This document shows, piece after piece, positions 1-64,000 of a DNA stretch of 64,000 bases (positions are counted from its first letter, which is position 1; every line of letters begins with the position of its first letter). The DNA comes from Oribacterium sp. WCC10 (GTDB lineage: Bacteria; Bacillota; Clostridia; Lachnospirales; Lachnospiraceae): NCBI RefSeq assembly GCF_900113415.1, contig NZ_FOPH01000017.1:1-64000 (forward strand), in the 5' to 3' direction. The notes beneath the pieces are model-generated. The model did not search any database and was not told where the DNA came from. It saw only the letters and a program-made list of their open reading frames with translations. A program made the translations under genes and the position numbers.

Positions 1-392
1 ATTCGGACCTCCGACTACCTATAGACCATTTGCCGTTCTCCCTTTTTGGTCGTTCGATATTCCATCCCTTCACACTAGGAACGGAGTCTATGGGTTCTCC
101 CCTGTTGACACTCCATCTTTGTATTACATGAATAGCTCCTTCCGACACCGCCAAAGCATCTGCCATCTCGCCATAACGAAGGCAGATATATCGACTTCCG
201 TACTGTCAACTACGTCGTCCTTTGGATTTATAGTCTTTCGGTGCTCAATCACTATCCCTGCAACCATGCTGTCTACGCTTCGTGTAGCACGTTACCATAC
301 CACACGCAAGACTCGCTTCCGATGCTGCGGCTTACAGCTTATCGGGCGGACGTTTGCAATCCACTATATGAAGCGCCCTTAGCAGGGCGCAC
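1..392 (-). mobile_element. Group II intron, 5' portion (runs off the left edge)
   Basis: Read on the minus strand, the sequence begins at 392 with GTGCGCCC, the conserved GUGYG 5' end of bacterial group II introns. It continues with tracts typical of domains I-III, such as GGGATGGAAT, AGACTCCGTTCC and GGAGAACCCATAGAC. No open frame of any length with protein character is present, as expected for the ribozyme part that precedes the intron-encoded reverse transcriptase, which would lie beyond base 1. The 5' exon is the large gene at 379-4065, whose reading frame runs 14 bases into the intron and stops there. The intron is therefore inserted inside that gene in the same orientation. The class was not assigned, because domains V/VI and the maturase are outside the window. 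Confidence 0.85.
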
Positions 393-3300
393 TGACAGGC
401 ACCAACGTCTTGATATTTTCCTTTTTTCTGCCAACCTTTCTTATTTCAGATGCATCTGAATGGTTTAGCTCAACAAGAATATGAATTATTTCGATTTCAT
501 GTCCGTTGAAATCTACAAGCTGTCTTATGATATCAAAGCCATCAAAATCATCAGAAAAATCCTTCACTACACAATTTGATGATTCCAGGTCCTCTATACT
601 TGACTGTATTCCTTTACCACTAAAAGCATTGGCATAATCTTTTTCAAACAGTTTAGATAAATAATCCCGGTACGATTTCCATTTTTTCTGACTCGTATCA
701 CTATCATTCACTGAATACGCCAACATAAATACGGGACTTCTGTAATCCACATCGTTCCCTAAAACTTTTGCCATATGATCTTTATATGTTGCTTTACCTG
801 AGAATTTACCCAATACAAATGCCTCAAACAGCTCCCTATCTGAACGTGGCTTTACACTAGAAATCATCATATCAACTTCAGACGAAGATTCTACACCGAG
901 CTGCTTCCATATATTCCCTGTAGTACTCATCTTTTGCTGAACAGCAGCAGTTACATTAAACAGTTCCGTATATGCCATATTGAAACATTCACGGAATAAG
1001 ATACTTACATGGTCTTCCATAATTTTAGCTAACTGTTTTGAGTCTTTCCCCCTTGCATTTAACAACTTATTTACTTCCAACAGATATGGTACTGAACCCT
1101 TTATAGTCCGACAGGTATTAATCACTGCTTTCAGTAAGAAAGCTCCATACCAATCTACGTCAGCCTCAATTGGTATACTACATTCCGCAAGTAATTTGGA
1201 TTTATCGGCAATAGGTCTGGTCATATAACTACGTAAATAATGTACTATGTTCTCATCTTCATCTACACCAGTTGGCCTGCATCTTAATGTGGTATCCGGT
1301 TCTTCATGATGATTTTCATCTTTGTTTTCGCTGTTAGAATCCATCATCATATACAGCATAGTACCATCAAGTCGTATGGCAGTTGTATCTTGAATATGCA
1401 AAAACAAAACAGATATATTTTTTTCAAGCATTCGACCCACATCTGCCAATAGCCCTAAATATTTATTTCTAAGATCTTCATCCCATGCTTCTATTTCTCC
1501 TAATGTAAACTCATATATCCATCTGAAATCATCATTAATTCCTTTACGGTCTATTGATAAATCCTCTGTCGTATCTGTGCCCTTTAAGTTGTTTAACATA
1601 ACATAGATGCAGTATAAATAATTGTAGCACGCAGAAAATGAATACTTCTTCCTATCCTTCCCCTCAAGTATCAGTCTCCACTCATGCAACGCCATTTTGT
1701 AATCTTTAACACTTGAAATATCATGAGTTGTCATGGCAGCAAGAAAAAATGTGTCGCCGGTTTTTCTTAATTCTTCAAATCTTCCGGAAATATAAAGAAA
1801 TCTCTTTTTCAAACTCTCCGCTTCTAGATACACTGTACTGTTCTCTGAAAATCCTCTGTTTTTATAGAACGAAAGACGATTGTTCAAATCAGACTCAATA
1901 TATGGATAGAGACATTCGATTTTCCTCTCCAGCACACAATCTATATATTTCTCATTATTGATTTTGGGGACAAGTTCCGCTTTCTCTGATCTACCAACGA
2001 TTCTTGAAATCTCCTTGATAATTTCTTTCACCACATCATCGTCATCAAGAAGTCCCGAAAATAATACGAGCTCAGAGAGCTCACATCCAAGTAACTTATC
2101 AAGAAATGCTTCAAACAACTCACTACTCGTTTTTATAGATTCAAACGCAGCTTTAACAACTCCGTCCATGTCATACATTACGATATTGTCATAATTCAGA
2201 GCTGAGGTTGATATCATTATTTTATCAAGAAGTTCTTCCAATAGAACCATTGCATCTTTATCAGAAGCTGCTTTTGTCAAAAACGCTATGCTGATTTTAA
2301 GCCTATACTCAAAGTACTTAATTTGCTTTTCTTTATCGCTATAATCAAAACCAAAAAGTGTTTTCTTTTCATCCAAAGGCAATACAGAAATATGCCGTTC
2401 AAATATCTCTCTGCTGAATGATTCTTTAAATACTCTTACATCAATAAAATGACTGAATCCGTCATTTTCACCCACCAGCACTCTATACATGGATTCATAT
2501 GCGGTTTGAAGAAGGCCAGCTATAATTTCACCTGCAAAATAACCTGCGTCGAGCGCTTTGTCTGTATACTCTGCAAGAAGATAAAAGCATCTACTATGCT
2601 CTACATCACTGTGTTCGGATTCCATAATGGCTTTAAAATAGTCCGAAACCCCATTAGAAATCCGTTCCCCATAATTTCTTTTAAAACCAAGGTCCATCAA
2701 ATGTTTGTATACGCAATAATATGGGTTATCATATGTATCGGATTTCCTTGAGCATTTATTCTGATGTACCAAATATAACATGACATCCAGTATATCCCTG
2801 GTTTCCGGAAAATAAGTTCTCTGCGCATAAAAGTCAAAAACCTTTTCAATCACATCACACAAGGATGATACATACTCACGAATCTGTGTTTTTTCCATCG
2901 GAACATTAGAAAGCAACAGCTTTGCTCCCGGATAAAATGTTTCCGAATGAAGCATCATTTCCAAAATGCTTTCCCCTGGAACTGATATGTTTGAAGTTGT
3001 TATTCTGTCACTGTCGAAATATATTTTGAGCAACTTATAGACATCTTTCCTGCCCATAAGCTCCACGTATCTGATATTATTAATGATGCTTCCGAGATAA
3101 AAATAATCGCCCCATCTTTTTCTATATTGGCAAATATAAGTATCTTCATATAAAGGTGAAGTATAATTTCGAAACACTCTGTTCTCGTCACTTATGAATT
3201 TTTCAAATCTTTCACGTGATAAATCTAACCCTTTGTAGTAACAAAACATTGCTGCATTAATGAATTTATCAAGTTCAGAAGAACCGGATACATATTTACT

Positions 3301-4065
3301 GTCATTCTCAACGGCTGTTGCTATAGTCTGTAAAAGACGCTCCTTACTTTTATAATCATCATTATCCCGGACATAATCAACAACTTCAGGAGATAACCCT
3401 ATCTGAAATGCTATTCGAAACCACTTTTCAGATAGAACCTTGACATCCTCATCCGAAGAAACATAGTCCCAAAGCCTTGCCATAGCCTTAGTGATGTTAC
3501 TGCTATGTCTCCCCTCTGAAAGATATGCTTTATCTCCAATCCGTTCCACAAAATTGTTATCAAAGAACCAATCAATTTTCGGTACGCTATCACAGACAGC
3601 CCTCCACTGATCCAGCATACCGGTCAAGTCCTCAACCTTGATCCAGTATTTTCCTACCGTCATATCACTTTGATCATCCACCCATAGAATAAATCTCAAT
3701 ATGTCGGCATCAACATCCGCTGTACAATCTTTCCAAGTCTCATCCTGCCCTTTGTGGGTATGATGTCCGATAATATGATAATGTCCATAGCAAGTCTCCA
3801 CCCATCCTCTACTTATGAGATCTTCTACAGTATAACTAAACTCCGGGTTCTCATTCTTGTATAATTCAATCAGTATGGAAACCTCATCATTCTGTACCGC
3901 ATCCGACTCCAGCAGTGCCTTTTTGTAAAGCTGAAATAGTATATCTGTAAGAGGAAAATCAATTGTTGCTCCAGGTGCATAATTCCTTTCTCTGCTGCCA
4001 ATACAATATTTCACTTTAGAGATTAATTCTTCACGTTCTCTGTAAAATGCCATGCTACAAAGCAT
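379..4065 (-). CDS. Very large uncharacterised protein, interrupted by a group II intron
   Basis: An open frame of 1228 codons. The ATG at 4065 follows a GGAGG site at good spacing. I do not recognise a domain: there is no Walker motif, no membrane segment and no signal peptide. The product looks mostly helical, acidic and soluble, with a small poly-Asp/Asn patch around residues 935-955. The last four residues (SAPC) and the stop codon come from the first bases of the intron at 392, so the natural protein continues into a 3' exon beyond the window. Precise splicing would restore it, while no splicing gives this truncated form. Its neighbour is a HEPN remnant of the type found in phage-defence proteins, so a defence role is possible but unsupported by any motif. 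Confidence 0.75.
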   Translation of the reverse strand: MLCSMAFYREREELISKVKYCIGSRERNYAPGATIDFPLTDILFQLYKKALLESDAVQNDEVSILIELYKNENPEFSYTVEDLISRGWVETCYGHYHIIGHHTHKGQDETWKDCTADVDADILRFILWVDDQSDMTVGKYWIKVEDLTGMLDQWRAVCDSVPKIDWFFDNNFVERIGDKAYLSEGRHSSNITKAMARLWDYVSSDEDVKVLSEKWFRIAFQIGLSPEVVDYVRDNDDYKSKERLLQTIATAVENDSKYVSGSSELDKFINAAMFCYYKGLDLSRERFEKFISDENRVFRNYTSPLYEDTYICQYRKRWGDYFYLGSIINNIRYVELMGRKDVYKLLKIYFDSDRITTSNISVPGESILEMMLHSETFYPGAKLLLSNVPMEKTQIREYVSSLCDVIEKVFDFYAQRTYFPETRDILDVMLYLVHQNKCSRKSDTYDNPYYCVYKHLMDLGFKRNYGERISNGVSDYFKAIMESEHSDVEHSRCFYLLAEYTDKALDAGYFAGEIIAGLLQTAYESMYRVLVGENDGFSHFIDVRVFKESFSREIFERHISVLPLDEKKTLFGFDYSDKEKQIKYFEYRLKISIAFLTKAASDKDAMVLLEELLDKIMISTSALNYDNIVMYDMDGVVKAAFESIKTSSELFEAFLDKLLGCELSELVLFSGLLDDDDVVKEIIKEISRIVGRSEKAELVPKINNEKYIDCVLERKIECLYPYIESDLNNRLSFYKNRGFSENSTVYLEAESLKKRFLYISGRFEELRKTGDTFFLAAMTTHDISSVKDYKMALHEWRLILEGKDRKKYSFSACYNYLYCIYVMLNNLKGTDTTEDLSIDRKGINDDFRWIYEFTLGEIEAWDEDLRNKYLGLLADVGRMLEKNISVLFLHIQDTTAIRLDGTMLYMMMDSNSENKDENHHEEPDTTLRCRPTGVDEDENIVHYLRSYMTRPIADKSKLLAECSIPIEADVDWYGAFLLKAVINTCRTIKGSVPYLLEVNKLLNARGKDSKQLAKIMEDHVSILFRECFNMAYTELFNVTAAVQQKMSTTGNIWKQLGVESSSEVDMMISSVKPRSDRELFEAFVLGKFSGKATYKDHMAKVLGNDVDYRSPVFMLAYSVNDSDTSQKKWKSYRDYLSKLFEKDYANAFSGKGIQSSIEDLESSNCVVKDFSDDFDGFDIIRQLVDFNGHEIEIIHILVELNHSDASEIRKVGRKKENIKTLVPVSAPC

Positions 4066-4213
4066 CTATAACCTCCATCATCCGATTTCTTAATATCATC
4101 AAACCAATTGAAGAAAGCAACAAAAACATGAATTTGCTGGTTTTATATCTCGTATAAACATGCCTATCTCATTTAGAAACAAATACAGATTATGTTAATA
4201 TAAGCAACTGTAA

Positions 4214-4450
4214 TTATCTTATTAATGCCTGATCCAGCAGCTTCTGTATCTCAGCATCCTCATACCCCAATTCCCTCAAGACAATTGCGTAATTCAAGTG
4301 TTCTACCAATCGAATTGATTTGACAGCCTTAATGTCAGGGTGATATTCTCTTTTTTCATGCGCCAGTTCATTACGCCATGTATTAGCCGCCTCAGCCAGT
4401 ATTTCAATGTCCTCAGGTTTAAACCAATCCTCTGACAAACCTGGTCTCAA
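4214..4450 (-). pseudogene. C-terminal remnant of a HEPN-domain protein (ApeA-like)
   Basis: About 78 codons remain. They contain RNELAH, an R-x4-H motif as used by HEPN ribonuclease domains, followed by the LNYAIVLRELGY-type final helix seen at the C-terminus of ApeA-like HEPN proteins. Those proteins are usually several hundred residues long. Here the frame upstream closes at a TGA roughly 25 bases before the listed start, and no good ribosome site or start exists (the first candidate is TTG). I read it as the tail of a deleted gene. It lies just upstream of the large uncharacterised gene, so both may be relics of one defence locus. Confidence 0.6.
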
Positions 4451-4552
4451 AGCCTTCCAACCTTCATAAACTTTTCACACTGCAATCTATTTAAGTGTCA
4501 TTGTTTCATGAATACGCCACGGGCTCAAGGATACGTAAGTTTTACTACTTAC

Positions 4553-5881
4553 TCATCTGCCTGCACCTCCGAACTCATAAATCGGTCGGAAATAATTCTT
4601 CCAGATCCACTCTCCGTTCTTGTAATAACCGGTAACAATGGATGTTACGGAATAGGCTGTGGGTATCTCCCGCTTCATAACCCTGTAGTCGCCGAAGTCA
4701 CCATCTATTTCATACTTTTCAAAGTATCCGCCGATGTTGTCCCAATAATTCTGATGTGCCAGCCTTTTCTCCGGCAGATTCTGAATCTGCGTCGTCCACA
4801 TCTGATACTGGATGTATGTTGTGTTATCTTCTTCGAAGTTAAAATCCTGATCTGCGATCCAGTAGAGGTCATTATGATACTGATACACCCAGCAATGGCA
4901 GTCCGGCCGATATACACGAGGAATGCCAGCCGCTATAAACTCCGCATCTATATTCGGTGCTGCGAAGTTCTCTTCAGGGAAATAATGAACGCCAGCTGAC
5001 GATATGAACACACCCGTGGATAAGGGCAATGTCAGCGGCCATTGAATCAGTACTTCGTACTCACCGTCTTCTGCTTCTCCACTCGCCGTAAAGCCAACGT
5101 TCGTGTAATCCCGGTCGCAGAGGAAATAATCATTTACATCAGGTCGAGCCAGTCCATACTCCATATTCAGCATTATCTGTTCTCCGTTGTCAGCCGAATG
5201 CAGAAGCAGCTTCGGAGTACCCATGGGATAATCGTAACGAAAGGCAAAGCCATTAAGTTCGACTTTACCATCATGCAAAAAAGCCTTATCAATCTGAAAA
5301 CAGTAAGCTCTTGATGTAGTATCCGCTTCCACACCGATTGCTCCGCGCCCGTGGATATAGACTCCGAGACAGACTATCATGAAAACAAGGCTAATGGATG
5401 TGATCACCGCCGTCCTGCGTTTCCCGGAGGCCAGTATGCTGACAAGGGTGAAAAGCTCGATACCAATCACAGCGCCGAGCGTGTTCGAAAACACATCATC
5501 CCACTCAAACAGTCCTCTCATCAGAAACAGCTGGAGCGTCTCGATTGTGAGGGAGAACAGGATAGCAGTCCCCGTTATCACGGCTACTCTGGACTTGTGG
5601 TTGGAGGTCGGCAGGACAGAGCTCACCAAAAAACCAAACGGAATAAACATAGCTATATTGGCCATGATTTCGTCTCTCAGATTTGTATCCCCTGCAAACC
5701 ACCGCTTATAGGAACAGAACAGTTCAAACCTGGCTATATGATATCCCGTCGGCCGTTTCAGCACAGTGAACCACAGGACAGTGAAAATGTAAACGAGTAG
5801 AAAGATCAGGCTCATCATATGCCTGGTGCGATTGTTTTCGATATGGGTCACCTCCCATGGATAATGACGGTTTAGTACCAC
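4553..5881 (-). CDS. VanZ-like integral membrane protein with a large extracytoplasmic domain
   Basis: A protein of up to 442 residues. The N-terminal third has four hydrophobic segments with the VanZ-family layout: FLLVYIFTVLWFTVLKRP, then NIAMFIPFGFL, then SLTIETLQLFLMRGLFEWDDV followed by NTLGAVIG. A fifth membrane segment near residues 165-185 leads into about 260 residues of soluble sequence with repeated aromatic and Asp-rich stretches and no recognised domain, likely outside the cell. The family is linked to surface or glycopeptide phenotypes but has no established reaction. The start is uncertain: a GGGAGGTG site sits inside the N-terminus of this frame, so translation may begin about 40-65 bases downstream of 5881. 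Confidence 0.75.
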   Translation of the reverse strand: MVLNRHYPWEVTHIENNRTRHMMSLIFLLVYIFTVLWFTVLKRPTGYHIARFELFCSYKRWFAGDTNLRDEIMANIAMFIPFGFLVSSVLPTSNHKSRVAVITGTAILFSLTIETLQLFLMRGLFEWDDVFSNTLGAVIGIELFTLVSILASGKRRTAVITSISLVFMIVCLGVYIHGRGAIGVEADTTSRAYCFQIDKAFLHDGKVELNGFAFRYDYPMGTPKLLLHSADNGEQIMLNMEYGLARPDVNDYFLCDRDYTNVGFTASGEAEDGEYEVLIQWPLTLPLSTGVFISSAGVHYFPEENFAAPNIDAEFIAAGIPRVYRPDCHCWVYQYHNDLYWIADQDFNFEEDNTTYIQYQMWTTQIQNLPEKRLAHQNYWDNIGGYFEKYEIDGDFGDYRVMKREIPTAYSVTSIVTGYYKNGEWIWKNYFRPIYEFGGAGR

Positions 5882-5969
5882 AGAATCGGTAAAATGTCAA
5901 ATAACTCATGTTAATTAAGACAAGCTCACAAATTATTACGTTTATATCGCATCTCTGCGCCTGAGCCTA

Positions 5970-6272
5970 CTAGCAAGAACAAACCAACGCTGCCCTCAGT
6001 TCTTCTAAAGGACCATTGGAAAACGACAGATCCCGGTCATGTCCCATATCTATCACATACAACGGATAATCCGGCACAAATTGCCTTACTCTCTTATCGA
6101 TATCCACCATATCATGCATCGACCTCGGTCCATCCCAAACGTCCTCGCCTGTATAAAACACAACTGTAATTATAGGCGTTACCTTCTTCCACTTTGAAAC
6201 GCCTGAAAGACGTTCATCTACTGTCCATGATCTCTTGTCCCAGGCACACGGTTCAATGTTTCTACCCATCAA
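5970..6272 (-). pseudogene. Rpn/YhgA-like PD-(D/E)XK protein, N-terminally truncated
   Basis: About 100 codons with the signature of the Rpn/YhgA transposase-like nuclease family: VTPIITVVFYTGEDVWDGPR followed by SMHDMVDIDKRVRQFVPDY. Whole members are about 250-330 residues, with the catalytic PD-(D/E)XK residues in the part missing here. The C-terminal part after FVPDY is also shorter than usual. No convincing ribosome site precedes the first ATG. It is best read as a fragment left by recombination in this junction zone. Confidence 0.65.
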
Positions 6273-6294
6273 CTATAACTGTTTTTGAAGAACT

Positions 6295-7134
6295 TCAGCT
6301 CTCGCGTACACTCGGCTCCAGCCACACTTCCCTGGAAACAACCTTGTCTCCCCTTATCATGCTGTTCGTCCCGTTAAGCGGCACAACCACCACGCGATAG
6401 TTACCGGACTCATTAACAAGCTCCTTCAGGTCATACTCCAGCACATTCTCCACCCTCATTGTCTTTTCCTGTGCCTTGATCTTTTCGTCCTTCTCGGTCC
6501 CCGTTGGTCCCTTGCCCACATCTCCGAACACTTCCATGGTCTCCTTATGTGCCTTCGTGTTCGACTCGTCAGCAATCACGGTCCTGTAAGACCAACCATC
6601 CTTCATCACCTTTACCTCATAGGCTGAAGAACCCAATGCCTCGTCCCACGACACTATTCCCTCCGGCGATATCTTTACAGAATTAACACTTCCGGTGTGC
6701 GTCAATGCAAGCTTTGCTATCTTTACCTTTACAGTCGCATCATACCCGTCATTGTTCACTTTGACTTCCTCAACAGTAACACCGCTCCCCGCTGTTCCTC
6801 CGGCAAGAAGATTAGTCACACTGACGTCTTCTTTCTTAAGATTAAACTTATAACTGTTCTTACCGGTCAAACTTATCAGGAATTCCGGTTCGTCATCCAG
6901 TCCCCATACAGGGTCCTTATGGTTAATCGTCATAACACTGACTTCATAATCACTATTCTCCTTATCGTTATTGATTATAATGTTCTCCGTCCCCACGCTC
7001 TCACCGATCTGTATTTCCGGTTCTATCGTCAATGCCAACGACCGGATCGTCTTCGCAAAAGCCGCCCCGGTTGTTGACCCACTCAGAACCATTAAAACAA
7101 CTAATACTCTCAAAAAATATCCTGCTCTCTTCAC
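6295..7134 (-). CDS. Secreted protein of unknown function with beta-rich domains
   Basis: A 279-residue product starting with GTG at 7134. The N-terminus is a clear signal peptide (KR, then a hydrophobic run, then AAFA at residues 23-27). The mature part is beta-strand rich. Residues 150-190 (VKISPEGIVSWDEALGSSAY) resemble a fibronectin type III strand pattern, in which W and SAYEV are typical. No sortase motif or membrane anchor is present, so it is either released or truncated at the C-terminus. It lies between an Rpn fragment and a glycosyltransferase fragment and has no obvious operon partner. Confidence 0.7.
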   Translation of the reverse strand: MKRAGYFLRVLVVLMVLSGSTTGAAFAKTIRSLALTIEPEIQIGESVGTENIIINNDKENSDYEVSVMTINHKDPVWGLDDEPEFLISLTGKNSYKFNLKKEDVSVTNLLAGGTAGSGVTVEEVKVNNDGYDATVKVKIAKLALTHTGSVNSVKISPEGIVSWDEALGSSAYEVKVMKDGWSYRTVIADESNTKAHKETMEVFGDVGKGPTGTEKDEKIKAQEKTMRVENVLEYDLKELVNESGNYRVVVVPLNGTNSMIRGDKVVSREVWLEPSVRES

Positions 7135-7224
7135 GACTCTATCCCTCTATGAAATATCACACTTGTTTAATGTGATTAAAAACGTGGGAAAGACTTGTAA
7201 AAACAGTCTGTCAACCTACCGGAG

Positions 7225-7830
7225 CTAAAGTTTATAAAAAATTCCCGATACACGGTTCCAATGTGCTTGGAGCATGCCCACATGTTGAGAAATCACCAAT
7301 ACGAAGGTCGAGGAGCTTCTGGTTTCGTGCGCCCGTATCATACTGAATATAACCCAATCAAAAACTTTGAACACCGGATAGAGAAATGGATGATGCTCTT
7401 TCATGAAGGAGTTTATAGGATGTACATCCATTAAATCGAAAACTGCTTTTACGTCCTTATCTCTGATATATGGCCATACCGGCCTGAAGGCAGTAATCAT
7501 TCCTGTCGCCGGTGTAATAATAAGATTTGGCTTTTCAACGGTTTTCCATAGTTTCTTCAGGTTCCAGGTGAAGTTCAGTTCGAAAAGTACACGTCTGAAG
7601 GAAATGCTCTTATGGTAAGGCGTAGTGGGAACCAGCATAATCTTCAGATTATCTTGAACTGATATTGCCTCTTCCGACCTAATTTTATTAAGTCTTCTAG
7701 AATAATTCGATGTCCACCACACACAGTTATAGTTTTTTGAAAGCTCTCGTCCGAATCTTAAGTATCGTATTTCCTGGGTGTTTTCCCCTGGAATCAGTCC
7801 ATAGGGATACACAAACCATATTGTTTTCAC
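7225..7830 (-). pseudogene. GT4-type glycosyltransferase, N-terminal half only
   Basis: About 201 residues that match the acceptor-binding half of a GT-B fold glycosyltransferase: IWFVYPYGLIPGE, then RYLRFGRELSKNY, a PNLIITPATGM strand and the FDLMDVHP turn. Family members are about 380-420 residues. The nucleotide-sugar domain with its E-x7-E motif is absent, and the last 20 residues look unrelated. The next gene starts only 90 bases on, so the second half has been deleted. It closes the 3' end of the polysaccharide operon. Confidence 0.7.
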
Positions 7831-7845
7831 TTATGATGCTCCTGC

Positions 7846-8379
7846 TCAATCAGCGACGGTTGTCGCCGCGAGCCAATATTTCTTCCCATTCCATTTAATC
7901 TGCTGTTCATGGAAAGTGTAAGTTGTTGTATCGATATTGTCTGGATATCCGGTGATCCCTTCTCCTGTCATCTTGGCCACAGCCTCTTTGCGGCACCAGA
8001 TACGGGTAAAGTCACCGTCGTACACAGCTTTCTCAGCATCTCTTAGCGACCGCTCTATCAGATGTGGAGGGTAGGAGGTTTTAATGATTTCCACGTCCAC
8101 ACCAACCAGATGATCGGATATTGCTACAACGCAGATACCATGACTGTGAGAGAGGCTGAAATAGATGCTGGAATCAAGTAGGTAAGGCTTACCGGTATCT
8201 GTGAATGTGACATCTCCTATCGGAAGGCCGTTTTCCTGTATTGTTTGATAGAGAAGATTCCAAACTGAATAAGATGCATATTTAACAATTCCGTGGAGAC
8301 CACCCAGATGCTCGGATAAAACAGTTCCGAGTGGCGGGATTGTTTCGGTTTCAGTAATTGGAGCCCATTTGACGGTCAT
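7846..8379 (-). CDS. Sfp-type 4'-phosphopantetheinyl transferase
   Basis: This enzyme moves the 4'-phosphopantetheine arm from CoA to the serine of carrier proteins. The product is about 177 residues, shorter than Sfp (about 224) but complete at the core: VGVDVE carries the magnesium-binding Asp/Glu and FTRIWCRKEAVAKMTGEG is the W-x-x-KEA motif. The gene overlaps the upstream ferredoxin gene by about 30 bases. Its presence in this locus is best explained by the two acyl carrier proteins at 19512-19983, which need priming. Whether it also serves the housekeeping AcpP cannot be told. The ATG at 8379 is preferred to the TTG just before it. Confidence 0.88.
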   Translation of the reverse strand: MTVKWAPITETETIPPLGTVLSEHLGGLHGIVKYASYSVWNLLYQTIQENGLPIGDVTFTDTGKPYLLDSSIYFSLSHSHGICVVAISDHLVGVDVEIIKTSYPPHLIERSLRDAEKAVYDGDFTRIWCRKEAVAKMTGEGITGYPDNIDTTTYTFHEQQIKWNGKKYWLAATTVAD

Positions 8380-8581
8380 CAAGACTTTGTTTCCCCTTTA
8401 TCGGGCATACCTTTAAGCACATATAGCATCTTACACACTTCGTCTCATCTATTGCTGGATACTCAAATCCCTCATCATCTTCTATCATTGAAATTGCCCC
8501 CTGTGGGCATATAGCAAAGCATGCCGTACAGCCACAGCATAATGCTTTGCTTTCATATAAAACCGGTAGTGCTTTCTGCAT
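8351..8581 (-). CDS. Small 2[4Fe-4S] ferredoxin
   Basis: About 76 residues with two clusters of cysteines, CGCTACFAICP and CVRCYMCLKVCP, the pattern of a bacterial 2[4Fe-4S] ferredoxin. A GGAGG site eight bases before the ATG at 8581 sets the start, and the site overlaps the stop of the FrhB-like gene upstream. In many related polysaccharide loci a ferredoxin domain of this type is fused to the N-terminus of the FrhB-like protein. Here both FrhB-like proteins lack it, so this protein probably supplies electrons to both. Confidence 0.85.
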   Translation of the reverse strand: MQKALPVLYESKALCCGCTACFAICPQGAISMIEDDEGFEYPAIDETKCVRCYMCLKVCPIKGKQSLDDRQMGSNY

Positions 8582-8595
8582 GAAACTTGCCTCCA

Positions 8596-9561
8596 TCAAA
8601 AATGAAGAGTCTTAAAAATCTTTCTTTTGATTCTTGTTAATAATGGCTGATGAATACTATGGACGATATACTTGCTTATATCTTTTCCTCCATTATGTTC
8701 GAAGAAACTATCCCTCTTGCTATTTCTATTAACCGATTTCACAACCGGTGAATTAGTTTGAATAACAACATCGTTTTGAATCTCGCAAAGGTTTACTGTT
8801 TTTGATAACTCTTCTAAAATACGAATCGCTCTATCGTTATGAGCCAATATAATGCTTGTGCCTTTGTCATCAAAGAAATCTGGCAGTAGCGTGTGCACAC
8901 CCCAGAAATCAGCTATTGTGAAATCTGATTCTCGTTCAATACCTCTAAAACTACACTCATAGCAAGATTCTCTTAAGTACAGATTATTTAAGAATCCTCT
9001 CATGTAAGGATCCTTATGCTGAGATTGTAAATATGAGTTTCCATTATCGAAATCTATCCGAAGCCCAAAATTCCTCCATCCGTTTGTCTTGTCGCGGAAA
9101 TTAATATTGGTAATCTTTTTGTCTTCAGACACTTCTCTCAAATATCTACGCCAAACCATTCTGCTCGGAACTCCGTGACAAATAAAATCAATTGTCACCA
9201 GTAATTCTTTCCAAGCATTATCCTTTATTGTATTTGTCAGATACGAAATAAGGCCTTCAACCTGACATGGCGTTCCACAAAAAAGCACCTTTTCCCCAGA
9301 AAGCAATGCTCCCCTCACGTTAGTATAAGTATTGCCCATCGAGGATTGCACATACTTACTCTGCATAATCCTTTGCAAATCTTGAATACTACTACATGCT
9401 TCGTGATGCACTTGCCATTCACTATCAAATGCAGCACCAAATACGATTCCACCTTCAGAAAGAGTCTTTTGAGCCATGGCATAGAAAACTCCACCCGAAG
9501 AACTCATTGCACGAATCGACTCATCCTTATTGTAAGCAGCAAATGATTTTGTAGTGCTCAT
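8596..9561 (-). CDS. FrhB-like (coenzyme F420 hydrogenase beta-family) flavo-iron-sulfur protein
   Basis: A 321-residue member of the F420 hydrogenase/dehydrogenase beta-subunit superfamily. Recognisable blocks are FCGTPCQVEGL, DFICHGVPSRMVWRRYL, INFRDKTNGW and CSFRGIERESDFTIADFWG, which carry the conserved cysteines for an iron-sulfur centre and the flavin region. The usual N-terminal ferredoxin domain is missing and is encoded separately downstream. Such proteins occur in surface-glycan loci next to pyruvyl transferases and acyltransferases, but their reaction there is not established. The start at 9561 has a GGAGGTGGCAGC site. Confidence 0.8.
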   Translation of the reverse strand: MSTTKSFAAYNKDESIRAMSSSGGVFYAMAQKTLSEGGIVFGAAFDSEWQVHHEACSSIQDLQRIMQSKYVQSSMGNTYTNVRGALLSGEKVLFCGTPCQVEGLISYLTNTIKDNAWKELLVTIDFICHGVPSRMVWRRYLREVSEDKKITNINFRDKTNGWRNFGLRIDFDNGNSYLQSQHKDPYMRGFLNNLYLRESCYECSFRGIERESDFTIADFWGVHTLLPDFFDDKGTSIILAHNDRAIRILEELSKTVNLCEIQNDVVIQTNSPVVKSVNRNSKRDSFFEHNGGKDISKYIVHSIHQPLLTRIKRKIFKTLHF

Positions 9562-9606
9562 GCTGCCACCTCCATTCCGTAGATGGTAGACGGCATTATT
9601 TGAGCG

Positions 9607-10587
9607 CTAGCTAATACCCCCCCGGGTATTTAGTGAGTTAATCATCATCTTCTTCACCTTACTAATTAAAGAAGTTTTCGTGAGGCCATCAACAATTGTA
9701 ATAAAGTTTTCTCCTTTATTGAGTCTTTCAAAGAATTCCTCTCGTTTTTCATTATACTTTGTTGATTCAGCAATGCATGAATTTCCCTTAATGGCTCTTT
9801 CGATATTCGCATCTGCTATCTTAATAGAGTCCGTAATGCCCTCAAATAACCGCATTCCCTGCTCCGTATGAACAAGTACCAGGGATGTTCCCTTATTATC
9901 GTCCATTTCTGGAAGATGATCCCACACGCCCCAATAATCTCCAAGAGTAATATCTGTGCATCTATTTACTCCCTTAAAACTACATGAATAGCAAGACGGA
10001 CGAAGGTATAGATTTGCCAGCATTCCTTTCATATATGGGTTTTGCCGTCTTGGAGTCACTGTAGTCGAACCGTTATCCATTATTTCTTTCCACGCATAGT
10101 TTCCATAAGTCCAGCCTGTAGATTTGTCTCTCATATTTATAGAAGCTATGTTGTTTCCTTCTAAACTTTTGGACTTTTTATACCCATTCCACGCAACCCG
10201 CCCTGGCACTCCATGACAGACAAAGTCAATAACGTACAGATGAGTGCGAGGTGTTTTAGTCTCATTTACTAAAGACACAAGACCCGCACATTGACAAGGT
10301 GTTCCCACAAATAAGACTGATTCATAATTCCTTAATCGGCTGATAATGCTCCGAAATGTTGTGGAGAGTGAGGATTGGACATATTTAGATCCTTGACTAT
10401 CAACGATTTCATGTTCGTTCTCGATTGTTCTATGGCAAACATCGAGGTTGTCATCATAGCACGCAGCATATACAACTCCACCATTATGTATCACTTCTCT
10501 TGCAATAAGCGGATAAATGCCACCTGATGAGCTATGACTTCTTTCCTCATCATTGAGGCTGTAACAAGCAAATGCTTTTGTGATCAT
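9607..10587 (-). CDS. Second FrhB-like flavo-iron-sulfur protein
   Basis: About 326 residues, paralogous to the next gene: FVGTPCQCAGLVSLV, DFVCHGVPGRVAWNGY, INMRDKSTGW and CSFKGVNRCTDITLGDYWG. I prefer the ATG at 10587 because it follows GAGGAGAACTTTA, and the longer frame from 10602 has no ribosome site. The final codons read through a seven-G tract (9617-9623), and the protein ends with RGGIS. Losing one G would move translation to a frame that stays open to a TGA overlapping the ATG of the next gene, so the length of this C-terminus may vary. Function in glycan assembly is inferred only from context. Confidence 0.78.
   Translation of the reverse strand: MITKAFACYSLNDEERSHSSSGGIYPLIAREVIHNGGVVYAACYDDNLDVCHRTIENEHEIVDSQGSKYVQSSLSTTFRSIISRLRNYESVLFVGTPCQCAGLVSLVNETKTPRTHLYVIDFVCHGVPGRVAWNGYKKSKSLEGNNIASINMRDKSTGWTYGNYAWKEIMDNGSTTVTPRRQNPYMKGMLANLYLRPSCYSCSFKGVNRCTDITLGDYWGVWDHLPEMDDNKGTSLVLVHTEQGMRLFEGITDSIKIADANIERAIKGNSCIAESTKYNEKREEFFERLNKGENFITIVDGLTKTSLISKVKKMMINSLNTRGGIS
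9617..9623 (-). repeat. Homopolymeric G7 tract at the 3' end of an FrhB-like gene
   Basis: Seven C on the plus strand, G7 in the coding strand. Tracts of this length are prone to slipped-strand mispairing. In the given sequence the frame closes 11 bases later. With six G it remains open for another 19 codons and stops at 9558-9560, inside the ATGA that begins the next gene. Confidence 0.6.
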
Positions 10588-10602
10588 TAAAGTTCTCCTC
10601 AT

Positions 10603-11664
10603 TCAAAAGCCAAGGATATCAGCGATTCTTTCCATCCTCAAAAAACATAGTACTTTTCGTCCAATAAATATCACTATAAGGCTGCCAAACAACGCTACAA
10701 CAAATGATATCGCTGCCTGAAACATCCAAGTGATACCTAGCAAATTGACAGTTAATGACTTAACTACTCTTGCGCATAAAATGATAAAAAAATAGTGTAT
10801 AAAATAGATCCCATATGAGTGATCTCCCAGATAAGCAAATGCCTTGGAGACCAAACTCATTTGTGTCGATGACACTTGCACTCCGATGAACAACCTTACT
10901 ACTATCGTAGCCAGGAGAAATGCACTAATCCGTATTTGACTACATGCGAAATTAGTAGGAAAGCCAAGTCGTAAGGAATAATACGCCTCAATAATTTCAA
11001 GTATAATAGCCACTCCAGGTAGTATAAGCGATTTTATCCCCTTGCATGTTTTGTTTCTACTTTCCAATCCCCATACATAAAAACCGATCCAGGCTGGAAA
11101 TACATACTGGTACAAAGGTGGCATTGTTCCGTTTAAATAGCACCAATAGTATATAAAAATCAGCCATATAGGCGTGACCGCATATAGTATCTTTGAATAT
11201 CCGCTCTCAATACACTTTATCAAAAGAGGCGTGATTACTGTTAATTGAAGCAACACGACTATATAATACAAGTGTGGAGCTGATTTCCCGGTAATAATCC
11301 GTACTGCAAATGGCACCACACCAATCAGCTCGCCACCCGAAACATACGCTCTAATAAAACTGATTAAGGCATAAAATGTGGACCATATGAGAAACGGTAT
11401 TAGTAGCCGTACCCCCCCCCGCTTCAAAATAAACGACTTATAATCTGAGTATTTGCTGTAGTTCGTAAACCTTCCTGCAATAAAGAAGAAAAGGGCGACA
11501 GGAAAATTGACGAACTGTCGAAGCATTAGCCAGCTATTGAAATCAATAGTATCTTGCGGAGCGTTAATTGCGTTTGGGCAGTGTATCAATATTACGCATA
11601 TGATTGCGACCCCTCTCGCGATTTGCCAGCTTATATCTTTCCTTGTAGGTGAAGACTTTTCCAT
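10603..11664 (-). CDS. Membrane O-acyltransferase (acyltransferase 3 family)
   Basis: A 353-residue protein with about ten hydrophobic segments. The family features are the N-terminal DISWQIARGVAIICVILIHC segment (R and H of the R-x10-H-type motif), LFFFIAGRFT and RLLIPFLIWSTFY. These enzymes use a cytoplasmic acyl donor to acylate surface sugars, commonly O-acetylation. Codons 81-84 are encoded by a run of nine G (11412-11420), currently in frame. Changing it by one or two bases would truncate the protein within about 100 residues. It lies directly downstream of wzx, which fits modification of the repeat unit. Confidence 0.85.
   Translation of the reverse strand: MEKSSPTRKDISWQIARGVAIICVILIHCPNAINAPQDTIDFNSWLMLRQFVNFPVALFFFIAGRFTNYSKYSDYKSFILKRGGVRLLIPFLIWSTFYALISFIRAYVSGGELIGVVPFAVRIITGKSAPHLYYIVVLLQLTVITPLLIKCIESGYSKILYAVTPIWLIFIYYWCYLNGTMPPLYQYVFPAWIGFYVWGLESRNKTCKGIKSLILPGVAIILEIIEAYYSLRLGFPTNFACSQIRISAFLLATIVVRLFIGVQVSSTQMSLVSKAFAYLGDHSYGIYFIHYFFIILCARVVKSLTVNLLGITWMFQAAISFVVALFGSLIVIFIGRKVLCFLRMERIADILGF
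11412..11420 (-). repeat. Homopolymeric G9 tract inside the O-acyltransferase gene
   Basis: Nine consecutive C on the plus strand, which read CGG-GGG-GGG-GTA in the coding strand and encode R-G-G-V just before the conserved RLLIPF segment. This is a classic contingency-locus position: early in the gene, in frame here (ON), OFF after a one- or two-base slip. Confidence 0.75.
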
Positions 11665-11686
11665 ATTGTCACCTTCAAAATGATAA

Positions 11687-13204
11687 TCAATGCCGTCTGT
11701 GAATTATCTTATTCTTAATGTTCAAAATCATTCCTTTTTCAGATTCATTCATTCCGAATAACCACATAGAGATGCTAAACACTATTCCATAAACTATCGC
11801 CCATAATATTAATTGCAGCAAATTGTTGACATGAGCAAATTTCATAATGGCAACACCGGTTATGGCGGGTAGAATAAGAGCGGGTATGAAAGAAAGAATA
11901 TTTTTCCAGAATGCCGGAATGTCAAGCCCAATATGCTTGTGATAATACCAATTCATAAACAAAATGTTTCCAACAATCAATGCGACAGCTGTTCCGATTG
12001 CTGCACCGATTGAACTGAACTGTCGAATTAAAGGAATGCTCAAAAATATATTTGCAATGGCTATACAAAAATACACGACAGCCCTTGCTTTATGCTTATT
12101 CTTCGCGCGCTGGATCTCAATGCCCAAATTCTGAATTAATGGTACCGTGACAGGGATAATTAGCCAAAGCGCAACATAATAGGAATCTACATATCCCTTG
12201 CCTCCCCAGAATCTCATAAACGGTTGACCAAGAAATATGAATCCAGTCATAACTAAACTAAGAACAAGAAATTGGATTCTGCCAACACTGTTAAAAATAA
12301 CTGAAAGTTCCCTGTCATCATTAGTCTCAGCCACAATTCTATTTACTTTAGGAACAAAGACGGAAGAAATCGAAGTGGAGAGCATTATGTACATTGAATT
12401 TATCTGAGCGCCCAGACTATAAATCGCCACAGCTGATGTTCCTATCATTCTTCCAAGTAAAAAGCGATCTACACTCCAATTAATCTGATCAATAATTTGG
12501 TTCAGGAAAATAAAAAAAGTAAAACCCCAAATCTCTCTTAATAATGAGAAGTCAAAACCCTTAAAGATAAACTTGGCATGTAACCTAAAACACACAAACC
12601 AAATATTTGAAACTAGATGTGCAATCGTAATCACCGTTGTGACAACAACCATTGCGATCGACCCGTATCCCATAAGGAGAAGTGGGAGTGTGAGGAATGG
12701 ATTGAGGAGGTTTTGTAGTACAAGAAGTAACCGCTGAAAAAAGAACTTTTCATGAGCTGATGTTATACAAGTAAAAACGCTATTGGGAAAAGTCAATGCA
12801 AGATTTAATACCATCAGCATCATGAGAATTCTGGCTGTATCGTATTCATCAGTTGTTAAGCCATTCTTGAATATTGCTTCGATTTTTATCGTCATAACAG
12901 AGCCACATACTACAGCAATTGTAGCAATGACGATAAATACAGTAAGAAACATTCCATTTAGCCTTGATATCTCATCTTCTTGCCCCCTAGCTTTATATCT
13001 GGAAAAGAACCTTACATATGACGCAGTAAACCCTAGACTAAGAAGACTCAAATAGGAAACGACTGAATATACTAATTGATAAAGGCCATATTCACTCTGC
13101 CCCAGAAGTCTTAGCATTATAGGGGTATATACGAGTGATGTGATTATTTTAATTATCTCAGAAGCATATGAAAGCAATACCCCTATCTTTCTCTGATTTT
13201 TCAT
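11687..13204 (-). CDS. Wzx-type polysaccharide flippase
   Basis: A 505-residue integral membrane protein of the MATE-like polysaccharide transporter (PST/MurJ) superfamily, with about 12-14 hydrophobic segments. The N-terminus (IGVLLSYASEIIKIITSLVY followed by TPIMLRLLGQSEYGLYQL) is the usual Wzx pattern, as is the central NQIIDQINWSVDRFLLGRMI region. It would flip the undecaprenyl-linked repeat unit across the membrane, after which the Wzy protein (14419-15591) polymerises it. The gene is complete. Confidence 0.88.
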   Translation of the reverse strand: MKNQRKIGVLLSYASEIIKIITSLVYTPIMLRLLGQSEYGLYQLVYSVVSYLSLLSLGFTASYVRFFSRYKARGQEDEISRLNGMFLTVFIVIATIAVVCGSVMTIKIEAIFKNGLTTDEYDTARILMMLMVLNLALTFPNSVFTCITSAHEKFFFQRLLLVLQNLLNPFLTLPLLLMGYGSIAMVVVTTVITIAHLVSNIWFVCFRLHAKFIFKGFDFSLLREIWGFTFFIFLNQIIDQINWSVDRFLLGRMIGTSAVAIYSLGAQINSMYIMLSTSISSVFVPKVNRIVAETNDDRELSVIFNSVGRIQFLVLSLVMTGFIFLGQPFMRFWGGKGYVDSYYVALWLIIPVTVPLIQNLGIEIQRAKNKHKARAVVYFCIAIANIFLSIPLIRQFSSIGAAIGTAVALIVGNILFMNWYYHKHIGLDIPAFWKNILSFIPALILPAITGVAIMKFAHVNNLLQLILWAIVYGIVFSISMWLFGMNESEKGMILNIKNKIIHRRH

Positions 13205-13312
13205 TAAATCAACCTTTTAAATCTTTTTTGTGCACAACTACCTGTAGTATTAGATCAGACGTGTCCAAATCGAATTATCGAAGAAGTGTTATATGTACTT
13301 CCATATAACCAT

Positions 13313-14386
13313 TCATATACCCATTGAACTTCTAAGGAATGCATATACCTTTTTTCGTTCCTCTTCCAATCTTTTATATCCATTTTCATAGTTGCACTCA
13401 AAATCATCATTTGGCATCTCTTTATCAACAAATTTTCTTTCCAAATCAAACATAGAAAACAAAGTCTCAAGTCTAGATAACATATCAGTATCAACGCCCT
13501 CCCGTGCATATAACAAAAATGGTCTTCCAAACAAAAAGGCAAAGATACAAGCATGGAAAGAGTCTGTCTGTATGATTTTTGCATTTTTTATAAGATACAG
13601 AAACTCGGAAGGGCCAGACGTAAACAACCCTGTCGCTTGTGTGTCAAACATATTATAAACCTCAAGGCGGTACTCTCTCGAAAGATATTCATTTTTACAT
13701 TTTGCCTTCTGTGGCTCTCCACCGATAAAATAGTTCAGCACATACTCATTCTTAACGTCGACTTCTGATGGCTTTTTTATAACCTTCGACCATTCATCTG
13801 CGTCGATCATTAGTGTAGGATCAATTAAAACTTCAGCCTCACGTCCAGTGAGTTCTTTAATGATATCTCGCCCCGCGGTTTCCCTAACTGAGAGCATCGG
13901 AATAGTTTCCAAATGTTTTTTAAAATACGTCTTCCACTCATCTGGTAATTTGCTAACTCCGAAGCTTGGAGAAAAACAAACCTTTTTCCTGTCTTCCGTG
14001 AATGTCAGAAGGAATAACTCTTTTTTTATGTTATCGTACCTTTTTGGATTCCAGACCTGGTCAGATCCTAGAACAAAATAATCTGCGTCACTAATAGCCT
14101 TTATAGACGCATACCCTTTTGTATGAATGAACTGATTATTAAACAACTCAAAGTTTTTTTGTCTCTTATACTTATTCTTTAGTTCTACCGATGATTGAAG
14201 AATAAGTTGAGCATATTTAGAAAAATAAAGATCTATTAGTAATTCACGGATTCTCTTTTTATACGGTTGTATGTAGATTACTTCCGTATCAAAACCTAAT
14301 CCTCTCAAAACCTGTTGAGCGGCATAGCTCTGAAGTCGATTTCCATAATTAAAATATCCGTAAAGCGAAACTATTCCTGCCTTCAT
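13313..14386 (-). CDS. Polysaccharide pyruvyl transferase family protein
   Basis: About 357 residues with the family hallmarks: GIVSLYGYFNYGNRLQSYAA at the N-terminus, YFVLGSDQVWNPKR, SPSFGVSKLP, LSVRETAG, VLIDPTLM and TDSFHACIFAFLFGRPFLLY. Members attach pyruvate ketals to sugars or play related roles. The ATG at 14386 follows GGAGGAAATGTT, so the eleven residues upstream in the open frame are dropped. It sits immediately after the wzy stop. The FrhB-like genes nearby are frequent companions of this family. Confidence 0.85.
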   Translation of the reverse strand: MKAGIVSLYGYFNYGNRLQSYAAQQVLRGLGFDTEVIYIQPYKKRIRELLIDLYFSKYAQLILQSSVELKNKYKRQKNFELFNNQFIHTKGYASIKAISDADYFVLGSDQVWNPKRYDNIKKELFLLTFTEDRKKVCFSPSFGVSKLPDEWKTYFKKHLETIPMLSVRETAGRDIIKELTGREAEVLIDPTLMIDADEWSKVIKKPSEVDVKNEYVLNYFIGGEPQKAKCKNEYLSREYRLEVYNMFDTQATGLFTSGPSEFLYLIKNAKIIQTDSFHACIFAFLFGRPFLLYAREGVDTDMLSRLETLFSMFDLERKFVDKEMPNDDFECNYENGYKRLEEERKKVYAFLRSSMGI

Positions 14387-14418
14387 AACATTTCCTCCAA
14401 CGTAACAACAAGTAGTCA

Positions 14419-15591
14419 TTAATAGTCTTTATCTCTTATAAATCTACCAATGCAGATACCCCATATCATAGCATGAGGAATAGTCATTACCGATTCTTCA
14501 AAGAAATAGCTGATAGCTGTTAACACAATCATTGAAACCATAGTATAACTCATTACCGGTGCATCAGTGGATTTTGCCCTAATCATTTCTATCGTTTTGG
14601 CTAGCAAATACACAATAAAGATAATAAGAAGGACTAAACCAACATATCCGTAATCGTATAATGTTTCAATCAAGCTGTTATGTGCAAATCTTGCTTTTCC
14701 GAACGGTCGTAGATTATAGAATACGGAATGAAATCCATGACCAAATAATCTTTCACTTTTGGAGGAATTATTAAAATCAGCTAGAATTAATTCCCAGATT
14801 CTTGTACGCCCAGATCCACCATCATCAATGGCATTTGATAATCTAGTCAATATCCCTATATTATATTTATCTATCAGATACCATCCAAATAGGTATATTG
14901 CGACAAGTATAAACACCGCTAATATCATGCGATGAATCTTTTTCCCTTGCTGACCTGCAATATAACTATTAAGGATATAATATAAGCTAATACCAATTGC
15001 AACAATAATAAATGCACCTCTTTTTAATGTAAATATCATTAAAACCGCGACTATCGCACTAAAGATAGTTGATAGTCTCTTGTTACAGTACAAGTAAACA
15101 AATGGCAAAAAAGAAAAGCTCAAATATGTGGTAAATACAGTTGAGCCGCCTATAGCACCAAAGCGAATTATACGCGTTAGAACAAATGCAACAAGAGAGC
15201 AAACAAGTGTCATCCCAATAATAGTTATTTTGTTCGCAATTAATATAGATAATTCATTGTCTCGTGAGTAATCTAAGAAAACGATGAATAACAAAGGCCA
15301 TGCGATTACATCTATAATTATGTTCGGAATGATAAACATATTATTCGCTGCTGAAACTACCAGTTCATAAGTCACAATCGCGAACATTAGTATCCCGATA
15401 AATTCCAACCTTATATATCTTTTACTCAACAAATAAATGAAACCCAGAGCTATATTAATAAACACCGGAGCAGAAGATATTATTTTCCAGCTATAGCTGT
15501 ATGTTAGTCCATAATATATATATGTGAGCGCAAAAATATATGAAAACAAATATATAAGCAAAATACATGCATCCTTAGTTCTTACTTTCAT
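14419..15591 (-). CDS. Wzy-type O-antigen/EPS polymerase
   Basis: A 390-residue polytopic protein with about ten to eleven membrane segments and a large loop between residues 240 and 315. The loop has the O-antigen ligase/polymerase look, GGSGRTRIWELILADFN followed by LFGHGFHSVF and ARFAHNSLIETLYDYG, with the conserved Arg and His-Asn. It probably polymerises the repeat unit on the outer face of the membrane. Its position with Wzx and Wzz-type CpsC supports a Wzx/Wzy-dependent pathway. Confidence 0.82.
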   Translation of the reverse strand: MKVRTKDACILLIYLFSYIFALTYIYYGLTYSYSWKIISSAPVFINIALGFIYLLSKRYIRLEFIGILMFAIVTYELVVSAANNMFIIPNIIIDVIAWPLLFIVFLDYSRDNELSILIANKITIIGMTLVCSLVAFVLTRIIRFGAIGGSTVFTTYLSFSFLPFVYLYCNKRLSTIFSAIVAVLMIFTLKRGAFIIVAIGISLYYILNSYIAGQQGKKIHRMILAVFILVAIYLFGWYLIDKYNIGILTRLSNAIDDGGSGRTRIWELILADFNNSSKSERLFGHGFHSVFYNLRPFGKARFAHNSLIETLYDYGYVGLVLLIIFIVYLLAKTIEMIRAKSTDAPVMSYTMVSMIVLTAISYFFEESVMTIPHAMIWGICIGRFIRDKDY

Positions 15592-15622
15592 AAAAAACTA
15601 CCCCTCAGTGTATTCGCCACAA

Positions 15623-16708
15623 TCATCGGTGAGCAGTTCGACCTGACAATATAATCTCAGTGATTTTTCGGTTACTTGTTAACAATTCTCTTGTTTTTGT
15701 CATAAGTAAATACATCCCGTTTTTTATAAAAATTGATTTCATTTTATCAACGCCACCGTATTCTCCTCGAATCCCTTTCTCAAGAGCCGAGCAGAACGGC
15801 TCGCTTTTTACAAAACGATTTGCATCACGATGTTTATCAAGGAATGATTTTGGATTGTCTTTGTGAAAAAACTCCAGATTAATCGCACGATTCATCTCAT
15901 GAAACGCACGATACATGTATGCCAACTCAAGTCTTTCTGTCAGTTTGTTTTCTACAAAGAAGCTGTTTGCTGCATTAAAGAACTTAACCATCTCAGCGGA
16001 CAATCCCGGTCTATATCGGTGCGTCGCACTACTGCCATGCATTACATAGTGGTAAAGATATTTGTCTACATAAATGATCGAACGAACTCTATACAGTACA
16101 TCAAGTGCAAATAGAGTATCCTCTGCGAATGTAATATCTTCATTAAACCTTATTTCATACTTCTTTAAAAAACTGTTTTTATATAGTCTACTACATGGTG
16201 AACCAAGTGAAAAGTAACTCAAATATCCCTTTGGTAGTCGACCTAGCGATAACGCAGATTCCATTACCATAAGTCTAAGATCATCACTACTACCATAGTC
16301 TATATTTTCTTTGAGAAAGAACTGATTTTTTGTCAGAATTCCTTCTGCGTCTTTATATCCATTGAGAATTATCAATTCCTCAGCATTGCTTAAATAAGGT
16401 TTCACTTTAGAATACCAACCATTTTCCAGATAGTCATCCGAATCCACAAACATAATCCACGTGCCAGATGCGTTTTTCATTCCGTAGTTTCTAGCAAATG
16501 AAACACCTTTATGCGGTCTGTGAAACACCTGTACTCGATGGTCAGAAATAAATGAATCAGTAATGAAATGATACTTTTCCTCAGAGCCGTCATCCACTAT
16601 CAATAATTCAATATCGGCATCCTTAGGCTGAAGGATACTCCTGATACACCGTTCAAATAGATTTTTTTCAGTTTTATAAAACGGCACAATTAAAGTAATG
16701 GCAGGCAT
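15623..16708 (-). CDS. Family 2 glycosyltransferase
   Basis: A 361-residue GT-A fold enzyme. TLIVPFYKTEKNLFERCIRS opens the domain, IELLIVDDGS holds the nucleotide-binding Asp, and MFVDSDDYLENGW is the DxD region. AEDTLFALDVLY carries the ED catalytic-base motif. It transfers a sugar onto the lipid-linked repeat unit in the cytoplasm. Only this gene and the GT2 at 29300 are intact glycosyltransferases in the locus, so the repeat unit is short or further enzymes act from elsewhere. Confidence 0.85.
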   Translation of the reverse strand: MPAITLIVPFYKTEKNLFERCIRSILQPKDADIELLIVDDGSEEKYHFITDSFISDHRVQVFHRPHKGVSFARNYGMKNASGTWIMFVDSDDYLENGWYSKVKPYLSNAEELIILNGYKDAEGILTKNQFFLKENIDYGSSDDLRLMVMESALSLGRLPKGYLSYFSLGSPCSRLYKNSFLKKYEIRFNEDITFAEDTLFALDVLYRVRSIIYVDKYLYHYVMHGSSATHRYRPGLSAEMVKFFNAANSFFVENKLTERLELAYMYRAFHEMNRAINLEFFHKDNPKSFLDKHRDANRFVKSEPFCSALEKGIRGEYGGVDKMKSIFIKNGMYLLMTKTRELLTSNRKITEIILSGRTAHR

Positions 16709-16859
16709 AATTTTTCTCCAGTTTCACGAATTATCAAGTCAAAAAAAGATGGCTCGTTCTAATTTTGTAGAGTATTTTCATCTGCTTTTAAAATACTGAC
16801 TAAGACATAATTTTCAGATGAACCATAAAACCGTTACAACTTCATTTTTGACGTTTTAT

Positions 16860-17267
16860 TTATTTGGCGATAGTTTCTAGGACGTCTCTGACACTCTCTA
16901 CCGTATCAAAGAATCCGCGGTATTCATCTGGGGTCCACTTCTCTCTTATTCTTTGCTGCACTCCAGCAAGCCCAACAACGCTTGGAACACTAAGTGCCAC
17001 TTACCTGCATCCGTGTTCACCCATCAGTACTGAGCTTTCACGCGAAATTGTCGGCCGCTGATTAATGATCGCATCGGCGAGCTGGCATACGCAGGTAGCT
17101 ATCCAATAATGTGTTCTACCCTTAGCTGCTATTATTTGTCCACCCATTGCTTTCGTCTTTTCAGCCAGTTTTTTCCTATCTTCTGCATCCCATTTTAGTC
17201 CTACATCATTGCAGTATTCTTCAATCGGAATTCCTCTTCCGACCACCCATACTTTCAGCTTATTCAC
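16860..17267 (-). pseudogene. Lactate/malate dehydrogenase remnant
   Basis: The frame from 17267 begins KVWVVG, jumps to RGIPIEEYC, continues through IIAAKGRTHYWIATCVCQL and ends VLMGEHGCR at a TAA at about 17001. Beyond that stop the same frame continues VALSVPSVVGLAGVQQRI and runs to a natural stop at 16860-16862. All of this matches the C-terminal half of an L-lactate/malate dehydrogenase. The NAD-binding half and the catalytic-loop segment after VVG are deleted, and one nonsense codon splits the tail. It is dead metabolic DNA trapped between two polysaccharide genes. Confidence 0.8.
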
Positions 17268-17284
17268 AACGATACCTCAATCTC

Positions 17285-18694
17285 TTATTTACCTGCAAGA
17301 ACTTCCAACTCAGCAAACTTCACCTTGCCGTAATCATTCCGTGGAATCTCGTCAATGACAAACACACGGAAGGCTGAGTTATGCAGATTGGTCTTTCCGC
17401 TGATAAACGGAATGATTTCATCCTTAAGCCCTGCGTCAGTTATAAAGATATTCATTTTCTTGTCATCGCCGGTGCAACAGAAATCGACATTCGGATACTG
17501 CGTTTTCAAAATACGCTCTGTCTCATCAAGACTTACCCTTAATCCGAACAGCTTAAGGAATCGACCTTTGCGCCCGATGATAAAATAGAATCCGTCGGCA
17601 TCCCTTTTGGCTATATCACCAGTGTGATATTCCCCGCAGAACTCATCGTCTTTCTGAAGATCATCTTTATTCAATGCATAACCCATCGTGACATTAGGTC
17701 CACGATAACCAAGCTCTCCCGTTACCGTACCGTCCTCACCTTCAGCCTCATCAAGTAGAAACAACTCACCGTTAGGAATCGCCTTGCCTATGCTCCCGAT
17801 CTTCTGAAGAGCGAGCTCTGGATCAAGGAAAGCCATGCGAGCACTGGTTTCACTAGTTCCAAATGTTGCGCAAAACCGCTTACCATTCTCTTTTGCATAG
17901 GTAGCGATCCACTTAAACATCTTATCGGTCAGTTTGCCGCCGCCCTCGGCCAGAGTATAAAGCTTCGGTAGATCCATCTTGTCAAAGCCCACTCTACGCA
18001 TAACCTCATAGCTAAATGGCACACCACAGAAGCTGGTTCCTCCATTAACCTTGATAAACTCCCAGAAATCGGGATCCATTAGATTGGCTTTCACCATGAG
18101 AACGGTTGCACCGACCACAAGGTGGCTATTGATAACGTTCAGCCCCATGGTATAGTTCATGGGCAGATCACAGATGCCAACCTCTTCATCTGGTCGCCAG
18201 GAGAAGACTTTAGCTACATTTTCCGCGTTTGCTTCCAAATTGCCGTACTTATGCCGCACCAGCTTGGGGCTGCCCGTTGAACCAGATGTAGTCAGAAGCA
18301 TAGAGAGTTTGTCGTTCAGCGGATAGGGCTCATACTCAGTCTTCAGAAGAACATAGCCGTATGCTGAGAACACTTTCTCACCTTTGATTTCCTCAGCCTT
18401 CCGTTCCGGCACCCAATAATAACTTGGTGTGTACATGGATTCAAGGTTGCTTCTCAATCCTTCATCCAATCCGGCACCGAGAAGAAGTGGAACCTGTTTG
18501 TTGTTTTCAAATGCCATATAGCCAATCAGTGAGCCAGCGCAATTCTCACAGAGGCAGAAAATAACAGAACGTGGGAGATTCAGAGCGTCAAACTCCTCTA
18601 TCGTCAGGCATACATCACCATAGGTGAGCTTGTAACCGCTATCATCTTTGATTGCCATTTTATTTTTATTATGCTTATCGACATTTAAAAACAC
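17285..18694 (-). CDS. AMP-dependent acyl ligase (ANL superfamily)
   Basis: A 469-residue adenylating enzyme. LTTSGSTGSPK is the P-loop (A3), ATFGTSETSAR is A5, EYHTGDIAKRD is A7, IGRKGRFLKLFG is A8 and the C-terminal RNDYGKVKF carries the catalytic Lys of A10. It activates a carboxylic acid as an acyl-AMP and passes it to a thiol. The two carrier proteins just upstream make an ACP the likely acceptor, rather than CoA. It is shorter than most fatty acyl-CoA ligases. The start is GTG at 18694, behind AAAGGAG. The acid used is unknown. Confidence 0.88.
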   Translation of the reverse strand: MFLNVDKHNKNKMAIKDDSGYKLTYGDVCLTIEEFDALNLPRSVIFCLCENCAGSLIGYMAFENNKQVPLLLGAGLDEGLRSNLESMYTPSYYWVPERKAEEIKGEKVFSAYGYVLLKTEYEPYPLNDKLSMLLTTSGSTGSPKLVRHKYGNLEANAENVAKVFSWRPDEEVGICDLPMNYTMGLNVINSHLVVGATVLMVKANLMDPDFWEFIKVNGGTSFCGVPFSYEVMRRVGFDKMDLPKLYTLAEGGGKLTDKMFKWIATYAKENGKRFCATFGTSETSARMAFLDPELALQKIGSIGKAIPNGELFLLDEAEGEDGTVTGELGYRGPNVTMGYALNKDDLQKDDEFCGEYHTGDIAKRDADGFYFIIGRKGRFLKLFGLRVSLDETERILKTQYPNVDFCCTGDDKKMNIFITDAGLKDEIIPFISGKTNLHNSAFRVFVIDEIPRNDYGKVKFAELEVLAGK

Positions 18695-18754
18695 TTTTCT
18701 AACTCCTTTGCGTGGGATACCACGATTTCTTCAAACTACACAATATTGCTTGGT

Positions 18755-19498
18755 CTACATAATAGTGCAGCCGTCCACAGCCAGCACCTGTCCGGAAACA
18801 TAGGTAGAAAGATCAGATACCATGAAGAGACAGGCTTTTGCGATATCTTCCGGCTCTGCCAGATGTCCCATACAGATGTTGTTGATCCTGCTTTGCAACT
18901 TCTCCGGATCAGCCTGCTTCATCATGTCAGTGTTGGTAAGGCCAGGCGCAATAGCATTTACACGGATCTTCTTCTCCGCCAGCTCTTTTGCGGCGGATTT
19001 AGTTAATGAAATCACCGCACCCTTGGTTGCCGAGTAAACCAACTGGCCCTTATTACCTCTCAATGCCGTCATGGACGTAATATTCACAATACTCCCGCCG
19101 GTCTCCTGGCGTCCCATTATTCGGCTCACCATCTGGAGCATGTTAATAGTACCGTAGACATTCACAGAGAACATTTTCTCCATGTTATCGTGACTGATCA
19201 TACCAATGAGTTCATTGAACTCTACACCGGCATTGTTGACCAATCCATCAATGTAACCGCAGGCTCTCTTAATCTGCATTACGCCGTCCCTGGCAGCACG
19301 TTCATCGGAAATGTCAAAGTACAGGGACCGAACCTCCCCGCTCACATCCTTATTGAACTCCTCAGACCACTCCTCCACAGAGCCTTCACGAGTTGCTATC
19401 GCATAAACGGTAGCTCCATTCTGAGCAAAAACCTGTGAAATGGCCTTTCCAATCCCCCGGCTTCCGCCGGTAACGATACAGACTTTTCCTGTCAGCAT
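18755..19498 (-). CDS. SDR ketoreductase, FabG-like
   Basis: A 247-residue classical short-chain dehydrogenase. VTGGSRGIG binds NADPH, LVNNAGVEF is the NNAG motif, ITSMTALRG with YSATKGAV gives the Ser-Tyr-Lys catalytic set, and APGLTNTDM follows. It is of normal FabG length. Immediately downstream of the two ACP genes, it most likely reduces a 3-oxoacyl-ACP to the 3-hydroxyacyl-ACP. No dehydratase (FabZ) or enoyl reductase is present anywhere in the locus, so the hydroxyl group would be retained. Confidence 0.88.
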   Translation of the reverse strand: MLTGKVCIVTGGSRGIGKAISQVFAQNGATVYAIATREGSVEEWSEEFNKDVSGEVRSLYFDISDERAARDGVMQIKRACGYIDGLVNNAGVEFNELIGMISHDNMEKMFSVNVYGTINMLQMVSRIMGRQETGGSIVNITSMTALRGNKGQLVYSATKGAVISLTKSAAKELAEKKIRVNAIAPGLTNTDMMKQADPEKLQSRINNICMGHLAEPEDIAKACLFMVSDLSTYVSGQVLAVDGCTIM

Positions 19499-19511
19499 AT
19501 TGTTTCCCCTA

Positions 19512-19751
19512 TTAGAATTCTACTCCGTACCTTTTAAGAATCTCGATCCCGTTCAAGTAGGAGCCGTAGTGAAGAATATCATCCGATTCGAACAGGACAT
19601 CAAATTCATCCTCAAGTTCCGAGATCAGCGAAAGATGAGCAACCGAATCCCACTGAGGAACAGCTTTGAAAGTGAAGTTTTCATTCAGCACGGACTCGTT
19701 TACATTCAATACTCTGCAAAAAACATCATTGTATTTTTTCAAATTATCCAT
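19512..19751 (-). CDS. Acyl carrier protein 2 (DSV motif)
   Basis: 79 residues with the ACP four-helix pattern. Ser36 lies in WDSVAHLSLISELEDEFD, the variant of DSL where phosphopantetheine is attached. It is one of a tandem pair with the ACP at 19762. The sequence is clearly different from a housekeeping AcpP and closer to the stand-alone carriers of polyketide or surface-glycan loci. The gene is separated from its partner by ten bases and from the ketoreductase by 13, so all three are co-translated. Confidence 0.87.
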   Translation of the reverse strand: MDNLKKYNDVFCRVLNVNESVLNENFTFKAVPQWDSVAHLSLISELEDEFDVLFESDDILHYGSYLNGIEILKRYGVEF

Positions 19752-19761
19752 GCGATAATCC

Positions 19762-19983
19762 TCACTTTTCCATCAGAGACATGATATCTGCAACCGTCTC
19801 AAAGGCTTTAACCTCAGCACCAGTTACCTTCTTATCGAACTCATCATCAAACATCACGATAAGAGAAAGCTTTGCCATAGAGGTATATTCATCCAGATCT
19901 GCCAGTACGGTTTCCGGAGTCAGCGTGCCTTCATCCATTTCGAGAGTTTCTTCGATAAGTGCCAGTTTTTCCTGATTATTCAT
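19762..19983 (-). CDS. Acyl carrier protein 1 (atypical TSM motif)
   Basis: 73 residues preceded by an excellent AGGAGG site. Alignment by eye of EYTSMAKLSLIVMFDDEFD with the ACP consensus places Ser35 at the phosphopantetheine site. The normal Asp before the Ser is Thr and the normal Leu after it is Met. Helix II keeps the acidic recognition face (DDEFD). It could be a distinct carrier for the starter, with the second ACP carrying the extender. Modification of Ser35 is an inference. Confidence 0.83.
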   Translation of the reverse strand: MNNQEKLALIEETLEMDEGTLTPETVLADLDEYTSMAKLSLIVMFDDEFDKKVTGAEVKAFETVADIMSLMEK

Positions 19984-20023
19984 TGTATTTTCCTCCTAAA
20001 ATCTTTTACTATTGGTTAGTTTC

Positions 20024-21112
20024 TCAATACTGTCCGGGGATAAGTTTCCCCTCTTTGTAGTAATCCTCAGTTTGCACAATCGGATAAATCTTATCTGTAT
20101 CAACTTCAATATTTGCAACGCCCCAGCTCAGGCCGATACCGAAGCCGCAAATAAGTGCCTTCAGTTTCTCCCCGCTCTTGTCTCCGTACGCATCACAGAG
20201 TGTTAACGGGATCGAGATACCACCAGTATTCCCGTATCTGTCCAAGGACAGCGGAACTTGATCATTGGGGAGCTTCATTTTCCGGATCAACTGTTTGATA
20301 ATAAACTGGTTTGCCTGGTGGAAAAGGAACGCGTTGTAGTCGGCCACGGTCGTTTCTGTTAGCCTCAGATAATCCGTGATCGCCTGCGGTACATCCGAGA
20401 TGGAGAACGAGAACACTGATGTGCCATCCATGAAGATGTCGTACAGCGACCGTTCAATACCATCACTGCACATAAACCGTTCATGTCCGGGGTTCATATC
20501 GCGGAATCCACCCGCTGGCAGGACAATCGCTTTATAGCGGCTTCCATCGCTGCGAAGAAGAGATGTTGTCTCCACTCCGTCCTTCCGCTCCAGAAGAATC
20601 GCAGCGCCGGCGTCCCCGTACATCATCACGATGGACTTATCCAGAGGATCAACAAGCTTTGTTGCTGTCTCGCCCATAAGAAGCAGTCCATACTTGTAAT
20701 CGGAGGCAGACATCATAGCCATTGCAGTTTGAAGTCCATAGACAAAGCCAGAGCATCCCAGGTTGATTTCCATACAGGAACAATCAATAGGAAGTCCCAA
20801 CCTGAGCTGAACGATGCTTGCGCTGGACGGTCTCCGATAATCAGGGGACTGCGTGACGAGGAACATTGCTCCGATTTCAGACTTATCTATATCAATGTGG
20901 CTAAACAGCTCCTGTGCCGCGTCAACAGCCAGATCGCTTGCGGTCTGCTCCGGAAGCGCCTTAAATGTTGCTTTAATCCCTGTGCCGGAGGTAAATTTGC
21001 TTGTTACTTCTTCACCAAATACAGATGTAAAGCTCTCTACCGGTACATTGTTTTTCGGAACAGCGCATGCGACCCCTGCGATACCAATTCCGCTGCTTTT
21101 GAATACTGACAT
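20024..21112 (-). CDS. Beta-ketoacyl-ACP synthase III (KAS III/FabH family)
   Basis: A 362-residue thiolase-fold condensing enzyme. The catalytic triad is complete: Cys120 in EINLGCSGFVYGL, His265 in FLFHQANQF and Asn295 in RYGNTGGISIPL. It is about 35-40 residues longer than housekeeping FabH, mostly as a C-terminal tail after FGIGLSWGVANIE. KAS III enzymes join a short acyl starter to malonyl-ACP in the first condensation. This is the only KAS in the locus, so a single elongation is likely. The start has an AAGGAG site. Whether the starter arrives on CoA or on an ACP is unknown. Confidence 0.9.
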   Translation of the reverse strand: MSVFKSSGIGIAGVACAVPKNNVPVESFTSVFGEEVTSKFTSGTGIKATFKALPEQTASDLAVDAAQELFSHIDIDKSEIGAMFLVTQSPDYRRPSSASIVQLRLGLPIDCSCMEINLGCSGFVYGLQTAMAMMSASDYKYGLLLMGETATKLVDPLDKSIVMMYGDAGAAILLERKDGVETTSLLRSDGSRYKAIVLPAGGFRDMNPGHERFMCSDGIERSLYDIFMDGTSVFSFSISDVPQAITDYLRLTETTVADYNAFLFHQANQFIIKQLIRKMKLPNDQVPLSLDRYGNTGGISIPLTLCDAYGDKSGEKLKALICGFGIGLSWGVANIEVDTDKIYPIVQTEDYYKEGKLIPGQY

Positions 21113-21124
21113 GTTTTTTCTCCT

Positions 21125-21745
21125 TCACCGTTTTAATACGAAACCATGAAAATGCCCCGGATAGACCTTTGTTCCATCTGGAATAGCATCTATTATCTTC
21201 TTTCCCTTTTCTTCCCATTGCTTCTTGCTTCCGCCGGGAAACCGTACCTCTATCTCTTTCCCCTCCAGCAGGCTGTCACCAGAGAAGAATATATCGTCGA
21301 TCCAAATTCCTATGCTACCGGGTGAATGACCTGGAATCTCGACCAACTTTATTCTGTGTCCCTGCCAATCAATACGCTTCTCACATTCAAAAGTGATATC
21401 CGCCTCACAGGTAAATCCCAAATCAAAGAGGGACGGATCCCACTGTGCAGAAAAGGATTGTATCTCACAAAACGAATCAAAGTGTCTTGCCTGATTCTTC
21501 TTTGAATCCTTTATCCTCTCACTGCAAACCTTGCTGCATAATAACGGAGCGCCTGTTTGTTCTTTCCACGCATTAACCCCAAATATGTGGTCGTAATGCT
21601 CGTGAGTAATGAAGAGGTAGTCGATGATGAACTTATCCGCTGCATCTGTAATTAAGCAAGGATCAATTACGATTGCGTGACCGTTCTCTGATACGACATA
21701 CATACTGGAGTTCAGTAGTCCGGAGTCAACTCTCTCAACTATCAT
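21125..21745 (-). CDS. Metallo-beta-lactamase-fold hydrolase
   Basis: 206 residues with FITHEHYDHIFG (HxHxDH), PGHSPGSIGIW, FFSGDSLLEG and VYPGHFHG, which form the two-metal site of glyoxalase II-like hydrolases. Its start overlaps the stop of the malonyl transferase gene by four bases (ATGA), so translation of the two is coupled. In this context a thioesterase acting on acyl-ACP or acyl-CoA, for release or editing, is the natural guess, but the fold alone does not prove it. Confidence 0.83.
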   Translation of the reverse strand: MIVERVDSGLLNSSMYVVSENGHAIVIDPCLITDAADKFIIDYLFITHEHYDHIFGVNAWKEQTGAPLLCSKVCSERIKDSKKNQARHFDSFCEIQSFSAQWDPSLFDLGFTCEADITFECEKRIDWQGHRIKLVEIPGHSPGSIGIWIDDIFFSGDSLLEGKEIEVRFPGGSKKQWEEKGKKIIDAIPDGTKVYPGHFHGFVLKR

Positions 21746-22668
21746 TTGTTCACTGCTTCCAGTGTAGAATTCAGTGTTTTCAGGTTTTCCACCCTATATA
21801 TATTCACACCTGTGAGCGTCTTCTTCACCAAGCCAGACAGTGTTCTTCCCGGGCCGCACTCAATGAAGGTGTCTATACCTGCTTCCCTCATATTCTGCAG
21901 TGTTTTTACCCATTGCACAGGAGACATGGCCTGTTGGACAAGCAAATCTTTCACCTTGCTTCCATCCTCAATGGCCTCCCCATCCACATTCATGTAGACA
22001 GGGATTGCAGGATATGAGAATGATTTGCTTTTAAACAATTCTGCCAGTTTCTCCGCCGCTGGTCTCATCAACTTACAATGGAACGGAGCACTCACTGGCA
22101 GCTTCATGCAGGTTATTCCGCGCTCTTCAGCGATACTTACAGCCTCATCAACGGCTGCCGCTTCACCAGAGATAACAGTCTGCGCTGGACTATTATAGTT
22201 TGCAGGAATCACATATCCCGACTTCACCATTTCACAAATCTCAGCAGCTTGATTTGATTCCTTTCCAATCAAAGCTGCCATCGCGCCTTGCCTTGCCGGA
22301 ACAGCCTCCTGCATCGCGTCCGCGCGAACCTGTACTATAAGAAAGACATCATCCTGTTTGATTGCCCCTGCAAATGTCAGCGCCGCATATTCACCCAAGG
22401 AAAAGCCTGCTACAGCTTCCGCCACGACTCCTTTTGATCTTAATAATTCGCCAGCCGCAAGATCGGCGGCAAGGACACATGGTTGCGTATTATGCGTTAA
22501 GTTCAGATCTTCCTGCGTCCCGTGGAAACACAGATCCGAGATCGAACGTCCCAGAGCTTTATCTGCCTTATCGAACACATCTCTTACAACTTGCTCTTCC
22601 TGATATAAATCCTGTAACATTCCGGGGTATTGCGCCCCTTGTCCTGAAAAAAGGAATGCTATCCTCAT
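21742..22668 (-). CDS. Malonyl-CoA:ACP transacylase (FabD-like)
   Basis: 308 residues, normal FabD length. FLFSGQGAQYPGM is the N-terminal motif, Ser90 in AGFSLGEYAAL is the nucleophile (the usual GHSLG has Phe for His), Arg115 in VQVRADAMQ is the residue that binds the extender carboxylate, and His197 in SAPFHCKLM completes the dyad. The retained Arg argues for malonyl or methylmalonyl rather than a simple acyl group. It would load one of the two local ACPs for the KAS III next door. Confidence 0.9.
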   Translation of the reverse strand: MRIAFLFSGQGAQYPGMLQDLYQEEQVVRDVFDKADKALGRSISDLCFHGTQEDLNLTHNTQPCVLAADLAAGELLRSKGVVAEAVAGFSLGEYAALTFAGAIKQDDVFLIVQVRADAMQEAVPARQGAMAALIGKESNQAAEICEMVKSGYVIPANYNSPAQTVISGEAAAVDEAVSIAEERGITCMKLPVSAPFHCKLMRPAAEKLAELFKSKSFSYPAIPVYMNVDGEAIEDGSKVKDLLVQQAMSPVQWVKTLQNMREAGIDTFIECGPGRTLSGLVKKTLTGVNIYRVENLKTLNSTLEAVNK

Positions 22669-22672
22669 CTTC

Positions 22673-23320
22673 TTACTCCAACTCTTTCATCCTTTTTGCC
22701 GGGTTTCCAAGCACGGTTGTGCCTGCCTTCACATTAGAAAACACAACGCTTCCTGCAGCGATAGTAGCTCCGTCTCCAACCTTCTTTTCCGGTATGATGA
22801 ATGCATGTCCACCAATGTTGACCTCTGAGCCGATCTTGCATCCACCACTGATTCCGGTTCCGACCATGATCGTTGTATAGTCGCCTATCTCTACGTCATG
22901 TCCTACGGATACTCTGCCATTCAGAAGGACTCCATCCCCGATCTTGCAGTTGACGGAAATGCTCGTGTATCCATAGATCACGCTGCCGGCTCCAATCGTA
23001 CATAAAGATGAAATACGGGCATCCGGAGCAATAATAGTCTCAAACTGTACACCCTGTTCCGTAAGCCGCCGCTGTATCTTTGCTTTGGTCCTTGGATACC
23101 CGATCGTGCATGTGCACACACACTCGTCCTTATGCTCAATAATCCATTCACCGGTTCCCAGCCACGGATATCCGTTAATGATTACACCTTCATGATACTG
23201 GGAGCCGTCATCAAGAAAGCCAAGGAGCTTATAGGTAGGCGCCACTTCGTTAATTCGTTCAATAATATAAGCTACTTCTTTGCCAAAGCCGCTGGCTCCA
23301 TACAAAACGATATCTTTCAT
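22673..23320 (-). CDS. PglD/NeuD-like sugar N-acyltransferase
   Basis: 215 residues. An N-terminal Rossmann-type domain (IVLYGASGFGKEVAYIIERI, then LGFLDDG) is followed by a left-handed beta-helix of hexapeptide repeats (IGAGSVIYGYTSI, IGDGVLLNGRVSVGHDVEIG). GHDVEIGDYT holds the catalytic His of PglD-type enzymes. The family acylates the 4-amino group of UDP-4-amino-sugars, normally from acetyl-CoA. The gene overlaps the next one by four bases. It is one of four beta-helix acyltransferases in the locus. Confidence 0.85.
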   Translation of the reverse strand: MKDIVLYGASGFGKEVAYIIERINEVAPTYKLLGFLDDGSQYHEGVIINGYPWLGTGEWIIEHKDECVCTCTIGYPRTKAKIQRRLTEQGVQFETIIAPDARISSLCTIGAGSVIYGYTSISVNCKIGDGVLLNGRVSVGHDVEIGDYTTIMVGTGISGGCKIGSEVNIGGHAFIIPEKKVGDGATIAAGSVVFSNVKAGTTVLGNPAKRMKELE

Positions 23321-24015
23321 CCATCAATCCCCCTATACTCACGGATAAGGGAGAATGCTTCTGCCGCTTTAAAGCCAGAGGTTGAACCTCTCAGCTTCGC
23401 TAGTGCTTCCACGGCTTCAATAGATCTGGGATTAGGGAATTCACCAACCTGCGAAGTAAAACAGGCCATAGCTTCAAGTTTCTTCGGCAGATAGTCGGTA
23501 ATATCAATAAAAGTATTCGGAATGAACGAGTTAGTCACATGGGGAATGTTCCACTCCGTTTCTGAAAGGCACTCATAGGAATATACAAACCGAGGCACAT
23601 GCGCATATTTCGGCCTTACTGCGACCATAACTGCCTCTGAAACAATTGTATGATCTTTTTGCATATCTCCGAAGTGGGGAATAAAAACCACATCTGGCTT
23701 GACCCGCTGAATAACATCACTGATCTTTCCGTTAACAATATGTCGTGGTTCATTCTCTAAAAGGACACATGGGAACTGAAGGAAAACCGTCTCCTTAATC
23801 TTCAAAAGTTCATGTGCGGCTTTAATCTGAGGATATATGATGTGTGGCCAACCGTTCTTCTCCGCCAAGTTGTCCTTATAAACATAAACCGGCGGCTGAG
23901 GGCTTGTAACGATACATACCGTTACCTCCGCTCCTTGATCAATATACCGTGCCATCGTACCGCCGCAGCCAAGCACTTCATCGTCCGGATGCGGGGCAAA
24001 TACCAGAATCTTCAT
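23317..24015 (-). CDS. PIG-L family N-deacetylase
   Basis: About 232 residues starting at the ATG at 24015, which follows GGAGAGAAGCAG. The longer open frame from 24063 overlaps the SDR gene and has no ribosome site. VFAPHPDDEVLGCGGTMAR is the zinc-binding PHPDDE motif, and IPHFGDMQKDHTIVSEAV supplies the second metal ligand region. PIG-L enzymes deacetylate N-acetylglucosaminyl substrates. Here it could expose an amine on the sugar for acylation by the LpxD-like or PglD-like enzymes. Confidence 0.85.
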   Translation of the reverse strand: MKILVFAPHPDDEVLGCGGTMARYIDQGAEVTVCIVTSPQPPVYVYKDNLAEKNGWPHIIYPQIKAAHELLKIKETVFLQFPCVLLENEPRHIVNGKISDVIQRVKPDVVFIPHFGDMQKDHTIVSEAVMVAVRPKYAHVPRFVYSYECLSETEWNIPHVTNSFIPNTFIDITDYLPKKLEAMACFTSQVGEFPNPRSIEAVEALAKLRGSTSGFKAAEAFSLIREYRGIDG

Positions 24016-24040
24016 CTGCTTCTCTCCAAAGGTTATATAT

Positions 24041-24802
24041 TTACGAAGACAGCATTCCTCCATCTACTCCTACATTGGCTCCCGTAATCATACGGGAAGC
24101 ATCCGACAGAAGAAATGCTATCGTGTTTGCCACATCAATAGGTTTACCAAGCCCCAAGTACTGACGCTCTATCTTCGCCTGTGCATCGTGGCTATCGCCA
24201 GCATTATCCTGGAATGTCTGGAAAAGAGCTGTTTCAATAATACCGGGGCAAACCGTGTTTACACGGATTCCATTCGGAGCCAGCTCCTTGGCCATGCATC
24301 TGACAGCCGAGTCCATTGCTGCTTTAGAAGAACAATACGCTGTCTTGCCCAGACTTCCCATTGTAGAAGAAATAGATGAGATTCCCACGATGCTCATTCC
24401 AGCGTTGAACATGTTCTTCTTTGTGGCGCACCTGACAAGCTCAACAAAGGCGCTGAAGTTGATGTTCATTACTTCGCTCAGAGCAGCAGGCTTCATCATC
24501 TTCAGCGGGCGAGTTCCGGGAATGCCCGCAGAATATACTATCCCGTCCAGAGCCCCGGTTTCCTTAATTGTGCCTTTCACAAAGGCCTCTATATTATCAA
24601 GCTCATTGAGATCAAACGGGTAATATCTGTGTCCTTCTCCTTGGAGCTTTTGCATTACCTCAAGCAGCTTATCTTCTCTTCTTGCTACCAGCACAACCTT
24701 CGCGCCAAGTTCGCTGCAGAGCGCAGCAGTCTCAGCTCCCATGCCTGAGGAAGCCCCGGCGATCAGTATTGTTTTATCTGATAAGTCAATTATGTTTTTC
24801 AT
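24041..24802 (-). CDS. Second SDR-family oxidoreductase
   Basis: 253 residues. ILIAGASSGMGAETAAL is the cofactor loop, VYSAGIPG replaces the usual NNAG, SSISSTMGSLGKTAY followed by CSSKAAMD gives the Ser-Tyr-Lys set, and CPGIIETALF follows. It differs clearly from the FabG-like gene at 18755, so it is not a recent duplicate. It may reduce a keto-sugar or a second acyl intermediate. The sequence does not decide between these. Confidence 0.8.
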   Translation of the reverse strand: MKNIIDLSDKTILIAGASSGMGAETAALCSELGAKVVLVARREDKLLEVMQKLQGEGHRYYPFDLNELDNIEAFVKGTIKETGALDGIVYSAGIPGTRPLKMMKPAALSEVMNINFSAFVELVRCATKKNMFNAGMSIVGISSISSTMGSLGKTAYCSSKAAMDSAVRCMAKELAPNGIRVNTVCPGIIETALFQTFQDNAGDSHDAQAKIERQYLGLGKPIDVANTIAFLLSDASRMITGANVGVDGGMLSS

Positions 24803-24823
24803 TCAAATACACCTTGGCATTAA

Positions 24824-25753
24824 TCACTTAACTAACGGTTTAGCTGGATTTCCAACAACCGTTAGTCCTTCATCAACATCTTTAACTACAACTGCACCTA
24901 ATCCAACCGTTGCGTTTGCCCCGACATTCCTTTGATTTCTAATGGTAGCTCCGGCGATATGACAATTCTCTCCGATTTTTACACTTCCACAGACATGGCA
25001 GGGTGATGTAATAAGGGTATTTGCGCCAATCTCATCATTATGGGCTATATGAACCATAGTATTGATTTTCACGCCCTTATGAATAATGGTGTCATCAATT
25101 GCGCCACGGATAATCACACAATTATCACCGATGTGAACATCATCTTCGATAACAACTCCACCGTAGTGTCTGAGCATTGTTTTCTCGTTCTGTTCATTTT
25201 TTACATAGCCAAACCCGTACTCCCCAATCACGGTTCCCGAGTGAATCGTACAATTGGCCCCTATTCTGGTCTTGTTCCGAATAACAACATTATGATGGAT
25301 TTCAGTATTATCGCCGATTACAACATTTCCTTCAATTACGCAGCCTACACCGATTCTGACATTTTTGCCAATCGTAGCGGTCGGAGCAATATAGGAATTT
25401 TTCTTATACACCTCTGGATCTGCGGAAATACCGGTAATGTCTGCTCCTGGTGCTTTCTCAAACAATCCATCTAAAAGTGCAAAGAACACTCTTCTCGGAC
25501 TTTTGACTCGTATGACAGAGGAAAAAACAGGCGAATCTTCTTCTGTCTCTCCGATAATCATAAAGGGAATTTTGATCGTGCTAAATTGTTCTGCATAATC
25601 TGCAAAATGTCTTTCAGGAACAATAAAGGTCATTGTCCTTTCTCTATAATTGAACAGGCTGGAATAACCATCAATCTCAACATCCGAGATTCTTACTGCT
25701 TCATATTCGATTCCTTCCTGGTCAAGAAAGCTAAGTATTTCTGAACTCTTCAT
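24824..25753 (-). CDS. LpxD-like N-acyltransferase (UDP-amino-sugar acylation)
   Basis: 309 residues with the LpxD architecture. An N-terminal domain of about 110 residues is followed by hexapeptide beta-helix repeats. An LpxD-style segment, IGEYGFGYVKNEQNEK, leads through IEDDVHIGDNCVIIRGAIDD to VHIAHNDEIG, where His238 corresponds to the catalytic His of LpxD. LpxD uses a 3-hydroxyacyl-ACP to N-acylate a UDP-sugar amine in lipid A synthesis, a pathway that Gram-positives lack. Here a dedicated ACP, KAS III and ketoreductase lie in the same operon, which would supply exactly such a donor. No LpxA, LpxC or LpxB partner is present. Confidence 0.82.
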   Translation of the reverse strand: MKSSEILSFLDQEGIEYEAVRISDVEIDGYSSLFNYRERTMTFIVPERHFADYAEQFSTIKIPFMIIGETEEDSPVFSSVIRVKSPRRVFFALLDGLFEKAPGADITGISADPEVYKKNSYIAPTATIGKNVRIGVGCVIEGNVVIGDNTEIHHNVVIRNKTRIGANCTIHSGTVIGEYGFGYVKNEQNEKTMLRHYGGVVIEDDVHIGDNCVIIRGAIDDTIIHKGVKINTMVHIAHNDEIGANTLITSPCHVCGSVKIGENCHIAGATIRNQRNVGANATVGLGAVVVKDVDEGLTVVGNPAKPLVK

Positions 25754-25757
25754 TTTG

Positions 25758-26390
25758 TCATTCTCCCTTCAACTTTTTTCCCGTCACAGCCACATCAAGA
25801 CGTCCCCGGGTAGAATCATTTGCGTCCGGAGCTCCTTCCCGCAGTAGCACGACTTTAATGGTTTGGAAGAATATTTTCAGATCCAGTAAAAAGGATATGT
25901 TTTCCGCATACCAGACATCCAGTTTCAACCTTTCTTCCCAGTCAAGCTTATTCCTGCCCTTGATTGCAGAAATGTTCGCCATTCCTGGACGGACATTATG
26001 CCTTTTATGTTGTTCAGGCGTATATACCTGCAGGTATTCCTTCAGAAGAGGACGAGGCCCAATAAAAGCCATGTCTCCCTTGAAGATATTAATCAAGCTT
26101 GGCAGCTCGTCCAGGCTTGTCCTCCTCAAAATGCGTCCGAACTTCGTCTGTCTTTCCTCATCAGGGAGAAGCTCACCAGATTCATCACGGGCATCAGTCA
26201 TAGAGCGAAATTTATAAAGTTTGAAAATCTTCTCTTTATAGCCCGGTCTCTCCTGAGAGAAAATCACAGGGGAACCTAACTTGGCTCGAATCAGAATCGC
26301 CGTTATTAGCATTATTGGTGATGCAACTACAAGGCCAATAGATGAAAGGCACAGGCTGAAAAGTCTTTTTATGTACTTCGAGTAAATCAC
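25758..26390 (-). CDS. Priming phosphoglycosyl transferase (bacterial sugar transferase, PglC/WcaJ type)
   Basis: About 210 residues. One hydrophobic segment (residues 8-35) precedes the catalytic domain with GSPVIFSQERPGYKEKIFKL, LRRTSLDELPSLINIFKGDM, IGPRPLLKEY, RPGMANISAIKGRN and the final DLKIFFQTIKVVL. It transfers a sugar phosphate to undecaprenyl phosphate to start the repeat unit. I place the start at the GTG at 26390, which has an AAAGGA site. The same GTG overlaps the stop of the upstream acetyltransferase in its restored frame. Its monotopic, PglC-like size fits a bacillosamine-type priming sugar. Confidence 0.9.
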   Translation of the reverse strand: MIYSKYIKRLFSLCLSSIGLVVASPIMLITAILIRAKLGSPVIFSQERPGYKEKIFKLYKFRSMTDARDESGELLPDEERQTKFGRILRRTSLDELPSLINIFKGDMAFIGPRPLLKEYLQVYTPEQHKRHNVRPGMANISAIKGRNKLDWEERLKLDVWYAENISFLLDLKIFFQTIKVVLLREGAPDANDSTRGRLDVAVTGKKLKGE

Positions 26391-26526
26391 TTTATATTCC
26401 TTTCCTCTGTGAACCGATTCCACAGGTAATCAGCAAGTTCATTTGATATGGATTGCTTTTTCGGAGCCAGTTCTGCAGGATAATTTTCTCTTTTTCCAAG
26501 CTTCTCCAGATATACATCAAGCGGCT

Positions 26527-26961
26527 CTATAACCTTCGCCGGTACCCCCCCACCACGGAATTTGAGGGCACATCTTTTGTAATCACACTTCCTGCTGCAA
26601 CGATCACGTTTGACCCTATTCGCACGTTACTGAGAATTGTTGTTCCTGCTCCTATAAAGACATTATCTCCTACTTCAATGCATCCGACCTGTTCTTGTAC
26701 TTTATCGGCCATCGACAAATTCTCTGCCGAATTCAACATCGAATGAATAATGCTGTGTGTAACAAAGTTAACGCGAGACGCAATCTTGACATTGTCTCCT
26801 AATGAAATCAGTTCTGAATACAGGGGAAGCTTTCTCCCTTGAAGATATACTTTTTCTCCTATATGACAGAAAAGGTTATGCTTTCTCAGATAGTTCGCAC
26901 GTTTATATCCGTTTCGCTGCACATTCAGCATGATTGTGTGCCACAATCGTTTTGGAGTCAT
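26527..26961 (-). CDS. Hexapeptide acetyltransferase, currently frameshifted OFF at a G7 tract
   Basis: The frame as given encodes 144 residues of a WbbJ/maltose-acetyltransferase-like beta-helix enzyme (VNFVTHSIIH holds the catalytic His, then VGDNVFIGAGTTILSNVRIG and AAGSVITKDVPSNS). It then ends abruptly with VVGGYRRRL. The break lies at seven G (26545-26551). With eight G the frame reads VVGGVPAKVIEPLDVYLEKL, the canonical family ending, and stays open to a TGA at 26387, giving about 191 residues. That TGA overlaps the GTG start of the sugar transferase (GTGA), which shows that the long form is the ancestral arrangement. The gene is probably phase-variable and OFF in this clone. A single-base sequencing error in the tract is the alternative. 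Confidence 0.85.
   Translation of the reverse strand: MTPKRLWHTIMLNVQRNGYKRANYLRKHNLFCHIGEKVYLQGRKLPLYSELISLGDNVKIASRVNFVTHSIIHSMLNSAENLSMADKVQEQVGCIEVGDNVFIGAGTTILSNVRIGSNVIVAAGSVITKDVPSNSVVGGYRRRL
26545..26551 (-). repeat. Homopolymeric G7 tract, phase-variation switch of the acetyltransferase
   Basis: Seven C on the plus strand. Seven G gives a truncated acetyltransferase, eight G gives the full enzyme ending with a four-base overlap into the next gene, and six G gives a short alternative tail. The tract lies within codons for V-V-G-G just before the family's GVPAKVI motif. Confidence 0.8.
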
Positions 26962-26972
26962 GTCTTTCTACC

Positions 26973-27617
26973 TCATTTAAACAGCGAAAAACCGCTGCTT
27001 TTTTCATTAACTTCAGCTCCATCGGCGTAGTCACGGCTGGCTGTAGCTTCTACACCAACTTCAACTCTGCTGCCTAATCTCTTGTGTGGATAGACACACG
27101 ATCCCGCCGCCAGAAAGCACTCGTCACCTACTTCTGCGCGTTCAGAAACAGAAGCTCCGGACATGATGGAAACGAAAGAACCGATCTTGCAGTCGTTGCA
27201 TATCGTGCTGTGGATATAATAAAGATTGAAGTCTCCCAGTTTTGTATCCACGGACACTGTAACCTGTGGGAAGACGATGCTTCCATTCCCCACTGGACTT
27301 GTCGAGGCAATTACTGCTGTCGGATGGATGATTGATTCCCAAGAATTAAACGACTGATGTTCTTCAACTATCTTTTTCCTGACGCTCCCGTTCTGGATTG
27401 CGATTACAGCACTACACTGTCTTTGGCTGCTGATTGCTTCGAGATCCGAAACACTTCCCAAGACCTTATACCCATAAAACTCTCCACCGAGCTTATCCTT
27501 ATCGTCATCTAAGAATCCGAGGATTACGAAGGTTGGTTCTCTTTTGTTTATATCCTCAATAAGCCAGACAACTTCCTTACCGAGGTCGCCGGCACCGATA
27601 ATCACTATGTTTTTCAT
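26973..27617 (-). CDS. Second PglD/NeuD-like sugar acyltransferase
   Basis: About 214 residues. IVIIGAGDLGKEVVWLIEDI starts the Rossmann-like domain, LGFLDDDKDKLGG follows, and a hexapeptide beta-helix runs from residue 100 (VGNGSIVFPQVTVSVDTKLG). The usual GHD catalytic segment of PglD is replaced by YYIHSTICNDCKIG, which still has a His (H133). It is related to but clearly diverged from the copy at 22673. The ATG at 27617 follows GGAGGTCGGTGAGC. It may act on a second amino position or use another acyl donor. Confidence 0.82.
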   Translation of the reverse strand: MKNIVIIGAGDLGKEVVWLIEDINKREPTFVILGFLDDDKDKLGGEFYGYKVLGSVSDLEAISSQRQCSAVIAIQNGSVRKKIVEEHQSFNSWESIIHPTAVIASTSPVGNGSIVFPQVTVSVDTKLGDFNLYYIHSTICNDCKIGSFVSIMSGASVSERAEVGDECFLAAGSCVYPHKRLGSRVEVGVEATASRDYADGAEVNEKSSGFSLFK

Positions 27618-27633
27618 GCTCACCGACCTCCTG

Positions 27634-29202
27634 TTACAGCGGGATGTTACCGTGTGAATAACTAAGCTCAGACCGTTCCTTTGAACTCAGGCTCTCAAAT
27701 GCCGTTCTGATTTTTCGCCTTGTTTCCTCCGGGCTTATCACTTCATCGATAATACCGAGCTTCGCAGCTATGTAGGGTGACATGAACTTGTCATTATACT
27801 CAGCTATCTTCTCAGCTCTTACAGCCTCTTTATCAGCTGCTTCCTCAAGCTCATGCTTGTACATGATGCCAACTGCGCCTTCAGCTCCCATAACAGCAAT
27901 TTGCGCAATGGGCCAGGCGTAAACGATATCCGCTCCCATTCCCTTGCTGTTCATAGCGATATAAGCTCCGCCATATGCTTTCCGCAGAATAAGGCTAACC
28001 TTCGGCACACTTGCCTCGCAATAAGCATAGAGAAGCTTTGCTCCGCGTCTAATAATTCCGCCATGCTCCATTTTGCTTCCCGGCATGAAACCGGGAACAT
28101 CGATCATGGTTAAAAGCGGAATTCCAAAGCAGTCACAGCAACGGACAAATCGTGCGGCCTTTTCGCCAGAATCGATGTCCAGAGATCCACCGAGCCACAT
28201 AGGATTCGATGCGACAATTCCAATCACCTCGGAATCCAGTCTGGCGTATCCTACCACAATACTCTTTCCGAAATCCTGATGGATCTCAAAGAAGGTTCCT
28301 TCATCCACAAAAGTGTCAATCACCTTATGAACATCATAAGCACGTCGCTGATTGTCCGTGACAATCTCCTGAAGTTCTTCGGAATGATCACGTGCTTTTC
28401 CTATGATTCTGACTGGCTTCTCTCTGTAGTTCTTTGGTAGATAGGAAAGCAGCTTCTTTACCCCATCCAAGCATTCATATTCCGAAGAATACTTGAAATG
28501 AGCAACACCGGATAATGAACTGTGGCTATCAGCTCCTCCGAGCTGCTCTGTACTGATATCTTCACCCATAACAGTTTTCACCACTGCAGGCCCCGTTAAA
28601 AACATCTGGCTGGTCTTCTCAACCATGAAGACATAATCGCAAAGAGCCGGTCCATAGCAAGCACCGCCAGCGCATGGTCCCATAATCACAGCAATTTGAG
28701 GTATCTTTCCAGACGCCCGAGTATGTCTCAAGAACATATCACCATAGCCATCAAGGCCTGCGATGCCCTCCTCCATCCTCGCCCCGCCGGAATCATTGAT
28801 GGTTATGAAAGGAGCTTTTGATTGGAAAGCCATATCCATGATACGGACGATTTTCTTGCTGTGGTATTCGCCATAGGTACCGCCAATAACCGTAAAGTCT
28901 TCGGCAGCTACATAAACAGCTTTCCCATTAATAGTTCCGAATCCTGTAACAACACCATCTCCGGAGAGCTTTTTTTTATCCATTCCAAAATCAGTAAAGC
29001 GAGATTCGACAAGAGAACCCACTTCATGAAACGAGCCCGGATCAAATAGATAATTGATTCGTTCCCACACGGTCAGTTTTCCTTTTCCGTGTTGAACATC
29101 AATACGTTTTTGTCCTCCGCCATCTTTAGCTTTAGCACGTCTGGTATTCAAATCTTCAATATATTTGGGATTCCACATACCGTCCACAGCTTCCTTCTTC
29201 AC
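27634..29202 (-). CDS. Acyl-CoA carboxylase carboxyltransferase subunit (PccB/MmdA type)
   Basis: 522 residues of the biotin-dependent carboxyltransferase family. The N-terminal half carries INDSGGARMEEGIAGLDGYG and IMGPCAGGACYGPALCDYVF, and the C-terminal half carries MIDVPGFMPGSKMEHGGIIR, LRKAYGGAYIAMNSKGMGAD and a final YIAAKLGIIDEVI. It moves a carboxyl group between biotin and an acyl-CoA, typically propionyl- or acetyl-CoA. No biotin carboxylase or biotin carrier gene lies in the window, so it must borrow them. In this operon it probably supplies malonyl- or methylmalonyl-CoA to the FabD-like enzyme. The start could be the GTG at 29202 or the ATG at 29178. Confidence 0.88.
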   Translation of the reverse strand: MKKEAVDGMWNPKYIEDLNTRRAKAKDGGGQKRIDVQHGKGKLTVWERINYLFDPGSFHEVGSLVESRFTDFGMDKKKLSGDGVVTGFGTINGKAVYVAAEDFTVIGGTYGEYHSKKIVRIMDMAFQSKAPFITINDSGGARMEEGIAGLDGYGDMFLRHTRASGKIPQIAVIMGPCAGGACYGPALCDYVFMVEKTSQMFLTGPAVVKTVMGEDISTEQLGGADSHSSLSGVAHFKYSSEYECLDGVKKLLSYLPKNYREKPVRIIGKARDHSEELQEIVTDNQRRAYDVHKVIDTFVDEGTFFEIHQDFGKSIVVGYARLDSEVIGIVASNPMWLGGSLDIDSGEKAARFVRCCDCFGIPLLTMIDVPGFMPGSKMEHGGIIRRGAKLLYAYCEASVPKVSLILRKAYGGAYIAMNSKGMGADIVYAWPIAQIAVMGAEGAVGIMYKHELEEAADKEAVRAEKIAEYNDKFMSPYIAAKLGIIDEVISPEETRRKIRTAFESLSSKERSELSYSHGNIPL

Positions 29203-29299
29203 TCTTTCTATTTATTTCTTGACTTCCTTTTTCAACCACCTTTACCTGATTTGGCGTTTCTACAAATATAGCCCACCTTTAATACCCTCTATACACTTC

Positions 29300-30289
29300 C
29301 TAAATAATCAAATGCGTGTTGCTAATTTTTTTATGCATTTTATTAAGTATCCATGCAATCAAAAAAGAAGAATCGTTTTTATAATGCGTAAAGAAAATAA
29401 TAATTCTTAATTTGATATCCCAAAAATCACATCCAACCTTTGGGAAGTGTTCTCTTGAGAAATCATTCATTTGCCGCACAATACAGTTATATTTTTTCTT
29501 TTCTTCCAAGCTACACCCATAATAATACGACCATGTTCTGGCAATCGAGAATGCACAGGTTTTTAGTAAATCCTGATCATATGCCTTATCAACAACACCT
29601 ATAAGAAAATCATACCTTTCTTTATTTGATAACCATAAATCTGTAAGGTTTTTCATACTGTGTATTCTTGAGATGCTATCCGACCTCTGAAAATAATGAT
29701 ATTTACTTGAGTGTATAGCACAAACTTTTTCAGCATCATATAATAGCCGATAGGTTATAGCGTACTCTTCAAATAGTCTGCCTACAGGAAATCTGAGATT
29801 CTTAAAGCATACATTCCTCCAAAGTTTGCTCCATACTGTATTGCTAAGTTTTCCTTGAAGTAGCATAAGTACCGCATTTTCTCCTGTAAACACTACATCT
29901 TCTTTTATGTTTTCTACTGTACTGTTCTGGTATTCCGAATAATACCCACACTCCACAACATCCGCCCCAGTCTCCAGCGCTCTGTCATAAAGCGCCTCAT
30001 ACATATCCTCATCTATCCAGTCATCTGAATCCACAAACCCGATCCAATCACCTTTAGCTTCATCCAGTCCCAGATTTCTAGCAGCACTAAGTCCTCGATT
30101 CTCAGTATGAAAGACTCTGATTCTCTTATCCTTCTCCCCATACTCATCGCAAATCTTGCCACAACCATCTGTGCTTCCATCATCAATCACAAGTATTTCG
30201 AGATCTTTATAGGTTTGATTCACTATGCTGTCGAGGCATTTCCGCAAGTAAGGTTCAACATTATATACCGGAACAATCACTGAAATCAT
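29300..30289 (-). CDS. Family 2 glycosyltransferase
   Basis: About 329 residues. ISVIVPVYNVEPYLRKCLDS, LEILVIDDGSTDGCG, RGLSAARNLGLDEAKGDWIG and FVDSDDWIDEDMY are the textbook GT2 blocks, with the DxD at SDD. The C-terminal 100 residues are rich in aromatic residues, as in EpsJ-like enzymes. The ATG at 30289 starts directly with MISVIVP. It most likely adds a sugar to the lipid-linked intermediate. Confidence 0.88.
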   Translation of the reverse strand: MISVIVPVYNVEPYLRKCLDSIVNQTYKDLEILVIDDGSTDGCGKICDEYGEKDKRIRVFHTENRGLSAARNLGLDEAKGDWIGFVDSDDWIDEDMYEALYDRALETGADVVECGYYSEYQNSTVENIKEDVVFTGENAVLMLLQGKLSNTVWSKLWRNVCFKNLRFPVGRLFEEYAITYRLLYDAEKVCAIHSSKYHYFQRSDSISRIHSMKNLTDLWLSNKERYDFLIGVVDKAYDQDLLKTCAFSIARTWSYYYGCSLEEKKKYNCIVRQMNDFSREHFPKVGCDFWDIKLRIIIFFTHYKNDSSFLIAWILNKMHKKISNTHLII

Positions 30290-30304
30290 TTCACATTGCC
30301 TCAC

Positions 30305-31897
30305 TCACACAACCCCCTCATACAGCAGCTTATCCCCAACATATACCGGATGAACTCCCGTTTCCTTATTCTTATTGAAGTTGAAGCTCAGCATATATCC
30401 GGTTGTGAGTCCAAAGTAGTCCAGATACTCGCTGATCTGTTTCTCGCCTTCGGCATTGTAACGATCGCCACGCCAGATTTTCAGTTCTATGATATATTGC
30501 TGTCCCAGGTAATCTACTATAATATCTGTTCTGGTCTGATCTCTGGTTTGCGCTTCGATATAATAGTTACCTGTACCGTTGATAATCGGCTTTATATAGA
30601 GCAGGAACTGTTCTCTTCCGTCTTTCTCCTTGAATCTTTCCTCCAGTGGACCAAATACCTCTGTATATGTAGCGATGAACCTCTCCATGATCAGCCGCAT
30701 GTTAAGCTTTCCATCAGCGATAAACTGATTCTTTGCAAGATCTCCCGCTTTTGAAAATACATTGTTTTTCAGCTCTTCCTCAGACAGAAACAGGTTGTAC
30801 AGCATAGTTTCAAATATTCTGTTTGCCACACGCACTGTATTATGATCATTCCTGATCAATCCATACATCTGCATCTCAACGATTTCATCCTGCTGGGCAT
30901 TGTACGTGATTTTCGTTCCTTCCATCAGGATACTTCGTATAGATTCTTTTAGCTTAGGAAGATTATTCAGATTCTTAGTAAGTGACTGAAACAGCGTATT
31001 ATTCTCCTGCAGAATCAGTTTCACGGCTTCGTCCAGTCCGTTTTTTGTCCATGCCTCCGAAAGACTTATCTTTTTTGAAACCTGCTCATCTATCAACTGA
31101 CAGATTCGACTCACCAGAAATGGATAACCGTTTGTATATTCCCGAATTTCTTTTGCAATATCTGCTGTATCCATTCCTGTCTGGTGATCCGCTTCATATT
31201 CATCAAGCATACCTTTGATACCTGTTTCGGATAGGCTCATATCTATGTCAAAGTCTGCCGCTATATTCCAGGGACTGTTTTTTTTGCGTTGATCCTCATC
31301 ACGAATCTTGCTCCTAAGATGTTTTACATCATTTACTCCTGCAAGAATTACGGATTGGAAAGTTTTTACTTTTGGATTCTTTTCCCTTTTGAGATACAGA
31401 GAACGAAGCTGAGCAAGAAAATCAAGGAAAACCTGATTATTTGTGGCAGTATCAACCTCATCAATGATAAGTACTATTGGCTCTGTTGATTCCAAAAACC
31501 AATTACGAAAAACGCGAAATAAATCATCCATTTTTACTTCTGTAGTTTCTCTATCATTCAAAGCCTGTAGTTTTTCTTTTATATCCTCCGGCACCGTCAG
31601 ACCTTCAAAATCTGATGCATCCAGCAAAATTCTTGCAAAAGCTTTTGAAAATTCTCCACCATTTATAAAACTGCCATCTTCAATATCCTGAAAATCCAGA
31701 CTGATAACAATATATTGATCCTTGAGAACACGATAAAGCGCATCTATTGTCGTGGTTTTACCATACTGTCTCGCTCTGTTAATGGTAAAATACTTCCCTG
31801 AATCAACCAGCTTTTTTATTTCTTTTACTCTTTCGGAGAGATCAACCATATAATGTTTTTCCGGTATACATACAGCTGTTGTATTGAATTCTTTCAA
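30305..31897 (-). CDS. AAA-like ATPase with C-terminal PD-(D/E)XK domain
   Basis: 530 residues of the AAA-ATPase-like family common in Lachnospiraceae and Bacteroidales. NRARQYGKTTTIDAL is the degenerate Walker A, IVLIIDEVDTATNN is Walker B, and the C-terminal DIIVDYLGQQYIIELKIWRG is the nuclease-like D-x(n)-E-x-K core. The role is unknown. It lies inside the polysaccharide operon but looks like an insertion: there are about 135 non-coding A/T-rich bases upstream, and the product has no link to glycan chemistry. The start is TTG behind AAAGGAGAG. A distant relative is at 44143-45813. Confidence 0.85.
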   Translation of the reverse strand: MKEFNTTAVCIPEKHYMVDLSERVKEIKKLVDSGKYFTINRARQYGKTTTIDALYRVLKDQYIVISLDFQDIEDGSFINGGEFSKAFARILLDASDFEGLTVPEDIKEKLQALNDRETTEVKMDDLFRVFRNWFLESTEPIVLIIDEVDTATNNQVFLDFLAQLRSLYLKREKNPKVKTFQSVILAGVNDVKHLRSKIRDEDQRKKNSPWNIAADFDIDMSLSETGIKGMLDEYEADHQTGMDTADIAKEIREYTNGYPFLVSRICQLIDEQVSKKISLSEAWTKNGLDEAVKLILQENNTLFQSLTKNLNNLPKLKESIRSILMEGTKITYNAQQDEIVEMQMYGLIRNDHNTVRVANRIFETMLYNLFLSEEELKNNVFSKAGDLAKNQFIADGKLNMRLIMERFIATYTEVFGPLEERFKEKDGREQFLLYIKPIINGTGNYYIEAQTRDQTRTDIIVDYLGQQYIIELKIWRGDRYNAEGEKQISEYLDYFGLTTGYMLSFNFNKNKETGVHPVYVGDKLLYEGVV

Positions 31898-32032
31898 GTC
31901 TGTCTCTCCTTTGCTTAACCACGATTTCTGTAACCTAAGATTTCCTATTTTTCTTTGACGGATTACTCTTCTATTTTAACATATTTTGTAAAACAATTCA
32001 CTTTTTGGCCAATTATAAGTGAATGATAGTCA

Positions 32033-33334
32033 CTACCCAAAACACCTATGTATGATTTCTATAACTCTCTCCTGTTCCTCCGCCGTCATCTTATTATCGC
32101 TCGGCAGGCAAACTCCTCGTCTGAAGATGTCAGCACCAATGTCCTCGAAACCTGTTTCATTTATATAGGCATTGGATCTTGCTCTGCCATTTCCGGTCTT
32201 CGTCACAAATGCATGACTCCTGTATATCGGCTGCATATGCATGGGTTTCCATACAGGTCTGCCCTCGGCATTGTATGCCTTCAATGCTGCAAGTATCTCT
32301 CCAGGACAGCCCTCCCCTTTTTCAGAGCACCACAGCTCTTCCTTTTCACCTCTAACCGACCGGCACATCGCCGTTTCATCTATGATCATGCAGGAGAGCC
32401 AGAAGTTCGGGATGCTGTTCTCTTCATCGTATGGATTCATCTGTACCGGAAGATCCTTAAGTCCTTCCTTATATCTCTCGTAAATTGCTTTTTTCTGCGC
32501 TATATGCTCTTCGAGATATGGCATCTGACCTCTCAGGATTCCGGCGATGATATTTGACATCCTGTAGTTGTACCCAAGTTCCTCATGCTGATACCATGCG
32601 GCATCTTCACGGGACTGTGTACTCCATTTTCTCACCTTGTTTGCATCCTCCTCACTGTCTGTAAGAAGGAATCCTCCGGAACTTCCTGTGATTATCTTAT
32701 TCCCGTTTCCGGATATGATACTCACATTACCGAAGCATCCTGTCTGCTTTCCTTTATACGATGCGCCGAAGCTTTCCGCCGCATCTTCAACTATCAGGGC
32801 GCCATGAGCATCGGCGATTCTCCTGATCTCATCCATCTTTCCGGGTGTTCCGTAGAGATGGGCAACTACTATAAGTTTAACTTCCGGATAGATCTCAAAT
32901 GCTTTTTCAAGCGCCTCAGGATCCATATTCCAGGTGCCTTTTTCAGTATCTATGAAAACCGGAATCCCGCCTTCATAGCAAACAGGATTAACCGTTGCAT
33001 CAAAGGTCATGTCAGAGCAGAAAACCCGTTTTGCTTCAAGTGTTCCATGAGATACATTTGCCATTCCGTAGAGCTTTTCTCCGCAAAGTCTGATGGCGAG
33101 ATGAAGTGCTGCTGTGCCGGATGCAAGAGCTACTGCATACTTTCGACCAACCTTTTCAGCTACCTGTTTCTCTACTTCATTGATATTTTCGCCAACTGTG
33201 GAAACCCAGTTTGTACGTATAGCTTCATCAACCCATCTCTGCTCATCTCCATGCATGGTGGGGCTTGACAGCCATATCTTCTTTTCAAATGGTTTGATTC
33301 CTTTAAATCTCTCATCTTGTAAAAAGTCAACCAT
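32033..33334 (-). CDS. DegT/DnrJ/EryC1/StrS-type sugar aminotransferase (PglE-like)
   Basis: About 433 residues starting at the ATG at 33334 (a GTG three codons upstream is also possible). KIWLSSPTMHGDEQRWVDEA followed by TNWVSTVGENINEVE opens the fold, ALASGTAALHLAIRL forms the cofactor pocket, VEDAAESFGASYKGKQTG is conserved, and SGNGNKIITGSSGGFLLT carries the PLP-binding Lys. The enzyme converts a UDP-4-keto-6-deoxy sugar into the 4-amino sugar, in tandem with the dehydratase encoded directly upstream. This pairing is the PglF/PglE order of bacillosamine synthesis. Confidence 0.88.
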   Translation of the reverse strand: MVDFLQDERFKGIKPFEKKIWLSSPTMHGDEQRWVDEAIRTNWVSTVGENINEVEKQVAEKVGRKYAVALASGTAALHLAIRLCGEKLYGMANVSHGTLEAKRVFCSDMTFDATVNPVCYEGGIPVFIDTEKGTWNMDPEALEKAFEIYPEVKLIVVAHLYGTPGKMDEIRRIADAHGALIVEDAAESFGASYKGKQTGCFGNVSIISGNGNKIITGSSGGFLLTDSEEDANKVRKWSTQSREDAAWYQHEELGYNYRMSNIIAGILRGQMPYLEEHIAQKKAIYERYKEGLKDLPVQMNPYDEENSIPNFWLSCMIIDETAMCRSVRGEKEELWCSEKGEGCPGEILAALKAYNAEGRPVWKPMHMQPIYRSHAFVTKTGNGRARSNAYINETGFEDIGADIFRRGVCLPSDNKMTAEEQERVIEIIHRCFG

Positions 33335-33468
33335 GGATTTCACCACTTCCCCTACATAGATTTCTGTTCGTATTGTGTATGTCTTATAATCGACACCGCT
33401 ATGATACATTACGTGGGTGACATTTTTACCTGCCACCCACGTAAATTACACATTCATAATACTTTTCC

Positions 33469-35376
33469 CTAGGCTATCTTACTAGAGCTCTTGTTCTCTA
33501 CCTTATAGGTCGGAACAACACTTGCCACCAGTCTCTTTATCTCCATGCTTTCATGTCTTGACTCATCATCAAGTACCTTAAGCATCTTCATGAAGTTTTC
33601 ATCGTCCATCTCTATAGGCTTCGCTATATATATGAGATTGTTCGGTGTCTTCTGCATGCCTTCCTCGCTCATGAGCAGTTCCTCATACAGCTTTTCGCCG
33701 GGTCTTAGTCCCACTATCTTTATAGGTATGCCGTTTTCATCCGGTGTGAATCCGGAGAGTTTGATCATATTTCTTGCGAGATCCATGATCTTCACAGGTT
33801 TTCCCATATCAAGGACGAATATCTCACCGCCCTTTGCATAGTAGCTTGCTTCAAGCACCAGAGAAACCGCCTCAGGTATAGTCATGAAGTATCTCTCTAT
33901 CCTCGGATCTGTAACTGTAACGGGGCCTCCCTCCGCGATCTGCTTCTTGAAAAGCGGAATGACGGATCCGTTTGAACCTAAAACATTACCGAATCTTACA
34001 GCCATGAATACAGTTTTCGGATACTTCCGGCTCATCATCTGGATGATCATCTCACAGATTCTCTTACTTGCCCCCATAAGGGATGTCGGGTTCACTGCCT
34101 TGTCAGTTGAGATCAGAAGGAATTTCTTTACTCCGTTTTCGGCCGCCGCCTTCGCGGTGTAGTAGGTTCCCATGACATTGTTCTTTATGGCTTCGTTTGG
34201 ACTTGTCTCCATAAGCGGAACATGCTTGTGAGCTGCTGCGTGGTAGATGACGTAAGGATGATACTCCTTTATAACATCTTCTATCCTTGCCGCATTTCTC
34301 ACAGAACCTATAAGTGTAACCACATCGAGACCCGGATACTTTCGTTTCAGTTCCTGCTCTATGGCGTAGGCATTGTTCTCATAGATATCAAAGATGATAA
34401 GCTGTTTCGGTTTCGCTGCCGCGATCTGCCTGCAAAGCTCGGAACCGATGGAGCCGCCGCCACCTGTGACCATGATAACCTTGCCGTTTATCGCATTTTT
34501 GATCTCGTCAAGGTTTACATGAACCTCATCTCTTCCAAGGAGATCCACGATATCAACATCACGTATCTTGGATACGCTTACTTCTCCGTTTACAAGCTGA
34601 TCGATACCGGGGACAGACTGAAGCTTACAGCCTGTTTCCTTACAGATATTAAGGATATCCGCTTTATCTTTTTTGCTTGCGGACGGTATGGAGAAAACTA
34701 TCTTGCTGATGCCATACTTCTTCACAAGTCTCGGTATGTCATCACGGTTTCCTTCTATCTTGTGTCCGTCGATGTATTTTCCAAGCAGCATCGGGCTGTC
34801 ATCCACAACAGTTCTGACCACAAAATCTTTTTTCGGTCCTATCTGCTGCTCCTTGATGATGGCTCTCGCCGCCTGACCTGCACCCACGAGAAGAACCTGA
34901 TCAACTCCGTCTATGTACCTTTGATTACGGGTGATGTTAATGTTGTATCTCACCAGTCTGTACCCGAACCTTATAAGCACACAGAAGAACATACTGAGGA
35001 TAAATCCCATGAGGAGTATGCTTCTCGGTATGGAAAATGGCACCACGCGGTTAAATACCACAAGTATAGGTCCGAGAACCAGATAGGCTTTCATGATCCG
35101 GCTCACTTCCGATACACTGGCAAATCTCCATATACTGTGATACAGCTTAAAAACGTAATATACCGCAAAGCTTATAAGTATCACAAATGGTATAAATAAC
35201 GTAAGATTGTGTACATATCTCCTTGAGATAGTACCTATCATAAACTCAAATCTTATGAACATCGCAAGGAAGAAGGACAGTATCATGCTCAAGCCGTCTG
35301 CAAACATGATCATAAAGATTCTTTCATGATATAGCCTTATACTCTTACTGTTACTGCTGTTTTTCTTCACTTCCAT
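33469..35376 (-). CDS. Membrane-anchored UDP-HexNAc 4,6-dehydratase (PglF/WbpM/CapD type)
   Basis: About 635 residues. Four N-terminal membrane segments are followed by a first Rossmann domain (LLVGAGQAARAIIKE) and a catalytic SDR domain (VTGGGGSIGSELCRQIAAA, VIYHAAAHKHVPLMET, LISTDKAVNPTSLMGASKR). The Met in place of the usual catalytic Tyr is the hallmark of the WbpM/PglF branch. It converts UDP-GlcNAc to UDP-4-keto-6-deoxy-GlcNAc. The open frame reaches 35430, but a start at 35376 or slightly later is likelier, and either way it overlaps the cpsD end. Confidence 0.88.
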   Translation of the reverse strand: MEVKKNSSNSKSIRLYHERIFMIMFADGLSMILSFFLAMFIRFEFMIGTISRRYVHNLTLFIPFVILISFAVYYVFKLYHSIWRFASVSEVSRIMKAYLVLGPILVVFNRVVPFSIPRSILLMGFILSMFFCVLIRFGYRLVRYNINITRNQRYIDGVDQVLLVGAGQAARAIIKEQQIGPKKDFVVRTVVDDSPMLLGKYIDGHKIEGNRDDIPRLVKKYGISKIVFSIPSASKKDKADILNICKETGCKLQSVPGIDQLVNGEVSVSKIRDVDIVDLLGRDEVHVNLDEIKNAINGKVIMVTGGGGSIGSELCRQIAAAKPKQLIIFDIYENNAYAIEQELKRKYPGLDVVTLIGSVRNAARIEDVIKEYHPYVIYHAAAHKHVPLMETSPNEAIKNNVMGTYYTAKAAAENGVKKFLLISTDKAVNPTSLMGASKRICEMIIQMMSRKYPKTVFMAVRFGNVLGSNGSVIPLFKKQIAEGGPVTVTDPRIERYFMTIPEAVSLVLEASYYAKGGEIFVLDMGKPVKIMDLARNMIKLSGFTPDENGIPIKIVGLRPGEKLYEELLMSEEGMQKTPNNLIYIAKPIEMDDENFMKMLKVLDDESRHESMEIKRLVASVVPTYKVENKSSSKIA

Positions 35377-36112
35377 GGCCGTACCCGTATTTCGCATATC
35401 TTGCGTACTTCTTACCGTACTTCTTGCCATACTTGCTGTAATATCTGTTGTAGTATCCGCCCTTGGTCATATTTACCTTGTTGAGGATGACGCCCAGGAA
35501 TCTGACTCCTGTTCTGTCAAGCTGTTCCTTTGCTCTCTGGAACATGTGACGGGAGGTTACTTCTGATTCTATAACAAGCGCTGCTCCGTCAGCGTACCTT
35601 GTAAGTATGGCTGCATCTATGACAGTTCCTACAGGAGCTGTATCCATGATCACAACATCATAGTCAAGCTCGTTTATAAGTTGAAACAGCTTATCACACA
35701 TCTCATCCTCGAAAAGCTCGGTAGGATTCGGTGAATATGGTCCCGCAAATATCATATCCAGATTCGGCATCTGGGGATCCGTATAGAATCCTTCTTCCAG
35801 CTTAACCTGCCCTGTCAGCATCTGAGAAAGCCCCACTGTTTCTCCCTGTATCTGGTGAACGGACACAAACTCCGACTTACGTATATCGCAGTCAAGATAC
35901 AGAGTATGTTTTCCTGACTCTGCAAATACCTTCGCAAGTTCAAAGGAGGTTGTGGACTTTCCTTCATTGGGAGAAGTTGATGTGATAAGGATATTTCTGA
36001 CTTTTGATCCGGAAAACATCAGATTTGTTCTAAGTGTTCTCAGAGCCTCGCTGTATCTGAAGTCATCATCCGGAGCCAGCTTCAAAGTTACTTCATGTTT
36101 ATTGATAGTCAT
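35351..36112 (-). CDS. Capsular polysaccharide BY-kinase (CpsD/YwqD type)
   Basis: About 253 residues. ILITSTSPNEGKST is Walker A, YLDCDIRKSEF is Walker A', and YDVVIMDTAPVG is Walker B. The C-terminal tail after residue 215 is a cluster of about ten tyrosines interleaved with Lys/Gly, the autophosphorylation site. It partners CpsC (activator) and CpsB (phosphatase) to control chain length and export. The ATG at 36112 is chosen for its AAGGAG site. Confidence 0.92.
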   Translation of the reverse strand: MTINKHEVTLKLAPDDDFRYSEALRTLRTNLMFSGSKVRNILITSTSPNEGKSTTSFELAKVFAESGKHTLYLDCDIRKSEFVSVHQIQGETVGLSQMLTGQVKLEEGFYTDPQMPNLDMIFAGPYSPNPTELFEDEMCDKLFQLINELDYDVVIMDTAPVGTVIDAAILTRYADGAALVIESEVTSRHMFQRAKEQLDRTGVRFLGVILNKVNMTKGGYYNRYYSKYGKKYGKKYARYAKYGYGHGSEEKQQ

Positions 36113-36124
36113 GCACAAAGCTCC

Positions 36125-36910
36125 TTATTTGTGTTTTTTGTTGCGATAAGCATAGTTATACTGATCCGCTTTTTTGGCAGCTTCCGGATCCTTCTCAGGT
36201 ATGGAAGCAAGAACAGGAAGGTTGAAGTACTTATCGATATCATCCTGAGTTTTGATGGTATCATCTGTAACCATCGATATGGTTACACCGGCGATCGCCA
36301 CCATCAGAAACAGCATAGCTGATATGACGGTATTCTTTCCGGTGTGAGGGCCTGTCTTTTTCCATGGTATCTCACCGTACTCGATGATCTTCGGAGGATC
36401 CTGCTCCATGATGTCCGCAATATAGTCTGACGCACATTCAGATACTGCATCCGTAAGTTCTTTTGCTCTCTTAGGATCTGTATCCAGCACTGAAATATTC
36501 AGAATTCTTGTGTTATTTGGATTGTTAAGAGTTATCTTTTTTCTGAGATCAAGATAATCCATGCCTTCGATGTTGAGCTTCTTTATGGCATTTTCCATAA
36601 CAGTACGGGATGTTACAAGAACCTTGTAATCCGCAGTAAGCTGTGATCCTATCTGAAGGTCTGCTAATGATGTAAGAGTAGTTTCCTTACTCATTACATA
36701 TATGATAGATGTACTCGTATAAGTAGGCACCATCACAAATCTTGAAATGGCATACCCTACTCCACCACCTATAATCAGAGACAGAATCAAAAGCACGATG
36801 TGCTTCTTAAGTTCAAAAAACAGCTCTACGAGATCTATGGTTATGACATTGTCATCCACACGTTTAAGTGCCACCACATTCTTGGGCTGTATAGTATTGT
36901 TTTCCGGCAT
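36125..36910 (-). CDS. Chain-length determinant and kinase activator (CpsC/Wzz type)
   Basis: 261 residues. Two membrane segments (about residues 35-55 and 190-212) flank an extracytoplasmic Wzz domain starting TYTSTSIIYVMS. The C-terminal cytoplasmic tail of about 40 residues after LPVLASIPEKDP is the part that activates the BY-kinase in this family. The ribosome site GAGGGGAAG lies within the last codons of the upstream HTH gene, so the two are coupled. Confidence 0.9.
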   Translation of the reverse strand: MPENNTIQPKNVVALKRVDDNVITIDLVELFFELKKHIVLLILSLIIGGGVGYAISRFVMVPTYTSTSIIYVMSKETTLTSLADLQIGSQLTADYKVLVTSRTVMENAIKKLNIEGMDYLDLRKKITLNNPNNTRILNISVLDTDPKRAKELTDAVSECASDYIADIMEQDPPKIIEYGEIPWKKTGPHTGKNTVISAMLFLMVAIAGVTISMVTDDTIKTQDDIDKYFNLPVLASIPEKDPEAAKKADQYNYAYRNKKHK

Positions 36911-36913
36911 AGG

Positions 36914-37354
36914 CTACTTCCCCTCACCACTCCTTACGGAGTAATTCTCAGCATTCTCATGTACATCCCTGATCAATCTCTTCAGAGCCGGATCGATCTT
37001 CTCTTTCACATGATACTTCTTGCGCCATCCCTTGTATTTTCCGCTGGTTATACGATGATCTTCAGGCTTTTCCGAATCAACAGGTATATACCACTTACCC
37101 TCTCTTTTGATCGCGCCTTCGATGTCACCGTGTCTGCACAGTGTCTGGATATATCGTACTGTAAGCTCCCACTTTTCAGCCACTTCACGTGCGTCAAGAT
37201 ATTCCTCTCGTCGTATACTTTTCACCATACCGTAAAGACTGTCAGAATCTCTGTCGCCTTTACATCCTCCCTGAATAGCAGAAAGCGTGTTGACATTCCT
37301 GCTTGTTTCGGTAAAAGACTCCGCTATAAGCATCTTTGCCGCTGCTGTATTCAT
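36914..37354 (-). CDS. Small helix-turn-helix (excisionase/MerR-like) protein in the cps operon
   Basis: 146 residues. The centre (about 52-92: YLDAREVAEKWELTVRYIQT, then LCRHGDIEGAIKREGKWYIP) has the pattern of an AlpA/Xis/MerR-type winged helix with the wing residue set GKWYIP. The N-terminal 50 residues are Ser/Asn rich and the C-terminal tail is basic (SGKYKGWRKKYHVK). It lies between cpsB and cpsC, an unusual place for a DNA-binding protein, and is probably a local regulator of the polysaccharide operon. The start has a GAGGGG site. Confidence 0.72.
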   Translation of the reverse strand: MNTAAAKMLIAESFTETSRNVNTLSAIQGGCKGDRDSDSLYGMVKSIRREEYLDAREVAEKWELTVRYIQTLCRHGDIEGAIKREGKWYIPVDSEKPEDHRITSGKYKGWRKKYHVKEKIDPALKRLIRDVHENAENYSVRSGEGK

Positions 37355-37552
37355 TTGATCCCCTCATCTGCACCGGAAAGTCCGGTGTATAATTCATAAA
37401 AGCTTTGGTCGATCTTTTCCGTTCGCCCGAACAGCAATATCCTGTTTACCTGGACAGCACAATTCACTTTTACAGGTAATTCAAACCCTGACCGTTCATT
37501 AATTGGTGAACGCCATACTCGTCCGGTCTTCCGATCAAGCTTTCAGTTTCAA

Positions 37553-38275
37553 CTAATTTATCTCTACATCCTCTACTATACGTCTTGCATTGCCGCTCAG
37601 GACTTTCTCCGCATACTCCGGATCCAGATTCTTCTGTATCCAGTTTAGTGCTCCTTCCACCTTCGGAGGTCTCGTATCAGTCCGATGCATATCAGTCCCG
37701 AGAAAATGTCCCTGTCGTTTTTTCAGGGCATTTCTCACAAAGACCGTTTCACGGTCGAGCATCGCGCCAAGTCCTCTTCTTGTTAAAGGTTCTGTTGATA
37801 GCTGTATGTACGCTCCCTGCGATATCACTTCCGAAAGCCCGTTATCCTGCAATCCCTTGAATCTTTCTGCATGAGCTATGACCGGTCGGTATCCCGCCTG
37901 GCGAACATTGCGGATACACTTCATTATGGTCGTATAGCTTTCAAGCGGATAAAACTCGATAAGTGTGTACTTGCTGCCGCAGAGTGTAAGTATTTCCCCT
38001 GACTTCAGTCTCTCTGTCATGCTGTCGAAGTAAAGCACTTCGTTTCCGGTATAGAGATTAACTTCTATGCCCTCTTTGGAAACGGCCTGTTTTATATCGA
38101 GTAGCTTTTCGTTTATTCTTTTCGGGTCTGTAGGATACTGCACATAATAATGCGGAGTTGCAATGATATCCGTCACTCCCTGTCTTGTGTCAGACCGGAT
38201 AAGTTCGACGGACTCTTCTATATCTCTGGCACCGTCATCTATATGATAGATGATATGGGAATGTATATCGAACAC
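37553..38275 (-). CDS. PHP-type protein tyrosine phosphatase (CpsB/YwqE)
   Basis: 240 residues. FDIHSHIIYHIDDGARD begins the metal-binding PHP domain, IIATPHYYVQ, PVIAHAERF and LGTDMHRTDTRPPKV supply the remaining metal ligands. It dephosphorylates the BY-kinase CpsD. The start codon is GTG at 38275, behind GGGAGG. It is the first gene of the polysaccharide operon: a terminator separates it from the secreted-protein gene upstream, and the 112 bases between hold the operon's presumed promoter (a TTGACA is present, but no well spaced -10). Confidence 0.9.
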   Translation of the reverse strand: MFDIHSHIIYHIDDGARDIEESVELIRSDTRQGVTDIIATPHYYVQYPTDPKRINEKLLDIKQAVSKEGIEVNLYTGNEVLYFDSMTERLKSGEILTLCGSKYTLIEFYPLESYTTIMKCIRNVRQAGYRPVIAHAERFKGLQDNGLSEVISQGAYIQLSTEPLTRRGLGAMLDRETVFVRNALKKRQGHFLGTDMHRTDTRPPKVEGALNWIQKNLDPEYAEKVLSGNARRIVEDVEIN

Positions 38276-38381
38276 TTTATCTGTCCTCCCTCTATAAAAG
38301 CCATTTCCGTTTTATCTGTCATACAGATGTCAATCCGGACAGCTCCTATATCTCTTTTACTGTTTGCCCGTTTTGTCGACA

Positions 38382-38413
38382 ATAAAAGGCAGCAGACTGT
38401 CCGCCTACTGCCT
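38382..38413 (-). terminator. Rho-independent terminator between the secreted-protein gene and the cps operon
   Basis: On the minus strand AAGGCAG and CTGCCTT pair around a 14-base loop and are followed by TTATT. It lies about 100 bases after the stop of the secreted-protein gene at 38512. Confidence 0.6.
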
Positions 38414-38511
38414 TCCGGTTGCCTGTCTATACTAATTTAAATCAACTTAACCAACAGTAAAAAAATCAAGCTAACCAGTTGTATGTAGTGTGTCAGAGAT
38501 TTTCAGTTTTA

Positions 38512-39156
38512 TCAGCCGATGATGATACCTTCTTCATTGAACAAGTATGTAACGCCATTAATCACCTGCTGTCCTACAAGATAACGTCCGAATGCATCAA
38601 CATAGTGTGTGAGAACTGTACCGTCAGCAGTGAGCTCGTTGTAGAACTCAGTCTTACCTGTTGCGATAAGATTACCATCTGCGCCGATTACGCCACCGGC
38701 TTTTGTTCCGTTAGTTTCTGTTCTAACGTAGAAGTATACTCCTCCGGCTATGGGCTTGCTATCCACAACGGTTCCGTTAGGAACAGTAGATGATCTCACG
38801 ACTTCCTTCGATCCATCAGTGTTGCTCTTCTCGCCTGTTGTAAATACGTAACCGGTTCTCTCATTCTTCTCTGTTACAAGCTTGTTAGCACCATCCGTTG
38901 CTGTATTCTTGGTGATGGTATCGCCTTTTGAGTTTGTGTAAGAGCCGTTATCAACAGATGATCCGACACTGGAGCCTGATGTAACTCCGGAGCTTCCTGT
39001 ACTTGAGCCTGTTCCGCCTGAACTTGATCCGCCACCTGTTGAAGTGTTGCCTTCAACCTGTCTTACGTTCTTTGCTGAAATAGCAGCCATTGAGACTGAA
39101 ACAGTTGAAAGTGAAAGTCCCAAAACAAGTGCTGCCGCCATTAGTTTCTTCTTCAT
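38512..39156 (-). CDS. Secreted protein with Gly/Ser linker and cell-wall-binding-like repeat
   Basis: About 214 residues from the ATG at 39156, which follows a GGAGGTAAATTC site. The frame continues upstream but without a start signal. Residues 1-24 are a signal peptide (KKKLMAAALVLGLSLSTVSV). A Gly/Ser/Thr-rich linker (about 35-70) leads to a domain of aromatic beta-hairpins that ends YLVGQQVINGVTYLFNEEG, like the choline/glucan-binding repeats that hold proteins on wall glycans. It lies between the LCP gene and the cps operon, so a role at the same surface polymer is plausible. Confidence 0.72.
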   Translation of the reverse strand: MKKKLMAAALVLGLSLSTVSVSMAAISAKNVRQVEGNTSTGGGSSSGGTGSSTGSSGVTSGSSVGSSVDNGSYTNSKGDTITKNTATDGANKLVTEKNERTGYVFTTGEKSNTDGSKEVVRSSTVPNGTVVDSKPIAGGVYFYVRTETNGTKAGGVIGADGNLIATGKTEFYNELTADGTVLTHYVDAFGRYLVGQQVINGVTYLFNEEGIIIG

Positions 39157-39175
39157 GAATTTACCTCCATTCTGA

Positions 39176-39238
39176 CCTTGATTTCTCAAGGAAGCCTCTT
39201 CCGGCTTAAAGATTACTTGCGACTCCGTCTTCAGAGTC
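39176..39238 (-). promoter_or_regulatory. Three adjacent hairpins in the leader of the secreted-protein gene
   Basis: On the minus strand three stem-loops follow one another directly upstream of the ribosome site: GACTC/GAGTC, AAGCC/GGCTT and CCTTGA-GAAA-TCAAGG. The arrangement suggests a structured 5' leader. I cannot match it to a known riboswitch class. The rest of 39239-39521 shows only A/T-rich DNA with two TTAAGTATAT repeats. Confidence 0.4.
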
Positions 39239-39521
39239 CTCATACATTTGATTTTGCAAGGTACTCATGAAGCACAACTCCTCTGTCAGAAACATCAGTC
39301 CTTTTTATCAGTTCGCCTTAGACCGATACAATACTCAGGTAAATTGGGAAGCTGAGGGAGTCACTTTCAGGGGAAAACCCGATCATGATCGATCAGTGTT
39401 TCCTTACATACGATTCCCTTGGATATATTTCACAGTACCTTTGTCGTTTAAGTATATTCTATTGCCTATAAAGTATATGTTAAAGTGATAATATGTCAAA
39501 AATCGAACTTTTTAAGTATAT

Positions 39522-41066
39522 TTATACGCTTCTAAAGAAGTATTTTAATGTCAATTTATCCAAATATTCATAATCCGGCCAGAATTCATCCAGATTTTCT
39601 TCATGGTTTACTACACTTTTGCCTTCAAGATTTGAGAAATTATCATTGGTGAACTTCTCGTTGTTCAGTGCTATATCAAGAGCGATTTTCAGATATGTTC
39701 CCTTGGACATGTCGGTAACGATGTTGTTTTCGATGAGTTCGAAGAGTCCCGGAATGGTGTCGGAATCTTTCTTCTGCAGCTTCAGTACTTTGTTTTCAAA
39801 AGCTATCATATACTGACGGTGTCTCTTCATACGGTATATGGCAGAGAAATCAACATTGACATCTCTCCTCCTGACAAACTTCTCCGCCTGCTCGCCGTTC
39901 AGAAGGACGGTCTTGCCTTTGACGAAGGCAGGATCAGCGGCTTCCAGTCCGTCTTCATTGATGGTGACTTCAACTCCTCCCACGTAGTCGTTCAGCTCTT
40001 TTATGACATCTATGGATCCCGCCATGTAGCCGTTTATAGGAAGTCCGCCGAATACGCCGGACACTGCCTCCATGGCGTACTTTCCGGACTTTGCGTGGTT
40101 ATCGCCATACATCCATGCTCTGGTGAGGTGGTCTGTCGCTGTTCCTATGGGGTCAGAGTTTGAATCCGTAACCGTGATGGTGGTCATGGTATCTCGCGGC
40201 ACCTGAATGATATGTACCTTATTTTTAGCCTTGTCTTCCGCTACAAGAAAGATTCCGTCTGAGAGGCCGATTTCTGAGATTTTTCTGTCTATCTGGAGGG
40301 ATCCTACATTATCGACACCAAGGATGAGCCATGCTTTTACTGCTGTATTCTTTTTGTAGTGAACGCCGTTGTAGTAGAATTCCTTTTCAGCGAAAAGGCT
40401 CGGGCGCTCTGTGGTTGCTTTTCCGTCTACTGTGTAGATGCAGTCGCCGCTTGGAGTTTTCTTGCATTCGATGGTTTTGACACCGGAGGTTTTGGATGTA
40501 CCGGATGTAGTGGAACCTGTCGTACCTGATGTAGTGACTCCTGAGTTTCCTGAGGAGTCTGACGAGTTTGTGGTGTTAACCGTGGAGCTTGAGCCTGATT
40601 TATCAGAGCCATCCGCCCCGGATCCTGCATTTCCTGCCCCAAACTGCTCTCTCAGACCATCCAGGCTCACACCGCCTATGGTGAGATTTCCGTTTTCATC
40701 CACCGGCATGCCCGCTTCCTGCATTTTCTTCTGCAGCTCTTCACGGGATACAGTCTCAAGAGTTGATTGACCGCTTCCGGAAAGGTTATCAGAATATACC
40801 GAACCGTTCTGGTTCTCCGGAATATATGTATTGGCATTACTTCCGTAATCTACTGTATTTCCTGCATTACCCGAATCCCGGGAATTGATATTCCCCGTCA
40901 GAGTAGTATTGTTTGCCGCTTCAATTGATTTTCTGACATTGTATTGATTGTAGCTCCAGATTCCCACGAATACCGCTACTGTCAGCATCCCCCCTGTTAT
41001 GATCCTTATGGGCGTCTGTCTTTTCCTGCGAAGCTTTTTTCTTGTGTCGTTTCCTTCCTGTCTCAT
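39522..41066 (-). CDS. LytR-CpsA-Psr (LCP) family glycopolymer transferase
   Basis: 514 residues. A basic N-terminus (KKLRRKRQTPIR) precedes one membrane segment (residues 20-38), then about 170 residues rich in Asn, Gly, Ser and Thr, and the LCP domain from residue 240. The domain reads AWLILGVDNVGSLQ, LSDGIFLVAEDKAKNKVHII, QVPRDTM, then GYMAGSIDVIKELNDYVGGV and FVRRRDVNVDF. LCP enzymes move undecaprenyl-linked polymers onto peptidoglycan. Next to a capsule locus it is the likely anchoring enzyme. The long low-complexity spacer is larger than usual. Confidence 0.87.
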   Translation of the reverse strand: MRQEGNDTRKKLRRKRQTPIRIITGGMLTVAVFVGIWSYNQYNVRKSIEAANNTTLTGNINSRDSGNAGNTVDYGSNANTYIPENQNGSVYSDNLSGSGQSTLETVSREELQKKMQEAGMPVDENGNLTIGGVSLDGLREQFGAGNAGSGADGSDKSGSSSTVNTTNSSDSSGNSGVTTSGTTGSTTSGTSKTSGVKTIECKKTPSGDCIYTVDGKATTERPSLFAEKEFYYNGVHYKKNTAVKAWLILGVDNVGSLQIDRKISEIGLSDGIFLVAEDKAKNKVHIIQVPRDTMTTITVTDSNSDPIGTATDHLTRAWMYGDNHAKSGKYAMEAVSGVFGGLPINGYMAGSIDVIKELNDYVGGVEVTINEDGLEAADPAFVKGKTVLLNGEQAEKFVRRRDVNVDFSAIYRMKRHRQYMIAFENKVLKLQKKDSDTIPGLFELIENNIVTDMSKGTYLKIALDIALNNEKFTNDNFSNLEGKSVVNHEENLDEFWPDYEYLDKLTLKYFFRSV

Positions 41067-41191
41067 ATCAGCCTACCTTTGAATGATTATGCGAAGACAT
41101 GCTTCTGTATCCATTTTAATATCTTCCCTTACCCATCCAAAACAGTTTTTGACATATTCGTCGTTTATATCATTCTGCAATCTTGATCCAT

Positions 41192-41304
41192 TCATTTTTA
41201 CTGACGAAAATACAACGATTGTTACATTTTTACTGACGAATAATTGGCGTTGATTACATTTTTACTGACGAATATATCGTGGATTTGACATAAATACTGG
41301 CGAA
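41192..41304 (+). repeat. Four direct repeats at exact 32-base spacing
   Basis: Copies of acatttttactgacgaa end at 41208, 41240, 41272 and 41304, exactly 32 bases apart; the last copy is degenerate (acataaatactggcgaa). The 15-base spacers are unrelated. Three turns of the helix separate the copies, which suits a protein binding one DNA face, either as an operator array for budA or as the terminal repeats of an IS21-like element whose body is gone. No transposase remnant was seen nearby. The rest of 41067-41595 shows no gene. Confidence 0.7.
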
Positions 41305-41595
41305 AGGCATCAAACCATGTCCTCTAAGATTCGATTCAGTGATCAATGCAGCATTTAGCCATCCTATTACTAATATTTGTAGTTATGAAAGAGTATAAGT
41401 CCGCCGTAATTAGTAATTAAGACAGGAGTAGTACTGCGATCATCATAGGATAACAGCTGTTTTTATAAGAAAACAAGAAAGACCGGAATTGCGCTGGGCG
41501 TAGTGTCGGTAAAACTGTGCAGAAAGTATATAAAGGACGTAGAGCCTTCTAAAACATGACCCCGGTTTCGGATGTTCCTAAAAAGGAGAAAATGT

Positions 41596-42309
41596 ATGGA
41601 TAATAAAATGTATCAGGTTTCGACATTGCAGGCACTTGCTTTGGGATACAGCCGTGCGGTTATAAGCGTAGGTGAACTAATGAAGGAAGGGGATACCGGT
41701 CTCGGAACTTTTGAAGATGTAAATGGCGAAATGATCGTTATGGATGGTCAATGTCACAGAGCGGATCAGAGCGGAAATGTATCAGTGGTTTCGCCGGAGA
41801 CAGGAGTCCCTTTTGCAGCGGTTGCAAAGTTATACGGAGAACAGCAATTTACGCTTAATGATATGCCGGATATCGCATCTATTCGAACAGAACTGACACG
41901 AAAAATTGAAGAGAGATTTGGTCTTAACAGCATGCATGTCGTGAGGATCGATGGGGTATTTGAAAAGGTGGATGCAAGATCTGAGGCGCCCTACAGATCT
42001 CATCATATAACATTGAAAGAGGTTCTCAGCAAAACTCAGGAGGCATTTATCTTTGAGAATATCCGCGGATCACTGGTGGGTGTTTATTTCCCGGACTATA
42101 TGGATGGGATAAATATGCCGGGATGGCATCTGCATTTCCTCTCTGAGGACAGATCAAAAGGCGGACATGTTTTTGATGTAAGTTTAAGAGAAGGTCTGGC
42201 AAAGGTAGACAAGATCACCAATATATTTATAAATCTTCCTAAGGAAGCGGCTTTTGATACCTATTCGCTCAAACAGGATCTGCAGGCAGAGATCAAGTCT
42301 GTAGAGTGA
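41596..42309 (+). CDS. budA: Alpha-acetolactate decarboxylase
   Basis: About 237 residues from the ATG at 41596, behind AAGGAG. The earlier ATG at 41572 has no ribosome site. The enzyme converts 2-acetolactate to acetoin, which limits acid formation and drains branched-chain precursors. FEDVNGEMIVMDGQCHRAD near the N-terminus, then PYRSHHITLKEV, GSLVGVYFPDYMDGINMPG and WHLHFLSEDRSKGGHVFD contain the zinc-binding histidines. It is the first plus-strand gene after the glycan region. Confidence 0.9.
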   Translation: MDNKMYQVSTLQALALGYSRAVISVGELMKEGDTGLGTFEDVNGEMIVMDGQCHRADQSGNVSVVSPETGVPFAAVAKLYGEQQFTLNDMPDIASIRTELTRKIEERFGLNSMHVVRIDGVFEKVDARSEAPYRSHHITLKEVLSKTQEAFIFENIRGSLVGVYFPDYMDGINMPGWHLHFLSEDRSKGGHVFDVSLREGLAKVDKITNIFINLPKEAAFDTYSLKQDLQAEIKSVE

Positions 42310-42331
42310 ATTTCCTACTCACTGATAATGC

Positions 42332-42399
42332 GCATCACGCCCGCTTTCGAGTGGAATGTTCGGATGCAAAACATAGCGAAACGCTGATTAAAGCGTTTC
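42332..42399 (+). repeat. Two-hairpin element, related to one at 58125
   Basis: First hairpin: GCATC at 42332 pairs with GATGC at 42367, with an inner CCGCT-TTCG-AGTGG stem. Second hairpin: GAAACGCT at 42378 with AGCGTTTC at 42399. The preceding bases ACTCACTGATAATGCGCA recur almost unchanged at 58110. It lies between budA and the next gene and could be a dispersed repeat or an RNA element. Confidence 0.5.
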
Positions 42400-42495
42400 C
42401 CTGGCCTGATTTTCGATGTGAAACATCAACCCATTGAAAATCCGTACCATCTGCTTAGAAGTAACTTTTCAAGTAACCGATGGAGGTGTTACAAA

Positions 42496-43986
42496 ATGAT
42501 GAATAAAATCGAGGAAGCCATCATATATGCAACTGTCATGCATCAGGGCAAGGTCAGAAAATTCGGAGGCAAGCCATTTATCCTGCATCCGCTGGAGGTT
42601 GCCCAGATACTTTCGACCATGACGGATGATGAAGATATTATCACCGCAGGTATACTGCACGATATCGTTGAAGATACGGATGGAACGCTTTCTGAGATTG
42701 AAAAACGTTTTGGAAAGCGGGTAGCGTTTATCGTGTCATCGGAATCCGAGCAGGAGTATCCGGATGAGGCACGCAGCGCCACCTGGCAGCGACGCAAAGA
42801 GGAGTCACTTCTTGTATTGAAAAACAGTCAGGATATCGGCGTGAAAATGCTTTGGCTTGCAGATAAGCTTGCGAATATCAGATCTTTGGCAGGATACTAT
42901 TCAGAGCACGGTGAAAAGATATGGCAGGATCTTCACCAAAGCGATTCCGATATGCAAAACTGGTACTATCGCAGCATCGGAGAAATGGTGGAGCTTTCAC
43001 TTAACAAGACCGGTGCCTTTAAAGAGTATATCAAGCACGTGAATTTCATCTGGCCCGGCAGTTTCGACCGTGACAAGGCGAGATATAAAAAGTACAGAGA
43101 AGTTTCTGTGGATGGCTGCAAATGCATCGGACGAGGCGCCAAGGGAGAGGTTTACCGTTATGATGATGAACTTGTCATCAAGGTATACAATGACAACAAT
43201 ACCTACCGTGATGTTGAGAAAGAGATATCACAAAGCAGGCGGGCATTTGTCATGGGCATCCCTACAGCGATTTCTTTCGGAATAGTGGCTGTGGGTGATC
43301 GATATGGTGCCATGTATGAGCTTCTTGATTCAGAAACAGTTTCCAGCTTCATCGCCAAAAATCCGGGGCATGTCGAGACCTATGCCAAGATAATGGCAGA
43401 CCTTGCCAGAACCATACATGGTATCACGATTTCAGAAGATGATTGCTTTCCGCCTGCCACTGACAGACTTAAGAGCTATATAAGAGGCGGAGTCGCAAGG
43501 GAAGATGAGACATTGGCAGAAAAATGCACTAAGCTGGTGGATGAACTGCCCGATACCCGTACCATGGTTCACGGAGATTTCCATACCGGAAATGTTTTCC
43601 TGCAGAACGGAGAGCCGCTCCTTATCGATATGGACAGGCTTTCTGTTGGACATCCTATGGCTGAGATCAGTGATCTCTACTACTTCTATGAGACATTGGG
43701 CGAAAATGACCCTGCTGTTGTAGAAAAATTCATGGGATTTTCGTATGAGACAGCGCAGCTGTTTTTAGACCTTTTCCTGAAGTTTTATTTTGAAACCGAG
43801 GATGCAAACATTCTAAATGATATAAAGGAAAAGGCGTCATTCATATGCGCCGTACGAATGATAAACAAGATTCACAAGAAGGACAAGCTGTCTGATAAGG
43901 ATAAAGAACTGATTGACCATTATATGAAGACAGTCACTGAACTGTCAGCTAAACTTGATACGCTGGCGTTTGAAGTCAAAAAATGA
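42496..43986 (+). CDS. Fusion of an HD-type phosphohydrolase and an aminoglycoside-phosphotransferase-like kinase
   Basis: About 496 residues from the ATG at 42496, eight bases after GGAGGTG. Residues 1-190 are an HD domain of the (p)ppGpp-hydrolase type: ATVMHQGKVRKFGGKPFILH followed by PLEVA, then AGILHDIVEDT, and MLWLADKLANI. From about 205 a small kinase domain follows, with GRGAKGEVYRYDDELVIKVY as nucleotide loop and Lys, MVHGDFHTGNVFL as catalytic loop and LLIDMDRLSVGHP with the metal Asp. The two activities in one chain are unusual. The substrate is unknown: a nucleotide, an antibiotic or a choline-like alcohol are all possible. Confidence 0.82.
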   Translation: MMNKIEEAIIYATVMHQGKVRKFGGKPFILHPLEVAQILSTMTDDEDIITAGILHDIVEDTDGTLSEIEKRFGKRVAFIVSSESEQEYPDEARSATWQRRKEESLLVLKNSQDIGVKMLWLADKLANIRSLAGYYSEHGEKIWQDLHQSDSDMQNWYYRSIGEMVELSLNKTGAFKEYIKHVNFIWPGSFDRDKARYKKYREVSVDGCKCIGRGAKGEVYRYDDELVIKVYNDNNTYRDVEKEISQSRRAFVMGIPTAISFGIVAVGDRYGAMYELLDSETVSSFIAKNPGHVETYAKIMADLARTIHGITISEDDCFPPATDRLKSYIRGGVAREDETLAEKCTKLVDELPDTRTMVHGDFHTGNVFLQNGEPLLIDMDRLSVGHPMAEISDLYYFYETLGENDPAVVEKFMGFSYETAQLFLDLFLKFYFETEDANILNDIKEKASFICAVRMINKIHKKDKLSDKDKELIDHYMKTVTELSAKLDTLAFEVKK

Positions 43987-43996
43987 TGTACTGCCT

Positions 43997-44040
43997 AAAG
44001 GCACTAAATCACGTCTTTGTACGATGGTTTGGTGCCTTTT
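43997..44040 (+). terminator. Terminator of the HD-kinase gene
   Basis: AAAGGCAC and GTGCCTTTT pair over an interrupted stem just after the stop at 43986. Confidence 0.6.
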
Positions 44041-44106
44041 AGCGCATTTCCTCAATTTCGTAATCTAACGACAAAAGAGTTATAGAAATATTCCCTTTCA
44101 CAGCGT

Positions 44107-44134
44107 AAAAAAGATGGCTCTCATTGAGAACCAT
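44107..44134 (-). terminator. Terminator of the AAA ATPase gene
   Basis: On the minus strand GATGGTTCTC-AAT-GAGAGCCATC is followed by TTTTTT, nine bases past the gene's stop. Confidence 0.75.
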
Positions 44135-44142
44135 CCCTGTAA

Positions 44143-45813
44143 TCATCCCTCTTTTATCAGAAGTTCTTTTCCCTCAAAGGCAAAAGCAAATTTCTTTATT
44201 TTTTCTTTGTCATATCCTGCTGCCAGAAGTTCTGTTTCGTACTTCTTGTCTTCGATCTGCTTCAAAGCCATATCCGCAAGTTCATCAAGCGTCTTTCCTT
44301 TTTCGCTTCTACGCTTGGATTTAAACTCGATTATGACTGCATTATCCTTCTTATCCTTTGGGCGAAGCATAACATCATATCTTCCCAAACCGCTTTCACG
44401 ATTTGACTTTATCTCATACCTGCTCCTGAGTTCAACCAGAAGCCCTATCACAAGTCCATGATAAAAGTTTTCCGGAGCAGCCTTACCGCTGCCGTCAAAG
44501 GTACTTATCATATCCTCACAGATCTCTGACAACGTATCCATCATGTCAACGATGTTTCCTTCAAGGAGAGCCTTTACGAAATAACTGTAGTTTTGTCCGG
44601 CGTTCTCGAACCATCTTTTTACGAGTACGCTAAAACTGACAACAACTTCATAATTTGTAAGCTTAAGCTCATACCTTGCTATTCCATCTATATCAATCAT
44701 GGATACAGCTTTGAGATATCCGCTTGCAAACAGAAGGCTCCATACGGCTTTTTCATTTCCGTCCATTTCTCCGTAAACAAGCTGCTCATCTATCTCTGTT
44801 TCAATGCTTCCGCCCCTAAGCAGTTCCTCAAAGGACTTCTTTATCTCAACCTCTCCTTCTCTTACAAGCTTTGATACAAGCGAATTGGAACTGGTATTCG
44901 CCCAGTATGCCTTGTACTTACCTTCCTGAAGGAATGAGATAATAGACCATGGGTTATAAATACCCTCGGTATTTCCAAACTTAAATCCGTCATACCACTC
45001 CTTTACCTTTTCTTTTTCGGAGCTGTAGCCATAGTTATCCAACGCTTCAAATACTTCATTTTCCGTAAACCCGAAGCAGTCAGCATATTCTTCTGAAGTA
45101 ATGGTTACCATTTTCAGGTTATTAAGATCCGAGAACAATGACTCACGGCTCACTCTTGTAATACCGGTTAAAAGTGCTTTTCCGAGATACGGATTCGTTT
45201 TCAGAGTCGTGTTAAACATATTTCTCATAAATTCAACCAGCTCGTCCCAATATCCGCTAACATAGGCTTCCTGCATGGGAGTGTCGTATTCATCGATGAG
45301 GATAATGACATTTTTACCATAATACTCACTTAGCCACTTGCAAAAATATCCAATACAGTTTGAGGCTATTCCCGGTTCCATATCAATGGATATTTTATTG
45401 TAGAATTCAAGATCAGCGTCGCTAAGTTGATCCTTCATATATTCCATCGTGGAAAGAATTTTACTGAAGATTATATTGAATTGTTGTAATGCACCTTTAT
45501 AGCTTCCGGCCTTAACATTTGCAAAGGAAACAAAAAGAACAGGCCACTGGCCGCACTCTTTCATGACCTCCGCATCTTTATAAACGTTTAGCTCCTTAAA
45601 AAGTTCCTCATTATCTTTCTTTCTGACTGAGAAAAACTCTTCTACCGTACTAAGCATCAATGTTTTTCCGAAGCGTCTGGGCCGGGTGATCAGTGTGACA
45701 TCATCCTCTCTTGTCCACCATTCTGATATGAATTTTGTTTTATCTATATAAAAAGCATTTGCCCTTATAACTTTTTCAAAATTCTGTAAACCCAGTCCAA
45801 CTGTCTTTAACAT
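44143..45813 (-). CDS. AAA-like ATPase with PD-(D/E)XK C-terminus (DUF1703 type)
   Basis: 556 residues. NAFYIDKTKFISEW starts the N-terminal segment, TRPRRFGKTLMLSTV is Walker A, VIILIDEYDTPMQEAYVSGY is Walker B, and ALLTGITRVSRESLFSDLNN is typical of the family. The C-terminal domain carries GRYDVMLRPKDKKDNAVIIE followed by FKSKRR, a D-x(n)-ExK nuclease core. These genes are numerous in Lachnospiraceae and their role is unsettled. It stands alone with its own terminator. Confidence 0.88.
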   Translation of the reverse strand: MLKTVGLGLQNFEKVIRANAFYIDKTKFISEWWTREDDVTLITRPRRFGKTLMLSTVEEFFSVRKKDNEELFKELNVYKDAEVMKECGQWPVLFVSFANVKAGSYKGALQQFNIIFSKILSTMEYMKDQLSDADLEFYNKISIDMEPGIASNCIGYFCKWLSEYYGKNVIILIDEYDTPMQEAYVSGYWDELVEFMRNMFNTTLKTNPYLGKALLTGITRVSRESLFSDLNNLKMVTITSEEYADCFGFTENEVFEALDNYGYSSEKEKVKEWYDGFKFGNTEGIYNPWSIISFLQEGKYKAYWANTSSNSLVSKLVREGEVEIKKSFEELLRGGSIETEIDEQLVYGEMDGNEKAVWSLLFASGYLKAVSMIDIDGIARYELKLTNYEVVVSFSVLVKRWFENAGQNYSYFVKALLEGNIVDMMDTLSEICEDMISTFDGSGKAAPENFYHGLVIGLLVELRSRYEIKSNRESGLGRYDVMLRPKDKKDNAVIIEFKSKRRSEKGKTLDELADMALKQIEDKKYETELLAAGYDKEKIKKFAFAFEGKELLIKEG

Positions 45814-45885
45814 ATGAACACACCTCGTCTTCTCACATCTTTGATCATCATTATACTAGCACATCGGTTGCTACATTTGCCACGT

Positions 45886-45925
45886 AAAAAGCACTGTGAA
45901 AATGATTCTCTCATTTTCACAGTGC
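45886..45925 (-). terminator. Terminator of the minus-strand glyoxalase-fold gene
   Basis: A perfect 15-base stem GCACTGTGAAAATGA at 45891-45925 with a five-base loop, followed on the minus strand by TTTTT. Confidence 0.85.
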
Positions 45926-45990
45926 CGGTATACTACTATTCAAGGCATAGTTTTCAGGTAATTCCTACGTTCATCAACCTGTCCCTGTCT

Positions 45991-46371
45991 TTAATTATGA
46001 TTCTTGATATGATGAACCACCAGAATCATAAAACCTGATGGAGATACCATTGGCAATGCTTTTGCGCTGCCGGAATTGACGACTTCAACACCCTTTGGAG
46101 GAGCAAAACCACGTGAAGCCAGGAAATCACATGCCTCATCAAAATCATCAACATTCATTCTGATTTCCATCAGAGAATCCATAGGTATCTTTTCATCCTT
46201 CACTATATTCATTCTGAACCCGTTTGAATCCTTCATGACGATACCATCTATTTCTCTGCCTTCTACATTCTGCTGATTATGATGCATTTCGAAGCCAAGA
46301 TCCTTGAATAAATCGATAACGGGATCCAGATCCTTTACTACAACTTGTGGTCCAAATGATGTGATCTTCAT
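45991..46371 (-). CDS. Glyoxalase/VOC-fold protein, copy A
   Basis: About 126 residues from the ATG at 46371 behind GGAGGAACAGACAATC. One VOC domain: FGPQVVVKDLDPVIDLFKDL with GFEMHH, then IRMNVDDFDEACDFLASRGF and SPSGFMILVVHH. It is homologous to copy B (46696), with MNVDDFDEA and SPSG shared, and transcribed away from it. Members bind small electrophiles or act as resistance or isomerase proteins. The few His/Glu ligands here do not identify a reaction. Confidence 0.82.
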   Translation of the reverse strand: MKITSFGPQVVVKDLDPVIDLFKDLGFEMHHNQQNVEGREIDGIVMKDSNGFRMNIVKDEKIPMDSLMEIRMNVDDFDEACDFLASRGFAPPKGVEVVNSGSAKALPMVSPSGFMILVVHHIKNHN

Positions 46372-46471
46372 GATTGTCTGTTCCTCCTTTAAAATCTTAG
46401 ATAATAACGCTTTCCTTTGCAAAAAAAGTGCTAAACCTAACCTTTTCCGCCGATAACCCACTTTATTTATC

Positions 46472-46637
46472 GTCGTCACAAAGAAATAAAAGAATTAGAG
46501 AATTTTTGCATTTTAATTAACATTTTCCTTATAGCTGAATATCTTGCGATAAAAGGACAGAATATCGGCTCATAATACAGATAATTCTTCAAAAAAAAGT
46601 GAATTTTTTCTAATTCTTTTCCTTATTCATGACGACT
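46472..46637. promoter_or_regulatory. Inverted repeat in the divergent promoter region of the two VOC genes
   Basis: The segment gtcgtcacaaagaaataaaa plus gaattag (46472-46498) recurs in inverted form at 46611-46637 as ctaattcttttccttattca plus tgacgac, about 20 of 27 positions matching. The two halves lie upstream of the two divergent genes. They may be operators for one regulator or the promoter part of an inverted gene duplication. The full intergenic space is 46372-46695. Confidence 0.55.
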
Positions 46638-46695
46638 ATCTTTATAAGTTCGTTTTGGGATAGTGATATTCATTTCAAAGAAAGAGAGGACAGTA

Positions 46696-47073
46696 ATGAA
46701 GATTACCACATTTAACCCTATGATTCTGACAAAGAATGCAGAAGAAACTATCAGGCTTTTTGAGGAGCTTGGATTTGAAAAGCGTCATGCTCCAACTGTT
46801 GATACAGGAAAGAGTCTTGTGACCAGTACCCGTATGAAGAATGCAGACGGATTCTGCATCGATATCGCAGATGTCCAGAGTATGGAAAAGGATATGACTA
46901 TCATCCGTATGAACGTTGATGATTTTGATGAAGCTTTTAAGCTGCTGACCGACAAGGGCTTTACACGTCCGGGTGAAGGCAAACCTGTTGAAACAGAGTC
47001 GAACAAGTCTGCAATGCTTTGTTCACCGTCAGGTTACGCTTTTGATTTATGCCAGCATATAAAGAAAGATTAG
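46696..47073 (+). CDS. Glyoxalase/VOC-fold protein, copy B
   Basis: About 125 residues from the ATG at 46696, preceded by GAGAGGACAGTA. FNPMILTKNAEETIRLFEEL with GFEKRH, then MKNADGFCIDIADV, IRMNVDDFDEAFKLLTDKGF and CSPSGYAFDLCQHIKKD. It shares length and motif order with the divergent copy A and is clearly paralogous. Its own terminator follows directly. Confidence 0.82.
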   Translation: MKITTFNPMILTKNAEETIRLFEELGFEKRHAPTVDTGKSLVTSTRMKNADGFCIDIADVQSMEKDMTIIRMNVDDFDEAFKLLTDKGFTRPGEGKPVETESNKSAMLCSPSGYAFDLCQHIKKD

Positions 47074-47078
47074 TGATT

Positions 47079-47109
47079 AAAGGGTGCCGCATTTGCGACA
47101 CCCTTTTGT
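47079..47109 (+). terminator. Terminator of VOC copy B
   Basis: AAGGGTG-C-CGC-ATTT-GCG-A-CACCCTTTT, a strong stem with a T tail, six bases after the stop. Confidence 0.85.
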
Positions 47110-47208
47110 TAATCAGGTCTTCTTTATATACATACAAACTTAATTGATACTCCAGAGCCTATTATGTTTTAGAATCCTTGAATCAGAATAAATTCTTCAT
47201 TCCGGGAA

Positions 47209-48366
47209 TCATTCATATATAACATTACCCTGTTCATCGATGTAATACTTCGGCACACGTCCGATTCCCGCGAAGAGGGTCTGACAGTTTCCAAAATCCA
47301 ATCCGGTTCTGTTTATCCAGTCATCAAATCTTATTCCCGGATGATCACCGATGATCTCTGTATCATCAAACTCAGTGATGTCATCAGCCCCAGTAATATC
47401 CACAAGACAGCTGTCCATACACGGCTCGCCGACAACATTAAACAACCTTCCGCGTATCCGGACCACCGGGTTTTTACAGGTCAAAAAGAACGGAAGATCC
47501 CAGCTTCCGAAGGACATAAGTGCGACTTTACGAACATTGTCGGGAAGCTTTCCCGAATAGTCAGTCTGACTGTCCGGTCCTATAAATGCTGTTTTGAGAA
47601 CAGTCCCATAAATCGATATTATTCCTTTCACATCCGGCCGGTTCTTCTCCCCCTGCTTTCCTATTCCATACATCAATGCGCCGATTCTCACCATGTCATA
47701 CGCATATTGAGGATACTGACAGCAGAGCGCTGAACTGTACAGATGTATTGTAAGCTTCCTGCGAATCTCTTCTTTTAATGCTTTAAATACCCTGTCATAC
47801 GACTGTATTTCCGCAAATGCCTTATCCTGTACATCTCCGTATGCCGAATAGATATGGGCATAGAGTCCTGTTATCCGGACACCATGATTTTCCTCAAGGC
47901 GGTATATATTTGCCTCAAAATCCGCCCTGTCAAAACCTTTTATCCCTGATTCAAAATCCAGTCGTAAATGAACTTTTACCTCACCGTACCGGCAAAGCTT
48001 TTCAAAATCCGAAAGTCCCGATCCGGAGTAGACTGAAAATATGATCTTCTCCATAAGATAGTTTCTTCTGTTTTCGTCCAGTTTTTTTAATTCATTCTCG
48101 ATATCACGTACTGACTCTCTTCCTAAAATCAGCGTTGGCTTACTGATATTTTCTTTGTACAGGTACAATGCTTCACGAAAGGACGCAGTGACAAACATAT
48201 CAACATTTTCTTCCCGATCCAGAATACCTGATATTATCTTCAGACCGTGACCATAAGCATCGCCCTTTATGATCGCGGCAATCTTTGTATTATCAGGTAT
48301 CCTCTCCTTTATTTTTCTTATATTATCAAGAAGAATCCTTGAATCTATGATCGTACGATTCAGCAT
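47209..48366 (-). CDS. Alanine racemase-family PLP protein
   Basis: 385 residues with the fold-III barrel and C-terminal beta domain of alanine racemases. IKGDAYGHGLKI carries the PLP-binding Lys, HLRLDFESGIKGFD and ITGLYAHIYSAYG line the barrel, MVRIGALMYGIGKQ holds the phosphate-binding Arg region, and VGEPCMDSCLVDITG is the C-terminal catalytic region. The catalytic Tyr normally seen in the MDQ-Y region cannot be placed by eye. KGDAYGHG differs from the usual KANAYGHG. It could be the housekeeping racemase or a specialised one for another amino acid. Confidence 0.8.
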   Translation of the reverse strand: MLNRTIIDSRILLDNIRKIKERIPDNTKIAAIIKGDAYGHGLKIISGILDREENVDMFVTASFREALYLYKENISKPTLILGRESVRDIENELKKLDENRRNYLMEKIIFSVYSGSGLSDFEKLCRYGEVKVHLRLDFESGIKGFDRADFEANIYRLEENHGVRITGLYAHIYSAYGDVQDKAFAEIQSYDRVFKALKEEIRRKLTIHLYSSALCCQYPQYAYDMVRIGALMYGIGKQGEKNRPDVKGIISIYGTVLKTAFIGPDSQTDYSGKLPDNVRKVALMSFGSWDLPFFLTCKNPVVRIRGRLFNVVGEPCMDSCLVDITGADDITEFDDTEIIGDHPGIRFDDWINRTGLDFGNCQTLFAGIGRVPKYYIDEQGNVIYE

Positions 48367-48481
48367 GTACGGTCTCCTCCTACATTATCTTTTAATACCT
48401 GTCCCATGAAGATCATCACAAAACCATATGGACACACAACCGCTTGTCTAATAATTTTTCGTCGTAAAAAATCCAAAATAT

Positions 48482-48523
48482 AAAAAACTTCTACGATTCA
48501 CTGAGAATCATAGAAGTTTTTTG
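48482..48523 (-). terminator. Terminator downstream of cstA
   Basis: AAAAACTTCTA / TAGAAGTTTTTT with an inner GATTC/GAATC stem. It is symmetric enough to work in both directions and lies about 60 bases past the cstA stop. Confidence 0.8.
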
Positions 48524-48583
48524 AACCCCTGTAAAGTGATAAACACCACACCGGAATGCTTAAATGATAATTGTAATATTCAT

Positions 48584-50314
48584 TTATGCTGCTGTTGTTC
48601 CTGCAGCTCTGTCAGTTCCTGCCTTTGTGGCGAGAAGTTTCTTTATACATGTCACAGCCACAAGTACTCCGAGAACGATGAGGAAAGCCGCAACTATGAG
48701 CTGAAGGCCGTTTACAAGGAAAGTTCCTGTGCCTGCTGCAAATGCCTTAACATTTCCGATGATGTTAAGCACGATAGCTGAAAATGTTACAGTCAGCATG
48801 ATAGCCATCGGGATGTAAAGCATTGCGCTCTTTCTGCCTGTGGCCTTAAGGAATACTGCGATTCCGATAAGTACAAGAGCCGCAAGCATCTGGTTTGCCG
48901 AACCGAACAGAGCCCAGACATTGGCATATCCGCCAAGGCAAAGGAGATATCCGAAGAACAGTGTGATAGCTGTTGCAAAATACTGGTTCTGGAAAAGCTT
49001 CTGCCATGCAGGGATCTTTGACTTGTCAGTTTCGTCACTGGCAAAGAGTTCCTGGAAAGACATTCTTCCGATTCTTGCTACTGAGTCAAGAGATGTAAGC
49101 GCAAGTGCTGAAACGCACATTGTCATGAATACATTCGCAACACTGTTTGGAACACCGAAGGTCTCAAGGAAACCTGCAACACCCTGTGAGAAGATCTGGA
49201 ACGGTGTGAGGTCAGCAGGCACTGCGCCGTTAACCGCAACAGCTCCGCAGACAAGAAGTGAGCATACACCGAGAAGTGTCTCGATAACCATTGCTCCGTA
49301 ACCTATAAAGAGCATATCCTTCTCATTCTTTACTGTCTTGGATGAAGTACCGGATGAAACAAGGCTGTGGAATCCTGATACCGCACCACAGGCGATGGTT
49401 ACGAAAAGTGTCGGGAAAATGTAGCTGTGTGAACCGTTTGCGGCTGTGAGTACGAAACCGTTGAAAGCATTGAGCTTCATCTCAGGGTGTGCAACCACAA
49501 GACCGAGTACTGCTCCGATGATCATACCGAGAAGCATGAATGTTGTAAGGTAATCTCTCGGCTGCATGAGGAGCCACATCGGCATAACAGATGCTGCGAA
49601 CAGATATGCCATGATAACGTAGTTCCACTGTGGTGCTGTGAGATAGATAGGTGCAACCATACCAACTGCAAACATTCCGACCAGAAGTGCGATGGCTACT
49701 GCCACTCTCATGCCTTCCTTCATGTCCTTGAAACGCTTCTCAACAAGACCGAAAGCCATGGCAACGAAAATAAACAGCATAGAAATGGTCGCTGCTGCCG
49801 CACCGTTGAAGTTCTGCGCTGATGTGCCGTCGGCAGCCTTTGTGAAGCCGTTGAAAGTGCTTGATACCATGGATGTGAATGCTGCGATAACAAGCAGTGT
49901 GAAAAGCCAGCAGAAAAGTGAGAAGAAACGTCTTCCGGCTTTTCCGATATACTTCTCGATGATCATACCGATAGACTTTCCGTCATTCTTTACAGATGCA
50001 TACATTGCTCCGAAATCCTGTACTGCACCGAAGAAGATTCCTCCGAAAAGCAGCCACAGGAGACATGGTACCCATCCGAATGCTGCTGCAAGGATAGGTC
50101 CCTGAACAGGTCCTGCTCCTGCTATGGATGAAAACTGATGAGAGAAAACCGTAAGCTTTGAAGATGGTACATAATCCTCTCCATCCTCGAACTTAGTGGC
50201 AGGTGTAACTGCCTTCTCATCGATGCCCCAGGTCTTTGCCAGGTATCTACCGTACAAAAGGTATCCACCAAGAAGAGCAAGACCGGCTACAAGTAAGATA
50301 ACCAAACTATTCAT
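48584..50314 (-). CDS. cstA: Carbon starvation protein CstA family transporter
   Basis: About 576 residues with 16-18 membrane segments. The ATG at 50314 has an AGGGGG site, and the longer frame from 50389 has none. VFSHQFSSIAGAGPVQGPIL, GWVPCLLWLLFGGIFFGAVQ with DFGAMYAS, CGAVSGFHSLVSSGTSSKTV and SLDSVARIGRMSFQELF are family signatures. CstA proteins import peptides or pyruvate during starvation. The gene is monocistronic between the racemase gene and a 780-base gap. Confidence 0.92.
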   Translation of the reverse strand: MNSLVILLVAGLALLGGYLLYGRYLAKTWGIDEKAVTPATKFEDGEDYVPSSKLTVFSHQFSSIAGAGPVQGPILAAAFGWVPCLLWLLFGGIFFGAVQDFGAMYASVKNDGKSIGMIIEKYIGKAGRRFFSLFCWLFTLLVIAAFTSMVSSTFNGFTKAADGTSAQNFNGAAAATISMLFIFVAMAFGLVEKRFKDMKEGMRVAVAIALLVGMFAVGMVAPIYLTAPQWNYVIMAYLFAASVMPMWLLMQPRDYLTTFMLLGMIIGAVLGLVVAHPEMKLNAFNGFVLTAANGSHSYIFPTLFVTIACGAVSGFHSLVSSGTSSKTVKNEKDMLFIGYGAMVIETLLGVCSLLVCGAVAVNGAVPADLTPFQIFSQGVAGFLETFGVPNSVANVFMTMCVSALALTSLDSVARIGRMSFQELFASDETDKSKIPAWQKLFQNQYFATAITLFFGYLLCLGGYANVWALFGSANQMLAALVLIGIAVFLKATGRKSAMLYIPMAIMLTVTFSAIVLNIIGNVKAFAAGTGTFLVNGLQLIVAAFLIVLGVLVAVTCIKKLLATKAGTDRAAGTTAA

Positions 50315-50810
50315 AAAGCGCCCCCTAATAATGTTTTCTGCAGCCCACCGAATTCTCCCTTTCGGAAAGGCTGTTTTATCCGGATACAACAGAGTCTTTA
50401 TGTGATTATGTTCAAGTCATTAAAAGTCGATATCAAACCGCTTCGTGCCATAACTCTGCCGAATCCTTTGATTGCTTCCTTATAACAAGCACTTTATAAC
50501 TTTAAATCGTTACATTCAATAGAGGCGGTTTAACGTAATTAATTTTCGTGAGATGTGACAATTTTTAAGATATTGGGATAACCTTAATTGCCGCATTATG
50601 CCATATAGTTATGTTATTGGTATTATTTTCGGGATTTATAATGAATTTGAGTTATGATTTCACTGCTTTTCAGTCATGGTATTAAGGCTGCTTTAACATT
50701 AATATATATGCCTTTTTATTCATTCATGCGGATATAAATACGATCTTCTCTCACACTTTTTATTCAATGCTTTACAACACTGTTCACATACTTCCTCCGG
50801 TCACTTTGGG

Positions 50811-51057
50811 TATAACAATTTTACGGTGAAGTGTGAGTGATTTTACGGAATCGAAGAAAGTTGAGTGATTTTACGGGTATTTGTAAGTCATTTTACGTTT
50901 ATAGACATAAAAAACGGCAGAAATACGTGGATAGCCTCTCAACTCTCACGTATTCTGCCGTATATTCGCTCAACCTTCCGTACTTTGGCTCAACCATTCC
51001 GTACTTTCACTCAACCATCACGTAAATTGAGTCAACCACTCCGTAAATTCACTCAAC
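50811..51057. repeat. Palindromic repeat cluster: four forward and five inverted 17-base boxes around a hairpin
   Basis: Forward boxes (like gtgagtgattttacgg) begin at 50811, 50833, 50861 and 50883. Inverted boxes (ccgtaaattcactcaac and variants) begin at 50958, 50978, 50999, 51020 and 51041, close to 21 bases apart. Between them lies a hairpin, acggcagaaatacgtg at 50914 against cacgtattctgccgt at 50947-50961. There is no coding frame. The form is that of a small non-autonomous mobile element, or of a dense array of sites for a protein that reads every second helical turn. The remaining gap 50315-50810 is A/T-rich and shows no gene. Confidence 0.75.
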
Positions 51058-51093
51058 TTTTATCATATGAGTCAAGAGACAAAAGCCTGCCCA

Positions 51094-51588
51094 TCACGGA
51101 TTCTCTTCTCCCACCAGTGTCTCACTGATCAGATCATAATCATTTTCTATATCGTTTGCCGCCTTAAAACGTTTATAACCATCTTTCAGAAATTCGGTCA
51201 GTTTCTTTCTGTTGTTTATATGTTTATAGCTGCATACTTCATAGAAGATATCTTCCGTCACCGCCTCCTGTAACGAATCTTTACTTATATTATCCGGGAT
51301 CTCACTGAAAGTTATATATACATCATCATCTTCATAAAAAAGCACTGGATAATATCTCTCCTTGTCATTAAAGCACGCTCTGACTCCCAGCATCTTGAAA
51401 GATGACTGGGTTAAAACAATCTTTTCGTCCAGATGATTGATTATAACCGTGTTCCCCGAGATCTTCAGTTCATCCCATCTGATGGGAACCGCTCTGAACT
51501 CAGGATTGTTGGAAAGAGCTATCTCAAAATCCAACAATGTAAATTCCTTAAGTAATATCTTATATAGTTGAGCTGCGCTGTATGCCAT
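51094..51588 (-). CDS. Uncharacterised cytoplasmic protein
   Basis: About 164 residues from the ATG at 51588 (GGGAAGGAAT site). There is no signal peptide, membrane segment or motif I recognise. The sequence is acidic, with alternating hydrophobic strands (WDELKISGNTVIINHLDEKI) and a helical C-terminus (NNRKKLTEFLKDGYKRFKAA). It lies between the repeat cluster and the kdpE terminator and has no visible partner. Confidence 0.6.
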   Translation of the reverse strand: MAYSAAQLYKILLKEFTLLDFEIALSNNPEFRAVPIRWDELKISGNTVIINHLDEKIVLTQSSFKMLGVRACFNDKERYYPVLFYEDDDVYITFSEIPDNISKDSLQEAVTEDIFYEVCSYKHINNRKKLTEFLKDGYKRFKAANDIENDYDLISETLVGEENP

Positions 51589-51650
51589 ATTCCTTCCCTC
51601 ATATATCATTACGCCCACACTTTGCTACTAATATATTCGGTCAGATTTTA

Positions 51651-51699
51651 AATAAAATTATACCCATCAGCGAAATGATTTTAATTTCGTTGATGGGTA
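51651..51699 (-). terminator. Terminator of the potassium-uptake operon
   Basis: ACCCATCA/TGATGGGT with an inner CGAAAT/ATTTCG pair, then ATAATTTTATTT on the minus strand, just after kdpE. Confidence 0.7.
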
Positions 51700-51732
51700 C
51701 TCAGTCTCAAATCATTTGGCGGATGCAGACGT

Positions 51733-52449
51733 TTATTCTTCCGCGTCACGATATCTGATCATATTGTATCCTATGCCCATATGGGTCTCTATCTGTGGAT
51801 GATCCGTTTCCGCATCCCCGAGCTTCTTCCTTAATGTCGCAATATGCACTCGAAGCGCCACCTTATCAGAACTGATATCTCCTCCCCAGATGTGATCAGT
51901 CATATAATTATAGGTAAGAACCCGCCCCACATTTTCCGAAAGAAGCTTAAGTATCTTATACTCCGTAGGCGTCAGATGAATCACTTCATCTCTTATCCGG
52001 ACTTCAGCCTTCAAAAGATCTATACACATATCTCCGTTTTTAAATACAGGTGATTCCTGTTCCTGCCTTTTGAGATATGACAATCGTCTCTGTGTTGTGT
52101 GAAGACGCGCTATAAGCTCTTCCGTAGAAAACGGCTTTGTCAGGTAATCATCCGCTCCGAGATCCAGTGCCTGAACCTTTGATGAATCTTCACTTCTTGC
52201 GCTGATAACGATTATCGGCATGGTAGACCATTCTCTGACGCTCCGGATGATTTCATTACCATCCATATCAGGAAGTCCGAGATCCAGCAGCATCACATCC
52301 GGATGAAGCATAACGCACCTTTCCAGCGCTTCTTTTCCCGTAGCCGCAGTTTCGTATTTATATCCGTTTATCTTTAATGTTGTCGCGATGAGGTTCCTGA
52401 TTGAATTATCATCTTCAACAACAAGGATTTCTATTGTTTCTGACATTTC
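51733..52449 (-). CDS. kdpE: KdpE-like OmpR-family response regulator
   Basis: About 238 residues from the ATG at 52449 (GGAGAAGAA site). The receiver domain has ILVVEDDNSIR with the acidic pair, DVMLLDLGLPDMDG with the phosphorylated Asp, VISARSEDS and DDYLTKPF with the Lys. The C-terminal winged helix has LTPTEYKILKLLSENVGRVL and DKVALRVHIATLRKKLGD. It closes the ktr operon behind its partner kinase, with a 186-base gap. Its targets are probably the direct repeats upstream of trkH (57028-57076). Confidence 0.88.
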   Translation of the reverse strand, partial: EMSETIEILVVEDDNSIRNLIATTLKINGYKYETAATGKEALERCVMLHPDVMLLDLGLPDMDGNEIIRSVREWSTMPIIVISARSEDSSKVQALDLGADDYLTKPFSTEELIARLHTTQRRLSYLKRQEQESPVFKNGDMCIDLLKAEVRIRDEVIHLTPTEYKILKLLSENVGRVLTYNYMTDHIWGGDISSDKVALRVHIATLRKKLGDAETDHPQIETHMGIGYNMIRYRDAEE

Positions 52450-52635
52450 TTCTCCGTATTCGCTCGTATTATGTGCATATGAAATTCTTTGCTGCCTACC
52501 GATGCTCACTTTCATTTGCGATGCACTGCCTGACACTAAAACTTAAATTCTTTTCCTGTATAAAACCGCTACGTTGTTCGTGTTCAAGCGGATCACAAAT
52601 GCTAAAACACCGTGCAAGCAAGAGATCAGGTACTT

Positions 52636-54585
52636 TCAAGCAATCTCTTTTATCTTCAGTCTAAAACTGAATCCCGCGCCATGCGGCTTCACATTATAGG
52701 CAGTAATGCTCCCACCGTGCGCCTCGATGATAGACTTCGAAAGGCTGAGCCCCAGGCCGAGACTTCTCCCCGCATCTGCCACAGAATGATGTCCTGTATA
52801 GAAAGAATCAAATATATGCGGCAGGTCTTCATCACTGATACCGGGTCCGTCGTCTTCTATCCTGACAACAATGTCCCCTCCGTCTCTCTCGTCCGAAACC
52901 CTGATAGTTGAGTGTTCTGACGAATATTTGATGGCATTATTCACGATGTTCACCACAACCTGCATGATGAGTCTGGTGTCCATTTCCGCCATCAGAAATT
53001 CATGATCAAAGCATTTTACAATTTTATGTTCACTGACATGTCGATCCACATGCTTCAATGCCTCTTCCAGAACATCCTCCAAAACCTCGGCGGTCTTATT
53101 GAGTTTCACACCTTCATTTAGTTTACTGATTGACAGAAGATTTTCAACCATATTGATGAGCCACATGGAATCATCATAGACATCAGTATAAATCTGCAGT
53201 CGTTCATCATGAGACAATTCCGACTCACTGTTCATAAGAGTATACGCATCCCCGGAAATAGAAGTAAGCGGAGTTCTCAGATCATGGGATATGGACCTTA
53301 GAAGGTTTGCTCTGAATCTTTCACTTTCTGCAAGAATGACTGCATTTTCGCGTTCTCTTGCGATCCTTCTGTTCTCCATTCTGATACTGCATTCACCGAT
53401 GATGGACAGAAGAATGGTCTGCTCAACTTCTGTAAACTCTCTGTCGTTCATGTCGATGGCGATAACACCGTAAACCTCCTCCCCTGTGATCATTGCCAGA
53501 AACTGATAACAGGAATCGGAAAAACGACCGGTGAATGCTCCCGCCCTCGTCCTGTTTTTATAGACCCAGTTTGCAATCTCTATATCCGACTCCGACATAC
53601 TTTCCGTTTCGGACTGTCCCCGGACATGATGATGGATCGGGGAACTAAGTCTGTTATCTTCAATGCTGAAAAGTACAATGTCACGCCCGAGAAGCTGTAT
53701 GAGCTGATTTACTGTAATGGTAAAGAGCTCGTCCTCAGTTTCCGCTTTCTCCAAAAGCTTCGTGGCATTGAGAAGCACTCTTGCCTGGTAGGCACTGTCC
53801 TTTGCATTCTTCATGCTTTCCTTCATCTGCGCAGAAAGTGTTCCCGTCAGAACTGCGGCACAAATACTGACAAAATATGTCACCATATAGGACGGATCAT
53901 AAACTCTCAGAGTAAATCTCGGATCGATAAACAGAAAATTGAACAGCAGAATATACAGTACTGCCGCAAGAACACCAAACCTTTTCTCAGAAGTCATGAT
54001 AGACGCCACAAGTACCGCGAGAATGTATACCGTTATGATATTGGCATTGCTGTAGCTGGAATGGTAAAACAGTAAAGATACTATGGTAGCGATCGTCATG
54101 ATGAAGATAAGCTTCATAGTATCTTTAATGATATACCGTTCGGTTTCTCTCCGGTTCCGTAACCCCGATGGCTGAAGCTCACTCCGTTCATCCGGGATGA
54201 TGTGAATGTCTATGTCAGGAAGCAGTTTTGTAAGTCTCTTTGAAACCGTCTGCTTCCTGTCCTGTCCACTCATTCCGATATAGAGATCGGTGATGTGATT
54301 GGCCTTTGCATAATCAGCTATGGTCATTATGACATCTTCCCCGTATATCTCTTTGAAGCTTGCCCCCAGTGATTCTGATAGTTCAATGTTTTCCTTAAGC
54401 ATTGTACTGACGATGCCCTCTCTGGTTCTGACATACAAAGCCGTCAGCTGACATCCGGTCAGGGTTGCATTACGGGCAGCAATTCTTATGACTTTAGGAT
54501 TACTTGGAGATCCTGAGATGCATACCAAGATATTTGATTTTGTTGATAAATTCTTTTGCGTAATAATGTTGTCTTCCATAGTCAT
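52636..54585 (-). CDS. kdpD: KdpD-like sensor histidine kinase lacking the N-terminal sensor domain
   Basis: About 649 residues. It begins with a Usp-type domain (SNILVCISGSPSNPKVIRIA, LYIGMSGQDRKQ), then four membrane segments of the KdpD type (ITVYILAVLVASIMTSEKRF with GVLAAVL), a GAF domain, a HisKA site SISHDLRTPLTSISGD and an HATPase with NIVNNAIKYS, EDDGPGI and LGLGLSLSKSIIEAHGG. The first domain of E. coli KdpD, about 210 residues with a Walker site that senses K+ state, is missing. It probably controls the co-operonic KtrAB system, since no Kdp ATPase is present. Confidence 0.87.
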   Translation of the reverse strand: MTMEDNIITQKNLSTKSNILVCISGSPSNPKVIRIAARNATLTGCQLTALYVRTREGIVSTMLKENIELSESLGASFKEIYGEDVIMTIADYAKANHITDLYIGMSGQDRKQTVSKRLTKLLPDIDIHIIPDERSELQPSGLRNRRETERYIIKDTMKLIFIMTIATIVSLLFYHSSYSNANIITVYILAVLVASIMTSEKRFGVLAAVLYILLFNFLFIDPRFTLRVYDPSYMVTYFVSICAAVLTGTLSAQMKESMKNAKDSAYQARVLLNATKLLEKAETEDELFTITVNQLIQLLGRDIVLFSIEDNRLSSPIHHHVRGQSETESMSESDIEIANWVYKNRTRAGAFTGRFSDSCYQFLAMITGEEVYGVIAIDMNDREFTEVEQTILLSIIGECSIRMENRRIARERENAVILAESERFRANLLRSISHDLRTPLTSISGDAYTLMNSESELSHDERLQIYTDVYDDSMWLINMVENLLSISKLNEGVKLNKTAEVLEDVLEEALKHVDRHVSEHKIVKCFDHEFLMAEMDTRLIMQVVVNIVNNAIKYSSEHSTIRVSDERDGGDIVVRIEDDGPGISDEDLPHIFDSFYTGHHSVADAGRSLGLGLSLSKSIIEAHGGSITAYNVKPHGAGFSFRLKIKEIA

Positions 54586-54697
54586 GTCCCAAAGGATGCT
54601 TGTGTAAACCAAACTCCTCATCTATTAGATGTGTTATTCTAATATATAATAACGCATTAAGGAGTATAAATCCCAAAAACAAGATCCAGCCTTCCAT
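54500..54697 (-). CDS. Small single-span membrane protein between ktrA and kdpD
   Basis: About 65 residues from the ATG at 54697, behind an excellent AGGAGG site. MEGWILFLGFILLNALLYIR is one membrane segment, followed by a polar tail rich in His, Tyr and Lys. It overlaps the kdpD start by about 85 bases in another frame. The strong ribosome site and its position in a potassium operon argue that it is real. It might be a KdpF-like or sensor-accessory peptide, but no homology is claimed. Confidence 0.6.
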   Translation of the reverse strand: MEGWILFLGFILLNALLYIRITHLIDEEFGLHKHPLGHDYGRQHYYAKEFINKIKYLGMHLRISK

Positions 54698-54871
54698 TTT
54701 TTCCTCCTTTCCTGATTTCTTTACATTACGCAAATATCTGATACATCAAACGATCACACAGATACTGACCGTTTCTTTAACATTAATCCATCCCGTTTTA
54801 CTATCACGTTTCTTTATGATGATATTTCCGGCAAATGAATTTGACTGAAAATCATCTGAATATGTGCTCAT

Positions 54872-55528
54872 TCAAAGATGAAATACTTTTCTTATTCTGT
54901 TTACCGGTCCGAGAACCAGTACAGTTCCGCCCTCAGGAAGCACAGAATCCGGTGCTATATCCATGGCAAGTCCCCGGGTAGCTCCCACACCCCTTATACC
55001 AAGGATATTTACCCCGAACTGATTTCGAATATTGAGCTGTCCTACGGTCTTGTTCTGCCAGTCCTTTGGGATCGTCAGCTCGAAAATGGCATATCCCTCT
55101 GTAACATCAATGTAATTCTTTATCTGCTCGGAACTGAATCTGATAGCGGTCCATCCCGCCATCTCACGTTCCGGAAATACCACATGATCCGCACCGTTTC
55201 TGAGAAGGAATTTCTCCTCTTTTTCTCCCGATGCTCTTGCTACCACATATCTTGCTCCAAGATCCTTAAGAAGAGATGTTATCTCCAGAGACGCCAGAAA
55301 ATTATCTCCTATGGCAACTATGCAAAGATCAAAATTGTTTACTCCGAGTCCTTCGAGGAAACTCTGACTGGTACAGTCACCTATCAAAACTCTCGTTGCA
55401 AAAGGGATGACCGATGAAACCTTTTCTTCATCCTGATCCACTGCGATGACCTGCATACCAAGTTCGTGAAGTTTTTTTGTAGTAAAATATCCGAATCTTC
55501 CCATTCCTATAATCAAAACATTTTTCAT
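54872..55528 (-). CDS. ktrA: Ktr/Trk potassium uptake regulatory subunit (RCK protein)
   Basis: 218 residues. VLIIGMGRFGYFTTKKLHEL with the later Asp of VIAVDQDEEK is the RCK_N nucleotide site, IGDCTSQSFLEGLG and VARASGEKEEKFLLRNGADH follow, and RCK_C spans residues 135-215. As a cytosolic ring it gates the membrane subunit encoded upstream, in response to nucleotides and, in the C-terminal domain of related proteins, c-di-AMP. Confidence 0.92.
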   Translation of the reverse strand: MKNVLIIGMGRFGYFTTKKLHELGMQVIAVDQDEEKVSSVIPFATRVLIGDCTSQSFLEGLGVNNFDLCIVAIGDNFLASLEITSLLKDLGARYVVARASGEKEEKFLLRNGADHVVFPEREMAGWTAIRFSSEQIKNYIDVTEGYAIFELTIPKDWQNKTVGQLNIRNQFGVNILGIRGVGATRGLAMDIAPDSVLPEGGTVLVLGPVNRIRKVFHL

Positions 55529-55542
55529 TGTTATATCTCCTG

Positions 55543-56883
55543 TTATCCGATCATGAGACTTTCCTTAGGATACTGTACCGCTGCTCTCACTCTGTAGAAA
55601 TCCGGAGCCGCATAGAATATCGTCAGCGCACCGACTCTTCCGAAATACATAAATCCCATAAGGATAATCTTTGAAAATGTACCGAGGGTAGGCGTTATAC
55701 CTCTCGTAAGTCCAACTGTTCCAAGCGCCGATGCGCATTCAAATGCTGTATCTATAAGAGGCAGACCCTCGATACCGCTTATAATGATCGCCCCGGCAAA
55801 AAGCAGTAACACGTAAAGCATCATAAGTGTGATTGCATGATATATCGCCGATGTTTCTATGGTTCTGTCTGATGTAGTGATGTTGTCATTGCCACGAAGC
55901 GAATGAATCATGGTAAGCACCAGTACTGCAAGTGTCGTGGTCTTCACACCGCCGGCGGTTGATCCCGGTGAACCGCCAACCAGCATCAGAAATATCATAA
56001 GAAGCGTACTGCCTTCACTCATTAGTCCCAGGTCTGCTGTATTGAAGCCTGCCGTTCTCGTGGTCACGGACTGAAACAGTGACTTTTGAATCCTGAGTGA
56101 CAATGCCTCTTCTCTGAAGTCTGCAAAGAAGAAATATATTGCCGGCAGAACTATAAGTATCAGAGTTGTTATGAGAACAATTCTTGTCTGCAAACGAAAG
56201 TGTCTGATGTTCCACTTTTTATCCAGAATATCTGCCTGAATCCCGAAGCCTATACCACCGACTATAATGAGCATCATAATCACAATATTCATCAGTGGAA
56301 CACCTGCAAAACCGGTAAGAGACTGGTACGGCGCAGTCACTGTTCCCGAAAGATCAAAACCTGCATTGCAAAATGCAGATATGGCATAAAACACTGAATT
56401 CCCGAGACTTGTTGCAGGACTAAAGCGCTGTATCATTACCGGAAATATCAGTATCGCTCCCAACAGTTCAAAGCATAATGTGGCACGAAGCATAAAACGC
56501 GTAAACCTTACAATACCTCCAAGCTGTGATGCTCCGATGGCATCCTGCATGGTAAGTCTCTGAAACAGATTGATCCTTCTTCCGGCAACCAGCTGAAACC
56601 ATATGCTTATGGTGATAACTCCGAGACCGCCTATCTGAATAAGTAAAAGAATTACTGCTTTACCGAACAGTGTCCAGTGGGTTGCAGTGTCATGAACCAC
56701 AAGTCCTGTAACACAAACTGCCGAAACCGATGTAAAAAGCGCATCAAGAAATGACGTATGTCCGCTATAAGACGCTATGGGAAGTGTAAGCAGCACACCT
56801 CCTATAAATATGACCAGCATAAAGCTCATAAGTATCAGCTGAAAGCTGGAGATATTAATCTTTAACCATTTATCCGAAATCAT
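55543..56883 (-). CDS. ktrB: Ktr/Trk potassium uptake membrane subunit
   Basis: 446 residues with the four-fold M-P-M repeat of the TrkH/KtrB family. The pore loops are SAVCVTGLVVHDTA, SAFCNAGFDLSGT, VTTRTAGFNTADLG and SALGTVGLTRG, each with the conserved Gly of the selectivity filter. It imports K+ coupled to Na+ or H+. The gene is the first of the operon ktrB-ktrA-small protein-kdpD-kdpE and has a clear promoter at 56979-57007. Confidence 0.92.
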   Translation of the reverse strand: MISDKWLKINISSFQLILMSFMLVIFIGGVLLTLPIASYSGHTSFLDALFTSVSAVCVTGLVVHDTATHWTLFGKAVILLLIQIGGLGVITISIWFQLVAGRRINLFQRLTMQDAIGASQLGGIVRFTRFMLRATLCFELLGAILIFPVMIQRFSPATSLGNSVFYAISAFCNAGFDLSGTVTAPYQSLTGFAGVPLMNIVIMMLIIVGGIGFGIQADILDKKWNIRHFRLQTRIVLITTLILIVLPAIYFFFADFREEALSLRIQKSLFQSVTTRTAGFNTADLGLMSEGSTLLMIFLMLVGGSPGSTAGGVKTTTLAVLVLTMIHSLRGNDNITTSDRTIETSAIYHAITLMMLYVLLLFAGAIIISGIEGLPLIDTAFECASALGTVGLTRGITPTLGTFSKIILMGFMYFGRVGALTIFYAAPDFYRVRAAVQYPKESLMIG

Positions 56884-56978
56884 AATCTGTTACTCCCTTT
56901 TATTGATGATGAGTGTGTTCAAATATATACATAATCCGTCGTGCTGCCAGCTACACATCTCGAAAAACCGACCGGAGA

Positions 56979-57007
56979 ATAATATAGTCATTGTTCTCTA
57001 TCATCAA
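56979..57007 (-). promoter_or_regulatory. Sigma-A-type promoter of the ktrB operon
   Basis: On the minus strand TTGATG (57007-57002), 17 bases, then TATTAT (56984-56979). The ktrB ATG is about 95 bases downstream. Confidence 0.6.
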
Positions 57008-57027
57008 TTTAAGTATGTCATATTCCC

Positions 57028-57076
57028 TGTTAAAACAGGGTGAAGATGTTAAGGCGAGTTGTAAAGATTGTGTTAA
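57028..57076 (-). promoter_or_regulatory. Direct TTAACA-type boxes upstream of the ktrB promoter
   Basis: TTAACA at 57076, TTTACA at 57065, TTAACA at 57052 and TTAACA at 57033, spaced 11, 13 and 19 bases and lying just upstream of the -35. Tandem six-base boxes at about one helical turn are the pattern of OmpR-family regulators, so these are candidate KdpE sites. Confidence 0.45.
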
Positions 57077-57245
57077 GAAATTTATTTCACTTTTTCAGTT
57101 CCATTACAGCTTTATACTCTATAGTGGTGACATCCAAAGGGAAATAAAAAAGAAACAAAAAAGCAGGTATTACCTGCCGGATATGACCGGTCTTCTCAAC
57201 AATATGAAACAGGACCGGAATCACAATTAAGATGAGGTATATAAA

Positions 57246-57797
57246 ATGAAAAAGAACACTAAGAAAACATTTGCAGCTATCGGTATCTGTGCACTTCTCG
57301 GAATCGCTTCCGTAGGCGCTATCGCTTCATTTGCAGACGAGACAACAACTGCAGCAACTGAGATGTCACAGCCTGAGAATAACGGCATGTACATGGGTAA
57401 GATCACAGCCATTGACGGTACTTCAATCACCATCGAAACCATGATGGGCGGTCACGGCGGTAAGGGTCAGGGCCAGCCTAATGACGGTACAGCTCCTACT
57501 GATGCAAATGGCGAGGCTATGACTCCTCCAACCAATGCTTCAGGCGAAACTGAGACACCTCCTGAGATTCCAACAGATGCTAACGGTGAGACATTGGCAG
57601 CTCCTGCAGATGGCGGTCAGCAGGGCGGTGGCATGGGTCAGGCTCAGCAGACAATGACATTTACAGCTGACAGTTCACTCATCAGCGGTTTCGCAGTAGG
57701 CGATATGGTAGACATCATTTCTTACGACGGAACAACAGTATCAGCTATCTCAGCTTCACAGCAGCCTGCTGATATGGGAGCAAATACAGCTTCCTGA
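57246..57797 (+). CDS. Secreted Gly/Pro/Thr-rich protein
   Basis: 183 residues. A signal peptide (KKNTKKTFAAIGICALLGIA up to ASFADE) is followed by a short strand unit MGKITAIDGTSITIETMMGG, an unstructured region of Asn-Gly-Glu and Thr-Pro-Pro repeats, a Gly/Gln stretch and a final beta unit (MTFTADSSLISGFAVGDMVD). The two beta units together look like one small barrel split by a low-complexity insert. There is no wall anchor and the function is unknown. The ribosome site is GAGG. The leader (56884-57245) holds a hairpin at 57158-57180. Confidence 0.75.
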   Translation: MKKNTKKTFAAIGICALLGIASVGAIASFADETTTAATEMSQPENNGMYMGKITAIDGTSITIETMMGGHGGKGQGQPNDGTAPTDANGEAMTPPTNASGETETPPEIPTDANGETLAAPADGGQQGGGMGQAQQTMTFTADSSLISGFAVGDMVDIISYDGTTVSAISASQQPADMGANTAS

Positions 57798-57837
57798 TCA
57801 CCGGCCAACATGAAACACTGATTTAAACATTTTTCAG

Positions 57838-57896
57838 GATTTTGATGCATCGCATCAAAATCCAACCGGGGAAGCACTTTAATCTGTGTTTCCCCA
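57838..57896 (+). terminator. Two hairpins after the secreted-protein gene
   Basis: GGATTTTGATGC-ATC-GCATCAAAATCC is a perfect 12-base stem. GGGGAA-CAC / GTG-TTCCCC follows and is trailed by AAAAACATC. They lack a proper T tail on the plus strand, so they may be processing or attenuation structures before the real terminator at 57961. Confidence 0.45.
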
Positions 57897-57960
57897 AAAA
57901 CATCTCTATCCATAAATGTTTATGAGTGGTGATTTTATCTCCATTTCATACATAACCCGA

Positions 57961-58015
57961 AAAACCTCCGGAGAGGCCAATGATTGATTCATTGACCTTC
58001 ACCGGAGGCTTTTTT
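57961..58015. terminator. Bidirectional terminator between convergent genes
   Basis: AACCTCCGG pairs with CCGGAGGCTTTTTT around an inner AATGA/TCATT hairpin. It has T runs in both directions and serves the secreted protein (plus) and the EAL gene (minus). Confidence 0.8.
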
Positions 58016-58043
58016 GCTATTCGGCTATTTATTGCCAATTCTG

Positions 58044-58157
58044 TTTACAAGTTTGCTCTGAGTTTCTTAGCACAAACTTGTAATGACTTGAGTGTCAAAA
58101 GTATTTGCCACTCACTGATGATGCGCAGCACGCACACATTCGTGTGCAATGTGCTGC
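58044..58157 (+). repeat. Two further stem-loops, the second related to the element at 42332
   Basis: TTACAAGTTTG at 58044 pairs perfectly with CAAACTTGTAA at 58083. GCAGCAC-GCACAC-ATTC-GTGTGC-AAT-GTGCTGC spans 58125-58157. The second is preceded by CACTCACTGATGATGCGCA, nearly identical to the sequence before the hairpin at 42332, while stem bases differ in a compensated way. Confidence 0.55.
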
Positions 58158-58205
58158 TGAAATTATTTAAAACACATAACATTTGTGGTGTGAGCTTATG
58201 TATTT

Positions 58206-60152
58206 TCAGTCTTTATCACCTGAGTTCTCCTTCATCATCTTCTCCATATATGAAACGAATTCTTCAGGTGGCACAGGCTTTGAGAAGAAGTATCCCTGCT
58301 CGTACTCACAACCCATTTCCGCGATAGCTTCCTTCATCTCAAGCGTTTCGATTCCTTCAACCACAACCTTCATGTTGGCATTTCTGAAAAGTCTGATGAG
58401 ATCCGGCAGGAACTTGTCTTTTCCGTTGAAATACGAATGTACAAAGGACATATCAATCTTCACCACATGTATAGGCAGGCTCATGAGACTGGACAGATTG
58501 GAGGATCCGGTTCCGAAATCATCAAGCGAAAGCTCTGATCCCTTTGACTGAAAATCCAATACCTGTTTATGTATCATTTCATAGTCTTCCACTGTGGATT
58601 CCGTAACTTCAAAGTCAAATATATCCATGGAAACGTCATACTTATCTGCAATATCCGAGAACTCTCCGGCCAGATTCGTATTCATGAACTGCACAGGCGA
58701 AAGATTGACATTGATAAATTGTACACCCAGTCTTTCCACATTGATGGCACCAAGGAAAATGCAGACTTTTTCAAATATCTGTCGTCCGATTTCCATGATG
58801 TCGCCGTTTTTCTCAGCAATTTTTATAAAATCAGCCGGTGAGATAAATCCGAGTTCCGAATCTTTAAGTCTTGCCAATGCTTCGGCACCGACGATTTTTT
58901 CTTCCTTAGTTGAATATATCGGCTGGAAATACACTTCAAAACTGTTGTCATTCATAGCCTTTTTAATGGCTTTTTCGACTGCTTTTCGCTTGTTAACCGT
59001 TTCAACCATGTCCTGGGTAAAGACATAATTACCTTTATGATTTTCTGAAAAAGCAGAATTCATAGCGTATCTGGCCAGATCACTGGTAATGGAAACATTA
59101 TCCGCTATGATGGTTGACGGAATGAGCATAACAGAAACTTTAAGCGGCAGAATATCGAAATGTCTGTTTTTCAGCTCATCGAATTTGGCTTTCCAGTCAT
59201 CTATCACCACTTCGGGTTCTTTCTGCAGATTACCGCGGATGAGTATTACAAATGTTCCGTTTCTTGTATAGAATACAAAATTTCTGGGATAGCTTTTTGA
59301 CAACCATGAAGACAAGGTCCTCAGACTGTCATTTAGCTGTGTTACTCCGTATATGGTCTTTGACGCTTCATAATTATGAATCGCAATGGTTAAAAGACTG
59401 AATGGTATCTTTTTCTCCCAATAGTCATATCCGATGAGATCCAATGCATCCTTATTGAGAAGCAGAGTTCTGTTATCTCTGTGCAGGTCAGGGTTTTCCG
59501 ATGTAAGGAAGATAATGATTATGCAGAGAATGCTGAAATAGCTTGTTACAAGCATATGGTAGAACTGTTTTCTGATAAGTATACCGAATAAAAGCAGAAG
59601 ATTATAAGAAAGAAGTCCTCCCTGCATCCTTCGGGACAGTTTTCTCCAGTTAAGCACTATAAGAAGCAGTGATGTGAAAATATAGAAATAGGTACTGAAG
59701 TATATGGTCTGATAAAGAGAACAGTTGTGATACCCGTCTTCAGCTATGGTATATATAGCACTGGTCCACGGAGTCGACAAAATAAGTGTAACTGCAACAG
59801 CTGCAGGTGCATTGGTGATTATCCTATAGACAAAATCACCTTTCTTATATGCATGTGTGGATTCCGAAGTATATGCAAAAAGTGCCCAGCCTCTGATGAT
59901 AAATCCGAGAAAATATGCATGATTTATGGCATACATTACCCAAAGTGGAAACTCATTCCATATCTCGTTCATCTCACAGGAAATAATGTCCGCCGTGGTC
60001 ATAACAAGGTTTGAGAACATTACAAGCCAAAAACAGGTACTTTGCCAGATGGGCAGATTACGCCTGAAGCCGTAGAATACCAACAGTATGATCTGAATCG
60101 GAATCGCTGCTATAGCAAAATCATAATTGAATGGGCTTATCCAATTAAACAT
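58206..60152 (-). CDS. Membrane-bound c-di-GMP phosphodiesterase (EAL domain)
   Basis: 648 residues. Seven hydrophobic segments in the first 220 residues form a 7TM-type sensor, followed by a degenerate GGDEF-like region and an EAL domain from residue 395. Catalytic features are intact: GAEALARL, NVNLSPVQF, FEVTESTVED, SLDDFGTGSSNLSSL, VVKIDMSFV, VVVEGIETLEM and EQGYFFSKP. It should hydrolyse c-di-GMP to pGpG in response to a membrane signal. It stands alone with its own terminator. Confidence 0.9.
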   Translation of the reverse strand: MFNWISPFNYDFAIAAIPIQIILLVFYGFRRNLPIWQSTCFWLVMFSNLVMTTADIISCEMNEIWNEFPLWVMYAINHAYFLGFIIRGWALFAYTSESTHAYKKGDFVYRIITNAPAAVAVTLILSTPWTSAIYTIAEDGYHNCSLYQTIYFSTYFYIFTSLLLIVLNWRKLSRRMQGGLLSYNLLLLFGILIRKQFYHMLVTSYFSILCIIIIFLTSENPDLHRDNRTLLLNKDALDLIGYDYWEKKIPFSLLTIAIHNYEASKTIYGVTQLNDSLRTLSSWLSKSYPRNFVFYTRNGTFVILIRGNLQKEPEVVIDDWKAKFDELKNRHFDILPLKVSVMLIPSTIIADNVSITSDLARYAMNSAFSENHKGNYVFTQDMVETVNKRKAVEKAIKKAMNDNSFEVYFQPIYSTKEEKIVGAEALARLKDSELGFISPADFIKIAEKNGDIMEIGRQIFEKVCIFLGAINVERLGVQFINVNLSPVQFMNTNLAGEFSDIADKYDVSMDIFDFEVTESTVEDYEMIHKQVLDFQSKGSELSLDDFGTGSSNLSSLMSLPIHVVKIDMSFVHSYFNGKDKFLPDLIRLFRNANMKVVVEGIETLEMKEAIAEMGCEYEQGYFFSKPVPPEEFVSYMEKMMKENSGDKD

Positions 60153-60365
60153 GAGTATTCTGTCCTTCCTGCCTGTCTTAATAACCTGTGATGAAACTGC
60201 TTTTGAGCATTTAAGGTAACTCCTATTAATGCATCGTCCTGATTTACTGATGTAATATCTGCAGGACGAAACACCACAGACTCTTTCGCATGGATTATCG
60301 ACATTATTTATATAAAACTTAATATAAATGTTGACTTAACTTGCTTTAATCTGTAAACAAAAATA

Positions 60366-60413
60366 ATCCACAAGGCCTTTCAGAAGTAGGGAGGATGAAA
60401 AACCTTGTGGATT
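60366..60413 (+). promoter_or_regulatory. Long hairpin enclosing a ribosome site and a six-codon frame
   Basis: AATCCACAAGG at 60366 pairs with CCTTGTGGATT ending at 60413. The loop carries GGGAGG and an ATG that opens a frame of only six codons, MKNLVD, closed by TGA just after the stem. No plus-strand gene follows. It may be a small RNA or the relic of a leader. Nothing else was seen in 60153-60591. Confidence 0.3.
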
Positions 60414-60591
60414 GAACTTGCCGTACACTGCCATTGGATTGGTCACAGTGCGTTTACGAAAACTATATCTTGTATTGATGTATTTATTATAGCACAATTA
60501 GTTGATTTTTGTATTGCTTTTTAAGAGAATTTATAATTATTTTACATTCCATATATATTTTTCAGTTAATGTTTATAAATCCCATGGAATA

Positions 60592-60620
60592 CAAAAGAAA
60601 TCCGTGTTTTTCCGGATTTC
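60592..60620 (-). terminator. Terminator of the four-span membrane protein gene
   Basis: On the minus strand GAAATCCG-GAAAAACA-CGGATTTC is followed by TTTTGT. Confidence 0.75.
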
Positions 60621-60688
60621 CTTTGTGGCTAATGTATGAAAAAATTTGTCTGTGGGACCTGATTGATCAGAATCTCTTATGAGGTACT

Positions 60689-61153
60689 TCAGGATATGCT
60701 TTTTGCAGCCGCCCCCTGTGCAATCGGGATAAAGATCATTGCAACTGCAAAGCAAAGAATATACATAGGAATGAAAGTGCCGAGGAATGCAAAGATAAAC
60801 GCAGGGAATGGAGCACCTCCGAATACCTGAACATTGGCAAAATTCATTACAAGTCCTATTATGATCACGAAGATAAACACCACCGGAACATTTCCGAGAA
60901 TCCTTCCGGGAATACTTTCCGGCTCTATCTTGAATAATTTAGGAAAACTTATGGCAATAAGGGGGATTGGGAGCGCTGCATTGACGATACATGCAAACAC
61001 AAATCCCAGTAAAATATTTACTAAAAGAGCCGGGGTAAGGAGCTTGTCAGCATTACCCGAAAAAAGCATTCCACCGATGGACATGGCTGTTGCCAGTGGA
61101 ATATTCATGACCAGATTGAACACTATAAAGAATTTTAAGCTTGGCTTTTCCAT
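60689..61153 (-). CDS. Small four-span membrane protein, paralogue of 62407-62829
   Basis: 154 residues with four membrane segments (FFIVFNLVMNIPLATAMSIG, LLVNILLGFVFACIVNAALP, VVFIFVIIIGLVMNFANV and a final FAFLGTFIPMYILCFAVAMI). It resembles small DUF2798-like membrane proteins, but I cannot place it firmly. It is transcribed with the flavoprotein gene 30 bases upstream. Function unknown. Confidence 0.7.
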   Translation of the reverse strand: MEKPSLKFFIVFNLVMNIPLATAMSIGGMLFSGNADKLLTPALLVNILLGFVFACIVNAALPIPLIAISFPKLFKIEPESIPGRILGNVPVVFIFVIIIGLVMNFANVQVFGGAPFPAFIFAFLGTFIPMYILCFAVAMIFIPIAQGAAAKSIS

Positions 61154-61183
61154 ATTATTAATCTCCCGTTTTCAGCATAGCTA

Positions 61184-62122
61184 TTATTTGCTTGGGCTTG
61201 GTGTAGGTGCGCATACTGCTGTGTAGTGCATCTTACGTGCCTTAAACTCAGGATCCTTGTTGAGATTCATTAGTCTTCCTTCATTTCTGAAAATGTCATC
61301 ACCGTGAAGCTTCTTACCTGAGATAGTGTCATGAGCCTTGTGCTCATCAGCAGGATCAAACTTGAACTTGAAAGCACCGTTAACTACCTCAAGTGTTCCC
61401 TCGAGTCCGCAAAGTTCACATACGCAGTGAGTCGTACCCGGGAAGATGTAGAAGTTGTTGCCCTGGCAGTGAGGACATGCACCTTCCTTGCCCTGCCACT
61501 TCGCATTGTCCACATCCTTTGCTGCCTCAACGAGGTTACGTGCGATCTGCTTCATTCTCTCTATCTTGTCATCCTGCATGATGACATCCTTTGACCATGA
61601 GAACCAGTCATTGTCGATAACTGTCCATGAAGGGCTCATTGCAAGCATTGCATGATCTGTCTCAACACGACATGCCCAGTCGGAACCACCGATTCCAACG
61701 AAGGAAATAGCTTTCTTTCTGAGATACTTGGGATCAAGACCTTCCTTGCCCTGCTCCTTAAGCTTTGCATCAGCCATGAAAAGCATTCCGAGATCATGTC
61801 CGGGACCCATACGGTCACATACTACATGGAAGAGACCTGATCCGCCTGACTCGTAGATAGGGTCAACAACAAGTACACCGTCAGCCTCTGCCATCTTGTC
61901 AAAGAGCGCTGCATAGTCGTCCTTCTGTGAACAGATCATGCCCTTACCCATTACGAGACCTCTTGAGCATGCTACGCATCCTGAGCAGTACTTGATATCC
62001 CAGTCAAATACGTGAATAAATTCGATCTCCGCTCCAAGCTTCTGTGCCTCCTCGAGAGCAACGCGGCACATTGTATCGTTGTTACCGTTTCTTGTTCCGA
62101 AAGATAAACCTAAAATCTTCAT
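61184..62122 (-). CDS. Iron-sulfur flavoprotein / NADPH-dependent FMN reductase family with zinc-ribbon tail
   Basis: 312 residues. LGLSFGTRNGNNDTMCRVAL binds the FMN phosphate, and DIKYCSGCVACSRGL is a close cysteine cluster like that of iron-sulfur flavoproteins. VVDPIYESGGSGLFHVVCDR follows as the flavin loop. The C-terminal part has CPHCQGNNFYIFPGTTHCVC and CGLEG, a rubredoxin-like or zinc-ribbon four-Cys unit that is not part of the core family. It probably transfers electrons to an unknown acceptor. Confidence 0.83.
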   Translation of the reverse strand: MKILGLSFGTRNGNNDTMCRVALEEAQKLGAEIEFIHVFDWDIKYCSGCVACSRGLVMGKGMICSQKDDYAALFDKMAEADGVLVVDPIYESGGSGLFHVVCDRMGPGHDLGMLFMADAKLKEQGKEGLDPKYLRKKAISFVGIGGSDWACRVETDHAMLAMSPSWTVIDNDWFSWSKDVIMQDDKIERMKQIARNLVEAAKDVDNAKWQGKEGACPHCQGNNFYIFPGTTHCVCELCGLEGTLEVVNGAFKFKFDPADEHKAHDTISGKKLHGDDIFRNEGRLMNLNKDPEFKARKMHYTAVCAPTPSPSK

Positions 62123-62406
62123 ATAAATCTCCTGTTTATGTCAGCCCTTAGTATTCGCTTTGCGAAGCTGACTGTATTTTTGTTAAAGACACTGTATTCC
62201 TTCATACCGATGTCTTCTGACTTTTGTTTTTAATTTGAAATATGCATACATGCACGTATGCTGCGCTGTAATGCTGCTATCATCCTCTACCAGGCAGCGG
62301 GATAGCTACGTATAATCACGTATATAATCCACATATAGCTTTACATTGTACGCCCGTTATCGATACGCGTTATGTCGTATATCACAACGTGTGTCAACCA
62401 TAGTTA

Positions 62407-62829
62407 TTACGCCAGAATTTTCAGCGGCTTCTCAATCAACAGGCTTGTGAGAAGTCCCACCACATGGAGTATCGGGTAAGTCGACCACCAGACACCGATG
62501 AATTCCTTCCCGATTCCAACATTAATCAGCGCCATGCAAAGACTCACAATGGTGACATAAATTGCGTTGATTATAAAATTTCTTGCCAGCATCTCCGAAA
62601 ATCTGCCGGGCTTTGTTTTTAAAAGGTCCTCAGCGAACCACCTGCCGATGATTCCCACCGGAATGATAACAGCCGCCACTGTGTTGATGGTGAAGGCACA
62701 GCAACAGCCTTTCACCCAGCCGGACAGAGTGTCACCGCCGCCAAGAAGCGTAGCTGTTGTATTAATGGACAGTGCCATACAGACATTCGTTATGACATTC
62801 CACCTGAAAAAGCGGATGTTTTCCTTCAT
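62407..62829 (-). CDS. Small four-span membrane protein
   Basis: 140 residues. The four hydrophobic segments (VITNVCMALSINTTATLLGG, CCAFTINTVAAVIIPVGIIG, NFIINAIYVTIVSLCMALIN, TYPILHVVGLLTSLLIEKPL) match the layout of the protein at 60689, and the two flank the flavoprotein gene. Function unknown. The gap 62123-62406 upstream of the flavoprotein gene contains only several ACGTAT-type repeats. Confidence 0.7.
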   Translation of the reverse strand: MKENIRFFRWNVITNVCMALSINTTATLLGGGDTLSGWVKGCCCAFTINTVAAVIIPVGIIGRWFAEDLLKTKPGRFSEMLARNFIINAIYVTIVSLCMALINVGIGKEFIGVWWSTYPILHVVGLLTSLLIEKPLKILA

Positions 62830-63036
62830 ATCAATCTCCTCTGTAAACGTATTTTTAATATTTCATGCCTGACTAACAAAAAATAATCAGTATAACGTTC
62901 ATAAATTTTTGAAGCATTATGCTCCTTAAAATACGCATTTGTACAAGGCCAAGGCAGACACCATGTGCTGATTACTTATTTTATTAAGTGTACCAGTCAA
63001 GTCTTCTTTTAATGTGCATGTCATATCCTGTGGTCG

Positions 63037-63999
63037 TCACCCCATCTGTGCTTCATATTCTTCAGCTGCTGCATTGTTCTTTTTTATCAGCATGGTACAA
63101 ACCACCGCCATGACTACCGCCACCATCATGATCATGAAAATAGTCATATAGCTTCCCTGTCTGTCGTAGATAACACCCGCAAGAGTTCCTCCGAAAGATG
63201 CAAACAGCAGGTTCAGATTTACGATTGAGAAATTCACTGGATAATACTTAGTTCCGTAAAAATCCATCATGAATGCTGAATTCGTTGGCGGAACGCCGCC
63301 GTAAGAAAGACCGAAAAGAATAAATCCCAGAATCACAAGGGGCAGACTTCCGGTTTTCAGTCCACCGAGATTCACAAGCACTGATATAAAGTACAGACCA
63401 CAATTGAGAAGCATTGTCATCTTCTGTCCAAGCCTGTCATAAAGCCCGCCGAAGATCACTCTTCCCACTCCGTTAAACACAGAGATAAGTCCCACTATGG
63501 TGGCAATGTTTCCGGCGCTAAGCCCCTGTGCAGTATCCGTTACTATACCACTTGCCTGAGCAATGAGAGCCAAAGCCGCAGCACTGAGAAGTACCGCATA
63601 AACAAAGAATAACCAGAATGATGGATCGGCCATTACCTGCTTTGTAGTAAAATCATTTCCTGCCTTTTGGGCTGTCCCTTTGGTGACAGTTACATATCCG
63701 GAAATCTCTTCCGTTTCGGGCTTTCTTATTATCATTCCGCAGATAAGGATCACTGCAAAAACAATGATTCCCAATGTACTGAATTCACTTCTCCAGCCGA
63801 AAGTCCTGTTCATGGCTGTGTAAATCTTTCCTATTATAAAAGCACCCATTCCGAAACCCATGAGAAGGATTCCCGAGATCAGTCCCTTCTTGTCAGGAAA
63901 CCACTTTGTGACGGAACCCATAACAGTGTTATAGGAAAATCCGGCACCAAGACCTGCAAGCACACCAAACCCAAGGTAAAGCTGCATCAGATTTTTCAT
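63037..63999 (-). CDS. MFS transporter, oxalate/formate antiporter (OFA) type, truncated by the window edge
   Basis: 320 residues are visible, and the gene starts beyond base 64000 (a family member has about 410 residues). GFGVLAGLGAGFSYNTVMGS and WFPDKKGLISGILLMGFGMG form the characteristic segment near TM4-5, GRVIFGGLYDRLGQKMTMLL is the inter-domain motif, and the last segment ends MVAVVMAVVCTMLIKK. OFA carriers exchange small carboxylates. The substrate cannot be named from the sequence. Confidence 0.85.
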   Translation of the reverse strand: MKNLMQLYLGFGVLAGLGAGFSYNTVMGSVTKWFPDKKGLISGILLMGFGMGAFIIGKIYTAMNRTFGWRSEFSTLGIIVFAVILICGMIIRKPETEEISGYVTVTKGTAQKAGNDFTTKQVMADPSFWLFFVYAVLLSAAALALIAQASGIVTDTAQGLSAGNIATIVGLISVFNGVGRVIFGGLYDRLGQKMTMLLNCGLYFISVLVNLGGLKTGSLPLVILGFILFGLSYGGVPPTNSAFMMDFYGTKYYPVNFSIVNLNLLFASFGGTLAGVIYDRQGSYMTIFMIMMVAVVMAVVCTMLIKKNNAAAEEYEAQMG

Positions 64000-64000
64000 A

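Follow-up and report, generated by a model that had tools for sequence, protein, structure and literature searches.

Why should a polysaccharide operon of a Gram-positive bacterium carry its own set of acyl-synthesis genes together with a relative of LpxD, and which of its enzymes delivers an acyl group to which amine of a sugar? The question is raised by the window, that is, the whole stretch of 64,000 nucleotides analysed here (positions 1 to 64,000 of contig NZ_FOPH01000017.1 of Oribacterium sp. WCC10). The genes in question between 17285 and 29202 are all on the minus strand; neighbours are separated by no more than about 100 bases, and several overlap. Every gene that the initial annotation had assigned to this tight run was found there, with the KAS III triad, the carrier-protein serines and the LpxD-type histidine intact and FabD scoring above its family cut-off. 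The features are as follows.

7846..8382, minus strand: Sfp-type 4'-phosphopantetheinyl transferase, presumed ACP activator (PF01648, 38.1 bits)
17285..18694, minus strand: AMP-forming acyl ligase, presumed loader of ACP1 (PF00501, 115.5 bits)
18755..19498, minus strand: SDR1, FabG-like reductase (PF13561, 199 bits)
19512..19751, minus strand: ACP1, WDSV motif (PF00550, 17.9 bits, under the cut-off of 20.8)
19762..19983, minus strand: ACP2, YTSM motif (PF00550, 21.1 bits, narrowly over the cut-off of 20.8)
20024..21112, minus strand: KAS III, clade A, first-position ketosynthase (PF08541/PF08545)
21125..21745, minus strand: MBL-fold hydrolase, presumed editing thioesterase (PF00753, 60.5 bits)
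21742..22668, minus strand: FabD, malonyl-CoA:ACP transacylase (TIGR00128, 280.7 bits, over the cut-off of 260.9)
22673..23320, minus strand: NeuD2, sugar N-acyltransferase of PglD/VioB type, proposed to transfer the product of the cassette (TIGR03570, 181.3 bits, over the cut-off of 160.8)
23317..24063, minus strand: PIG-L family deacetylase (PF02585, 78.9 bits)
24041..24802, minus strand: SDR2, proposed 3-ketoacyl reductase (PF13561, 182.5 bits)
24824..25753, minus strand: LpxD-like left-handed beta-helix N-acyltransferase (PRK00892, 211.5 bits; TIGR01853, 205.5 bits, under the cut-off)
25758..26423, minus strand: phosphoglycosyl transferase, bacterial sugar transferase (PF02397, 201 bits)
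26527..26961, minus strand: hexapeptide acyltransferase (PF00132, 46.3 bits)
26973..27623, minus strand: NeuD1, second NeuD/PglD-like protein (TIGR03570, 138.9 bits, under the cut-off of 160.8)
27634..29202, minus strand: MmdA/PccB-type carboxyltransferase, presumed malonyl-CoA supply (PF01039, 599.8 bits)
32033..33436, minus strand: DegT/LegC-type aminotransferase (PF01041, 253.7 bits; TIGR04181, 289.1, under the cut-off of 420)
33469..35430, minus strand: PglF-type nucleotide-sugar 4,6-dehydratase (PF02719, 409.3 bits)

The two NeuD/PglD-like proteins (22673-23320 and 26973-27623), the hexapeptide transferase (26527-26961) and the phosphoglycosyl transferase (25758-26423) lie in the same run and had not been included in the initial annotation. 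Relatives of the Sfp gene directly follow the AMP ligase gene at three other loci (L100, L102 and L106).

Could these genes be just a degenerating copy of the housekeeping genes for fatty acid synthesis, without any special role? Relatives of FabH, FabD and FabG are indeed encoded elsewhere in the genome, and FabH-, FabD- and FabG-like genes form a cluster on another contig (C32); thus, the cassette is not the only KAS III/FabD/FabG set of this genome. However, Cys120, His265 and Asn295 of KAS III are invariant in four sequences and kept in all 49 KAS III rows, and the presumed phosphopantetheine serine is present in 26 of 26 rows of ACP1 and 39 of 39 of ACP2 from the loci searched, in which one genome is counted twice. 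Against a relative that is 80-93% identical, dN/dS is 0.04-0.13 for five of the nine genes, a rough estimate because dS is high (0.7-2.1) even in these five, and dS is saturated in the other four. SDR2 is nested within a family of KAS-linked SDR2 proteins (85% SH-aLRT). Intact triads, low dN/dS where measurable and conservation of the block across families make decay hardly credible. The view that this is a dedicated acyl-ACP set has held up. The set is separate from the FabH/FabD/FabG-like operon on the other contig and is linked to the PglF/DegT amino-sugar genes, and it is very likely that the set serves N-acylation of an amino sugar.

How is this cassette distributed? KAS III relatives of 61-94% identity were sampled from 22 genomes, 21 of which belong to Bacillota. 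The conserved cassette comprises NeuD2, FabD, the MBL hydrolase, KAS III, the ketoreductase, two ACPs, the FabG-like SDR, the AMP ligase and the carboxyltransferase. Among the 22 loci, an MBL hydrolase gene is present at 18, and FabD and the carboxyltransferase at 15 each; the AMP ligase is encoded in 20 of the 22 genomes (E<=1e-60), and SDR1 is found together with the ligase in 20 of 22 genomes. No NeuD2 was found at L054, L062, L063 and L071, of which L063 has a NeuD1-like gene and L071 is at a contig end, and the NeuD-type genes at L055, L057, L065 and L069 are just 27-36% identical. The block is 80-99.7% identical in [Clostridium] aminophilum KH1P1 (L045/L050) and 80-93% identical in a genome from sheep rumen that belongs to another family (L046/L051), where FabD, the MBL hydrolase and the carboxyltransferase are absent from the portion of the locus covered. 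Since FabD of the housekeeping type is merely 56% and 45% identical in these two genomes, respectively, horizontal transfer of the cassette is suggested, and the cassette is, as judged from these identities, a conserved and horizontally mobile gene set. Absence of such a block from related strains had been named in advance as a refutation; the gene set is kept as a block in relatives, even across families.

Is a co-operonic acyl factory of this kind new? The initial annotation knew of none described, a view that has to be given up, as two Gram-negative precedents appear in the relevant parts of published reports. The viosamine island of Pseudomonas syringae (vioS, acp, vioR and vioB) is described there as giving 3-hydroxybutyryl-viosamine, and as in the window, KAS III, ACP, a ketoreductase and an acyltransferase (VioB) accompany an aminotransferase; the glycan of P. 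syringae bears an N-(3-hydroxybutyryl) amino sugar, and an N-acetoacetyl sugar is named as an intermediate, so reduction seems to follow transfer there (PMC3927599). Unlike the window, this island serves a flagellin glycan with a dTDP sugar, and the seven-gene table of the report contains no AMP ligase, second ACP, FabD, carboxyltransferase, PIG-L or LpxD-like protein (PMC3927599). The O-antigen R-group genes wfpC-wfpG of Flavobacterium psychrophilum are connected to a 3,5-dihydroxyhexanoyl group on Qui2NAc4N, the group being known from NMR and its transfer from ACP to N-4 being the authors' prediction (PMC6519341). Two 3-ketoacyl-ACP synthases, an ACP, a ketoreductase, a PglD homologue and genes for UDP-Qui2NAc4N are shared features, whereas this is a Gram-negative set with one ACP, and the sections of the report that treat these genes mention no FabD, carboxyltransferase, AMP ligase, MBL, PIG-L or LpxD-like protein (PMC6519341). 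Aeromonas group II flagellin glycosylation islands also contain ACP, 3-oxoacyl-ACP reductase and AMP-dependent synthetase genes, but they have luxC/luxE genes, and no KAS III is named in the description of the islands (PMC7874193).

Another related set is found in a polysaccharide locus of Parabacteroides distasonis TSDC17.2-1.1 (L123), where a NeuD-type protein, two carrier proteins, the AMP ligase, KAS III and both SDRs correspond one-to-one to the window cassette (NeuD2 31%, ACP2 38%, SDR2 38%, SDR1 47%, AMP ligase 48%, ACP1 42% and KAS III 32% identical) and dehydratase, DegT and sugar transferase genes are also present. A second polysaccharide locus of the same strain (L122) has the same set except for a match to SDR1. 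Both differ from the window in that they belong to Bacteroidota and have no LpxD, FabD, carboxyltransferase, MBL or PIG-L match within 16 kb; lpxD for lipid A of this strain is in a different record. The combination typical of wfpC-G and the viosamine island, namely ACP, KAS III, ketoreductase and a PglD/VioB-type transferase beside amino-sugar genes, is present in the window. The window cassette is a Gram-positive version of the Gram-negative sets, extended by a deacetylase and an LpxD-like protein, and most likely supplies an amino sugar with a short hydroxy-acid tag.

The analysis establishes which genes are present, that their active-site residues are intact and that they are conserved and linked; the substrates, the products and the sequence of reactions given next are inferred. 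PglF and the DegT enzyme would convert UDP-GlcNAc to a UDP-2-acetamido-4-amino-trideoxy sugar. Malonyl would be put on ACP2 by FabD and the carboxyltransferase, for which biotin components are presumably supplied from elsewhere; KAS III would perform one condensation, and SDR2 would reduce its product to a 3-hydroxyacyl group, which would be 3-hydroxybutyryl if the primer is acetyl-CoA and longer if it is an acid loaded on ACP1 by the AMP ligase. Reduction could either precede transfer to the sugar or follow it. Stalled chains would be cleared by the MBL hydrolase, and the Sfp enzyme would activate the ACPs. NeuD2 would acylate the 4-amine with the group so made; the N-acetyl group at position 2 would be taken off by PIG-L and replaced with another acyl group by the LpxD-like enzyme.

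Why NeuD2? Its structure model (pLDDT 93.5) fits best to PglB-AT, VioB, PerB, PglD and WeeI in PDB, and the predicted fold thus matches 4-amino-sugar N-acetyltransferases. Because NeuD relatives of known structure occur with acetyl-CoA or CoA, NeuD2 could be a plain acetyltransferase. NeuD-type genes are, however, present at 17 of the 22 loci against an LpxD-like match in only three of the 22 genomes (E<=1e-20), and for this reason NeuD2, not the LpxD-like protein, is probably the usual transferase of the cassette. Provided that the cassette makes acyl-ACP for an amino sugar, NeuD2 is its likely transferase; that both claims hold, and a mobile acyl-ACP cassette modifies a diamino sugar in the surface polysaccharide by way of NeuD2, we consider somewhat more probable than the contrary. 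It is to be noted that genomes cannot reveal which cargo each transferase takes.

What, then, does the LpxD-like protein do? It has VHIAHND, exceeds the subfamily cut-off of PRK00892 (211.5 against 207 bits), and groups with LpxD/LpxA in the tree (support 100/100), not with PglD, as would have spoken against the initial annotation. It fails the TIGR01853 equivalog cut-off (205.5 against 242.5 bits; genome-wide best 208.3), and weak matches to this model mean little, as all 14 control genomes match, four above cut-off. Its His238 corresponds to the catalytic His239 of E. coli, and a histidine occupies this position in all 13 clostridial LpxD-like proteins and all three reference LpxDs. An equivalent of His276, the second active-site histidine of LpxD, is absent from all 13 but present in the three references. 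The C-terminal tail, which forms the ACP-docking helices of E. coli LpxD, is also absent: beyond E. coli position 312 there are 0 residues in the window protein and 0-18 in the 13, compared with 25-35 in the three LpxDs. The structure model (mean pLDDT 49.4) is too low in confidence for comparing the acyl pocket or the ACP face. Because an ACP gene lies close to the LpxD-like gene at L015 and L019, LpxD-like enzymes may well use ACP cargo.

As far as gene neighbourhoods indicate, LpxD-like genes tend to travel with PIG-L deacetylases. PIG-L is present at 9 of 13 LpxD-like loci and at 3 of the 18 cassette loci that have no LpxD (p 0.0075 in a Fisher test of two locus sets centred on different genes), and at 7 of 11 after three near-identical loci are collapsed (p 0.017); within the stretch covered, PIG-L is missing from four of the nine LpxD-like loci that the family search gave. 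The three loci with PIG-L but no LpxD carry, as relatives found by single queries each, a formyltransferase (L059), ATP-grasp, racemase and GNAT genes (L052) or ATP-grasp genes (L053), and L047 has a GNAT gene without PIG-L. PIG-L and LpxD-like genes also co-occur with NeuB (L019) and NeuB/NeuC-type genes (L022). We propose that the pair functionally parallels LpxC plus LpxD outside lipid A synthesis: as in the lipid A pathway, N-deacetylation would be followed by N-acylation by a left-handed beta-helix enzyme, though PIG-L replaces LpxC and the LpxD-like protein is without defining features of LpxD. No LpxC (PF03331) match was found in this 97% complete genome, while four of the 14 control genomes match. 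That the LpxD-like enzyme acts on the amine exposed by PIG-L has about an even chance.

The initial annotation had the 3-hydroxyacyl group of the cassette attached to the amino sugar with the LpxD-like enzyme as transferase; on this reading, PIG-L would first free the amine, and NeuD2 would only acetylate the other one. In its favour are the kinship with LpxD/LpxA and the ACP genes near the LpxD-like genes at L015 and L019; LpxD-like, SDR2 and PIG-L genes are adjacent in the window, L050 and L051, and as SDR2 adjoins LpxD rather than following KAS III in this group, the hydroxyacyl may go to LpxD there. The cassette of a Blautia genome (L068 with L110) includes LpxD, the sole NeuD/LpxD-type transferase found, beside thiolase and 3-hydroxyacyl-CoA dehydrogenase, and LpxD may act as transferase in this case. 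For the cassette in general, such a role is made unlikely by the 19 of 22 genomes without an LpxD-like match at E<=1e-20, by NeuD-type genes at most loci and in Parabacteroides, and by the missing tail and His276. KAS III, carboxyltransferase, FabD and MBL hydrolases are also found in small polyketide pathways, and the MBL hydrolase weakly matches solanimycin SolJ (34.6 bits, far under the cut-off of 350); might the product be a free or lipid-linked small acyl compound, unrelated to the glycan and merely encoded in a capsule operon? The cassette is repeatedly linked to genes for DegT, phosphoglycosyl transferase and NeuD-type proteins, both at the loci recovered and in the polysaccharide loci of Parabacteroides, which makes this quite improbable.

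Some relatives carry two or three KAS III, which suggests that their number sets chain length. Clostridial cassettes would then be discrete assembly lines, in which clade A performs the first condensation and B1/B2 later ones, and gene number fixes the polyhydroxyacyl length (3-hydroxybutyryl with one KAS, 3,5-dihydroxyhexanoyl with two and 3,5,7-trihydroxyoctanoyl with three), while the PIG-L/LpxD-like pair of the window subgroup acylates the second amine, so that both nitrogens of a Gram-positive capsule sugar carry acyl groups, by chemistry like that of lipid A precursors but evolved without lipid A. This whole picture is speculative, and we hold it to be rather doubtful.

The genes named here predict N-(hydroxyacyl) amino sugars as a class of surface structures in Clostridia, with [Clostridium] aminophilum and [C.] symbiosum as cultured examples. 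If the number of KAS III copies indeed sets the length of the tag, glycan chemistry would be readable from gene counts. The pair of PIG-L and LpxD-like enzymes would offer a second way to deacetylate and then reacylate, as known from lipid A.

The window is a 64-kb part of contig C5, in a genome of 3.64 Mb that is 97% complete. All the genes named in the initial annotation for an acyl-ACP pathway were recovered within 17285-29202, on one strand and with small gaps. The same run holds three acyltransferase-type genes and a phosphoglycosyl transferase gene that were absent from that list, and a Wzz-type protein, a ParA-like ATPase and an Sfp-type transferase are encoded in the same region. The features needed here are as follows.

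11687-13204, putative Wzx (our own reading)
14419-15591, putative Wzy (our own reading)
17285-29202, minus strand, the run with the acyl-ACP gene set, called here the cassette
22673-23320, minus strand, NeuD2, acyltransferase type, additional to the initial list
23317-24063, minus strand, PIG-L deacetylase
24824-25753, minus strand, LpxD-like protein
26527-26961, minus strand, hexapeptide protein, acyltransferase type, additional
26973-27623, minus strand, NeuD1, acyltransferase type, additional
32033-33436, DegT, amino-sugar aminotransferase

Since the genome has just one further KAS III match (33% identical), on contig C32 close to FabD- and FabG-like genes, the capsule genes constitute a second set; the acyl genes of the capsule operon are dedicated ones, not housekeeping ones. 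No LpxC match was found in the genome, which most likely belongs to a member of the Lachnospiraceae; the label Gram-positive used below depends on this assignment. Two further frames deserve mention. Between DegT and glycosyltransferase genes of the capsule operon, 30305-31897 encodes a protein of AAA-ATPase/PD-(D/E)XK-like type that has no NCBIfam match. Directly after the AMP ligase, an 88-aa frame (17001-17267) gives a sub-threshold match to the lactate/malate dehydrogenase C-terminal domain (22.0 bits, threshold 22.6), and a 12-residue match (92%) follows ACP1 at another locus, L051; this may be a recombination scar.

How widely is such a cassette distributed? Within the family, and with the window's genome included, the LpxD-like protein (E<=1e-20) is found in 10 of 299 genomes and KAS III of the cassette kind (E<=1e-45) in seven of 299, two of which look like housekeeping loci; within the order, KAS III (E<=1e-55) is found in nine of 392. 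Scanning the genome collection with an alignment of four KAS III sequences yielded 22 loci of 61-94% identity. Their hosts are [C.] aminophilum, [C.] symbiosum and Clostridium transplantifaecale, besides uncultured genomes titled Clostridia or other Bacillota, many of them from ruminants; the exception is a contig end labelled Coriobacteriaceae (L071). The usual order is DegT, phosphoglycosyl transferase, NeuD2, FabD, MBL hydrolase, KAS III and the proposed 3-ketoacyl reductase SDR2, sometimes with extra KAS III and SDR2 copies, then ACP2 and ACP1, and then carboxyltransferase, the FabG-like reductase SDR1 and AMP ligase, with Sfp after the AMP ligase in three cases. MBL is present at 18 of the 22 loci, NeuD-type genes (27-98% identical) at 17, and FabD and carboxyltransferase at 15 each; these locus counts are lower bounds because most flanks are only 10 kb, and they retain L071 and also L062, the latter with KAS III and ACP2 only in its flanks. 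SDR1 is found in 20/22 cassette genomes, two of the SDR1/AMP-ligase pairs being on another contig. Loci with a single KAS III seemed at first to carry AMP ligase and those with two or three KAS III to lack it, but this contrast was an artefact of the 10-kb flanks, the AMP ligase being present in 20/22 genomes as well.

Identity of the cassette proteins to their [C.] aminophilum KH1P1 counterparts is 80-99.7%, with the LpxD-like protein at the upper end (99.7%), and to those from a rumen genome in a different family 80-93%; a housekeeping-type FabD reaches 56% and 45%, respectively, a modest control because it is a single protein. dN/dS is 0.04-0.13 for KAS III, the LpxD-like protein, NeuD2, PIG-L and ACP2, with high dS; for SDR2, ACP1, SDR1 and AMP ligase dS is saturated. 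The cassette is real, constrained and mobile.

NeuD2 is a regular neighbour of the cassette. It scores over the NeuD/PglD family cut-off, and its predicted model (pLDDT 93.5) matches the structures of PglB-AT, VioB, PerB, PglD and WeeI, enzymes that acylate 4-amino sugars. DegT identity is 65-75% at the eight loci with a NeuD2 of 63% identity or more to that of the window, and 23-26% at the five with a NeuD2 of 50-56%; both groups are what would be expected if NeuD2 used the product of DegT. It is to be noted that overall relatedness of the cassettes would give the same pattern. Moreover, the remaining four loci, with NeuD-type genes of 27-36% identity, do not fit action on the DegT product, their DegT proteins being 69, 29, 28 and 73% identical.

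The LpxD-like protein belongs to a side branch. That it is a PglD-type enzyme was ruled out by a tree in which it is set apart, together with LpxD and LpxA, from NeuD proteins (100/100). It falls within nine clostridial LpxD-like proteins (94/88) in this tree, whose branches are long and which shows no single clade for the clostridial proteins as a whole. Among 13 aligned clostridial LpxD-like proteins His239 is kept in all and His276 in none, and the C-terminal tail is absent or short; the predicted structure is a poor model. Only three of the 22 cassette genomes have an LpxD-like gene, and one of the three matches, at 42% identity, covers just the C-terminal part; [C.] symbiosum ATCC 14940, with a single KAS III, gave no LpxD-like match. 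PIG-L accompanies 9/13 LpxD-like loci versus 3/18 cassette loci without LpxD (L071 excluded), and at these three the neighbours are a formyltransferase (L059), ATP-grasp, racemase and GNAT proteins (L052), and ATP-grasp relatives (L053); relatives of these partner enzymes were not found at other cassette loci (tblastn E<=1e-8) except a 22% ATP-grasp match in L100. As a general device, PIG-L would free an amine, which a partner enzyme would then re-acylate. PIG-L and LpxD-like genes also occur together with NeuB in L019 and with NeuB, Epimerase_2 and cytidylyltransferase in L022, and because of these genes both are probably nonulosonate loci; in L015 they stand with FkbH and glyoxalase-fold proteins, ACP and NeuD. 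The PIG-L/LpxD-like side branch is unusual and confined to a small subgroup. The LpxD-like protein, used as sole query against viral contigs, gave no match. Elsewhere, a 3-hydroxyacyl-CoA dehydrogenase and a thiolase immediately precede the LpxD-like gene of a Blautia locus (L068, 14583-18048), a possible CoA-based hydroxyacyl supply; a Sphingomonas plasmid has an LpxD-like gene (L126, 4731-5723) in a gene cluster with an acetamidino-sugar synthesis annotation, another role for this fold apart from lipid A; and a haloarchaeal plasmid protein near glycosyltransferases (L125, 5989-6813) is 29% identical across the whole LpxD-like length.

KAS III is present in one copy at nine, two at ten and three at two of 21 loci (without L071), as counted within the flanks examined, with fragments <240 residues excluded and L066 counted from its twin L033. 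In a quick tree with SH-aLRT support only, the first gene forms clade A (22 rows, window included; 88), and the further copies form B1 (seven rows; 100) and B2 (eight rows; 89), jointly 99. Cys/His/Asn is kept in 49/49 rows, and the idea that the B copies are inactive chain-length factors was ruled out by the triad in 7/7 B1 and 8/8 B2 rows. The evidence did not support reading the SDR2 of the window as an unrelated reductase: it lies inside the SDR2 family, on a branch with only 85% SH-aLRT.

The initial statement that a co-operonic acyl factory is undescribed fails for Gram-negatives. P. syringae has a set with one KAS for 3-hydroxybutyryl (PMC3927599), F. psychrophilum one with two KAS and one ketoreductase for 3,5-dihydroxyhexanoyl (PMC6519341), and Aeromonas islands carry ACP, reductase and AMP synthetase (PMC7874193). 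The P. syringae and F. psychrophilum pairs agree with one condensation per KAS, although this is a small sample, in which F. psychrophilum has a single ketoreductase. Since the window has one KAS III, 3-hydroxybutyryl is the simplest guess for its acyl group; a different primer may come from AMP ligase and ACP1.

In Parabacteroides distasonis, the core of L123, including both ACPs, both SDRs and AMP ligase, matches the window cassette one-to-one, the transferase again being NeuD-type, whereas L122 of the same strain lacks an SDR1 match and has a second, partial KAS III match. L122, L123 and L127 are records of this single strain labelled plasmids; such records contain KAS III/ACP/AMP-ligase/NeuD sets, and because another of them has lpxD and prfA, these plasmids may be chromosomal contigs. 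Within the window's own family, glycan loci L015 (8698-13282) and L047 (5309-10801) carry FkbH, glyoxalase-fold and ACP genes, L047 also MaoC and KAS III, which suggests other acyl-ACP tags, perhaps glyceryl-derived. Among the open-access literature matches listed, as titles and abstract openings, no such cassette in a Gram-positive capsule locus was recognised, and a 2010 survey gives lipid A enzymes as absent from the seven Gram-positive genomes it examined. The cassette of the window is a Gram-positive form of the known Gram-negative acyl sets, whose products here we infer.
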